A DNA stretch of 44,321 nucleotides. It comes from an uncultured Bacteroidia bacterium (GTDB lineage Bacteria > Bacteroidota > Bacteroidia > Bacteroidales > UBA932). The notes under the pieces were generated by a model that saw only the letters and a program-made list of their open reading frames with translations, ran no database searches and was not told where the DNA came from. The stretch lies in the NCBI GenBank assembly GCA_902780935.1, contig CACZHP010000026.1:1-44321 (forward strand), written 5' to 3'. This document shows positions 1 through 44,321 of this stretch, one piece after another. The translations under genes were made by a program, and so were the position numbers. Numbering within the stretch: the first letter of the stretch is position 1; each line of letters begins with the position of its first letter.

Positions 1-77
1 TTTTGGGCATAAGCACCAAAACTTGCCACCATGCCGATCAGCATGGCAACCACGCAGAATAGCTTCTTGGAAAACAT
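1..77 (-). CDS. 5' end of an exported protein, probably a SusC/RagA-like TonB-dependent receptor (partial)
   Basis: On the minus strand an ATG at 77 opens a frame that begins MFSKKLFCVVAML and ends its signal peptide near GAYAQK, then leaves the window. The peptide has a basic start (KK), a hydrophobic core and an A-x-A-type cleavage site (AYA before QK), so the product is exported. The identification as a TonB receptor is indirect: the mirror copy of this start at 1371 is followed by a fragment of a CarboxypepD-regulatory-like domain, which in Bacteroidota sits at the N-terminus of SusC-like receptors. The start lies inside the inverted repeat, and a promoter at 178-185 faces it, so this copy looks switched on in the orientation sequenced. 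Confidence 0.6.
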   Translation of the reverse strand, partial: MFSKKLFCVVAMLIGMVASFGAYAQ

Positions 78-99
78 GTTTTGATAATTAATTAATTGG
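1..99. repeat. Left inverted repeat of the invertible segment
   Basis: Identical over 99 bases to the reverse complement of 1349-1447. Base 100 is the first mismatch on the inner side. The outer side reaches the window edge, so the full length is unknown. It includes the leader, start codon and signal-peptide codons of the left gene. Confidence 0.92.
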
Positions 100-177
100 T
101 TTGGTAAAATATAGTGTTCAATCAGTGTCTCACAATTAATTATGTCGCAAGTCCGCAAAAGCACACTTGGCAATAAG

Positions 178-185
178 CAAAGGTA
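178..185 (-). promoter_or_regulatory. Promoter -7 element facing the left repeat
   Basis: On the minus strand this reads TACCTTTG, matching the Bacteroidota TAnnTTTG element about 100 bases upstream of the left start codon at 77. A TTTC lies 17 bases further upstream and is a weak -33 match. It sits inside the invertible segment, so inversion would point it at the right-hand repeat. No equivalent promoter fits in the 34 bases between the recombinase stop and the right repeat. Confidence 0.5.
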
Positions 186-387
186 TAAAAACGGTTTTCT
201 AAGAAAGCGTCATTTTGCGTATTACTTTTCTTAAAAAGCGCAAAATATGGTCTGCACTACTCTAAAAAAGCCAACTTTCTGTCTTTATTGCCAAAAAGTT
301 TCCTTTTTGACGAATTGCAAGAGTTAGTCTTGTTTTAGTTAAAATTTATCACAAATAATTAAACCCTGATTAAAACTTGTAACCAAA

Positions 388-1314
388 ATGGAAAAGATTC
401 TGTTCGAGGATGTTTGCCGTCTTTGGGAAGCGGAAAAGTCTAAGGAGGTGAAAGCATCTTCGCTTGCCGCTTATTCCCTTATCGTCGAGCGACAACTACT
501 TCCAAGGTTCAGGACCCTCGAGGATATCACCCCGGAATCCGTTCAGGGCATGATTGAAGAAGATGCCCGTAGAGGACTGAAAACCAACACAATAAAGAGT
601 GTCATCCTGGTCATCAAGATGATTATAAAGTTCTGCGAGAGACGTGGTTGGCTGGAGCGTAGAGACTACATTCTTCGTGTTCCGCCGCATGGCGCCTGGT
701 CTGACCCGCAGACTCTCTCGACGGAAGAGGAAAAGTCTTTTGTCAATTGGTTGAAAGACCATCCTACCCGTCTCAATCTTGGTTTGTTGATTTGCGCGTT
801 TTGTGGATTGAGGATTGGAGAGGTTTGCGCCCTTCGGTGGGAAGACATCGACTTGGGACGCAAGGTGATGCAGGTAAAAAGAACCGTTTACAGAATATAC
901 GACCCGAGAGGGAAGCCAAAAAAATCAAAGCTCTTGATCGGATCTCCCAAGACAGGCACTTCATGGAGGGAAATACCGATAGCTGACTTTCTGGCCGAAA
1001 TGATCGGGAATATTCATAAAAAAGGAAAAGACAAAAAAGATGATTACATACTCTCGGGAGACGCTTCACCGACAGATCCACAGAACGTCAGGAATAATTT
1101 CAGCAGAGTATTGAATACTCTTGGATTCCCCGCGAGAAAAGTACATAGCCTGCGACATACTTTCGCGACCCGCTGCTTGGAAAGTAAATGTGACTACAAG
1201 ACACTCAGCACTCTTCTCGGCCATTCAAATGTGACAACGACACTTAACATCTACGCACATCCCGATATCAATCAAAAGAGAAAATGCATAGAAGACATGA
1301 TTAAGATAATTTAA
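388..1314 (+). CDS. Tyrosine recombinase (phage-integrase family), probable invertase of this segment
   Basis: The 308-residue protein has the usual two parts: an N-terminal SAM-like core-binding domain (about residues 1-105) and a C-terminal catalytic domain. All visible catalytic positions are present: R142 in GLRIGE, H253 and R256 in HSLRHTFATR, H279 in LGHSN, and the nucleophile Y289 in LNIYAH. A lysine in the SPKTGTSWREIPI stretch fits the beta-hairpin catalytic Lys. The protein is about the length of XerC/D and shufflon-type invertases. It is the only complete gene between the 99-bp inverted repeats, so it most likely acts on them in cis. No clear promoter was seen; TAGTCTTG near 325 is a weak candidate. 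A role as the integrase of a mobile element cannot be excluded, but no other element genes are present. Confidence 0.93.
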   Translation: MEKILFEDVCRLWEAEKSKEVKASSLAAYSLIVERQLLPRFRTLEDITPESVQGMIEEDARRGLKTNTIKSVILVIKMIIKFCERRGWLERRDYILRVPPHGAWSDPQTLSTEEEKSFVNWLKDHPTRLNLGLLICAFCGLRIGEVCALRWEDIDLGRKVMQVKRTVYRIYDPRGKPKKSKLLIGSPKTGTSWREIPIADFLAEMIGNIHKKGKDKKDDYILSGDASPTDPQNVRNNFSRVLNTLGFPARKVHSLRHTFATRCLESKCDYKTLSTLLGHSNVTTTLNIYAHPDINQKRKCIEDMIKII

Positions 1315-1348
1315 GGGCTTATAGACCAATTAATTGGAATTTATCAAT

Positions 1349-1447
1349 CCAATTAATTAATTATCAAAACATGTTTTCCAAGAAGCTATTCTGCGTGGTT
1401 GCCATGCTGATCGGCATGGTGGCAAGTTTTGGTGCTTATGCCCAAAA
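1349..1447. repeat. Right inverted repeat of the invertible segment
   Basis: Reverse complement of 1-99 over 99 bases. A separate 12-base palindrome, ccaattaattgg (1326-1337), lies just inside it and shares the AATTAATT motif found in the repeat. The repeat ends exactly where the TonB-receptor remnant begins (1448). Confidence 0.92.
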
Positions 1448-1511
1448 GCCACAGGCCCTGTCGTGGGTGCCGTCGTGCTCTCCGGCGGAGCTAACGCTGT
1501 CACGGATGTGA
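1371..1511 (+). pseudogene. Truncated TonB-receptor start: signal peptide plus out-of-frame CarboxypepD-like fragment
   Basis: ATG at 1371 gives the same signal peptide as the left copy, then runs out of frame and stops after 46 codons at 1509-1511. From 1448, in a different frame, the DNA encodes ATGPVVGAVVLSGGANAVTD, typical of the CarboxypepD-regulatory-like domain just after the signal peptide of SusC-like receptors. The frame change falls exactly at the repeat boundary (1447/1448). Nothing more of the receptor follows; the next base belongs to the stop codon of the opposing EEP/GDPD gene. This arm therefore cannot make a receptor in either orientation, unless other cassettes elsewhere can recombine with it. 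Confidence 0.75.
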
Positions 1512-3242
1512 TCAGTACTCTTTGACGACCTTCAGGAGGCGGTCGGGATAGTTGGAGATGATGGCGTCAACTCCGCAGGAGATAAGGCGCCTCATCTCGT
1601 CGGGATCGTCCACGGTCCAGGTGTTGACCTTCATCCCCTTGGCGTGAGCCTTGTCCACAAGGGCCTTATCCACATTCTCATGCGGAGCGCTGAGCCACTG
1701 CGGAGTGAAATTCAGCAGACCCATGTACTGGTCGAAGTCAGTCTCCCATCCCTCGACGAGGAAAGCCAGGGTGTGGCCGGGATATTTCTCGTTGATATAA
1801 TTCAGTGCCCTCTCGTCGAAGCACTGGATCATAAGGCGGTCACCAAGATTCAAGGAATCAAGCATAGCTATGCAGAGATCCGTAAACTCGTGATATTCAG
1901 GCCAATCCACGCCTTCAACACCTCCATCATAATCAGGATCGCTCTTAATCTCGATGTCGTAATGCATGGGATAGTGGCCATTCTCCTTCGTCCAGGCCTC
2001 GACAGCCTTGATCACCTCAGAAGCAATTGGTTTACAGGCAGGCATACAATGCTTCTCGGGCCAACCCGGATTGTATTTCATTCCCACGTCCCACTTCTGG
2101 ATCTCGCTGTAAGGCAGATGATAAAGATACGTCTTCGGATCCCCGCTCATGACAGGAGTGCCGTCTGGACGCGTGGCGTAACGAGAGTGGAAAAACTTGT
2201 CGTGCGAGAGGACAACTTTCTTGTCCTTTGTGACGCAAAGATCCATCTCAAGGGTGTTGACGCCCAGTTTCACGGAATTGAGCATAGCCGGGAGGGTCTC
2301 TTCAGGGTACAGGCCCATGCCCCCACGGTGCGCCTCGACATCAACGACATACTTCGGAGCCTCAGCTACCGGTTCCACCTTCTTCGGCTCAGCGGGCGCA
2401 CCATAGCGCAGCGTCGCCTTCACAGGATAATGGTCGGAAACAAAGGGAGCATCGAGATAAGCCTTGCGGATCACTTCGAACTTGTCACATCCCTCAAAGC
2501 CCGAATAAAACACATAGTCGATCGGCTTGGAAGAAGTGATCTTGCCCCAATCGTGCCACGTGACCTCATTATCAGTCTCCGGAGCGGTCTGGCGAGCGTC
2601 AGACATGAGTTTTCTCAACTCGGTCAGGCAAGGATCCTCGGGAATGACATTCATGTCTCCTGTGAGGATCATCGGATACCCCTCTGGATTCATCGCTCCG
2701 ATGCGGTCAACAAGCAGGAGCAATCCTTTCCGACGAGCCTCTTTTCCCACATGATCCAGATGGGTGTTGACAAAGTAAAAATGCCGGTCGGCTGCCTTGT
2801 CATAGAGCAAGGTCCAGGTCGCTGTACGGCGGCAAGCGGCATCCCAGCCTAATGAAGGCTCGAAAGGAGTCTCCGAGAGCCAATATGTTCCCCACTCCTT
2901 AAGCTCTATCCGGTCGGTGTCGTAGAAAACAGACATGTGTTCCCCGTCATGGATGCCATCCTCGCGCCCAACTCCGACACATTTGTAGCCAGGGCAGTGC
3001 TCGACAAAGTAATCCAATTGGAAATCAAGAGCTTCCTGCACGCCAAAAACAGCGGGGCGCTGGTCGAGGATCATAGCGCAGGCGGCGTCACGACGGTTCT
3101 CCCAGACATTGTCACCGTCGTCAGCAGTGCCGTAACGGACATTGAAGGACATGACAGGGAGGGTCTCGACGGAAGTCTTGTCACCACTCTTGCAAGAGAA
3201 GAGAAGCAACGGCAAAAGGGCAAGAAGGAGGATTCGTTTCAT
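1512..3242 (-). CDS. Lipoprotein fusion of endonuclease/exonuclease/phosphatase and glycerophosphodiester phosphodiesterase domains
   Basis: The 576-residue protein starts with a lipoprotein signal (lipobox LLLFSCKS), so it should be anchored in the cell envelope. Residues ~28-280 form an EEP domain with all its landmarks: [26 protein letters not shown] and SDHYPV. Residues ~298-575 form a GDPD domain: [30 protein letters not shown] and the acidic EIKSDPD. The GDPD half should hydrolyse glycerophosphodiesters; the EEP half could be a phosphodiesterase or sphingomyelinase-like enzyme, substrate unknown. It is the last gene of a five-gene minus-strand operon, 41 bases after the ROK kinase. Both domains look catalytically complete. 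Confidence 0.9.
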
Positions 3243-3283
3243 TTTTTAATGGTATTAGATTCTTCGCTACGCTCAGAATGACA

Positions 3284-4120
3284 CTACTTTATGGGACCAC
3301 AAAGATGGGCTGCGCCGAGGAAAGCGGCGTGAAGTTCCTCGGACTGGAACACGTCAAGGTTCTCTACACTCTTGGGATAAGGGAACTCCCTGATCACCTT
3401 CCACATAGGCTCCTTGAATAGAGGATATGCGTTGGCTATCGAGCCACCGAGGATGATCACGGCAGGGTCATATACGAACATTATCATTTGCACCAGCTTG
3501 CCGACATGTCCACCGAACTCTTCCATTATCGCAAGGGCTTCGGGATCGCCGTTTGAGGCCGCAACAGCGGCATCCTTGCCCGTTGTGCCCTTGCTCACGA
3601 AGTAGCGGCTGCTGCAGTAGAACTCATAATCCTTGTCAAGATACGGTACGCTGCCGATCTCCCCCGCCCCGGCGTTGCGCCCGCGGTAAAGATGGCCATC
3701 GATGACCAGTGACCCGCCGACACCCGTCCCGAGGGTCACGCAGAAGGCTTCCTTGTAGCCGGTTCCCCGCCCGAAAGTCGTGACTCCCAGGGCGAAGCAG
3801 TTGCAATCGTTGTCCACAGACGCGGGAATATGGTACCGGTCCTCAAGCTTTTCCTTAAGATGGACCTCCTTCCAGGAAGGGATTCCTACGACATTATAGA
3901 CTATCCCTTTGTCGGTGTCAACCACCGAAGGGACTCCTATCCCAATCCCATCGACTTCAGGAGTCATCAACTCATCAATCATGCGGTAGATGTGATTCAG
4001 CACTTCCTCCTCACTCCCTCTGGAGCGGCATGGTTCCGAGATTATTCGCTCCACTTGCCCTCCGGGAAGGACTGTCGCCACGCGGACATTTGTTCCGCCA
4101 AGGTCTATCGCGATTCTCAT
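3284..4120 (-). CDS. ROK family sugar kinase
   Basis: The 278-residue protein begins with the ASKHA phosphate-1 motif DLGGTNVR, carries the catalytic Asp in SVDNDCNC (about residue 103) and the glycine-rich GTGVGGSLV motif. It should phosphorylate a sugar, probably a hexose such as glucose or mannose, in the cytoplasm. Unusually, the zinc-binding CGCGxxGC signature of typical ROK proteins is missing: after GAGEIGSV comes a short stretch with a single cysteine (EFYCSSRYF), and the usual His of ExGH is Ser. It lies 14 bases after the GH63-like hydrolase, which suggests that it primes the sugar released by the operon's glycosidases. Confidence 0.88.
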   Translation of the reverse strand: MRIAIDLGGTNVRVATVLPGGQVERIISEPCRSRGSEEEVLNHIYRMIDELMTPEVDGIGIGVPSVVDTDKGIVYNVVGIPSWKEVHLKEKLEDRYHIPASVDNDCNCFALGVTTFGRGTGYKEAFCVTLGTGVGGSLVIDGHLYRGRNAGAGEIGSVPYLDKDYEFYCSSRYFVSKGTTGKDAAVAASNGDPEALAIMEEFGGHVGKLVQMIMFVYDPAVIILGGSIANAYPLFKEPMWKVIREFPYPKSVENLDVFQSEELHAAFLGAAHLCGPIK

Positions 4121-4134
4121 AAAACAATTAATAA

Positions 4135-5736
4135 TTAAAGTGTTATCTTACCGCTCTTCTCCACATGGACGGTGGCGGACTGTCCGTCTCCCCAACTTAC
4201 GGTGAGATCAAAAGGAATATTTGTGGTTACAGTTATCACTGGCTTCTCGGACAAGGACTTCCTCGCGGCGGCCTTCAAAGAGACCACTCCCTCCGGGCCG
4301 AACGGATAGCGCTCGATTCCATGAGCCTCGGTCTGGTGGACATCCCACTCGACCTTCCCTTCGCTGAAGTCGGACTGTATTCCGAGAATATACTCTATGA
4401 AGACGGCAATCGGCGGAAGACCGGTCCAGCCCACAAAATCCTTGCGTGCCATGAAGCCGGGAGCGACCTCCTCCGGAGCGTAATACTCCCAGAAAGTGCC
4501 TGTGTTTTTCCACACGTCGAACACGTTGCCGAAGTGGTTATTGGCTATCTCCATCGCCTCCTTGCGGTAGCCTCTTTCCCAGAGACCGCTGATCACCATG
4601 TAATTGGCTCCGGGCCATATACCTCCCTGCCAGTAGCGGCCTTTGGGATTGTATTTCGGATGGTCGGCGGACAGGGAAGGAACCCTGTGGGTCCTAGAGA
4701 ACTCCGCATCTTCGGAAAGATGTGCTACCAGACGGTCAAGCCTGTCCTTGTCCAGGACATCCGTCTTGAGAGCCCAGAAAGCGGAAATCCCCTTTGTGGA
4801 GTTGCGGGAGCCGTCCCCATACACATCGTACAGGAAGCCGGTCTTCTCGTCCCACATGTTCTCGTTGATCCACTTCTTGAGGAACTTCATCTCATCCTCC
4901 ATTTCCTCTATCTCCTGCCAGCGCTCGATGTAGAAACCAATCTGCATAAGGCAGTCATTGACAAGATATTGCTGGAGGTTGGTGTCCAGCCATGTCATAT
5001 GGCCGTTGGAATAGATCTGGTTGTAGCCTTCCGGGACGCGGGGCATGTTGTCCATGCCGGTTCCCCAGCCGCTGGACCAGTAGGTCCCGTCCTTCCAGGT
5101 CCTGTTGAGTTTCCACCACTGGGCGTAAGCGACCAAGGCCGGAAACACTTTGTGGAGCCTGTCAATATCCCCAAACTGCTTGTAATAAAGAAGTTCCGCC
5201 CATGGAAGGAGGTTCGGGCCGGTAGAGGTCGGATCGTAACGCTCGAAACAGTCGGAGCCGTCGGCGCGGATTTCCCTGCAGATGAACCCGTCCTGATGCT
5301 GCTTCGCGTAGAAATTGTCAAGGGTCCCCTGGAACGGGAAATAACGGTACCCGTAGCGGGCGAACATCATCATGAAGGAATCGTCCCACATGAATATATT
5401 CCCGTTGTAAGCGACATCGAGATAGGGAGACACGAATCCGGATCCTTCCTGGGGCTGACGGATGTTGCCGACAGCGATCTTCCAGGCATGCCAGTACATC
5501 TCAATCTCCTTCTCATGCCCCTCCCAAATTGGTGCCGGGAGGATCTTCTGGGCCTCCTTGAAAGGCTTGGGAGCCTTGGTCACCGGCTTCATTGTCCGGA
5601 AAGAGTTTTCCGAGACGAAGATATTCTTCACGTAAGTATTCTTGTACGGGAGGTCATAGGGCCCTGACTTCAGGTCCTGGGCCAATGCGGTGGCGGCGCA
5701 GCAAAGCATCAACGCCAGAGGCAGTAAACGTCTCAT
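4135..5736 (-). CDS. Secreted GH63/mannosylglycerate-hydrolase-like (alpha/alpha)6 glycosidase
   Basis: The 533-residue protein has a cleavable signal peptide (MRRLLPLALMLCCAATALAQ). Conserved blocks of the GH63/GH37-like superfamily are visible: WDDSFMMMFARYGY, CFERYDPTSTGPNLLPWAE, SGWGTGMDNMPR, GGIWPGANYMVISGL and GTFWEYYAPE. The acidic residues in the TGMDN and WEYYAPE blocks are the likely catalytic region. A small beta-rich tail follows (from about residue 450). It probably removes an alpha-linked glucose or mannose in the periplasm. The gene overlaps the upstream phosphatase gene by four bases (ATGA), showing translational coupling. Substrate is not determined by sequence. Confidence 0.8.
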   Translation of the reverse strand: MRRLLPLALMLCCAATALAQDLKSGPYDLPYKNTYVKNIFVSENSFRTMKPVTKAPKPFKEAQKILPAPIWEGHEKEIEMYWHAWKIAVGNIRQPQEGSGFVSPYLDVAYNGNIFMWDDSFMMMFARYGYRYFPFQGTLDNFYAKQHQDGFICREIRADGSDCFERYDPTSTGPNLLPWAELLYYKQFGDIDRLHKVFPALVAYAQWWKLNRTWKDGTYWSSGWGTGMDNMPRVPEGYNQIYSNGHMTWLDTNLQQYLVNDCLMQIGFYIERWQEIEEMEDEMKFLKKWINENMWDEKTGFLYDVYGDGSRNSTKGISAFWALKTDVLDKDRLDRLVAHLSEDAEFSRTHRVPSLSADHPKYNPKGRYWQGGIWPGANYMVISGLWERGYRKEAMEIANNHFGNVFDVWKNTGTFWEYYAPEEVAPGFMARKDFVGWTGLPPIAVFIEYILGIQSDFSEGKVEWDVHQTEAHGIERYPFGPEGVVSLKAAARKSLSEKPVITVTTNIPFDLTVSWGDGQSATVHVEKSGKITL

Positions 5737-7667
5737 TTCTTGACAATTCGTTTAATGGTGCGAGCGATCTCCGTGTTGAGATAAGCGCCCTGGAAATGCT
5801 GGGAGCCGGGTCCGTAAGCGAAGACGGGGATCACGGCGGGAGTGTGGTCGTCGGAATTGTAGATCGCGAGCACATGGCCGGTCTTGAGGTCTCCGTCGAG
5901 GATTGTCAGTCCGCCGGTCTCATGGTCGGCGGTCACGACCACGAGAGTGTGGCCGTCCTCGTCGGCGAACTTCATGGCAGCTGCGACAGCGCGGTCGAAA
6001 GCGAGCTGCTCGATCACCGATGCCGGGAAGCAATCGGAATGGCCGGCATAGTCGATCTTGGCTCCCTCCGCCATCAGGAAGAAGCCCTTCTTGGACATCC
6101 CGCTGAGCTTCTTGATCGACTCCTTGGTGATCTCGGCGAGCAGGTCAAGGGTTTGCTCCTCGGCGTACGCCCTCATCCTCTGGTCGATCGCGATAACCTT
6201 TCCGGGTACCTTGGAAGTTCCGAGAGCGTCGTAGGTGTAGGTATATCCTTTGGCCTTGATGCCGGCCATCAGATCCAACTTGTCCTGGCGGGGATCCTCG
6301 AAGTAATCTCTGCCACTACCGGCCAGGAGGTCGATCTTAGCGGTGGTGGCGAGGAAACTTGTGATCAGCTCGGTACTGTCGCGCTCGGAAGTGTGGCCGT
6401 AGAACACAGCCGGGGTGGCGTCGGCGATGTCTCCCATGGTGATGACACCTGTGGCCTTGCCCATGTCGTGGAAATAGTCAGACAACGGAGACACCTCTGC
6501 GGAGCCGTCATAATTGGACGCGATGTGCCTGGTCCAGGAAGGCTCACCGGTGGCGAGAGTGCTTCCTCCCGAAGCGGAGTCAGGGATGAAGTCGTTCTCG
6601 GGATTAGCGAACTGGAAGCCGATGTGCTTCATTTTCAAAAGGGACAAATCCCTGTTGTTGGCGAAAGCTCCGGCAGAGATCTGGTTCAGACCCATGCCGT
6701 CGCCGATCAGGAAGATGACATTCTTGATCTTCTTGTCCGAACCGTCGTTCTTGTAGGTAGGAGTGTAGGTCTCTATCCTCTTCGTGAGCTGGAGCTTCTC
6801 ATTCTGGAAGCCCTTGAAATCACGGGTAGCCTTGTCGAGCTTGTGGGTCCCGGTGACCCCAGCCTGAACCTTGTGCTGCCCCATCCAGAAATTCTTGTTG
6901 ACCCAGTCATCGTAGAAGAGGGCGCATTTGGCGGGATAATCGGTGTTGATTATGTCAACCCCCATCTTCTGGAAGGTGAAATATACGGTCGTGCCCTCCG
7001 GAGCGTCCCAGAAGCGGATCGGCTTCCCGACGGCATGAGCGGCTTCGATTGCTCCCTGGACCGCGAAAAGCTCAGGATCGATCATGCGCCCTTTGCCGTT
7101 CCACTTCTTGGCGAACTTGCGGAAGTCGGTGCTGATCAAAGCGATACGCTTGAGCTGCTCGGGAGTGTAGGTTATCTTGCCACCAGTGAAATCACCGTCA
7201 AACCACACCCACTCCGGATATTTTCCGAAGTCCTCAGGATCAGGGATATCGCCGGTAAAGACAATCTTGACACCATTGCTGGTAGTGAACACGTCCGGGA
7301 ACTCCTCCGCCAGAGCCAGGACACCCGGAAGCGATTCACCGGTCTTCAGGTCAACCATCAGCTGCAGACGGTCGGAGCTGCCTTCCCACATGCGCCCGCC
7401 ATTCTCACGGAACGTCTTGACTATAGGCTCGATGTACATCGTCCTCAGGCTGCGGTCGGCGCTCACGTCCTCACGATTGTGAGCCACGAGAATCTCCCCG
7501 TCATGGAGGAACACATCCGCCTCAATCGAGGTGCAATGCTGTGAATATGCCTCCCAGAAAGGAGCCGTACGATTGTAGTCGTTGTGGGAATGGTAAGCTA
7601 TGGGGCGCTGCGCCTGGAGCGTCAGGCACAACGCCAGCGAAGCTGTTATGATCAATAATTTACGCAT
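5733..7667 (-). CDS. Secreted fusion of AIM6-like phosphodiesterase domain and alkaline phosphatase
   Basis: The ATG at 7667 is chosen because it gives a proper signal peptide (MRKLLIITASLALCLTLQAQ). Residues ~22-250 resemble the AIM6/GDPD-PI-PLC-like fold: HSHNDYNR, SIEADVFLHDG, ILVAHN and MVDLKTGES. Residues ~290-640 are an alkaline phosphatase: IGDGMG, the phosphorylated Ser in DSASGGSTLATG, GHTSERDS, EGAKIDYAGH, TADHETGG and a late DDHTP histidine. All metal-binding stretches are present. One polypeptide could thus cut a phosphodiester and then remove the phosphate in the periplasm. It starts 8 bases after the GH92 stop, in the same operon. Confidence 0.88.
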   Translation of the reverse strand: MRKLLIITASLALCLTLQAQRPIAYHSHNDYNRTAPFWEAYSQHCTSIEADVFLHDGEILVAHNREDVSADRSLRTMYIEPIVKTFRENGGRMWEGSSDRLQLMVDLKTGESLPGVLALAEEFPDVFTTSNGVKIVFTGDIPDPEDFGKYPEWVWFDGDFTGGKITYTPEQLKRIALISTDFRKFAKKWNGKGRMIDPELFAVQGAIEAAHAVGKPIRFWDAPEGTTVYFTFQKMGVDIINTDYPAKCALFYDDWVNKNFWMGQHKVQAGVTGTHKLDKATRDFKGFQNEKLQLTKRIETYTPTYKNDGSDKKIKNVIFLIGDGMGLNQISAGAFANNRDLSLLKMKHIGFQFANPENDFIPDSASGGSTLATGEPSWTRHIASNYDGSAEVSPLSDYFHDMGKATGVITMGDIADATPAVFYGHTSERDSTELITSFLATTAKIDLLAGSGRDYFEDPRQDKLDLMAGIKAKGYTYTYDALGTSKVPGKVIAIDQRMRAYAEEQTLDLLAEITKESIKKLSGMSKKGFFLMAEGAKIDYAGHSDCFPASVIEQLAFDRAVAAAMKFADEDGHTLVVVTADHETGGLTILDGDLKTGHVLAIYNSDDHTPAVIPVFAYGPGSQHFQGAYLNTEIARTIKRIVKK

Positions 7668-7675
7668 ATCATCTT

Positions 7676-10537
7676 TTATTTGTGCCAAATAACGTTTTCA
7701 GGGATTCTCTCGAACTTCTCCCCTTCCTGCGGCTTCCACGCCCAGAAGAGGGACTGTCCCTCGTAATCCTCGAGGTAGGTCAGACGGAACGGGTGCATGC
7801 CTTTCATCAGGGGGATGCGTCCGGTCGCCGTGTAGGCCGCATGGGAGCCGTCATTGTCAACGACAATCCGACCGTCAATCTCCAGAAGGGCGCCATCGTC
7901 GCTTCGCAGTGAGAAATCCCAGATCCCGTCCGAAGGGATGTCAATATATCCGGTGAATATATATCCGAAATGATCCTCGTCCGGAGCGTCCGTAATCGAA
8001 GGAGAGGGCATGACCCCGGATGACAAAGCCTTGCTCGCGCGAACGTCAGCCGTCTTTGAGAAGAGGCCGGTGTGGTAGGAGTACCTGCACCCTGCCGAAA
8101 GCCCGGAGACCTTGGCGGCGGGGACATTTATGGCGGGGACAGCGTGGATCCTCATCACCTCGCTCTCCGCCAGACCTTCCTTGAAGGCCTTCGCTGAGAG
8201 GACGAAGTCCCCGAATTTCTTGAAAGGAGCGGTGTACAGAGGCGAATTCCCGTCTGGGACGGTCCCGTCAAGGGTGTACCGGATCTCAGCCCCCTCAGTC
8301 CGACTCCGAAGGTCGATCACGAAGTCTCCCTCGTAGTATGTGGGGTCGGAGGGGACGTAAGGCATTGAGACCTGGTCCCCGGAAGTTAACGAATATGGGG
8401 CCTTAAGACCGTCGCGGTCGCTTACCGGATCCTTTGAGAGGGTGAAGGTGAGTTCGCCGCCTTCTTTAAGCTGCTCAAAGGTGACGAACAAGGCGTCCAA
8501 GGGCTCTCCGTTGTAGGTAACTGACTTGATGTAAGGATATTCCGGATGATCCGCTGTGATGACGAGTTCCTTCTCGAGATCCACCTGCAGGATGGCTTTC
8601 TTAAACAGCGGAGCCGAGAGGACGAACTCCCCGGTGCCGGGGCAGATAGGGTATATTCCCAAAGAAGACAGGACGTACCAGGCAGACATCTGGCCGCAGT
8701 CCTCGTTGCCGCTGATGCCCTCGGGAGTCGGGGAATACAGGTCCTGAAGCAACTGGCGCACAAGCTTCTGGGATTTGCAGGGCTGGCCGAGGAAATTGTA
8801 CAGATATGCCATGTTGTGGCTGGGCTCATTGCCGTGAGCATATTGCCCGACAAGCCCCGTCATGTCGCCGATGTCTGTCCCGGGATCCCTCTCGTCATAA
8901 GTAAATAGCGAGTCGAGTGCGGCCGTCATGGCTTCCTTGCCTCCCATAAGAGCGGTCAACCCGTAGAAATCGTGAGGTGCGAAGAACCGGTACTGCCATG
9001 GAATACCCTCAGTGTAGTCCCTCGAATCGCCGATCGGATTGAACCTCGGCATCCAGTTCCCTTCCGAGTTCCTGGCCCTCATGAAACCGGTGGAAGCGTC
9101 AAATATGGCTGTGTATCGCCTGGATCTGGCGTAATATTCCTTTGCGAGATCTTCCTTGCCGGCCAACTCCGCCATCCTGCCTATGCACCAGTCGTCATAG
9201 GCGAACTCAAGCGTCTTGGAGACCGACTCGGCCTGGATGTTGGCGGGGATGTATCCGAAGGCGTTGTAAGGATCGGAGCTGGCGTCGGTATTGGACGCTT
9301 TGACCATGGCCTCAAGGGCATCCTCGAAATCGAACGAGTGGAGATGAATCCAAGCGTCCGCCATCATGGAGACGGCATGGTAGCCAATCATGCACTCGGT
9401 GTCGGAGCTCGCCAGCGGCCACATGGGAAGTCTCCCGCCCTTGTCGGACATGTCCATGAGACTGGACACCATGTCACGGACCAGATTGTCGTTGATCAGG
9501 GTCATCAGAGGGTTCCAGCTCCGGAAAGTGTCCCACAAGGAAAGCGTGGAATAGAAAGCCCCGCCCTCGGGAACGGTGGCAATCTCCTGACGGAAATCCC
9601 GGTAACGGCCGTCCACATCATCACATCGGTTAGGGACTATCATTGTGTGGTAAAGAGCTGAGTAGAAATTGGTTCTATCCTCTTTGCTTCCCCCCTCTAC
9701 CTTTATGGCTCCGAGGGCCTCTGCCCAGGTATCGAAAGCCTCAGTGCGGATGGTGTCGAAATCCTTATCGCCAACCTCGGTCGCGAGATTACGCGCGGCA
9801 CCGTCAGTATCAACTTGTGAAAGTCCCACAGAAACAGTCATTTCCTTCGTCGTCTCAGGGAAGGTGAGAAGCATCCTGTCTCCTTCAAGCTTTTCAGCCG
9901 AAGAGAAAGGGACCGAGAAAACGGCATTGAAATAAATCTGCCTGTCAGGAGCCCAACCGCTGACATGACGGCCTCCCTTGACAACAGAATCTCCCTCCAT
10001 GTCCATGAATATCCGGTCAGGATGGGTTTCCCCGATATTATAGGCCGCATCAATCAGGATATGGCGTTCCCCTTCTCCCTTGAACGTGTAGCGATGGACT
10101 CCGGCTCTGGTGGTAGCGGTCAGTTCCACTGTAAGGCCAGCTTCCGGGAAGTCCACCTTGTAGTACCCGGGACAGGCTTTCTCATCGTCATGAGAGAATG
10201 GCAGGCTTATGGGAATATCTTTCCCGATGAAAGGAAGGAAAAGGAAATCACCGAGATCCGCACAACCGGTACCGCTGATGTGGGTGTGCGAGAAACCAAG
10301 GATGGAAGCATCACTATAGTGGTAGCCAGAACATCCGTCCCAAGTCCTGTTCCTGGTGTCAGGGCTCAACTGGACCATCCCGAAAGGGGTGGTGGCACCG
10401 GGATATGTATGACCATGAAAACCGGTCCCGACAAAGGGGTCCGCATACGAGACAATATTTGTCTCAGAAGTTCTAGAGCATGCCGCTAAAGCGACAGATA
10501 AAACGAGGAACAGGGATGATCGGATAATTGGTCTCAA
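7676..10537 (-). CDS. GH92 alpha-mannosidase lipoprotein with chitobiase-C-like and PA14 domains
   Basis: The GH92 catalytic region spans about residues 30-700: DPFVGTG, HTYPGATTPFGMVQ, GFSHTHISGTG, GNEPSHNMAYLYN and GNEDCGQMSAWYVLSSLG. GH92 enzymes are calcium-dependent exo-alpha-mannosidases. After it come a CHB_HEX_C-like Ig domain (EIRYTLDGTVPDGNSPLY) and a C-terminal PA14-like domain (GIWDFSLRSDDGALLEIDG), both probably carbohydrate-binding. No in-frame ATG precedes the signal. TTG at 10537 gives a clean lipoprotein signal (RPIIRSSLF to LAACS), and a promoter sits just upstream; a GTG at 10618 would add a second hydrophobic segment and is less likely. First gene of a five-gene operon. 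Confidence 0.92.
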   Translation of the reverse strand: MRPIIRSSLFLVLSVALAACSRTSETNIVSYADPFVGTGFHGHTYPGATTPFGMVQLSPDTRNRTWDGCSGYHYSDASILGFSHTHISGTGCADLGDFLFLPFIGKDIPISLPFSHDDEKACPGYYKVDFPEAGLTVELTATTRAGVHRYTFKGEGERHILIDAAYNIGETHPDRIFMDMEGDSVVKGGRHVSGWAPDRQIYFNAVFSVPFSSAEKLEGDRMLLTFPETTKEMTVSVGLSQVDTDGAARNLATEVGDKDFDTIRTEAFDTWAEALGAIKVEGGSKEDRTNFYSALYHTMIVPNRCDDVDGRYRDFRQEIATVPEGGAFYSTLSLWDTFRSWNPLMTLINDNLVRDMVSSLMDMSDKGGRLPMWPLASSDTECMIGYHAVSMMADAWIHLHSFDFEDALEAMVKASNTDASSDPYNAFGYIPANIQAESVSKTLEFAYDDWCIGRMAELAGKEDLAKEYYARSRRYTAIFDASTGFMRARNSEGNWMPRFNPIGDSRDYTEGIPWQYRFFAPHDFYGLTALMGGKEAMTAALDSLFTYDERDPGTDIGDMTGLVGQYAHGNEPSHNMAYLYNFLGQPCKSQKLVRQLLQDLYSPTPEGISGNEDCGQMSAWYVLSSLGIYPICPGTGEFVLSAPLFKKAILQVDLEKELVITADHPEYPYIKSVTYNGEPLDALFVTFEQLKEGGELTFTLSKDPVSDRDGLKAPYSLTSGDQVSMPYVPSDPTYYEGDFVIDLRSRTEGAEIRYTLDGTVPDGNSPLYTAPFKKFGDFVLSAKAFKEGLAESEVMRIHAVPAINVPAAKVSGLSAGCRYSYHTGLFSKTADVRASKALSSGVMPSPSITDAPDEDHFGYIFTGYIDIPSDGIWDFSLRSDDGALLEIDGRIVVDNDGSHAAYTATGRIPLMKGMHPFRLTYLEDYEGQSLFWAWKPQEGEKFERIPENVIWHK

Positions 10538-10563
10538 AACTTTAGCATTATAATGGTAGATAG

Positions 10564-10571
10564 CAAAGATA
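10564..10571 (-). promoter_or_regulatory. Probable promoter -7 element of the GH92 operon
   Basis: Minus-strand TATCTTTG matches TAnnTTTG and lies 26 bases upstream of the TTG start at 10537. Its position inside the longer open frame argues against the GTG start at 10618. The -33 element is unclear. Confidence 0.5.
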
Positions 10572-10631
10572 ACCAAAGCAGAGACAATTAACGGGACAAA
10601 ACCGCTATCCTGCACCACAAATCACGCAAGA

Positions 10632-13232
10632 CTAACGCTTCTTTTTCAAGGCGGCCGCTTCCTTCCGGGCTTTCTTTTTTTCGTAACGGGCTTTGTAACG
10701 CTCGAGGAACTTCTGTTCCCTGGCGTCAGTCTTTGCTTTCGCGGCCTTCATCTTCTCAAATTTGACACGCTGCCTCTCGGCGTTCTTCTCCGCCTTCCTG
10801 GCGGCTTTCTCCGCGTCTTTGGCGTCAAGAGCGGCCCATCTGGCCTCTTTCTTCGCGGCCCTGGCCTGGCGCAGGCTGTCCTGGGCAGCCTTCTTGGCTT
10901 CCCTCTGAGCCTTCTTCTGGGCCTGCTCAGCCTCCAAATCGGCGGTCAAGGCCTTTCTGAGAGAATCCATCCTCGCAATCCTCAACGAATCAGCCAAGGC
11001 CTTTGCCCTTGACAAGGAATCAGCGACTGCAAGCGAATCCGAGACCGCGGCGCCTAAGGAATCAAGCGGCGCCGAAAGAGCTGCAAGCGAATCTACCTGA
11101 GCGGCTGGAGCCTGTTTCGCATCCTTCGCATCCTTTGCCGGTTGCACGGCGGCCTCCGCCTTATCCCCTTCACCGCCAGCGGCTTCCGCATTTCCGGCGG
11201 CTTCCTCATCTGAGACAGCTTCCTCGGCCGCCTGCTCTTCAAGAGCCTCCTGGGCCTTCCTGAGCTCCTCCATCGCCTGGCGCTCCGCCTCACGAGCCTG
11301 TTTCAGGGAATCGGCGCTGGCGAGCATCTTGTTGATATTCGCTATATGACCAGGAAAATATTTCTCGGTCTGCAGGAACTTGGCTCGGGGGACGGCCTCG
11401 TACCTGCCCCTCTCGGTCTTCCTCGGAGTGTACACCACGACATCCTCCGGCCCTTTAGGACGTTTTTCCGGCTGCCATTCGAAGCCCTTGAGAATCCTCT
11501 CGTCTTTCTTCAGCTGGACCGCGGGATAGGCGTCACTCTTGACTTCCTCATAATAGACCAGGTCATTGATATTCCCGTTCAGGAACGACGCTGAAAGCAT
11601 CTTCGACTCGAACTTGTTGACCGTGGCGAAAGCGCCCTTCTCCTCCAGGAAGAAAAGTCCGGAAGCGCCTCCCATGGAGTCGAATCGACGGAGTGCCCCT
11701 GTCGAGTCAAAGAAGGCCATCATCTCGGTTCCCCTTATCTGGTCGAAACAGATGGAATCCTCCTGGACAATTATGAAGGCGTTGGACATCAGGCTCGCCT
11801 TGTCCAGAGCCTTGTTCTTCAAGACGACCGTTATACTGTCGGCGGAATACTGGCGGCGGACCTCGTTCCAGACAATCGGTGAGCGGTAGAGCCTCACCAA
11901 AGAGTCAAGATCGTTGTAAACGAGGGAGTCGCACACGACCTGCATGTCCTTTCGGAACACCTTTACATTCCTCAGTCCCAACAGGAAACCTATCTTGGTG
12001 GAGTCAGGAGGGCCGGCCTCAAGGGAATCGACCTTCGGCTCTGGCGGATCGGGGACCTGGAGAACCGGAACCGGCCCGGAAAAAGGCCCGCTCTTCGGCC
12101 TGGCACCTCTCCGGTTCGGATCTTCCTCTTCCATCTTCTTCTTAGCCTCCTCAGCAGCGGAAACAGCTGCTTCATAAGCGTTTCGCCTGTACTCCATCAC
12201 GGGATCGATGGCCAGGTCTTCCAGACGTTTCTTGGACTTGTTCAACTCATTCTCGGACACGTCGCACCGGGGTAAAGCCCAATAAAGGAGCTCGTCTCCA
12301 CGGACATACACAGTGTCCTTGGTGCCTTCCTGCTCGAAAACGGCGATGACCGACGGATCCCTGAGCATCCTGATACGTTCCAGGGAGTCAATGTATTGCA
12401 TGTAACCTGCGACGGCCGCTACGTTGCGGGTAGTGTCGAGAAGCTCGACATTGCCGAACATCTCGGCATTATTGAAAGCCCGGTCGTAGACCAAGGTATC
12501 GGACCAAGCCTCCTGGTTCCTTGTCAAGAGATGCACGTTCCGGGTGAAATTGAAAAGCTCCGCCTTCTTGTCATAGGAGCCGGAGTTAGCGGACAACATA
12601 TTCTCTCCCCTCCAGGCATGCGTGCCTGTACCAAATATGGCCACCGAAGTCTCTGTGTTGAAGTCCAGGTCGTCCGTCTTGACAAACACCGAGTCAGTGT
12701 ACATGTTGACATCCCGGTAGAAACGGAAAGTCTTCGACTTGGCGTCATAACGGCCCACGTCACTCTCGATGATCTGGCCGTCTTTGTCCCTGAAAGAACC
12801 GCCGTTACGGAACACGGCCACACTGTCACTGGTGTTGTAGTCCAGATTCATGGTCCGCAAGGTATTCCTGTCCTTGTCCTGAAGCTGGACCAGGGATCCC
12901 CGGAACTCAGCCAGGCTGGCGCCGATGTAATAATCCAGATTATCACTCGTCAGGACGGTCTGGTTCTGGAGGATACGGACATGACCGATGGCCTTGATGA
13001 CATTGGCATCGACATCCCACAGGGCTGTGTCGCAGACCAGTTTGGTGGCGTTGTGCTCGAAGCGGGCGTTCCCGATGGCTTTCCTGAAACTATGGCCGTC
13101 AACATCCTCCTGAAGCAGCTTCTCGCACCCGAGAAGCCGGACAAGGCTGTCTTTTCCATCCTGGAACTGGGCCTGGGCGGCCAGCGGGAGAAGGAAAAGA
13201 AGGACTGAATATGCTAGACGGCGGAAAGACAT
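10632..13232 (-). CDS. OstA-like (LptA/LptD N-domain-like) envelope protein with long charged tail
   Basis: The 866-residue protein has a signal peptide (MSFRRLAYSVLLFLLPLAAQAQ) followed by repeated beta-jellyroll OstA units (about residues 30-300 and 400-560), with phrases such as NATKLVCDTALWD, TSDNLDYY and VCDSLVYND that mark the LptA/OstA fold. In Gram-negatives this fold carries LPS through the periplasm. The last ~240 residues are unlike the OstA core: Ala, Glu, Asp, Ser and Lys-rich with DSL repeats, ending in a strongly basic helical stretch (EKKKARKEAAALKKKR). The gene starts 4 bases after surA and is the last of the guaB operon. No beta-barrel domain follows, so it is not a full LptD. 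Confidence 0.85.
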   Translation of the reverse strand: MSFRRLAYSVLLFLLPLAAQAQFQDGKDSLVRLLGCEKLLQEDVDGHSFRKAIGNARFEHNATKLVCDTALWDVDANVIKAIGHVRILQNQTVLTSDNLDYYIGASLAEFRGSLVQLQDKDRNTLRTMNLDYNTSDSVAVFRNGGSFRDKDGQIIESDVGRYDAKSKTFRFYRDVNMYTDSVFVKTDDLDFNTETSVAIFGTGTHAWRGENMLSANSGSYDKKAELFNFTRNVHLLTRNQEAWSDTLVYDRAFNNAEMFGNVELLDTTRNVAAVAGYMQYIDSLERIRMLRDPSVIAVFEQEGTKDTVYVRGDELLYWALPRCDVSENELNKSKKRLEDLAIDPVMEYRRNAYEAAVSAAEEAKKKMEEEDPNRRGARPKSGPFSGPVPVLQVPDPPEPKVDSLEAGPPDSTKIGFLLGLRNVKVFRKDMQVVCDSLVYNDLDSLVRLYRSPIVWNEVRRQYSADSITVVLKNKALDKASLMSNAFIIVQEDSICFDQIRGTEMMAFFDSTGALRRFDSMGGASGLFFLEEKGAFATVNKFESKMLSASFLNGNINDLVYYEEVKSDAYPAVQLKKDERILKGFEWQPEKRPKGPEDVVVYTPRKTERGRYEAVPRAKFLQTEKYFPGHIANINKMLASADSLKQAREAERQAMEELRKAQEALEEQAAEEAVSDEEAAGNAEAAGGEGDKAEAAVQPAKDAKDAKQAPAAQVDSLAALSAPLDSLGAAVSDSLAVADSLSRAKALADSLRIARMDSLRKALTADLEAEQAQKKAQREAKKAAQDSLRQARAAKKEARWAALDAKDAEKAARKAEKNAERQRVKFEKMKAAKAKTDAREQKFLERYKARYEKKKARKEAAALKKKR

Positions 13233-13236
13233 CGTA

Positions 13237-14628
13237 TTACTCGCTGAACTTCGAAGCCCACGAGGAGCGGCGGAACTCGCAGTCCTTGAACAGGGGGTCG
13301 ATGACTATCCTGGTGTCTTTGATTTTCTTCTCCAGGAACTTGTCGATAGCCTCCTGCTGCTTCTCGCGCCTCACCTCTTCCTGAAGCTGGGAGAAATCAG
13401 ATTCGAAGGTGGCGGTGTGGGCAGGTATTATCTTGTCCACACGGATGATCTTATAGTTGGTCTTTCCGACCACGAAATCCTTGAACTGATCCTGGCGGCC
13501 GTCGTTGTCCGTCGATTCAACCGGCTGGGAGATCTCACCCTCTTTCAAGTCCTTGATGGCTTTGTAGTCCTCCGGTTTGAGCTGGTCGATCTCGAAATAC
13601 GCCGAGCCGGTATTCGGATCCGCCATCTGGCCTCCGTTAGTCCGGGTGGGAGCGTCCTGCGAGTAGAAATTCGCCGCCATCTTGAAAGTCACCGCACCGT
13701 TAAGAATCTCCGTGCGGAGGCTGTCCAAAGTCTTGAAAGCCTTCTCTTTGTCAGCAGAGGTGTAATGCGGCTTCATAAGGATGTGGCGAGCGTTGAACAT
13801 GTCCCCCTTCTTCTCAAGGACTTCGATGATATGGAACCCGTCGGGAGTCTCGACTATCTGCGAGATCACTCCGGGCTTCAAAGCCATTGCGGCATCCGAG
13901 AAGGCCGGCCAGTAAATTGATTTCGAAGCCATGCCGAGCTCTCCTCCCCTCCTGGCGTTACTCGGATCCTCCGAATACATCCTGGCCAGAGTCGAGAACT
14001 TCTCCCCGTTGATGATCCTTTCCCGGAGCTCCAGAAGTTTCTCGCGCACAGCGAGATTGGCGGCCTCCCGGTCCGGATAGAGGCAGATCTGGCTGAGCTG
14101 GTACTTTATAGGGATAATGGGAAGGTTCTTGGCGTCAACCGTGTCCATATATTCCTTGACATCATAAGGAGTCATGTCAGGAACCTTCTTGATGATCTCC
14201 TGCTGCTCCTGCTGCGTGAGGCTCATGTCCTCATACTGCTTCCTCCAATCCTCACGGAGGCGGTACAACGGCTTCCCGAAATACTGCTCCAACTGTTCCT
14301 GGCCACCCAGGATAGTCATGGTCTGGTCAATCCTCTGGGAAAGCATCGCCTCGACATTGTCCTGTTTGACAGTCAAAGAGTCGATCCTCGCCTGCATAAG
14401 CAAGAGTTTGGACTCGAGCATGGACTCCAGCAGCTCGCAACGAACATTCTTGTCCGAGCTCAAGCCCTGGGCTCCCCTCTCCTTGACTGAAGCCTCGATG
14501 TCCGAGATAAGAATCACCTCATTGCCGACGACCGCAACCGATTTGTCTATGACGTTGTACTTCTGGGCGAAAAGACCCGCGCCAGAGGCGAGGATCGCCA
14601 GCAGGGTGACTATTGTTTTCTTTGTCAT
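13237..14628 (-). CDS. SurA-like periplasmic peptidylprolyl isomerase/chaperone
   Basis: The 463-residue protein has a signal peptide ending near GLFAQ, an N-terminal SurA-like helical domain (VAVVGNEVILISDIEASV, about residues 28-165) and two parvulin (PpiC) domains: one with FSTLARMYSEDPSNARRGGELG (about 170-270) and one with NARHILMKPHY and TNGGQM (about 275-395). SurA escorts outer-membrane beta-barrel proteins through the periplasm. Its gene overlaps the upstream PpiC-like lipoprotein by four bases (ATGA) and precedes the OstA-like gene, which supports a role in outer-membrane assembly. Confidence 0.9.
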   Translation of the reverse strand: MTKKTIVTLLAILASGAGLFAQKYNVIDKSVAVVGNEVILISDIEASVKERGAQGLSSDKNVRCELLESMLESKLLLMQARIDSLTVKQDNVEAMLSQRIDQTMTILGGQEQLEQYFGKPLYRLREDWRKQYEDMSLTQQEQQEIIKKVPDMTPYDVKEYMDTVDAKNLPIIPIKYQLSQICLYPDREAANLAVREKLLELRERIINGEKFSTLARMYSEDPSNARRGGELGMASKSIYWPAFSDAAMALKPGVISQIVETPDGFHIIEVLEKKGDMFNARHILMKPHYTSADKEKAFKTLDSLRTEILNGAVTFKMAANFYSQDAPTRTNGGQMADPNTGSAYFEIDQLKPEDYKAIKDLKEGEISQPVESTDNDGRQDQFKDFVVGKTNYKIIRVDKIIPAHTATFESDFSQLQEEVRREKQQEAIDKFLEKKIKDTRIVIDPLFKDCEFRRSSWASKFSE

Positions 14629-15488
14629 TTCTTAGAGTAGATTTCAAATTTCTCTTTGGCCTTGGCGTCTTCTATCAAGTCTTGTTCCAAAGTCGTGAGA
14701 AGCTTGTGCTTTCTCCCGCTTATAATGATATCCTTTATCCTGTCCTCACAGAACTCCACGGGAGGGACTTCGCCGGCCTTTACCATGTCAGCTATAAAAG
14801 CCACGAGAAGGAAACCGTCACCATCCTTGATCTCGATGAACTTTCCGTTCTTCTTTGAAAGCATCTCGATATAGTCCACACCGAAATCCCCGGCAAGGGT
14901 GGCGGCATCGATCCAGGTGTCCGAAAGATCGGCGTAGCGCTGGGCGGAATTGAAAGCGAGGCTGTCAGCTGCGATCACGTCCGCTACATCATCCGAAGAC
15001 ATCAACTTCTTGATTTTCTGCAGGTTCGGTGAGTCCTCGGATATTTTCATAAACCGGGCTTTGACGATGGGCCTCTCCAGCTTGAAATTATCCTTATGGG
15101 CCTCGAAATACTCATCCACCTCTTTCGGGGAAACGGTCGTGTCGAGCCGCTCGGAGATGAACCTCTGCTCGAATCGGTACCTCAGGAGAGACTGCCTATA
15201 GTCCTCAAGCTCCTTGGAGACATCCTTCTCCTCCTTGCTGAGTTTCTGCTCGGCGATGTCCTGGAAAGCCTTCCCGGTCGCCCAGGAGTTGATGTAGAGA
15301 TTAACCAGATTGAGGCTGTCCTCGGGACTGATCCCGTTCGGGATGACCTTCTCGAGCTCGGACAGGTACAGCTTATGATCCCCCAGTTTCGCGACCACCT
15401 CCCCGTCGTGGATGAACGACTGGAAAGCCTTGCAAGAGGGAAGCAGCGCCGCGAAGATGACGACGAATATGGGGAACCTCCTGGCCAT
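14625..15488 (-). CDS. SurA N-domain/PpiC-related lipoprotein
   Basis: ATG at 15488 is preferred over an in-frame TTG at 15491. The 287-residue protein has a lipoprotein-type signal (IFAALLPSCKAF) and then VVAKLGDHKLYLSELEKVIP, the opening of SurA/PpiC chaperone domains. A helical middle contains SPKEVDEYFEAHKDNFKL, typical of the SurA N-domain; no complete parvulin active-site signature is evident. It lies between guaB (3 bases apart) and surA (4-base overlap), so it probably acts with SurA on outer-membrane protein folding, as a chaperone rather than a proven isomerase. Confidence 0.75.
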   Translation of the reverse strand: MARRFPIFVVIFAALLPSCKAFQSFIHDGEVVAKLGDHKLYLSELEKVIPNGISPEDSLNLVNLYINSWATGKAFQDIAEQKLSKEEKDVSKELEDYRQSLLRYRFEQRFISERLDTTVSPKEVDEYFEAHKDNFKLERPIVKARFMKISEDSPNLQKIKKLMSSDDVADVIAADSLAFNSAQRYADLSDTWIDAATLAGDFGVDYIEMLSKKNGKFIEIKDGDGFLLVAFIADMVKAGEVPPVEFCEDRIKDIIISGRKHKLLTTLEQDLIEDAKAKEKFEIYSKK

Positions 15489-15491
15489 CAA

Positions 15492-17011
<1,520 letters not shown>

Positions 17012-17031
17012 AACGGCTACCAACTTGACGT

Positions 17032-17150
17032 GCCGTGATTGCTATTCGATTAGTATTCAGCTATTTCCCGAAATGAGCTTCTTCGGGACGGAGAGCTCAG
17101 ATACAGAACAGCCTGATTATCAACCGATGAAGCTCCACCGCCTGACAATT
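17032..17150. repeat. 119-bp intergenic repeat, copy 1
   Basis: Reverse complement of 19436-19554 with about 106 of 119 positions equal by eye, and related to 28470-28563. A 43-base stretch (GAAGAAGCTC through CGAATAG on the minus strand) is identical between copies 1 and 2. It lies upstream of the guaB promoter. No reading frame or known RNA family was recognised. Confidence 0.85.
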
Positions 17151-17236
17151 AATGAGTTACGGAATTGAACTGGGAAACTGTGGTTTTTCAAGCGGATTAT
17201 TCGTAAATTGCGGCAGATAAAAAGAATTGAAAAACT

Positions 17237-18220
17237 TCAAAAGAGGAGAATGGAATGAGGCCCAGATAACCGTCCCTGCCAGGTGTTCCGTTCCTCGAGG
17301 CGTTTGTCAAGAAGTTTCAGGATCCCGTCGTTGCGGATCAGTCCCCAGGGCGTTTCCCTCACGAAACGGGGAGGAACCTCACCGGCAACCCGCTCGATGC
17401 AAAGGTCCGGGCGCAAGCGCTCAAGGATGTCAATGACAAGGTCCATATAATCATCCAGCCCGAGGCGTAGAAACTCTTCCGGCCGGGTCGCATATTCCTT
17501 CTCCATCCTTGTCCCTTTGACGATCTGCAACTGGTGGAACTTGACGGATGTCAGCGGGAGTGAGGAGATCGTCTCGCATTGATCCATAAGCATTTCCCTG
17601 GTCTCTCCGGGCAGTCCGAGGATGAAATGAGCCACGACATCTATGCCCCTTGACGCAGTCATCTCAACCGCTCTGCGGGCGGTCTCGAAATCGTGCCCCC
17701 GATTAATCCGCCTGAGAGTCTCATCGTAGCACGACTCGATTCCATATTCCACGACTATGACAGGAGGCTTCGAATCGGCGGCAAAACCCCCGTCGCATAA
17801 AGAAGCGAGGTAGTCGAGCTTCGCCTCATCGACGCAGTCGGGCCTTGTGCCGATCACGAGGCCTACGATCGAAGGATGCGAAAGCGCCTCCCCATAAAGA
17901 GCCTTAAGCCTCTCCAGAGGAGCGTATGTGTTTGAATATGCCTGGAAATAAGCGAGATAGTGCTTCACCTTAGGGTAGCGCCTCCGATGGAATTCAATTC
18001 CCTCGTCAATCTGCTGGGCGATGGATTTCCCAGGTGTGCTGTAGCCGGGATGGAAGGCGGCGTTGTCGCAATATGAGCAGCCTCCGGTCCCGATCGTGCC
18101 GTCGCGGTTGGGGCAGCTGAAACCAGCGTCTATCACCAGCTTCTGCAGCCGCTCGCCATACAGGCGGCGGTACCGGCCAGCGGAAGTGTTGTATCTTTTG
18201 CCTTCAGGAAAGTCGAACAT
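17237..18220 (-). CDS. TIGR01212/YhcC family radical SAM protein
   Basis: The 327-residue protein carries the YhcC-type cysteine cluster CPNRDGTIGTGGCSYC (about residues 36-51), where the three cysteines should bind the [4Fe-4S] cluster that cleaves S-adenosylmethionine. Other family blocks are YFQAYSNTYAP, IGTRPDC, VVEYGIES, VVAHFILGLPGE and SVKFHQLQIVKGT. The function of the family is not well established; it is a cytoplasmic radical enzyme. It is transcribed divergently from the NlpC/P60 gene, with 70 bases between starts. The minus strand has TATCTTTA and the plus strand TATCTTAG as overlapping -7 candidates. Confidence 0.92.
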   Translation of the reverse strand: MFDFPEGKRYNTSAGRYRRLYGERLQKLVIDAGFSCPNRDGTIGTGGCSYCDNAAFHPGYSTPGKSIAQQIDEGIEFHRRRYPKVKHYLAYFQAYSNTYAPLERLKALYGEALSHPSIVGLVIGTRPDCVDEAKLDYLASLCDGGFAADSKPPVIVVEYGIESCYDETLRRINRGHDFETARRAVEMTASRGIDVVAHFILGLPGETREMLMDQCETISSLPLTSVKFHQLQIVKGTRMEKEYATRPEEFLRLGLDDYMDLVIDILERLRPDLCIERVAGEVPPRFVRETPWGLIRNDGILKLLDKRLEERNTWQGRLSGPHSILLF

Positions 18221-18290
18221 GTCTAATTGGTCCTGGACTGTAAAGATAATCCAAAATTCATTATCTTAGCGACAAAGTAATGATCCAGCC

Positions 18291-19406
18291 ATGAATATCA
18301 GAAACATCATCAAAACCGTACTGACTATCGCTTTCGCCCTCGGGACAGCTCTGGCTGTCTCAGCACAGCAGGATGGTATCCCCCATTTGAGATTGACTGA
18401 CAAGGTGTTCACCCCAGCCCCGACAAAAGCTGTCGTGGAGCTCTCGGCCAATTTCATGAGGGAGAAACCCGAATATGAGGCCGAGCTTGGCGACCAGGCT
18501 CTGATGGGGACAGTCGTGGAGATTCTGGAGGAAAAGGATGGCTGGACCAAGATAAAGAGTCCCGACCCGTACACCGCCTGGGTCGACAGCCGTGGACTTG
18601 TCAAGATGAGTGATAAGGAAATAGCTGATTATCTGGAGGCTCCGAAATACATCTGCACCGCCTTCCGCTCCTGCGTCTATGAGGAGCCGTCACTGAAGTC
18701 CGGGATCGTCTCGGAGTTTATCCAGGGCGACCTCGTCAGGATCATGTACAAAACCATCACCCACACTAAAGGCAGCCTCGATGGTTATGTTGAGGGCCGG
18801 GCTGTGCTCAAGAAGAAGTTTGTGGGCGTGGTGCTGCCTTCTGGAAAGACCGGATATGTTCCGGCGAAAGACGTGGATGTTTTCTACAAATGGGCGAAGG
18901 ATAAATATTCAGGTCTGACGAAAGAGAACGCTTTACGGGAAGATCTTGTCCGGACGACGAAGCGTTTTCTCGGCGTGCCGTACATGTGGGGCGGCACATC
19001 TGTCAAGAATACTGATTGCAGCGGACTGACCAGGAGTGTCTTCTTCGCGAATGGGATCCTGCTTCCACGCAACGCATCCCAGCAGGGCCGGATCGGAGAG
19101 AACCTGCCGCTATTCAGCGCGGAAGGGAAAGTGGTCTGGGATTGGCTGCTTCCCGGAGACCTTGTCTTCTGGGGACGAGAGGCCTGCGACGGGAAGCCCG
19201 CAAAAGCCACTCATGTGGGAATATACATCGGCGACGGACGCTTCATCCATTCCTCTTTCATGGTCAGGATCAATTCGCTGGATCCTTCATCTCCTGAATA
19301 TTACGACCGCAAGCCGCTCTGTGCCAGAAGGATAGTCGGTAATGTGGATGTCCCGGACTCCGGCATCATCTCTGTCTTTGCCAGCCCAAGCTACATTCGC
19401 AGATAA
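18291..19406 (+). CDS. Secreted NlpC/P60 cell-wall peptidase with SH3-like domains
   Basis: The 371-residue protein has a signal peptide ending near AVSAQQ, two bacterial SH3-like regions (about residues 40-110 and 115-205) and a C-terminal NlpC/P60 domain. In it, FLGVPYMWGGTS and NTDCSGLTRS place the catalytic Cys at 243, and THVGIYIG places the catalytic His at 308. It should cleave peptide bonds in peptidoglycan stems, probably gamma-D-Glu-diamino-acid links as in dipeptidyl-peptidase VI, in the periplasm. It stands alone, with repeat copy 2 starting 29 bases after its stop. Confidence 0.92.
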   Translation: MNIRNIIKTVLTIAFALGTALAVSAQQDGIPHLRLTDKVFTPAPTKAVVELSANFMREKPEYEAELGDQALMGTVVEILEEKDGWTKIKSPDPYTAWVDSRGLVKMSDKEIADYLEAPKYICTAFRSCVYEEPSLKSGIVSEFIQGDLVRIMYKTITHTKGSLDGYVEGRAVLKKKFVGVVLPSGKTGYVPAKDVDVFYKWAKDKYSGLTKENALREDLVRTTKRFLGVPYMWGGTSVKNTDCSGLTRSVFFANGILLPRNASQQGRIGENLPLFSAEGKVVWDWLLPGDLVFWGREACDGKPAKATHVGIYIGDGRFIHSSFMVRINSLDPSSPEYYDRKPLCARRIVGNVDVPDSGIISVFASPSYIRR

Positions 19407-19435
19407 AGCTAATCGCTTCAATTTCGCAACATGTT

Positions 19436-19554
19436 GATTGTCAATCAGTGGAGCTTCACCAATTGATAATCAGGCGGTTCCGTATCTGAGCTCTCCGATT
19501 CGAAGAAGCTCATTTCGGGAAATAGCTGAATACTAATCGAATAGTAATCACGGC
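19436..19554. repeat. 119-bp intergenic repeat, copy 2
   Basis: Inverted relative to copy 1 and the same length. Contains GAGCTCTCC and GAAGAAGCTC, which could form a short stem. It ends 40 bases upstream of the -7 element of the first BIG2 lipoprotein gene. Confidence 0.85.
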
Positions 19555-19572
19555 TCAAACAAGTCGATGGTA

Positions 19573-19602
19573 TTGATACTTTATTGTAAATGATTATCTT
19601 TG
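19573..19602 (+). promoter_or_regulatory. Promoter of the first BIG2 lipoprotein gene
   Basis: TTG (19573-19575), a 19-base gap and TATCTTTG (19595-19602), followed by the start codon at 19626. This rules out the longer frame opening at 19590, whose start lies upstream of the -7 box. Confidence 0.75.
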
Positions 19603-19625
19603 TGAAGATCATTATCAATTACGCT

Positions 19626-21734
19626 ATGAGAAAATTATTTGAGACCATTATCTTGGTCGCGGCGGTAATATCTGCCGCGATGTTTACCGGATGCAAGAAA
19701 GATGAGCCTACCGGGCCGAACGGAGGTAACGGCGGCGGTGGCAACCAGACTGTCTCTGTGACCAGCGTATCGCTCGGCAGGTCCACCCTCAACATGATCG
19801 AGGGAGATTCCGAGACCTTGACGGCCACCGTATTTCCGGACAATGCCACCGACAAGGCAGTCAGCTGGAAGTCATCCAATACCGGAGTGGCGACTGTGGA
19901 CGGCAGTGGAAAAGTCTCGGCCGTAAAAGCCGGAACCGCCACGATAACTGTCACAACCAATAATGGTTCCAAGACAGCTACTTGTACGGTGACAGTTACT
20001 GCGAAAAAGATACCGGTGACAGGAGTCTCGCTGGATAAGGAAAGCCTTGAAGTGTTTGTGGGGGATGAGATCGATCTTGCGGTGACAGTCACCCCTGAGA
20101 ACGCCACTGACAAAACGGTTCTCTGGGGAGTTTCCGAGATAGGTATATTGGTATTCAAAGACAAGATTATAGCTGAAAGCGTCGGCACAGTCACTCTGAC
20201 TGTCAAGACCAAGGATGGAGAAAAGACCGCTTCCTGCATAGTCACCGTGAAACAGAAAGAGGTTCCGGCGGAGAGCGTGAGCGTGGAGCCGGTTAAGGTC
20301 GAGGTCAAGGAGGGCGGGACCGTCCAGCTTAAAGCCTCAGTCAGCCCAGAGGACGCCGACCAGGAGGTCGAATGGACAACCTCCGACAGTCAGATCGCCA
20401 CCGTTGACGCTAACGGACTGGTCACCGCCATCAAGCCAGGCACCGTCTATATCGCCGTAAGGTCAAAGGCGTACACCGACAAGTTTACCTCGTGCGAGGT
20501 GACTGTCACTCCGGACGACGGCCTTAAAGGCATAGCCTTCGACGCGAGCGAAATACAACTTGAGACCGGCCAGTCAAGAGACCTGACAGTTGTATTCACT
20601 CCTGAATATGCCGCCAACAAGAATGTGACCTGGGCGTCCTCCGACGCTTCAGTCGCCAGTGTCTCTGACGGGAAGGTTGTTGCCCTTAAAGAAGGAACGA
20701 CCACAATCACAGCGACTTCCGAAGATGGAGGGCACAAAGCTGAATGCGTGGTTACCGTCTCGAAGGCCAGCGGACCGAAGGTTTACACTACTAATGATGA
20801 CTATAAAATACTTATTAACGGTGCACCGGATCCGCTAGATGGGGCTTTCGATAATGGCGAGACTTTCAGATTCATTGATGTCGACTATATAGCAGCGGAA
20901 GGAAGTACACTCTACTCCCTTGAGAGCTACTTCAACAACTACAACAATAGTTCAAGCCATCATATCTGCAAGGACAGGAAACCCATTATTGATGTCTCGA
21001 AATACACTGATGGTCGGGATAACGACAACAAGACCTTGACAGACTTCACCGCCAGGAACGGCTATTTCGCCATTTTAATGAGAACGGATGGGAACTCCGC
21101 ATTGACAGTTATCTGGGCAAAAGAAGGCCAAAAGTGTTTTGCCTTTGACTTCTATGGTAAAGGAAACGAGTTCTACGAACCTCATTTGGCCTTGGCTCCC
21201 AACGGAGACATACACATCTCGGTCAGAATTAAAGACTCTTTCGGAAAAAACCACCTAGCATGGTTAAAAGCCACAGAGGCCGGAGTTTTGACCCAGACCT
21301 ATCTGGATGATTACAATAGCGGCCCGATTGATGTCACAGAAGCCGGGGACGTATACATCCTGTCTTATCGGGAAACCGAGGATGGACAAGTGGGACGACT
21401 CTACAAAAACGGCAAAATGGAAAAGACCATAGATGGTTCGGAGTATAACTTCAGTTGCCTATTAAAGTGCGTCGGCAATGATGTGTACACGGCAGTCCTC
21501 GATTATACGGCGAATAAAATCAATATCCGCAAGAATGGGAACAGCTATCAGACCATAACCATGGCTAACAAGAGCATACTCCCGGCCAGGCGCTCCTTCT
21601 GGGTGACTGGTAGCGGAGACATCTACATCTGCGTGGCACCACATGCCGACTTTAAAAACACGGTGCTGTACAAGAACGAGAAAATCCTCTATAAATTAAA
21701 TGGCTTAAAGCAAGTCTGCGTAGTCGAGGAATAA
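19626..21734 (+). CDS. BIG2-domain lipoprotein with C-terminal propeller-like region
   Basis: The start MRKLF gives a lipoprotein signal (AAMFTGCKKDE) and a Gly/Asn-rich linker. Four bacterial Ig-like group-2 domains follow (about residues 38-118, 120-205, 207-295 and 298-375), each ending in a T-x-T-V-type strand such as TATCTVTVTAK. The last ~320 residues have repeated short motifs (APNGDIHISV, TEAGDVYILSY, TGSGDIYICV) that resemble blades of a beta-propeller. No catalytic motif was recognised; a surface-exposed binding protein is likely. Its first ~110 residues are clearly related to the M64 fusion protein at 25784-28306. It is convergent with dacB, the two stop codons touching. Confidence 0.85.
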   Translation: MRKLFETIILVAAVISAAMFTGCKKDEPTGPNGGNGGGGNQTVSVTSVSLGRSTLNMIEGDSETLTATVFPDNATDKAVSWKSSNTGVATVDGSGKVSAVKAGTATITVTTNNGSKTATCTVTVTAKKIPVTGVSLDKESLEVFVGDEIDLAVTVTPENATDKTVLWGVSEIGILVFKDKIIAESVGTVTLTVKTKDGEKTASCIVTVKQKEVPAESVSVEPVKVEVKEGGTVQLKASVSPEDADQEVEWTTSDSQIATVDANGLVTAIKPGTVYIAVRSKAYTDKFTSCEVTVTPDDGLKGIAFDASEIQLETGQSRDLTVVFTPEYAANKNVTWASSDASVASVSDGKVVALKEGTTTITATSEDGGHKAECVVTVSKASGPKVYTTNDDYKILINGAPDPLDGAFDNGETFRFIDVDYIAAEGSTLYSLESYFNNYNNSSSHHICKDRKPIIDVSKYTDGRDNDNKTLTDFTARNGYFAILMRTDGNSALTVIWAKEGQKCFAFDFYGKGNEFYEPHLALAPNGDIHISVRIKDSFGKNHLAWLKATEAGVLTQTYLDDYNSGPIDVTEAGDVYILSYRETEDGQVGRLYKNGKMEKTIDGSEYNFSCLLKCVGNDVYTAVLDYTANKINIRKNGNSYQTITMANKSILPARRSFWVTGSGDIYICVAPHADFKNTVLYKNEKILYKLNGLKQVCVVEE

Positions 21735-23273
21735 TCAATTGTCAGCTGCGAGGAGGGTTATGATCCGGTCGATGATCGGATCGACCCTTCCGGCTGAGAC
21801 AGTCAAGTTATTAGTCATTATCGAGAACACGATGGCGTCCGCCTTGGACCCTTCGGAAGGCTCGATGTAGCCGCTGAAGCAGCGTACTCCGCCCATGGAT
21901 CCGCTCTTGAGATGGACCCTGGACTTAAGCGCCTCGCTCTCCCCTTTCAACCGGGCTTCATAATACCTTTCTCCGGGCTGGCCGAGAGTCTCGATATATT
22001 CCCCGAACACCGGGCTGTCCATCATGGCAGAGAGGAACTCCACGAAATATTCAGGTGAGACGTAATTATCTCTGGACAAGCCGCTTCCATCATCAATCTT
22101 GATGTCGTCGGCTGGGGCTCCAAGCCTTTTCAGCACATCGGAAAGGGCCGCTTTGCATGAGTCAGCCTGAGCGGAATGATGAAGCCTGCGGCCAAGGATT
22201 CTGTAGAAGGACTCAGCGTAGAAATTGTCACTTTGAAGGAGGCATTCCCGTACTATCTTCTTAAGGGCTGGGGAATATGTCATCCCGATCATCTTGAGGT
22301 CATCTACCTTGGCGGCATAGGGACCGGGATCAAGGGAGCTTAGGTCTGTCCTGATCCTGCCAAGACGGGTATCCGCGACCCCCCTGGTGACATCAACTCC
22401 TTTGGAGACAAGATATTCCCGGAAATAATAGGCACAGGTGTAGGCTCCGAACTTGTTGGAGAACTCTTCTGTCTTGGGCTGCCTGTCGATAGCGAAAGAG
22501 CCACGGACTTCCGCGTAAGGGGCGAATTCGGAGGTGAACATGTAGAGCTGGTCTCCTGAACCGGCGGGACCGGTCTTGCAGGGGAAAATGTATCTCATCC
22601 AAGGAAGCGAAGGGTAGGAAACCAGTACATTAACCTGGGATCCCACAGTAGCTCCATGGGACACCTTCATGTCGATGGTATTCTCGTAGAAACAGAGACC
22701 GTCACCTCCTGTACCATAAGAAGTTCCGATGTCTTGATACTGCCATGTGTCTCTCTCGATGGGGCCGTCAAAATAGCGTCCGTCACCGATAACCGAACCA
22801 TTTATCTTCTTGATTCCGGCCTTGTCGAGGAAGCCTTTCCACTGGGCGAATAGGGCGTCGCGACGAAGGGCAATCGAGTCCTTTGAAGCGATCGTAGGGT
22901 CCCCACCGCCGACAATGTACAAGTCTCCTTCCAAAACCCCGTCTTTAATCTCACCTGAATACCCGATCCTCGTCGTGAACTTGAAATCAGGACCGAGCTG
23001 GTGCATGGCGGCTCCTGAGGTGATGAGTTTCATGGTCGAGGCCGGGACAAGGCGCTTTTCCTGATTGAAGGAGGCTATGGCCTTACCTCCTTCCGTCATG
23101 GCGAAGACGCCTAACGAGGCCTGCCTCAAAATATCATTGGAGGCGACGGATTCTATGTATTTCTGGGCTTTGCTCTTTTCGGGGACAGTCTTCGCGGCCG
23201 GATTCTGGGCCACAGCCTGCGACATCGCCAGCGCCGAGGACAAGACTGCGAAAAACATTTTAACAGTTCTCAT
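21735..23273 (-). CDS. dacB: D-alanyl-D-alanine carboxypeptidase/endopeptidase (PBP4, peptidase S13)
   Basis: ATG at 23273 is chosen because it opens a signal peptide (MRTVKMFFAVLSSALAMSQAVAQ); the longer frame would run antisense through galE. The 512-residue protein has the three penicillin-binding motifs of class C PBPs: STMK near residue 76 (Ser nucleophile), SDNFY (SxN) and HLKSGSMGG (KSG). The S13 family trims or cuts peptidoglycan peptide cross-links in the periplasm. It is divergent from galE with 55 bases between starts. Confidence 0.93.
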   Translation of the reverse strand: MRTVKMFFAVLSSALAMSQAVAQNPAAKTVPEKSKAQKYIESVASNDILRQASLGVFAMTEGGKAIASFNQEKRLVPASTMKLITSGAAMHQLGPDFKFTTRIGYSGEIKDGVLEGDLYIVGGGDPTIASKDSIALRRDALFAQWKGFLDKAGIKKINGSVIGDGRYFDGPIERDTWQYQDIGTSYGTGGDGLCFYENTIDMKVSHGATVGSQVNVLVSYPSLPWMRYIFPCKTGPAGSGDQLYMFTSEFAPYAEVRGSFAIDRQPKTEEFSNKFGAYTCAYYFREYLVSKGVDVTRGVADTRLGRIRTDLSSLDPGPYAAKVDDLKMIGMTYSPALKKIVRECLLQSDNFYAESFYRILGRRLHHSAQADSCKAALSDVLKRLGAPADDIKIDDGSGLSRDNYVSPEYFVEFLSAMMDSPVFGEYIETLGQPGERYYEARLKGESEALKSRVHLKSGSMGGVRCFSGYIEPSEGSKADAIVFSIMTNNLTVSAGRVDPIIDRIITLLAADN

Positions 23274-23297
23274 ATTCACAAAATTAACAAAAATCGC

Positions 23298-23305
23298 TAA
23301 CTTTG
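23298..23305 (+). promoter_or_regulatory. galE promoter -7 element
   Basis: TAACTTTG, 23 bases upstream of the galE start in the 55-base divergent gap with dacB. No clear -33 element. Confidence 0.55.
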
Positions 23306-23328
23306 AAGTTCCAATATCATTATTGAAT

Positions 23329-24354
23329 ATGAAAAAATGCGTCTTGGTGTCCGGCGGAGCCGGATTCATTGGCAGCCACGTGACCGTGGAACTGATTGAG
23401 GCAGGGTACGATGTGATCGTCGCCGACAACATGTCGAACTGCGACATGACTTGCTTCGAGGGTGTGAAAAAGATCACCGGAAGGGAGGATATTCCTTTTG
23501 TCAAAATGGATTTTTGCGACCCGGTAGCGACTGAATTGCTCTTCACCACGAACCAGATCGATGCGGTCATCCATTTCGCCGGCTTCAAGGCTGTAGGCGA
23601 ATCAGTCAGCGAGCCTTTGAAATACTACAAGAACAACTTGCAGTCTTTCATGAACGTGATCGAGAGCGCCAAGGCGCATGGGTGCGGGAACATCCTGTTC
23701 TCATCGTCCGCGACAGTGTACGGCGAGCCGGAGAAATTGCCTGTGACCGAAGACACCCCCCGCCAACCGGCTATGTCGCCCTACGGCAACACCAAGACCA
23801 TGTGCGAGGACATTCTCAGGGATTGCGTCAAGGCATATCCCGAGATCAAGGGAATAGCCCTGAGATATTTCAACCCCATCGGCGCCCATCCGTCAGCACT
23901 CATCGGTGAGCTCCCGAGAGGCGTGCCCAACAACCTCGTACCGTTCATCACCCAGACCGCGATCGGCAAGCGCGAGTGCCTGTCCGTCTTCGGAGACGAC
24001 TATCCCACCCCCGACGGAACCTGCCAGAGGGACTTCATCGACATCGTGGACCTCGCTAAGGCTCATGTGTTCGCCGTCCGCAGGATGCTCGACGGAAAGA
24101 TGAAGAAGGAATATGAGATATTCAATGTCGGTACAGGGAAGCCGTTGTCAGTCATGGAGTTAATCAACGGATTCGAGAAGGCGAACGGCCTCAAGCTCAA
24201 CTATAAGATAGCTCCCCGGAGAGCGGGCGACATCACAGCCATCTGGGCGGACCCGACGCTGGCCAACAACGAACTCGGTTGGAAGGCCGAGCGGAAGATC
24301 GAGGACACCCTCGCTTCCGCCTGGGCCTGGGAAAAGCATATTGCCGGGAAATAA
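23329..24354 (+). CDS. galE: UDP-glucose 4-epimerase
   Basis: The start at 23329 places the NAD-binding motif GGAGFIGSH directly after MKKCVLVS; a longer frame from 23065 is antisense to dacB. The 341-residue protein has the extended SDR features: VVADNMSN, DFCDP, the catalytic SSSATVYG serine block, and Y152 and K156 in SPYGNTK, then LRYFNPIGAHPS and the CQRDFIDIVDL block. It interconverts UDP-glucose and UDP-galactose in the cytoplasm. Its stop is one base from the stop of the convergent asd gene. Confidence 0.96.
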   Translation: MKKCVLVSGGAGFIGSHVTVELIEAGYDVIVADNMSNCDMTCFEGVKKITGREDIPFVKMDFCDPVATELLFTTNQIDAVIHFAGFKAVGESVSEPLKYYKNNLQSFMNVIESAKAHGCGNILFSSSATVYGEPEKLPVTEDTPRQPAMSPYGNTKTMCEDILRDCVKAYPEIKGIALRYFNPIGAHPSALIGELPRGVPNNLVPFITQTAIGKRECLSVFGDDYPTPDGTCQRDFIDIVDLAKAHVFAVRRMLDGKMKKEYEIFNVGTGKPLSVMELINGFEKANGLKLNYKIAPRRAGDITAIWADPTLANNELGWKAERKIEDTLASAWAWEKHIAGK

Positions 24355-24355
24355 A

Positions 24356-25354
24356 CTACAACCAACCCTTCTGAAGCAGGACTTCAGCGATCTGGACGGC
24401 GTTAGTGGCGGCACCCTTGCGGATGTTGTCGCTGACGCACCAGAAATTCAGCCCGTACTTGACTGAAGGATCCCTGCGAAGCCTTCCCACAAAGACGTCG
24501 TTCTTGCCAAGGGAATAAAGCGGCATCGGATAGACGAAGTTGTCCGGATCGTCCTGGATCGTGACACCTTCGGTCTTTGACCATATCTCCCTGACATCCT
24601 CAAGGGTGAAATCCTTCTCGAACTCAAGGTTGATGGATTCGGAATGGCCTCCCTGCACAGGGACCCTGGCGGTGGTCGGGCTGACACCTATCGAATAATC
24701 ACCGAGGATCTTATGGGTCTCGTTGACCATCTTCATCTCTTCCTTGGTGTAGCCGTTCTCAAGGAAATCGTCTATGTGTGGGATGACATTCTGGTCAATA
24801 GGATAGTGGTAGAAGGCAGGATACTCTCCCCATTTGCCTCCGTTCCTCTCAGCCATCATCTGGTTAATGGCCGGGGTGCCTGAACCGGTGACAGACTGAT
24901 AAGTCGAGACGACGATCCTCTTGATGGTGTACTTCTCGTGGAGGGGAGCCAGGGGAAGAAGCATCTGGATCGTGGAACAATTGGGGTTGGCGATAATATA
25001 GTCCTCCTCGGTAAGGACATCGGCGTTGATCTCGGGGACGACCAGTTTCTTGGTCGGATCCATCCTCCAGCATGAGGAGTTGTCAACGACGCGGCATCCT
25101 ACCTCCGCGAACTTCGGCGCCCACTCCTTTGAGATGTCAGCCCCGGCTGAGAACAGGGCCAGATCGGGTTTCATCGCGACCGCTTCCTCGGCGGTGACGA
25201 CGGGATATTCCTTGCCCTTGAAAGAGATCAGCTTACCGGCAGACCTTCCGGAGGCAACCGGAATGAACTCATCCACAGGGAAATTCCTCTCTTCGAGGAC
25301 TTCGACCATCCTGGTACCAACCAGGCCGGTCACACCAACTACGGCTACTTTCAT
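24356..25354 (-). CDS. asd: Aspartate-semialdehyde dehydrogenase
   Basis: ATG at 25354 puts the NADP-binding motif VGVTGLVGTRM at the N-terminus. The 332-residue protein has the catalytic cysteine in NPNCSTIQ (about residue 127) and the catalytic histidine region GGHSESIN. It makes aspartate semialdehyde for lysine/diaminopimelate, threonine and methionine synthesis. It follows the small gene 25430-25714 but is separated from it by a terminator-like hairpin (25372-25399). Confidence 0.97.
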   Translation of the reverse strand: MKVAVVGVTGLVGTRMVEVLEERNFPVDEFIPVASGRSAGKLISFKGKEYPVVTAEEAVAMKPDLALFSAGADISKEWAPKFAEVGCRVVDNSSCWRMDPTKKLVVPEINADVLTEEDYIIANPNCSTIQMLLPLAPLHEKYTIKRIVVSTYQSVTGSGTPAINQMMAERNGGKWGEYPAFYHYPIDQNVIPHIDDFLENGYTKEEMKMVNETHKILGDYSIGVSPTTARVPVQGGHSESINLEFEKDFTLEDVREIWSKTEGVTIQDDPDNFVYPMPLYSLGKNDVFVGRLRRDPSVKYGLNFWCVSDNIRKGAATNAVQIAEVLLQKGWL

Positions 25355-25371
25355 TGTATTGTTCGTTTTAT

Positions 25372-25399
25372 AAAAAGGGAGGACTATCAAAGCCCTCCC
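25372..25399 (-). terminator. Rho-independent terminator after the 94-residue gene
   Basis: GGGAGG (25377-25382) pairs with CCTCCC (25394-25399). On the minus strand the stem is followed by five T (25376-25372). It lies between the stop of 25430-25714 and the asd start. Confidence 0.65.
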
Positions 25400-25429
25400 A
25401 AAGATAATTCTATCAAAGAGAAGAGCTTA

Positions 25430-25714
25430 CTACTCGGCACCGGCTTTCTTGACTATGTCGCTAAGCTTGGCGTAAAGCTCGTCAGTTTTCTCGAGGAGTT
25501 CCTTGCGGACAGAGGCATAGTAGGCGCCTTTCTTGCCCTCACCCTTCATATTCACTTTGTCCTTAAGGTCATTGTAGAGGTTGACAGCGTCGTCGAGAAG
25601 ACCGCCGAGAGCCTCGTCGTCAGCTTTGGAGTTGACAGAGCTGAAAAGTGAGCAATCATCGATAAAAGCGCCGATCACATACTCAATGTCTTTCTTAATG
25701 TCACGAAGATTCAT
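25430..25714 (-). CDS. Small conserved-looking helical protein of unknown function
   Basis: The 94-residue protein is not recognised. It begins MNLRDIKKDIEYVIGAFIDD and is almost wholly helical and charged, with no signal peptide or membrane segment, so it should be cytoplasmic. Heptad-like spacing of Leu, Val and Ile in the second half (LLEKTDELYAKLSDIV) suggests a coiled coil. It has its own terminator downstream, so it is probably a single-gene unit. Confidence 0.75.
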   Translation of the reverse strand: MNLRDIKKDIEYVIGAFIDDCSLFSSVNSKADDEALGGLLDDAVNLYNDLKDKVNMKGEGKKGAYYASVRKELLEKTDELYAKLSDIVKKAGAE

Positions 25715-25783
25715 AACTTTCTTTCTGTTTTGAAATACGCTGCAAAGATAAGCATTATTTTACAAAATACACTTATCTACGGA

Positions 25784-28306
25784 TCATCTGACAACAGTCG
25801 GCGGGGCGCCGGGATGAGGCTTATTGGCTGAACGGGTGCGTAAGGCTTTCGAGGAAGCCATCTTGCCCCGGTTCACGGCATCGTACTCCAAGAACTTCTC
25901 GAAACTGGCTGTCTCACCGCTCAGTTCCATGATTCTCTTGTAGATGGCCCAGCGGGAAGGAGCATTGAAGTACTCGTCATCATAACGCATCATACTATCC
26001 TGGGAAGGACGATAGACTCCCTTCCCATAAGTGCCGCCTCCTTCGAAGGTTCCGACCTCGTCTTTGTAGCGGTCATCGGCGAGGAACGCGCTCCATTTGA
26101 CTTTCTTAGGGTCATTGGTGAAATCGACATTGGCGTACCAGCCGTACTTATTGTAGTCCTCGGTTCTCTGATTGATGAAATACTGGGGAGCAGCCTCATC
26201 GGTCGTGGCGTATTCGTCATCCAGGAAGGCGAAGCCGTGGCCGCCTGTCTCGTGGCGCAATACGGGGCCGAAGAGATTCGGGTCGTTACCCTGCGTCGAA
26301 GTTATGGCCACAGAAGTCTGCCTGGGACCATTCTCAAAAAACTGGCACGTACCCTGATCCCGCCAGTTATTGACCAGGACAGCGACTGTAAGGTTGTCTA
26401 AAGAGAGGCCCGGGACTTTCGAGGCATACTCGAAGCATTTGTCATAATCGCATCTGACCGTGAGATTGTCAATGTAAACACTTCCAAGGGCTGTCTTGCT
26501 GCCCTCTCCGACTTTGCTGTTCGGGGAGACCACCTTGACAGCATACACATTGAACCTGTTCCGGAACGTCTTATATGGTTCAATGGCAAAATACTCCTCC
26601 ATCGCTTGTTTCATGACGGTTTCGTAAAGGCCTCCCTCCGCCATGTCCTTATCGGTGTACGCGTCGCCCATAAAGACGAGGTTGATACCCTTTCCCACCG
26701 AAGCCATCTGAAGGGTCATGACTTCCCCATTCTTCGAATAATCCGAAGAAGTATAACCTAAGCCCTCTGGGCCCAGGACGCTTTCCAGGAAAGGAATCAG
26801 GTCAAAGCTAGCGAGCCTCCCGAACCTGTTGCGGACAGGGTCGGGGTACTGGGAGAAAGAACTGAAAACGATATTTCCGTTTTTGTCATAAACTTCAGCA
26901 TTCGGAACACTCATCAGCACACCGTTAGTTCCTCCATCGGGATAGTAGTAATTGTACCAACGGTCGTACCCCTTTTTCTCAATCTCGTTTTTTTGGCCGT
27001 CCAGATTGTCGAACAAGGAGAAGCCCTTCTTGTGCATGATAGTAGCTATCACTTCCAGCCCTTTATCATGGTACTCTTCGTAATAGCTTTTCAGAGCGGG
27101 TACCAGAGTTGTCGAGTATGGATCCCACAATGACCAAACAAGGAAAACCGTATATTCATTCTTCCCGATGATGTCCTGGAATGTGAAGCCCTCTCCGCTG
27201 ATTATGTCATTTACTGACTCTTTTGGCCATAAACTACCTTCGCCGCCCTGTATCTCCACGCCTGAAATATCCAATCCGTAGCCGTCCTGCTGCCACAGGA
27301 TGGCGGCGATATCATCGGAGTAGAACCCGGATTCAAATAATTCCTTCGGCAAAGAGCCGGACAAGCGGTTCTCAAATACGAAGAACTTTACCTCGCGGGA
27401 ACCGAGATTACTCCACGTGTCAGGTATTCCACCAGTGAAGCTGTTAGTATTCAAACTCAGCTCAGTCAAATTGGGCGATTCCCCAATGCTTGGAGGCAAG
27501 GGTCCGGTCATGGACTCATTGTGGGAGATTCTGACTATCTCCAGCCGTGTCATGTCGGAGAAAACATCCGGCAACGAGGTCATCGAGGTCTCTGTTATGA
27601 TCAGGGATTTCAAACCTGTCAGCTTGCGGAAGGAGTCGGGCAAGGTCCCAGTCAATCCTGGTTCGTTAACAATCTCAAGGTGCGTAAGAATATCTCCAAG
27701 ATCCCCGATACAATCCGGGATCTCTCCCTTGAGACCAAATCCACTGAATCGCAACTTCAGTTCATTGGTTTCTTTATTCCATTCTACGTCCTGCCATACG
27801 GTGATGCTCTTGTCAGAGCCCCAAGTCTCCCCCACCTTCCAATTGGGGCCGTCCATAGCATTGTAAATCCGCACCAGGACCTCCCTGATCTCGCTTTCTT
27901 TGCCCTTCACCACCGTCACGGAACAAGTGGCCGTCTTGCCGCCGTCTGTAGTTGAGACAGTGATGGTCGCCGATCCGGGCTTAACCGCAGTCACCTTGCC
28001 GCTGCCATCGACCGTGGCAATATCAGTCGCGGAGGATTTCCAGCTGACGGACTTGTTGGTAGCGTTGCTTGGGGCGACCGTTGCGGTCAGGGTCTCCGAT
28101 CCGCCCTCAACCAGGCTCAGGCTGGTCTTGCTGAGGCTTACTCCGGTCACTGCCACGGTCTTTGGGCCGTCGTTCCCGCCGTTCCCGCCGTTTCCACCGT
28201 TACCTCCCGAAGGGGTTGGCTCTTTCTTATCGCAACCAATGAACATTCCGGCCGAGATTACCGCCGCGGCTATGGCCAAAACAGATGTTCCAAATAGTTT
28301 CCTCAT
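25784..28306 (-). CDS. Lipoprotein with BIG2, LRR, thioredoxin-like and M64 (IgA-peptidase-type) domains
   Basis: MRKLF at 28306 opens a lipoprotein signal ([10 protein letters not shown]) and a Gly-Gly-Asn linker. One BIG2 domain follows (about residues 45-135). Next are leucine-rich repeats (about 165-345; [33 protein letters not shown]). A thioredoxin-like segment without a CxxC pair comes next (about 385-520; [21 protein letters not shown]). The M64 peptidase (about 540-800) has the zinc motif [15 protein letters not shown] near residue 685 and [14 protein letters not shown] at its start. M64 includes a clostridial IgA1 protease, but the substrate here is unknown. Its N-terminus is paralogous to that of the BIG2 protein at 19626. 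Confidence 0.88.
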
Positions 28307-28372
28307 AGCGTAACTAATTAATAATAAGCAATTTACCCCCTCCTTGATAAACAACACGGGAAGAGTACTTTA

Positions 28373-28402
28373 CAAATTTAATCATTTTCCTTAGAACCGC
28401 AA
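28373..28402 (-). promoter_or_regulatory. Promoter of the BIG2/M64 lipoprotein gene
   Basis: On the minus strand TTG (28402-28400), a 19-base gap and TAAATTTG (28380-28373), 66 bases before the start codon at 28306. Repeat copy 3 lies 89 bases upstream of the -7 element. Confidence 0.7.
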
Positions 28403-28469
28403 CACCTACCGCGGGTAGAGGTACAAATCATTGCACCACAACCCGCATTTTGGACAGTCAGTTTGTAGT

Positions 28470-28563
28470 GCCGTGGTAGCTATTCGATTAATATTCAACA
28501 ACTTCCTATAACGAGCTTCTTCAAATAGGAGAGATTAGATACTGAACTAGTTGATTATTATCC
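28470..28563. repeat. Intergenic repeat, copy 3 (diverged)
   Basis: Same orientation as copy 1. Shared blocks are GCCGTG, GCTATTCGATTA-TATTCA, GAGCTTCTTC, AGATACTGAAC and TTGATTAT. Clearly more diverged than copies 1 and 2, and shorter as recognised. Confidence 0.7.
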
Positions 28564-28871
28564 TTGCCATCCACAAAAAACCAATCCGCAACCATGGATT
28601 TGAACACAAAAGATCTGATCAAAATCCTTATGAATCGCCCGAGGCACGTGTTGTTGTCATCGACACGGAATCCAGTATCCTGACCGAGAGTTCCACAAGA
28701 CTCGGTTTGACTGATTGCTGGATTCCGAATCTTTCGTCCAATAGAAACAGTGAGGGTTAGTCTGGTCCAAGACCACGATTTCATCAAATGTTGCGTCGCG
28801 ATGCGCGGCTGCGAGGCCGGGAACCGGGCATGTCCCTGTCACCCCGCTCATTCTTGAATATCTGAGGATTA
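28564..28871. other. Intergenic stretch with a possible gene remnant
   Basis: About 300 bases without a convincing gene between repeat copy 3 and the nitroreductase. One plus-strand frame encodes NPYESPEARVVVIDTESSIL, which resembles the short C-terminal or stand-alone peptides with a YxxPE-x-VxxIxxE pattern often seen in Bacteroidales. It lacks a convincing start, so a decayed fragment is the best guess. Confidence 0.25.
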
Positions 28872-29486
28872 TCAAATAGTCCTGACGAGTTCCTCAAGGG
28901 ACTTGCGGACATGATGAAGCTCCGTGGGCTTGCCGGCATCCGCCTCAGGATGACCGACGGCAAGCAGGGCGTACACCCCATGTTCCTTCAACTCCGGAAG
29001 AGCCTCCCGGACCTTGGTAGGATTGAAATCCCATATCCACATGTTGGCGAGCCCCATGTCTGTGGCCGTCAGCATCAGGTGGGTAAGAACTATGGCCGCG
29101 TCGGTCTTGGCGGAGTTGACCCCGTCACTCTCCCGGACCCAGGCCTCCTCGTTGCGACAGCCCACGACAAGGACGACAGGGGCGTTGTAGCAGGAATGCA
29201 CAGTTCTGAGCCGGGCCAGAGCGTCCTCGCTCTTGACGACCCAAATCCTAGTCGGCTGGCAGTTCCCCGCGGAGGGGGCCATGCGGCCGGCCTCAAGGAT
29301 CATGCTCAATTTAGTGTCAGAAACGGGATAATTGCTGAAAGAGTGGCATGAATAGCGGCTCTCCAGGATACGCATGAATGCGTCTGAGCCGTAATGGTAC
29401 TTGGTGATTTTTTGCTGGACATCGGCGAACGCGGCACGGTTCATAATCTTGCCGACATTGCCCATATGCTTTAGGAAATTCTTCAT
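28872..29486 (-). CDS. Nitroreductase family flavoprotein
   Basis: ATG at 29486 is used; the in-frame codon at 29492 is TTG. The 204-residue protein has the FMN-binding pattern of the family: SRYSCHSFSNYPV near the start, MAPSAGNCQPTRIWVV and GLANMWIWDF. It should be an NAD(P)H-dependent oxidoreductase of unknown substrate, in the cytoplasm. A different start (MRILESRYS) would give a shorter, more typical N-terminus; the extra ~35 residues are unexplained. It is 12 bases downstream of the DASS transporter gene, probably in one operon. Confidence 0.88.
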   Translation of the reverse strand: MKNFLKHMGNVGKIMNRAAFADVQQKITKYHYGSDAFMRILESRYSCHSFSNYPVSDTKLSMILEAGRMAPSAGNCQPTRIWVVKSEDALARLRTVHSCYNAPVVLVVGCRNEEAWVRESDGVNSAKTDAAIVLTHLMLTATDMGLANMWIWDFNPTKVREALPELKEHGVYALLAVGHPEADAGKPTELHHVRKSLEELVRTI

Positions 29487-29498
29487 ATTCAAATAGTT

Positions 29499-31052
29499 TT
29501 ATACTCCCATAATAGCTTTTACCAAGAAATACACCAACGGAATCGTGACAGCGAACACGCCGATGATGTCGAGGATGACTCCCGCCTTGATCATCTTCGT
29601 GATCGGGACGTAGCCGGAAGCGTAAACAATGGCGTTCGGCGGAGTCGAGACAGGAAGCATGAAGGCGAGAGAGGTGCAGAGGGCCATCACCACGCAGACA
29701 GGCACGGGGCTGAATCCGAGCGAGACCGCCGTCGCTATCGCGATCGGGCCCATCAGGTTGGCCACGGCGGTGTTGGAGGTAAGCTCCGAAAGGGCCAGAG
29801 CAGTGACGGCGAAGACTGTAAGGAACAGATATTCAGACGGTTTTCCGCCCAGCATGCTCGTCAAGGACTCCCCTATCCACTGGGACAGGCCGGTAGTGAA
29901 GACCATGCCTCCGATGGCGAGACCGCCACCAAAGAGCAGCAACGTACCCCAGTCTATTCCGGAGAGGCCGTCTTTCCATTTCAGCGTCATCTTGCCTTCC
30001 TTGATATTCGTCGGCATGAGGAAGAGAAGCAAGCCTCCGATCATGGCGGCGATAGCCTCCGGGAAGTGCTTGTTGTAAGACTTGACGAAGTCAGCATCTA
30101 TGGCGCCGGGGGCTATGTTCTGGATGGCGCTGAGCAGACCTGGCAGTACCCACAGGAAGACCGCTACGATGAAGGCGATGAGGGTGTTCTTCTGGGCGCG
30201 GGTCCACTTGCCAAGGGCGTTCTTGCGCTCCTGGATAAACTCCTGGGCTCCCTCGATGTGCTTCACGTCGGAAGGGAACATCTTCTGGAGGACGAAGAAA
30301 GTGATGACAAAATACAGGGCCATGGCGATGAAGCCCCAAACCATCCAGTTGAAGAATGAGATCTGGGGAGCCTCGGGGGCAAGTTCCCTGATGAAGCCGA
30401 TCATGATAATGTTCGGAGGGGTGCCAATAGGGGTCAGCACGCCGCCTATAGAGCAGGCGTACGCAGTCATCAGCATCAGCCCGGTGGAGTATTTATATTT
30501 GCTGAGGTCGATTATCTTTCCGTTGGCGGCCATCATCTCCCTGATTGCCTCCAGAAGACCGAGGGCGATCGGGAACATCATGGCGGCAGTGGCGGTGTTG
30601 CTGATCCAGCCGGAGCAGAGCATACACGCCAGGCCGATGGCCAGGAATATCCTGCGGGGCGAGTCGCCGACCCATTTCATGGACATTATGCCGTAGGCGA
30701 TGCGTTTGTCAAGTCCGTTGACCATCATGCCTTTGGCTATCAGGAATCCACCCATGAAGAGGAAAATCATAGGATTGGCGAAAGCCTTGAATGCGTCCAC
30801 GACCGGGACCACACCGAATATGACGCAGAGTGTGGGGCCGAGAAGGGATGTGACTGGGATGGGAACTGGCTCGCAAATCCACCAGAAAGCCACGAAAGTG
30901 ACTATCGCAAGGAGTTTGTGGGCTTCCGGATTGTCCGCAAGACCAGCGATGGGGATGAAATAAACCAATAGGGCGCAAATAGGCCCGAAAATAGCTCCGA
31001 TAGTGTGCCTTTTACGATCAAACGAAGCTTCTTTTGCCGAAATAGCTTCCAT
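29499..31052 (-). CDS. DASS/SLC13 family sodium-coupled anion transporter
   Basis: ATG at 31052 is used (the codon at 31058 is TTG). The 517-residue integral membrane protein has about 11-12 hydrophobic segments and family motifs: PVTSLLGP, MIFLFMGGFLIAKGM, SGWISNTATAAMM, GVLTPIGTPPN, ELTSNTAVANLMGPIAI and LPVSTPPNAIVY. The two SNT and TPPN pairs form the Na+/carboxylate sites in characterised members. It likely imports C4-dicarboxylates such as succinate, or possibly sulfate or phosphate. Confidence 0.93.
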   Translation of the reverse strand: MEAISAKEASFDRKRHTIGAIFGPICALLVYFIPIAGLADNPEAHKLLAIVTFVAFWWICEPVPIPVTSLLGPTLCVIFGVVPVVDAFKAFANPMIFLFMGGFLIAKGMMVNGLDKRIAYGIMSMKWVGDSPRRIFLAIGLACMLCSGWISNTATAAMMFPIALGLLEAIREMMAANGKIIDLSKYKYSTGLMLMTAYACSIGGVLTPIGTPPNIIMIGFIRELAPEAPQISFFNWMVWGFIAMALYFVITFFVLQKMFPSDVKHIEGAQEFIQERKNALGKWTRAQKNTLIAFIVAVFLWVLPGLLSAIQNIAPGAIDADFVKSYNKHFPEAIAAMIGGLLLFLMPTNIKEGKMTLKWKDGLSGIDWGTLLLFGGGLAIGGMVFTTGLSQWIGESLTSMLGGKPSEYLFLTVFAVTALALSELTSNTAVANLMGPIAIATAVSLGFSPVPVCVVMALCTSLAFMLPVSTPPNAIVYASGYVPITKMIKAGVILDIIGVFAVTIPLVYFLVKAIMGV

Positions 31053-31198
31053 AATCAAGGGTTATAAGTTCGAAATATTATGTGATGGTTTGTAGTCTTT
31101 AGCCCTTTAGGAAGTTTTTCAAATATTATATGCCGTTTAAATATAGCGATTTTCAATCAAATCACCAAATTTATTTCACTTCAGCGGGTATTCGGAAG

Positions 31199-31819
31199 CT
31201 ATTCAGAGGTCACCCAGAGCGAGTCGGCCCGGTCGGTATAGAGGACCCCGTCGAGGTGGTCGATTTCGTGCTGGAAGATGACGGCAGTGAAGCCTTCGAC
31301 GGTTTCACGCACAGTTTTCAGAGTCTTCGGATCGGTGTAGGACACGATAATATTGGGGTATCTTCGAACCGAGCCATAATAACCTGGAATGGACAGGCAG
31401 CCTTCCCCACCCGGGACTTTCTCGCCCCAAAGGGAGTCCAGCCGGGCGTTGGGATAGACCCCAAATGGCTCGCCCGGCTTGTCAAATCTCTGGACGCAGA
31501 CGACCCGGCGGTTCAGTCCCACTTGAGGGGCGGCGATCCCCACTCCGTCCTGGCTTGGATCTTTGACGGTATAGAGCATCTTGGCGGCGAGAGCCTTGAA
31601 CTCCTTTGAGCGCAAGTCCTTGCCTGTAAAGTCATTAGAGGCGTTCCTCAAAAACAATGAATCTCCCCTGTCAAAGATTGTCAGCACCCGCATCAATGAG
31701 TCAGAACCTGAGATCAGGGCCTTTTCCTCCCGGGTCAGGCTGGCTTGACCAGCCTGACCGCAAGAAAAAGCTCCCACGGCCAAAAGGGTTGTCAATAATA
31801 TTCCGCCTAAAACTTTCAT
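31199..31819 (-). CDS. Peptide deformylase-family protein with lipoprotein signal
   Basis: All three deformylase motifs are present: GVGIAAPQ, EGCLS and QHEIDH (about residues 98-185), supplying the Cys and two His metal ligands and the catalytic Glu. Deformylases normally remove formyl groups from nascent proteins in the cytoplasm. This 206-residue protein is odd because it begins MKVLGGILLTTLLAVGAFSCGQ, a lipoprotein-type signal, plus a ~60-residue insert before the first motif. That predicts an envelope location. It lies 8 bases after radA in an operon with the phosphoesterase. It may be a secreted paralogue; another def gene elsewhere would support that. Confidence 0.9.
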   Translation of the reverse strand: MKVLGGILLTTLLAVGAFSCGQAGQASLTREEKALISGSDSLMRVLTIFDRGDSLFLRNASNDFTGKDLRSKEFKALAAKMLYTVKDPSQDGVGIAAPQVGLNRRVVCVQRFDKPGEPFGVYPNARLDSLWGEKVPGGEGCLSIPGYYGSVRRYPNIIVSYTDPKTLKTVRETVEGFTAVIFQHEIDHLDGVLYTDRADSLWVTSE

Positions 31820-31827
31820 CTTGATTA

Positions 31828-33210
31828 TCAGTTATTTCCCCCTTGGAAAAGCTTCCTGACCAGGGCCGGCACATCGGCGACCTTCACGACCTCGATTCCT
31901 TTTATCTTGCCCTCAATGGAAGTGAATGAGGATAAGTATATCTTCTTGAATCCCAGCCTGGCGGCCTCGGAAACCCTCCTGTCCGCCTGTGCGACCGGGC
32001 GGATCTCACCGCTGAGGCCGATCTCTCCGGCAAAGCAGATGTCCGGCGGGATCGGGAGATCGAAATTCGAGGACAGCACCGCGCAGACCACAGCCATGTC
32101 GCAGGCCGGGTCGTTGATCCTCAGGCCTCCAGCCATATTCAGGAACACATCTTTCTGGGCCAGTTTGAAGCCAGCCCTCCGCTCAAGGACGGCAAGTAGC
32201 ATATTCAGACGCCTTGTGTCAAAACCAGTCGCTGAGCGTTGGGCCGTGCCATAGACCGCCGAGCTGACAAGCGCCTGGACCTCAAAGAGGAAGGGTCTGG
32301 CGCCGTCCATCATGACGGCGATCGCGGCCCCGCTGAGGCCTTCCTCATGCATCGGGACGAGCAGCTCGGAAGGATTGGCAACCTGGCGCAGGCCGGTGCC
32401 GGTCATCTCGAAGACGGCCAGCTCGGAGGTCGAGCCGAAACGGTTCTTGATGCTCCGGAGAATCCTGTACGAGCCTCTGTTGTCTCCCTCGAACTGGAGA
32501 ACCACATCGACGATATGCTCCAGAATCTTCGGCCCGGCGATGGATCCTTCTTTGGTAATATGACCGATCAGGATGACGGGGATGCCGGTTTCCTTCGCGA
32601 AACGCAGCAGGACAGCTGCCACCTCCTTGATCTGGGAGACGGATCCTGGAGTGGAATCGACTGATTCAGTGTACATTGTCTGCACCGAATCGACTATCAT
32701 CAGGTCGGGGTCGAGCGTTCTGGCCTGAGCGATAATATTCTCTATCAGCGTCTCGCTGTAGATGGTGCAATTGGAGGCGTCGCCGCCGAGGCGATCAGCT
32801 CTCATCTTGACTTGGCGCTCGCTTTCCTCACCTGTGACGTAAAGAGTCTTGAGAGTGGGGCATCCGAGCGGAATCTGCAGAGAGAGAGTCGATTTCCCGA
32901 TGCCTGGCTCGCCGCCGATCAGTACAAGGGAACCTTCGACAATTCCGCCGCCAAGGATACGATCGACTTCCTCGTTGTTCAGGGAAAGGCGCGCCTCGGA
33001 AGATGAGTCAATCTCAGATAGCTTCCGTGGCGCCCGGCCATCACCAGGCACAGTTCCGGAGGCTCCCTTCCTTGCGGCTGCGGAACCCGTCGAAGTGGTT
33101 ATCTTCTGCTCTGTCAAGGTGTTCCACTCCCCGCAAGCCGGGCAGCGTCCCATCCATTTCGGATATTCATTTCCGCAATTGGTGCAGAACCATACTGTCT
33201 TCTCTTTCAT
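31828..33210 (-). CDS. radA: DNA repair protein RadA
   Basis: The 460-residue protein has the RadA layout: N-terminal zinc finger with two CxxC pairs (CTNCGNEYPKWMGRCPACGEW), a RecA-like ATPase with Walker A GEPGIGKST (about residue 100), the RadA-specific KNRFG motif, and a C-terminal Lon-protease-like domain. It promotes branch migration in recombinational repair. It lies 3 bases after the phosphoesterase gene. Confidence 0.97.
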   Translation of the reverse strand: MKEKTVWFCTNCGNEYPKWMGRCPACGEWNTLTEQKITTSTGSAAARKGASGTVPGDGRAPRKLSEIDSSSEARLSLNNEEVDRILGGGIVEGSLVLIGGEPGIGKSTLSLQIPLGCPTLKTLYVTGEESERQVKMRADRLGGDASNCTIYSETLIENIIAQARTLDPDLMIVDSVQTMYTESVDSTPGSVSQIKEVAAVLLRFAKETGIPVILIGHITKEGSIAGPKILEHIVDVVLQFEGDNRGSYRILRSIKNRFGSTSELAVFEMTGTGLRQVANPSELLVPMHEEGLSGAAIAVMMDGARPFLFEVQALVSSAVYGTAQRSATGFDTRRLNMLLAVLERRAGFKLAQKDVFLNMAGGLRINDPACDMAVVCAVLSSNFDLPIPPDICFAGEIGLSGEIRPVAQADRRVSEAARLGFKKIYLSSFTSIEGKIKGIEVVKVADVPALVRKLFQGGNN

Positions 33211-33213
33211 AAT

Positions 33214-33747
33214 TTAATCATTTTCAGGCCATGGGAACTCGCATTTCTCAAGGTTGGAGATTTTGCCGTCGGCGATGTCGAAGCGAAGGGCCAGGCGGGG
33301 CACATCACGGGAACCTTGATAACCACAGGCACCTGGATTCATGAAAAGGAACCCGTAGCGGCTGTCCCTATAAACCTGGGGAATGTGAGTGTGGCCGCAA
33401 ACGAATATGTCCGGATGGTACATGTCGATGATGTCTTTGGCGTACTCGTCGTAAATCGGCCGCTTGGGGTCATATGCCCAATAACTTCCCCGCTTCAGAC
33501 CAATATGTGTCATCAACACCCGCAGTCCTTCGCACTCAAAATGGGTGCTCCTGGGATACAATTGCCTGACATCCATCCCGTCGCAGTTGCCGTAAACCCC
33601 GACAAGAGGCTTGAAAGCCTCAATGGAGGCGGCGCAGGCCAGAGTACCGAAATCTCCGGCATGCCATATCTGGTCCACCGGCTCCAGGAAAGCCTTTACA
33701 TCAGGTGCGAAAACTCCGTGAGTGTCTGATATTAGTCCTATTTTCAT
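33214..33747 (-). CDS. YfcE/MJ0936-type metallophosphoesterase
   Basis: The 177-residue protein contains the calcineurin-like metal ligands in order: SDTHG, HAGDFG, GNCDG, THIG and CGHTH. It is a small cytoplasmic phosphodiesterase; substrate unknown. It is the first gene of the phosphoesterase-radA-deformylase operon and divergent from rsmE, with 46 bases between starts. Confidence 0.92.
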   Translation of the reverse strand: MKIGLISDTHGVFAPDVKAFLEPVDQIWHAGDFGTLACAASIEAFKPLVGVYGNCDGMDVRQLYPRSTHFECEGLRVLMTHIGLKRGSYWAYDPKRPIYDEYAKDIIDMYHPDIFVCGHTHIPQVYRDSRYGFLFMNPGACGYQGSRDVPRLALRFDIADGKISNLEKCEFPWPEND

Positions 33748-33753
33748 ACCTTA

Positions 33754-33761
33754 CAAAGATA
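33754..33761 (-). promoter_or_regulatory. -7 element of the phosphoesterase-radA operon
   Basis: Minus-strand TATCTTTG six bases before the phosphoesterase start, so the transcript would be nearly leaderless. The plus strand has TATCTTCG (33782-33789) five bases before the rsmE start, giving a compact divergent promoter pair. No good -33 element for either. Confidence 0.45.
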
Positions 33762-33793
33762 GTCTTTTTGAGGCAAATTGGTATCTTCGCGAT

Positions 33794-34513
33794 ATGGAGA
33801 TATTCTACGCCAGAGAAAGCGACGGGAAGACCGTATTCCTCGACCAGGAAGAGAGCGCCCATTGCGTCAAGGTTCTGAGACACCGGAGGGGGGATGAAAT
33901 CACCGTGGTCGATGGTCTTGGAACCATGATGCGGTGCCGTTTGGCCGATGACTCTCCCAAGGGGGCGTCCGCTGAGGTCGTCGAGACTTTCCAGGACTGG
34001 GGCGGACATCCGTATTCGCTTACGATGGCCGTTTGCCCGACCAAGAACAACGACCGCTTCGAGTGGTTTGTCGAGAAGGCTACGGAAGTCGGTGTGGATA
34101 TGATAGTTCCGATGATTGGCGAGCGGTCGGAGCGACGTGTTTTCAAGCCGGAGCGTTCCCGCAAGATTGCTCTTTCGGCGATGAAGCAGAGTCTCAAGGC
34201 GCGGCTGCCGTTTGTCGCTGAGCCAGTCTCCGTCAAAGACTTCATTAACGAGTCTGCGGATGGAATAAAAATGATCTGCTACTGCTTCGAGGGGGAGACG
34301 ATGAGGCGCTCGATAGAGGACGTCCTTGCGGAAGCTGCTGAAGGAGCGAATATTACGATAATGATCGGACCGGAAGGAGACTTCTCCCCCGAGGAAGCCA
34401 GGCTGGCCGTTGAGAACGGGTATATCCCTGTTCATCTCGGACCCTCCAGGCTCCGCACTGAGACTGCGGCTGTCACCGCGGCGACAGCCGTTTATCTCCA
34501 CTACTTGAAATAA
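33794..34513 (+). CDS. rsmE: 16S rRNA (uracil-1498-N3)-methyltransferase
   Basis: The start MEIFYARE at 33794 is the family start; a longer frame overlaps the divergent gene. The 239-residue protein has an N-terminal PUA-like region (ESAHCVKVLRHRRGDEI) and a SPOUT methyltransferase domain with ERSERRVFKPERSRKI, MIGPEGDFSPEEA and LGPSRLRTETAA, the knot that binds S-adenosylmethionine. It methylates U1498 of 16S rRNA. tsaC follows after 11 bases. Confidence 0.95.
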   Translation: MEIFYARESDGKTVFLDQEESAHCVKVLRHRRGDEITVVDGLGTMMRCRLADDSPKGASAEVVETFQDWGGHPYSLTMAVCPTKNNDRFEWFVEKATEVGVDMIVPMIGERSERRVFKPERSRKIALSAMKQSLKARLPFVAEPVSVKDFINESADGIKMICYCFEGETMRRSIEDVLAEAAEGANITIMIGPEGDFSPEEARLAVENGYIPVHLGPSRLRTETAAVTAATAVYLHYLK

Positions 34514-34524
34514 ACCTCTTAGAT

Positions 34525-35151
34525 ATGAGAAAAGATGAGATAGAGAAGGTCCTGCAAGAGACCTTGGATGTTTTGAGGAAGGGCGGGGTTATTCTCTACC
34601 CTACCGACACTGTCTGGGGCATTGGTTGCGACGCCACCAATCCGGAGGCGGTGGCCAGGATATATTCAATAAAACGGAGAGGCGACAGCAAGTCAATGGT
34701 CTTGCTGGCCAGCGACTTAGACCAGGTGGCGAGGTATGTTAAAGAGATTCCTCCGATGGCCATTGACCTTGTCGAGGTCAACGACAAGCCCATGACCATC
34801 ATCTATCCCGGAGCGATTGCCTACCCTACCCCTGAGGAAGGGGAAGCCCCGAAAGCGGACAAATACCATCTCGCATGCAACGTGGTCGCCTCTGACGGCA
34901 CTGTGGGCATCCGGATTCCGATGATGGATTTCTGCCTGAGATTGGCGGAGAAGTTCGGCCGTCCTATTGTCTCCACTTCAGCGAATATCTCAGGGCAGCC
35001 TTCACCAAAGAAATTCAAGGATATCCCCGAGGAGATCACCAGCGCCGTGGACTACATAGTCGATGCCCGGCTCGAAGCGGGCTCAACCGGTGAGGCCTCC
35101 CAAATCATCAAGATAGGTCTTGACGGAGAGGTCGAGATAATCCGCTCTTAG
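34525..35151 (+). CDS. tsaC: L-threonylcarbamoyladenylate synthase (Sua5/YrdC family)
   Basis: The 208-residue protein has the YrdC fold motifs: GGVILYPTDTVWGIGCDA, IYSIKRRGDSKSMVLL and RPIVSTSANISGQP. It makes threonylcarbamoyl-AMP for the t6A tRNA modification. The last 78 codons (34918-35151) are repeated at 36781-37014 with roughly 92% identity, so this end of the gene may have been replaced during insertion of the downstream lipoprotein. The lipoprotein gene begins 2 bases after the stop. Confidence 0.94.
   Translation: MRKDEIEKVLQETLDVLRKGGVILYPTDTVWGIGCDATNPEAVARIYSIKRRGDSKSMVLLASDLDQVARYVKEIPPMAIDLVEVNDKPMTIIYPGAIAYPTPEEGEAPKADKYHLACNVVASDGTVGIRIPMMDFCLRLAEKFGRPIVSTSANISGQPSPKKFKDIPEEITSAVDYIVDARLEAGSTGEASQIIKIGLDGEVEIIRS
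34918..35151. repeat. Duplicated tsaC 3' end, copy A
   Basis: Aligns without gaps to 36781-37014 (234 bases, same direction). About 17-18 differences by eye, mostly at third codon positions. Copy A lies inside the intact tsaC. Confidence 0.92.
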
Positions 35152-35153
35152 AG

Positions 35154-36737
35154 ATGAGACGATTCCTCTGTCAGATAATCGCTGTTTCCTTCATTTTCCT
35201 CACCTCATGCGACAAGGAGAATGAAGTGCAAGAAAGAAGTATCCGACACGTATCATTCAACATCTCTCCGATAGCAATCGAGGATATAATGCCCGAACTC
35301 AAGGAAATGAAGGTGGACCAGGATAACCATTATTACAGTTTCTTTGTCCCGGGGTCTACGGTTGATTATTCCTACACTCCCGGACGGATCTGGGTCGAGC
35401 CACTGGACACGACGTTTTCCACCCCGCCAGGATGGGTCAGCAATCCCGAATCTCTAGACAGCGCCGTGTACGCCTCCGCTTTAGGAAGTAACCATGTCAT
35501 TTTCAAGGATGTTCACAAAGATGATGATATTATCTCCGTCGACAGTGGTTTCGCTTCCGGGACGATGTCTTTGCGCATCAGCTTACCCGAATCGAGTCCT
35601 TACGACAAGGTGTGGCTTCTCCCGTATTCAGGTTTCACGGTCCCGGTAGGATTGGCGGAACGGAATGACTCGGTGATACGTTGTAAAGACAAAGAAATCG
35701 TCTTCTTGAAAGAGACCGCCATTACCAGGGAGGGAATTGACTTGTCTTTCGAGTGTTCAGGATACGATGCGGGATATAACGACAAGCCTTTCTATTCTAA
35801 CGCACATCTGATTTGTTATCCGGAAGATTTTAACGGAGGGAATGTCAACGGCTGGGAACCGACCCTGAATATATCTTTCTCAACATCGGTTCTGGAATAC
35901 TCTAAAGCTTTCGCCCAGACAAGATTCCCCCTTTCAGACGAGGTCATAACAACCATGGCTCCTTTCCCAAAGTTGAAGGAACAGGGGCTCGACCACTTCA
36001 ATCAGGCGCAGGTCGAAGTGTCTTATGAGGACACCGATCATTTCTTCGACTTCAAGATGGAGTTTATTTCCAAGACAGGTGCGTCGGTCAGGGAGAGCGA
36101 TAGCCACTGGGTGTACTGTCGGCCATTCCACTATTTGTTTTGTGATACGCCGGATGGGATCTATAGAGAAGGTCTCTACTTGAAGTCATTGAAAGGATTG
36201 GATGATGTTATTAAAACCCCTGCTCCTGACAGCATAGGAATCAGAATCCACGATATAGGCTCCCAGGGAAACTCAATTATCTCTCCCGGGCACACATACA
36301 CATTCAGGCTTTCCAGTGAATGGAGGATTCCGCTTATGCTCACAGGTTCGTATTGGGGCAAGAAATTACGCTCTCCCGGTATTAAACTATCTGAAAAAGA
36401 CATCAAGGCGCCCGAAGGAAGCATAATTTATATTTCAGGATGGGTTCTTAATAGGCAACCATTTGAGTTAAAAGCAGTTCCAGTCATCGTTGATGCGGAT
36501 GGGGTGAGCCATCGATTCGAAGATAATGCTATGACGGCAGATGGAGCAAGGGCCTTTATCAGTCAAAATGGTGAAGAGCTATTCACCATAGAATGGACTG
36601 CTGAAAAAGTCTCGCGACCGATTGAAGTATATTTAGACATGACCCTTGGAAAAAGCTCAATTGAAGCCGTGACTCCAGGGCAGGATATCCTATACGGGAT
36701 CCGGACTATAAATAAAATTGATTCAGAACGTCATTAA
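35154..36737 (+). CDS. Lipoprotein of unknown function
   Basis: The 527-residue protein has a lipoprotein signal (SFIFLTSCDKE) and no recognised domain. It is rich in beta-strand patterns and aromatic residues, with segments such as VYLDMTLGKSSIEAVTPGQDI at the end; it could be a surface beta-sandwich protein. It sits 2 bases after tsaC and is followed by a hairpin and a duplicate of the tsaC 3' end, so it appears to be inserted accessory DNA. Its coding sequence seems richer in A and T than the flanking housekeeping genes, by eye. Confidence 0.8.
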   Translation: MRRFLCQIIAVSFIFLTSCDKENEVQERSIRHVSFNISPIAIEDIMPELKEMKVDQDNHYYSFFVPGSTVDYSYTPGRIWVEPLDTTFSTPPGWVSNPESLDSAVYASALGSNHVIFKDVHKDDDIISVDSGFASGTMSLRISLPESSPYDKVWLLPYSGFTVPVGLAERNDSVIRCKDKEIVFLKETAITREGIDLSFECSGYDAGYNDKPFYSNAHLICYPEDFNGGNVNGWEPTLNISFSTSVLEYSKAFAQTRFPLSDEVITTMAPFPKLKEQGLDHFNQAQVEVSYEDTDHFFDFKMEFISKTGASVRESDSHWVYCRPFHYLFCDTPDGIYREGLYLKSLKGLDDVIKTPAPDSIGIRIHDIGSQGNSIISPGHTYTFRLSSEWRIPLMLTGSYWGKKLRSPGIKLSEKDIKAPEGSIIYISGWVLNRQPFELKAVPVIVDADGVSHRFEDNAMTADGARAFISQNGEELFTIEWTAEKVSRPIEVYLDMTLGKSSIEAVTPGQDILYGIRTINKIDSERH

Positions 36738-36751
36738 CTTGAAACAAAAAA

Positions 36752-36777
36752 TCCCCTCCAGATTGCTCTGGAAGGGA
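36752..36777 (+). terminator. Hairpin after the lipoprotein gene, tail lost
   Basis: TCCCCTCCAGA (36752-36762) pairs with TCTGGAAGGGA (36767-36777) with one mismatch, loop TTGC. On the plus strand no T-run follows because the tsaC duplicate begins at 36781. The A-run before it would give a T-run on the minus strand. The CCAGATTGCTCTGG core matches the hairpin next to tRNA-Ala at 44096-44129. Confidence 0.55.
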
Positions 36778-36780
36778 ATC

Positions 36781-37014
36781 CCGATGATGGATTTCTGCCT
36801 GAGATTGGCGGAGAAGTTCGGCCGTCCCATTGTCTCCACTTCAGCGAATATCTCAGGACAGCCTTCACCAAAGAAATACAAGGATATTCCCGAAGAGATC
36901 ACCGGCGCCGTTGACTACATAGTCGATGCCCGGCTCGAAGCGGGCTCAACCGGTGAGGCCTCCCAGATCTTCAAGATAGGTCTCGATGGCGAAGTCGAGA
37001 TCATCCGGGGGTAA
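36781..37014 (+). pseudogene. tsaC 3' fragment, copy B
   Basis: Encodes the last 78 residues of a Sua5/YrdC protein in frame to a TAA stop, without the N-terminal catalytic part. Differences from copy A are mostly synonymous, so both ends appear to have been under selection as coding sequence before duplication. An open frame from 36718 reads into it but overlaps the end of the lipoprotein gene and has no family-like start. Likely the displaced original 3' end of tsaC, or a second end brought in by recombination. Confidence 0.85.
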
Positions 37015-37023
37015 GAGACGTCA

Positions 37024-37500
37024 TTACACTTCTTTCCAACCGAGGTGTTTCGCAAGTTCTTTAGCGAAATCAACATCCTTAGAAGGTACCGAGAATCCGA
37101 TATTGCCCTTGATTCCATACCCGGGACTATCGGGTTCCATGAGCATCGCAGGTTCCGGGGCTGGCAAGGGTTGCTGAACGGCTTCGTCCAAGACCTTTTT
37201 CACAAAAGCATTGATCGAGATTCCAGCTTCCATCGCACGGTTGGCGATTTGGCGGTGCGTTGCCGGTGAAATACGCACATTAAACGTGCCTGTGTAGCTT
37301 TTCTCTGGTTTTTGCCCTATATCCTCGCAAAGAGCAAGATAATCGTCCACAGCCTCATGAAAAGCCGCGGTCAATTCAGCGACGGATTCTCCTTCATAGT
37401 TAACCAAGGCGTCAATACCTTCCAACTTTCCAAAGAATACTTTGTCCGGCTCACTATATGCGACAGAGCCGATATAACCTTTGTATTTAAGTGTATTCAT
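37024..37500 (-). CDS. hicB: HicB family antitoxin
   Basis: The 158-residue protein has an N-terminal HicB fold (YKGYIGSVAYSEPDKVFFGKL to FHEAVDDYLALCEDIG, about residues 5-63) and a ribbon-helix-helix DNA-binding segment (TGTFNVRISPATHRQIANRA, about 70-110). HicB neutralises HicA and represses its own promoter. The last ~45 residues (PLPAPEPAM onward) are an additional tail. It lies 7 bases after the HicA remnant; the two share a promoter with a palindromic operator candidate. Confidence 0.92.
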   Translation of the reverse strand: MNTLKYKGYIGSVAYSEPDKVFFGKLEGIDALVNYEGESVAELTAAFHEAVDDYLALCEDIGQKPEKSYTGTFNVRISPATHRQIANRAMEAGISINAFVKKVLDEAVQQPLPAPEPAMLMEPDSPGYGIKGNIGFSVPSKDVDFAKELAKHLGWKEV

Positions 37501-37507
37501 TATCTTA

Positions 37508-37648
37508 CTATTGCTTTATAGCATATTGTTTCATTATCTTTTTAGGATGCGGTTTATGTAACATTATAGGCGCTCTCCCAGGAGCGGAGAAAGTGAAGTC
37601 TTTCGGGAGGCTCTTCAACCTATCCAATAGTTTTTGTTTAGTTCCCAT
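37508..37648 (-). pseudogene. hicA: HicA family toxin with internal deletion
   Basis: The 46-residue frame begins MGTKQKLLDRLKSLPKDFTF, the normal start of this HicA family, and then jumps to APIMLHKPHPKKIMKQYAIK, normally some 30 residues later. The missing middle carries the GS(R/H) strand of the dsRNA-binding fold, which includes the catalytic position. The end is also short. Full-length members are about 80 residues, so toxin activity is very unlikely. Confidence 0.75.
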
Positions 37649-37651
37649 GTA

Positions 37652-37683
37652 CAAATGTAACTAAAATTTAGTTACAAAACAAA
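37652..37683 (-). promoter_or_regulatory. hicAB promoter with palindromic operator
   Basis: On the minus strand TTTG (37683-37680), a 20-base gap and TACATTTG (37659-37652). In the gap lies the perfect palindrome GTAACTAAAATTTAGTTAC (37657-37675; 9-base arms, one central base), a likely HicB operator. The -7 box ends only 3 bases before the hicA ATG, so the message would be leaderless. Confidence 0.65.
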
Positions 37684-37792
37684 TCAATATTGAAAATCCA
37701 CCTATTTTTCCAACCTTTCGAGTGTGTTTTGCGTTATAGTGATGTAACCGCCCAGAAAACGGGCTTAGTTGAACAATTAAAAGATTAATACA

Positions 37793-38251
37793 ATGACTGA
37801 CTTCTGGAATCTTTTCTTTCACGCTTTAATTCCTATCTGCATCTGCGTCGTTTTGCCGACGCTGGTTATATGGCTCATCGGCCGTGTGAAACAGAATAAG
37901 ACGAACCGCAAGGCTGAGATTATGCTGAAGGCCCTTGACAACGGAGCAATAATTGACTCGGATTTTTTCAAAGGCCTGAGCGGGAGCAAGACTATAAAGG
38001 AGCGCTTGTTGGGGCGTTTGACCGGTGCTAGTGTGACTGGCGTGCTTGGACTTGCCCTCATCTTGGTCGCCCTTATTCCGGATTGGCCAGGAGAATGGGT
38101 ATTTTCCGATAGTCCAGCTCCTATGCTGGTCATCCTCGGAGGTATCCTTCTTGCCATAGGCATCGCGCTCTTCATCGTTTACTTTACCGGTAAGAAGCTC
38201 ATGGCTAAAGAGATTGTGTCCGAGGAAAAACAGATTCTGGGCGAGAAATAA
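37793..38251 (+). CDS. DUF6249 family membrane protein
   Basis: The 152-residue protein has three hydrophobic segments (about residues 8-30, 80-98 and 110-132) and the family pattern of a short helical loop with AEIMLKALDNGAIIDSDFF. DUF6249 genes commonly precede an ECF sigma factor in Bacteroidota, as here (3 bases before the sigma gene). Function is unknown; a membrane sensor or partner of the sigma system is plausible. Confidence 0.8.
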   Translation: MTDFWNLFFHALIPICICVVLPTLVIWLIGRVKQNKTNRKAEIMLKALDNGAIIDSDFFKGLSGSKTIKERLLGRLTGASVTGVLGLALILVALIPDWPGEWVFSDSPAPMLVILGGILLAIGIALFIVYFTGKKLMAKEIVSEEKQILGEK

Positions 38252-38254
38252 AGA

Positions 38255-38731
38255 ATGACACGGGAGCGGTTCATCTCCGAAGCGAGGGCATGTCAGGGGC
38301 AGCTGCGGCGGTTCCTGGCATCGCTGTGCGGAGACGCCGCACTGGCCGATGACATCGCACAGGAAGCTATGGTGCGAGCTTATGTGATGTCGGACCGCTT
38401 TACGGGCAGTTTCAAGGCCTGGCTGTTCCGGATTGCTTACAATTGCTTTATCGACAACCTGCGACGACTTCCTCCACCTACGGTAGATTTGAATGCTCCA
38501 GAGGCCTTACACGTTGCTGATAAGGAAGAATCTGACGCCGCTTTCAGACACGAGGAACTGAAGCGAGCACTTTCAAGGATTCCGGAAAAGGAAAGGACCG
38601 CTATTGTCCTGCATTATTTCGAAGACCTGCCGGTCAAGGAAATAGCCTCCATTATGGACATTCCAGCCGGAACCGTGAAATATTATCTGTCCGTTGGACG
38701 CAACCATCTCAAAGAACACATTCACCTATGA
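38255..38731 (+). CDS. ECF-type RNA polymerase sigma factor
   Basis: The 158-residue protein has sigma region 2 (ADDIAQEAMVRAYVMSDRF, FKAWLFRIAYNCFIDNLRR) and region 4 with a helix-turn-helix (ERTAIVLHYFEDLPVKEIASIMDIPAGTVKYYLSVGRNHLKEH), the standard ECF layout without region 3. It probably directs RNA polymerase to envelope-stress or surface-protein genes. It is coupled to DUF6249 upstream and to a membrane protein downstream (overlapping start). Confidence 0.93.
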   Translation: MTRERFISEARACQGQLRRFLASLCGDAALADDIAQEAMVRAYVMSDRFTGSFKAWLFRIAYNCFIDNLRRLPPPTVDLNAPEALHVADKEESDAAFRHEELKRALSRIPEKERTAIVLHYFEDLPVKEIASIMDIPAGTVKYYLSVGRNHLKEHIHL

Positions 38732-39090
38732 TGGACATTGAACAATATCTTCGTGACAACAAGCCGGAAATGCCGGAAGAGGGGCAGTTCATGGTTGAGA
38801 CCAACGCCCGTCTCCGCAACGTGGAAGGGGTGAAAAAGTGTGTCGATGAGGACCTGCGTCGCGGACGGATGGCGCTGATCATCGCGTTGGCCGTCGGACT
38901 TGCCCTGGGATGCCTGATATCGCTTTGGGTAGTGTTCTATCCCATGCCGTCCATTGAGGTTGGTCAATCAGCCATCGCAAGGATTATGGCCGGACTTAAG
39001 GAATGGAAGGATTTTCTGATTGCCCTCGTCGCGGTGTGTGCCATCACCTTGGGGGTGGTGTTCATGACACGGAAAAATGAGGCCTTCTGA
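38728..39090 (+). CDS. Two-helix membrane protein, possible anti-sigma factor
   Basis: The 120-residue protein has a soluble N-terminal part (about residues 1-45) and two membrane helices (about 48-70 and 93-112). Its start codon overlaps the sigma factor stop, and a second ATG follows at 38731. Position and topology suggest that the N-terminal part holds the ECF sigma at the membrane, but no zinc anti-sigma motif was seen. Function is inferred from context only. Confidence 0.75.
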   Translation: MMDIEQYLRDNKPEMPEEGQFMVETNARLRNVEGVKKCVDEDLRRGRMALIIALAVGLALGCLISLWVVFYPMPSIEVGQSAIARIMAGLKEWKDFLIALVAVCAITLGVVFMTRKNEAF

Positions 39091-39113
39091 TTTCTTATTC
39101 ATAATATTCGTGT

Positions 39114-39145
39114 TTTGGCTAATAATCAATTATGTGCTAAATTTG
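39114..39145 (+). promoter_or_regulatory. Promoter of the first TlpA-like lipoprotein gene
   Basis: TTTG (39114-39117), a 20-base gap and TAAATTTG (39138-39145), 23 bases before the ATG at 39169. This supports the ATG over an in-frame TTG at 39115, which lies inside the -33 box. Confidence 0.75.
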
Positions 39146-39168
39146 GCAAATCAAATGCTATTAAAGCT

Positions 39169-40995
39169 ATGAAAAAGGTACTCTTCACTTTAATTGTCCC
39201 CTGTTTACTTTTCTTCTCGTGCACAGGCAAAATGCCGTGGAAAGTGGATTATCCCCGATATGACTTCCGTAACACCAGTTCGCAAGAGTTAGTCTGTGTC
39301 GAACGGACAGACACGGCCACGATCCTTTCCTTCCATTCTTTCTTTATTCCCCGTCAGTGGATCCGGGTGGCAAAGGAGGCATATCTGACGGACGGCGCAA
39401 AGCATTACTCATTGATCGGTTCTGAGGGGATAACACCAGGGGAAGACCTCTTTATGGACGATAAGGGGGAAGCTGAGTACAAGCTTCTCTTTGAGCCGAT
39501 TCCATCAAGAGTCCGGGAAATCAGCTATATTGAAAACGAAGAAGCCGGAGCTTTCCTTTTCTATCACATTGATTTAACCGGGACCAAACGGCCTCTTTTA
39601 AAAACGCCTTCATTCGATTCGGAGACACTCCCGGAAGCGGATCTTAAAACCGGAGAATCCTCACTTGAGGTGCATCTGCCCTTTTCCCTTAAAGGGCTCC
39701 CTCAGGTGAGCGCCAAATTATATGTTGATGACTATTTCCCACCGGTGCAAAACGAGTATTCCACGGTTATCGGAGAGAACGGGGTGGCCTCCTTCACTTT
39801 TGAGCAGAATGGTCCGGCCAGGGCGATCCTTTTCATCGGACAGGAAATACACACGCCTGGATATATCATAATCAATCCCGGTGACAAAATCGAAGTCACG
39901 GTAGATCCCAGCGGCAGAAATATGACCGTGGAGCGCTTCAAACTGGATGAGACTCCTACCCAAGAGGCTGTGTTTACAGGCAAGTTCGCCGAATTGAATA
40001 GTTTTGGACGCACCATCGACAATCATTACGCCGCCAGCGAGCAGAATATGCGATTGATCGACCAAGCTTCTTCCAAGTCGGATCTGGCGACCGCAACGAA
40101 GGTCATTTACAATGAGCAAATATCATCTCTAGCGGACGACTCCACCATTCCTCCGTTTCAGAAAGAGTATCTCCATAGTTTTTTCGCGGCGCAAGCCATC
40201 GGTCTCCTTTCAGACGCTGACATCTTGCTTTCTTATAAATATGCGTCTACTCATGACGGTGATAGAACAGGCTATGTTGTTGAAGCGTTCACGCCGGAAG
40301 ACTTGGATTTCCTGAAAGATATGGACTTGAACAATCCAAGGATGATGCTGCTGGGGAATGACGGCATACTTGGGTCAAGTCTAAACAGCATTGTATTCCC
40401 GGAGAAAAAAGGTCTTCAAAGGTGCTATAGTGAGGCTTTTCCCATCGCGAAGAAAGTGTTGAAACAAGGGCTTACCCCGAACGATGAGGATATGGCAATC
40501 CTGGATGCCCTGGATATGCCTTTCTTCAAGGACTGCATACTCTCGCTGGTCGAAGAGAACGAAAAGGCAAAGGAGTCTGCTCCGGACTGTGTGAAAGAGG
40601 TCCCTGATGTCCCTTCTGAAAAACTGCTTGATGCCATTCTTGAGCCGTATCGCGGAAGTGTTGTCCTGGTGGACTTCTGGGCCACCTGGTGCGGCCCCTG
40701 CCGCAAAGCGCATCAGATTCTGGAGCCTTTAAAAGACAAACGCTTCAAGGATGTTTCCTTCGTTTATGTCACAAGCCCGACATCTCCGCTCCCCAAATGG
40801 AATGAGATGATCGTGAACATCAAAGGAGATCATTATTATCTCACCGAAAAGCAATTGAATACAATTTACAAGCAAATTGAAACGAATGTGTTCCCCACTT
40901 ATCTCATTGTCGACAGGGATGGAAAGATTGTAAAGAAGTACATAGGTTTTGAGGAGGAGATGATAGACGATTTGGAGAAAGTATTGCAAAAGTAA
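39169..40995 (+). CDS. TlpA-like thioredoxin-domain lipoprotein
   Basis: The 608-residue protein has a lipoprotein signal (CLLFFSCTGK), a long N-terminal region with beta-rich DUF4369-like parts (about residues 25-270), a helical middle, and a C-terminal thioredoxin fold with VDFWATWCGPCRKAH (C508 and C511). Such Bacteroidota proteins are thought to handle thiol redox in the periplasm. It is followed 14 bases later by a paralogue with the same N-terminal layout (Y-SL-GSEGIT in one, YALTGSEGLT in the other). Confidence 0.88.
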   Translation: MKKVLFTLIVPCLLFFSCTGKMPWKVDYPRYDFRNTSSQELVCVERTDTATILSFHSFFIPRQWIRVAKEAYLTDGAKHYSLIGSEGITPGEDLFMDDKGEAEYKLLFEPIPSRVREISYIENEEAGAFLFYHIDLTGTKRPLLKTPSFDSETLPEADLKTGESSLEVHLPFSLKGLPQVSAKLYVDDYFPPVQNEYSTVIGENGVASFTFEQNGPARAILFIGQEIHTPGYIIINPGDKIEVTVDPSGRNMTVERFKLDETPTQEAVFTGKFAELNSFGRTIDNHYAASEQNMRLIDQASSKSDLATATKVIYNEQISSLADDSTIPPFQKEYLHSFFAAQAIGLLSDADILLSYKYASTHDGDRTGYVVEAFTPEDLDFLKDMDLNNPRMMLLGNDGILGSSLNSIVFPEKKGLQRCYSEAFPIAKKVLKQGLTPNDEDMAILDALDMPFFKDCILSLVEENEKAKESAPDCVKEVPDVPSEKLLDAILEPYRGSVVLVDFWATWCGPCRKAHQILEPLKDKRFKDVSFVYVTSPTSPLPKWNEMIVNIKGDHYYLTEKQLNTIYKQIETNVFPTYLIVDRDGKIVKKYIGFEEEMIDDLEKVLQK

Positions 40996-41009
40996 CAGAG
41001 TAGACAGAT

Positions 41010-42782
41010 ATGAGAGATCATTTTCTTTCATTTGCTATTTGCTCTTGGGCGGTTGTTATTTTATTGGCTTCTTGCTCCGGTAATAAGGTCTGGGAGCAAC
41101 CAGATGTATTATATTCAAATTCGTCATTAACCGTCAACGGTGTTGAGCGGCAGGCGGATCGCACTGTCCTCCACCTTTCGATCGAGGGGCGACCCGGCAA
41201 TAATTTCCGTATCCAGAGCACGACTTACCTGGCAGGAGACAACGGTAAGGAATATGCCTTGACGGGCAGCGAAGGGCTCACCCTCGACCAATGGACACCA
41301 TTTTCGGAAGATATCAAGTCCTTCGACCTGTACTTCGAGCCCGTCAAGGGACGTGAACAGGCTTTAGACCTTATAGAGCCGCGAGGCTGGATGATTTACG
41401 GCATCCACGATGCGGACAAACCCCTGAGAATAAGGCCAGCGAAGGAAGATGGAGCTATAAAGGATGAGAATGAATTCTTCAAGAAGGGCACTGGCACACT
41501 TAGTGGACGGTTTGAAGGGAGTAGCCATCCGGAAGTAATTCAGTTCTTTGGGAATAACGCTTTTCAAGAGAATCATCATCAAGCCTGCAAAGTCACCCCT
41601 GACGGAAATTTCTCCTTGGAGATCCCTCTCGAACACCCGATCCTGTCATATTTGTGGAGCGACAAATCCTCTAGACCTCTATATTTCTTCCTTACACCTG
41701 ACGGAGAGACAGATATTCAGATAGACTCTTCCGGCCTTGTCCACTACCCAGCCGATTCCCGGTGCGGAAAACTGGCTAGTTGGCTCTCCAATGCCGCCCC
41801 AAGTTTCAATTCACCTCAGGACAGTACGATTCTTTTGTTGGCGGACTATGTAGGTGAGAGGCAGGGGTTTTCAAATGAAGAAACCCATCTTCTGAAACAG
41901 AATATCCGGATTATTGCAGCGGCTAGAGAGTTATTGTCCGTGTCTGAGACAGATCCTTCCTTGTATATTTCCATGGCCAAGTTGGATCCTGAGGATTGGA
42001 CCGCTTTCAGCATCAGCAACGAGATATTTTCTTTGTCCAATTATTATCAGTTCTTGGGGCCGATGAGAGGGATTAGCAATGATACCCGGAAAATGATGGC
42101 CGTGGACAGCGCGGTTTTCAAAAAGCCAGGACCTTCCATATTCCTTCAGGCCGCCATCATGAACGGAAGGGGACTCTCGCAGGAAGTCAAGATAAACAAG
42201 CAAATGCTCGAGATGTATAAGGCGAAAGGCAATGACCAGCCACTGCCATTTGATTATAATAAAGTCTGGGATGAGCGTCTGTCGGCCTTGTCTTCACCTT
42301 ATCTGAAAGCCCGGTACCAGGCGACCTTGGATGAGCTCCTCGCTGAATCGGATAATCGTTACGACCTGCCCGCCGGAGAGGCGACGGACATATTCCGGCG
42401 CATGGTGGATCCCTTCCGCGGTAAATGGGTTTATGTGGATTTCTGGGACATAGGCTGTGCCCCATGCAAACAGGGTATCGAGTCTTCGGTCGCCCTAAGG
42501 AAAAAGATCGGGGGGATGGATAACCTGGAACTGGTGTTCATCACTGGGGACAGGAGTACACCTCCTCAAGTTTACAAGGAATATGTTGACAAATATATGG
42601 CTGAAGAGACAAGTTATCTCATTCCGGAGGCCGAGTGCATTCTTTTAAGGCAACTTTTCAATTTCAACGCTATACCACACAACGAGCTTGTCGATCCTGA
42701 TGGGCGCATCGTTCGCGGCAAGAACTTGCCCCGGCTTGGGTCGCTAGACTTCTTGGAGCAGCTTGATTTTTTAAAGTCGTGA
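41010..42782 (+). CDS. TlpA-like thioredoxin-domain lipoprotein, paralogue
   Basis: The 590-residue protein has a lipoprotein signal (VILLASCSGN) and the same order of parts as its neighbour. The thioredoxin motif is VDFWDIGCAPCKQG (C483 and C486), so the usual Trp before the first Cys is Gly and the WCGPC loop is GCAPC, which should change the redox potential. It presumably shares the promoter at 39114. Tandem duplication followed by divergence is the simplest history. Confidence 0.87.
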   Translation: MRDHFLSFAICSWAVVILLASCSGNKVWEQPDVLYSNSSLTVNGVERQADRTVLHLSIEGRPGNNFRIQSTTYLAGDNGKEYALTGSEGLTLDQWTPFSEDIKSFDLYFEPVKGREQALDLIEPRGWMIYGIHDADKPLRIRPAKEDGAIKDENEFFKKGTGTLSGRFEGSSHPEVIQFFGNNAFQENHHQACKVTPDGNFSLEIPLEHPILSYLWSDKSSRPLYFFLTPDGETDIQIDSSGLVHYPADSRCGKLASWLSNAAPSFNSPQDSTILLLADYVGERQGFSNEETHLLKQNIRIIAAARELLSVSETDPSLYISMAKLDPEDWTAFSISNEIFSLSNYYQFLGPMRGISNDTRKMMAVDSAVFKKPGPSIFLQAAIMNGRGLSQEVKINKQMLEMYKAKGNDQPLPFDYNKVWDERLSALSSPYLKARYQATLDELLAESDNRYDLPAGEATDIFRRMVDPFRGKWVYVDFWDIGCAPCKQGIESSVALRKKIGGMDNLELVFITGDRSTPPQVYKEYVDKYMAEETSYLIPEAECILLRQLFNFNAIPHNELVDPDGRIVRGKNLPRLGSLDFLEQLDFLKS

Positions 42783-42788
42783 CTCGCT

Positions 42789-43961
42789 TTAATACAAGAA
42801 CCCGAACATCCAGAGCGGCACCTGGTTGTCAAACGCGTACTCTATATCATCCTTGACTACGTACCCCTCTTTGGCGTCTTCGATCTGCTTTTTCCCTTTT
42901 TTGCGGCCACCTACCTCGAAGGTCTTTCCTTCGATTTCAAAATCGGATATCGGAGATTCAAGCGTCTCAAATTTCTGTTTTGTCCAGCAGAAGAATATTG
43001 TCTCGCGTGAATTGCCCGTATTGGGTAGTTCTCCGGACATGACGTATGCCATGTTTGGGTTATGGAGATATAACTTGTCCATTTTTCGCAAGATGGCGTC
43101 GCCGTTTGCCCTCATTCTCAGAATGGAAACCAGTTCAGCCTTTTCAAGATACTCCAGGTATTTGGGCAAATCGTCTCGATCAAGGCCGAGATCCCTTGCC
43201 ATGTCCGAGTAATTGATTTTGACAGGGACACTTTTGGAAATGTAGTACATGAATTTCTTGAGCTTCTGTGTGGCCGCAATGGTCATTTTGGCATATTTGG
43301 GAATATCTACTTCTACAGTAGTATTGATAATTTGACGCAAGCGAGTCTCGAATTCAGGCTCCATGGAAAAAGGATAGCATCCTTTTTTCATATAGTCGCC
43401 AAAGTATTTGAGCGGGCGCTCCGGCCCGAAGGGGAAATCGACCTTGCCTTTCAGGACTTCTTCCAGCGTGGCTGGTTTCAAAGACCATCCGCACCGGAGG
43501 TTGAGATATTCGCGGAAAGACCATACCGGCAGGTGATACTCGATGACGCGGCGGCTCAGATCCGCTCCGCCCTCTTTGAGATCCAGCATGGAACTTCCTG
43601 AATAGACGATGTGAAGCAGAGGCAGACTGTCATAGATATTCTTGATTTCCCGGCTCCAGTTCTCATATTTATGTATTTCGTCTATATATAGGTACTTGCC
43701 TCCACGCACAAAGAAGTCTTTGGCTGTGTCCAGCAGGGTGTGTGCGGCGAAGTAGATATCATCGGCAACTACGTATAGGGATTCGTCCCGGTTCCCCTGT
43801 TGTTTGATATGCTGAAGTATGAGGGTTGATTTACCCACACCTTTTTGGCCAAGGATTCCAAGGATACGTACTTCCCAGTTAATGGTTTGGTGCTGTTCCC
43901 GGAAAAAGTTCATCGGGGTAAGCTCCAATAGTTGATAGAATTGGTCGTAAAGTTCCTGCAT
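42789..43961 (-). CDS. AAA-family ATPase with DUF4143
   Basis: The 390-residue protein has a P-loop (GQKGVGKSTL, about residue 37), Walker B (YLYIDEIHK), a sensor-like serine stretch (YSGSSMLDL), and a C-terminal DUF4143 region (about residues 220-360; DDLPKYLEYLEKAELV). These are widespread, often multicopy genes in Bacteroidota; the cellular role is uncertain. It is convergent with the second TlpA-like gene and upstream of the tRNA pair. Confidence 0.88.
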   Translation of the reverse strand: MQELYDQFYQLLELTPMNFFREQHQTINWEVRILGILGQKGVGKSTLILQHIKQQGNRDESLYVVADDIYFAAHTLLDTAKDFFVRGGKYLYIDEIHKYENWSREIKNIYDSLPLLHIVYSGSSMLDLKEGGADLSRRVIEYHLPVWSFREYLNLRCGWSLKPATLEEVLKGKVDFPFGPERPLKYFGDYMKKGCYPFSMEPEFETRLRQIINTTVEVDIPKYAKMTIAATQKLKKFMYYISKSVPVKINYSDMARDLGLDRDDLPKYLEYLEKAELVSILRMRANGDAILRKMDKLYLHNPNMAYVMSGELPNTGNSRETIFFCWTKQKFETLESPISDFEIEGKTFEVGGRKKGKKQIEDAKEGYVVKDDIEYAFDNQVPLWMFGFLY

Positions 43962-43996
43962 AACGTGTTGCGGTATATATTCGGCATAAATATAAG

Positions 43997-44024
43997 AAAA
44001 CTGCCGTAAAATATCCGCAGTTTT
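43997..44024. repeat. Short inverted repeat upstream of the ATPase gene
   Basis: AAAACTGC (43997-44004) and GCAGTTTT (44017-44024) with a 12-base A/T-rich spacer, 35 bases before the ATPase start. It could be an operator or a weak bidirectional terminator. Confidence 0.35.
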
Positions 44025-44095
44025 CTAAAAAAGTTGCTGGTGGGTGTCCGCAAAGAGAGTCATTCTCGCGAAATAGAGAAGCAGATAACAAAAAG

Positions 44096-44129
44096 AAAAT
44101 CCTCTCCAGATTGCTCTGGAGAGGATTTT
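44096..44129 (-). terminator. Terminator after tRNA-Ala
   Basis: A 15-base stem (44096-44110 with 44115-44129) and a TTGC loop. On the minus strand a T-rich tail (TTTTCTTTTT) follows. Strong hairpin, three bases beyond the tRNA 3' end. Confidence 0.8.
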
Positions 44130-44132
44130 TTG

Positions 44133-44205
44133 TGGAGGTAGTCGGATTCGAACCGGCGACCCTATGCTTGCAAAGCATATGCTCTACCAGCTGAGCTATA
44201 CCCCC
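44133..44205 (-). tRNA. tRNA-Ala (anticodon TGC)
   Basis: The 73-base gene folds as a normal cloverleaf on the minus strand: acceptor GGGGGTA/TACCTCC with the G3:U70 wobble that marks alanine tRNAs, D-stem GCTC/GAGC, anticodon stem TATGC/GCATA with loop TTTGCAA, T-loop TTCGAAT and discriminator A73. CCA is not encoded. Position 50-64 of the T-stem is a C-A mismatch. Confidence 0.95.
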
Positions 44206-44227
44206 GGGATTCCTTTAAGGAAACAAA

Positions 44228-44253
44228 AAAAGCCGGGCTGGTGTCCGGCTTTT
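44228..44253 (-). terminator. Terminator-like hairpin between the two tRNA genes
   Basis: AAAAGCCGG (44228-44236) pairs with CCGGCTTTT (44245-44253), loop GCTGGTGT. On the minus strand the stem is followed by a run of T (44231 back to 44225). It lies between tRNA-Ile and tRNA-Ala. Confidence 0.7.
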
Positions 44254-44256
44254 AAG

Positions 44257-44321
44257 TAGGCCCTGGCAGAGTTGAACTGCCGACCTCTACATTATCAGTG
44301 TAGCGCTCTAACCAACTGAGC
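44257..44321 (-). tRNA. tRNA-Ile (anticodon GAT), 5' end beyond window
   Basis: Minus strand from the D-stem onward: GCTC/GAGC, anticodon stem CTACA/TGTAG with loop CTGATAA (anticodon GAT), T-arm GGCAG/CTGCC with TTCAACT, acceptor 3' half AGGGCCT and discriminator A at 44257. The first ~9 bases of the tRNA lie outside the window. Confidence 0.9.

Follow-up and report, generated by a model that had tools for sequence, protein, structure and literature searches.

A candidate invertible cassette, recombinase gene included, between SusC/SusD operon arms in a Bacteroidales genus

In the Hin/fljBA system of Salmonella the recombinase gene and a promoter both lie inside the inverting segment; Hin is a serine recombinase, and the system drives a flagellin and a repressor. 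The shufflons of Bacteroides thetaiotaomicron place a recombinase between divergent susC genes.

Published accounts supply the rest of the background. Hin and FljB are named in Salmonella (PMC11868660), and the B. thetaiotaomicron shufflons are described as phase-variable nutrient-receptor systems (PMC12548429). The SusC/SusD (ragA/susC) shufflon of Bacteroides fragilis chooses the expressed outer-membrane protein pair by inversion; a site-specific invertase, Tsr0667, makes inversions at three SusC/SusD clusters and at nine other regions, and one shufflon has been replaced through transfer between strains (PMC5729914, PMC4747536). Region EE of B. fragilis has an invertible promoter, and downstream of it the start codon of susC homologues falls within inverted repeats (PMC5729914). 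Gut "invertons" are stretches of DNA flipped between inverted repeats of 10-40 nt, often near SusC/SusD genes (PMC11892184, PMC10939037); in a defined gut community the invertase genes near invertons are generally not positioned to be driven by the inverton promoter (PMC11892184).

The locus considered here occupies the first positions of a 44,321-nt stretch of contig CACZHP010000026.1 ("the window"), from an uncultured member of the Bacteroidia. It is probable, in our judgment, that approximately positions 109-1339 constitute a self-contained invertible cassette, made up of a recombinase gene (R) and an outward promoter, which sits between SusC/SusD operon arms and is flipped by R at short cores, so selecting an arm. 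A preliminary description of this DNA had already proposed an invertible switch with its own recombinase inside. Comparison between species leaves that as the best reading, with the amendment that the arms are those of SusC operons and that one of them is only a stub.

The recombinase, its arms and its two ends

R was described at the outset as one intact tyrosine recombinase between the repeats, and so it is: a protein of 308 amino acids that matches the Phage_integrase profile (PF00589, E 3.2e-27) and carries a SAM-like N-terminal domain. Eleven PDB sequences were matched, an Int protein, XerA and XerD among them. The residues of the tyrosine recombinase set R..HxxR..H..Y (R142, H253, R256, H279, Y289) are unchanged in all five aligned recombinases. 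Assignment to the XerC or XerD equivalogs is rejected by the NCBIfam cut-offs (83.8 bits against 335 for XerC, 77.3 against 330 for XerD). R occurs in 12 of 400 genomes of the genus (E <= 1e-85), at 18 loci. It is intact in every one of these and dN/dS is low in close pairs (for the window and its closest relative, L165, dN is 0.016, dS 0.263 and the ratio 0.06), which shows R to be intact and under selection. Nine of the 18 loci have named records, all of them Bacteroidales or Bacteroidia bins; three titles mention a ruminant stomach, and names of the RUG and RUI type denote rumen sets.

Table 1. Positions of the features of the locus in the window
Feature	Position	Strand	Basis or remark
Left arm: core, leader, ATG (77-75), signal peptide of the left gene	1..108	-	runs off contig end
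P end: from R start to left arm, promoter-like toward left gene	109..387	-	conserved among same-site relatives
TACCTTTG, match to TAnnTTTG	178..185	-	108 nt upstream of left ATG
Tyrosine recombinase R, intact	388..1314	+	Phage_integrase profile; dN/dS
T end: inverted 11-nt arms AATTAATTGGA / TCCAATTAATT with 9-nt spacer, candidate recombinase site	1328..1358	.	7 such 11-nt pairs in whole window
Right arm: core, leader, ATG (1371), signal peptide	1340..1447	+	repeat comparison
46-aa stub ORF: SusC signal peptide, then deletion and frameshift	1371..1511	+	comparison with relatives
Endonuclease/exonuclease/phosphatase-GDPD fusion, convergent neighbour, landmark of the chromosomal site	1512..3242	-	domain search

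The two inverted arms are 98% identical over 1-108 and 1340-1447, with a perfect part (1-99 = 1349-1447). Inverted 20-mer pairs within 2 kb number 80 in the whole window, all from this one repeat, and zero in ten of ten base shuffles: the similarity of the arms is far beyond chance. Each arm consists of leader, ATG and signal peptide MFSKKLFCVVAMLIGMVASFGAYAQ, facing outward; that the same leader and signal peptide are joined to both ends of the R segment is, for the assembly, certain. The preliminary description had the repeats hold the leader, start codon and signal peptide of a secreted protein, and the arms bear this out in both cases as to their contents and direction; the right-hand reading frame comes to a dead end after 46 codons, with no whole secreted protein behind it. 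The deletion that truncates it lies at 1447/1448, the stub abuts the stop codon of the convergent neighbour gene, and in another frame the DNA after the right arm reads ATGPVVGAVVLSGGANAVTDV, an N-terminal stretch of SusC. Judged by its relatives, the stub is the remnant of a lost right-hand SusC operon. (The neighbour itself combines an endonuclease/exonuclease/phosphatase domain and a glycerophosphodiester phosphodiesterase in one protein; where other genomes of the genus have a match, usually only one half is matched. No RNA family reached its gathering score in window positions 1-1600.)

The two ends of the R segment differ. The stretch ahead of R, the P end, is conserved within each chromosomal site. 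TAnnTTTG is the consensus of the Bacteroidota -7 box; pointing outward it was found 14 times, in nine of 18 P ends, and pointing inward six times, about five being expected per strand from base shuffles; the loci, being related, are not independent of one another. (The P region of L165 entered this count in shortened form; its TATCTTTG was read by eye.) The motif is absent from the P end of L168 and from those of seven of the eight loci at the second chromosomal site described below, and none was found in the 18 T ends (60 nt each). Only 25 nt separate the end of R from the right arm, so a promoter would hardly fit in the T end. The inverted arms of the T end recur as 10-nt versions in L165 and L070; in L010 not even 8-nt arms are seen there, and at the P core there is no counterpart of the inner palindromic arm present at T. 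What, then, is the minimal site held in common? The two signal peptides of L070 differ and the AT-rich core is the longest stretch identical between its arms, so this core, about 20 nt upstream of the ATG, seems to be the minimal shared site; in the sister genome G066 the arms have 28 of 36 nt in common around it.

Layouts and orientations in related species

R is found at two chromosomal sites: between the GDPD gene and a GH92 gene (the window and nine more loci), and between AroF and LpxK (eight loci, including L010, which is in the same genome as the window; AroF, LpxK, TyrA and ATPase are labels that we gave by eye from the proteins). In all 17 genus loci besides the window the 5' end of R faces the 5' end of a divergent SusC gene, and in the window and its relatives the inverted repeats overlap susC starts. 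Two complete divergent SusC-SusD operons surround R in L010 and L077; the second SusC arm is cut by a contig end in L167 and L176 and reduced to a stub in the window, L165, L168, L070 and L073. No second arm was seen in the remaining nine, very short remnants having been checked in some of them; L078 and L072 may keep 10-16 nt of one. The GDPD/GH92 site also occurs as an operon without R (L059) and with a 59-67-nt remnant of the R 5' end (L060).

At the window locus itself the SusC/SusD identity comes from the signal peptide and the stub only; the full genes are in relatives. Both SusC proteins of L010 and that of L011 score above the TIGR04056 cut-off, the L165 SusC has a Plug domain, and SusD families are matched in L010, L060, L165 and L077 (the third operon gene of L060 matched no Pfam family). 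In G066, whose R is 96% and whose neighbour gene is 98% identical to those of the window and which has the same orientation, a third gene, SusD and a SusC of 1049 amino acids lie to the left of R, in the place of the window's left arm. The left gene of the window is presumably a SusC gene as well.

Among 80 named loci (of at least 565 listed), SusC adjoins the 5' end of R in 11: the nine closest, L070-L078, and also L108 and L109. That is two of the 71 more distant ones, 13 of which have less than 400 nt upstream of R, where an adjoining SusC could not show. An inverted repeat spans R in five of the 80 (L070, L073, L077, L108, L146). (Three observations on individual loci: L108, at 1806-10760 in Pedobacter sp. 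ASV28, of another family, has a 42% similar recombinase flanked by two divergent SusC genes, which agree in all of their first 30 residues and of which one is followed by a SusD gene; none of ten loci with L108-like recombinases, 60-81% similar and from 395 genomes of the phylum, showed SusC alongside, their flanks being at most about 1.5 kb and three of them starting within 700 nt of a contig end. L174, at 10892-19901, is unusual in having two SusC genes in tandem beside the promoter end of R. An in-frame stop interrupts SusC at 3300-3370 of L059, in genome G017, by mutation or assembly error.)

The orientation of R relative to its flanks is not constant. At the GDPD/GH92 site six loci (the window, L165, L168, L072, L074, L078) have its 3' end toward GDPD, and three (L070, L071, L073) have it toward the GH92 side; the flanks of the tenth, L167, are rearranged, and it was counted with the GDPD-pointing group. 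At the second site two loci (L010, L175) have the 3' end toward LpxK; in the other six (L011, L076, L077, L172, L174, L176) it is directed toward AroF, or away from LpxK. The tree of R calls for at least two orientation changes relative to the flanks at each of the two sites. Across these assembled loci, both orientations are shown to be present among related species.

Where does the change take place? Over 100 nt from the core, the outer arm of L059 matches the T-side arm of L070, at the 3' end of R, with 99% identity. The inner 60 nt of L059 are 75-84% identical to the P ends of L070, the window, L165 and L168 and 62% to the T end of L070 (to other P ends the figures are 64-73%, hardly above background); a longer alignment matches L059 to the P side of L070 over some 120 nt inward of the core, and window 1-245 is 78% identical to L059. 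On these alignments the same outer arm is shown to be joined to different inner ends, P-like in L059 and T in L070, with the change-over at the AT-rich core.

The mechanism that we favor would operate as follows. A cassette of about 1.2 kb, comprising the tyrosine recombinase gene and, at its 5' (P) end, an outward promoter, would be flanked by two arms, each of them the leader and 5' end of an operon for SusC/SusD outer-membrane uptake. R would recombine the AT-rich cores (around CCAATTAATTA, some 20 nt before each ATG) and invert the cassette, so that the promoter would serve now one arm, now the other. At the two-operon loci L010 and L077 a flip would thereby choose between two receptors. 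In the window the right operon has decayed to a stub, and inversion there would turn the left operon ON or OFF; the orientation as assembled would be ON. We infer that R is the inverting enzyme, that the P-end promoter is active and that flipping goes on within one population. The upstream region of R would travel with it, and a flip would change only which flank the promoter-like end faces; the earlier suggestion that the transcription context of R itself changes at each flip does not fit, as its immediate upstream context would stay the same. A larger proposal can be offered tentatively, as possible rather than probable: that the cassette decides heritably which of two operons is expressed and that the silent one is prone to decay, yielding a one-armed ON/OFF switch whose promoter, in the OFF state, would be directed at a dead stub and at the neighbour gene opposing it, and whose inverted-cell junction may be what the contig end displays.

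Could R be a passenger, in loci rearranged by homologous recombination between two inverted operons and by exchange between species? The material for such events is at hand: the inverted repeats formed by operon arms can be long (in L167, 1594 nt at 83%), L010 and L077 seem to differ by inversion of a block, and in L072 (3061-10872) the third gene, SusD, SusC and R are inverted relative to GDPD (80%) as a block in comparison with L073 (3056-10872). The L072/L073 pair is moreover a mosaic (third gene 97-100%, SusD and SusC 82-99%, R 61-68%), which suggests exchange of a receptor operon between species. Against R as a passenger stand its integrity in all 18 loci and its low dN/dS in close pairs, loci with no visible second operon included, and the L059/L070 change-over, which falls at the core instead of being spread along the arms. 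As the whole explanation we consider it unlikely. Two observations go unexplained by simple cassette flipping: some operons have moved with R relative to the flanks (L072/L073, L010/L077), and in L165, L168 and L070 the promoter end has the MHSKK signal peptide whichever flank it faces. By the evidence of these comparisons, recombination between operons is at work besides the proposed flipping, and exchange between species probably is too.

The contig end and the left arm

Position 1 of the window is the end of its contig, C26, in a bin of 82 contigs that is 97% complete. When 80 of the 164 contig ends (both ends of C1-C40) were compared for exact terminal matches of at least 15 nt, 19 pairs were found: ten overlap by exactly 99 nt, nine by 29-95 nt and none by more. 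The preliminary description spoke of a perfect 99-bp inverted repeat. The repeat is there; its perfect length is not a biological measurement, because 99 nt is this assembly's usual contig-end overlap, and 99 bp as a biological repeat length is ruled out on that ground. The sequence to the left of the perfect repeat is likewise no biological measurement. A shufflon has three or more recombination sites; a search of the bin, from which the left flank is missing, for copies of the repeat gave two matches, both of them the window's own arms.

Searches of the same bin for another place for the left flank, with the 100-nt arm, a 30-nt pattern and a 20-nt MHSKK pattern, found none. SusC and SusD of L060 have their best copies there at 63% and 62%, inside contig C12, and the left gene seems to be absent from the bin. 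(That part of C12, G000:C12:57062-66962, holds two tandem SusC/SusD-like pairs, the best matches of the SusC-like genes to L060 SusC being 63% and 50%; the second SusC is matched in two different frames.) The left arm may be read in two ways. The left gene may carry the same signal peptide as the right; this is favored by the fact that the perfect match ends exactly where the stub deletion starts (at 1447/1448, by comparison with L165 and L168). Or the contig end may be a junction formed in inverted cells, favored by the different signal peptide (MHSKK) at the left side of the sister G066.

A more skeptical reading makes the left arm a product of assembly, by fold-back or wrong merge, with no inverted repeat of such length in the molecule. 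The perfect part is exactly one assembly overlap long and ends at the contig end, and G066, with its other signal peptide, has arms that share 28 of 36 nt around the core; these points speak for it. It is nevertheless improbable: P is joined to the MFSKK leader in L059 too, and comparable arms lie well within contigs in L010, L077 and L070. One variant, in which the left end is a P-to-right-arm junction from inverted cells, would in fact support inversion. Least credible of all is that R and its repeats are a small mobile element inserted between genes, for although tyrosine recombinases are often part of such elements and R is present at two chromosomal sites, the ten recombinases of the GDPD/GH92 site group together in the tree (support 90/93), so that R looks inherited in place, its polarity to SusC is the same in 17 loci, and the repeats are the 5' ends of genes, not the ends of an element.

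Significance and comparison with known systems

If the invertible-cassette reading is true, SusC/SusD phase variation, studied mainly in human Bacteroides, would extend to a Bacteroidales genus represented here mostly by ruminant-gut bins, in a compact form in which one small piece of DNA is both flipping enzyme and promoter. The series from two operons, through one operon and a stub, to loci without the recombinase would offer natural stages of possible switch decay. Receptors of the SusC/SusD type are important in the use of nutrients and may also have a part in the entry of phages. Titles and abstract openings, in the part of the literature listed, yielded no description of this locus.

How does it compare with what is known? 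It resembles the B. fragilis SusC/SusD shufflon in having inverted repeats over susC starts and in the proposed choice of a receptor by inversion. In B. fragilis large gene-bearing segments move behind an invertible promoter, whereas here a small piece, promoter and recombinase, would move between two fixed divergent operons; and Tsr0667 serves many regions whereas R would serve its own cassette (the two are set side by side by description). The gut invertons have short repeats of 10-40 nt, and share with the cassette proposed here the flipping between inverted repeats beside SusC/SusD genes. The nutrient-receptor shufflons of B. thetaiotaomicron possibly have the same layout as the window. 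Hin shares the placing of recombinase and promoter within the inverting DNA; unlike R, it is of the serine type and has no SusC arms. That precedent in Salmonella qualifies the early remark that the layout is unusual: a recombinase within its inverting segment is not new, and the compact variant looks to be. The kind of system is already known from the B. fragilis SusC/SusD shufflon; the locus adds a new compact layout to it and no new category.
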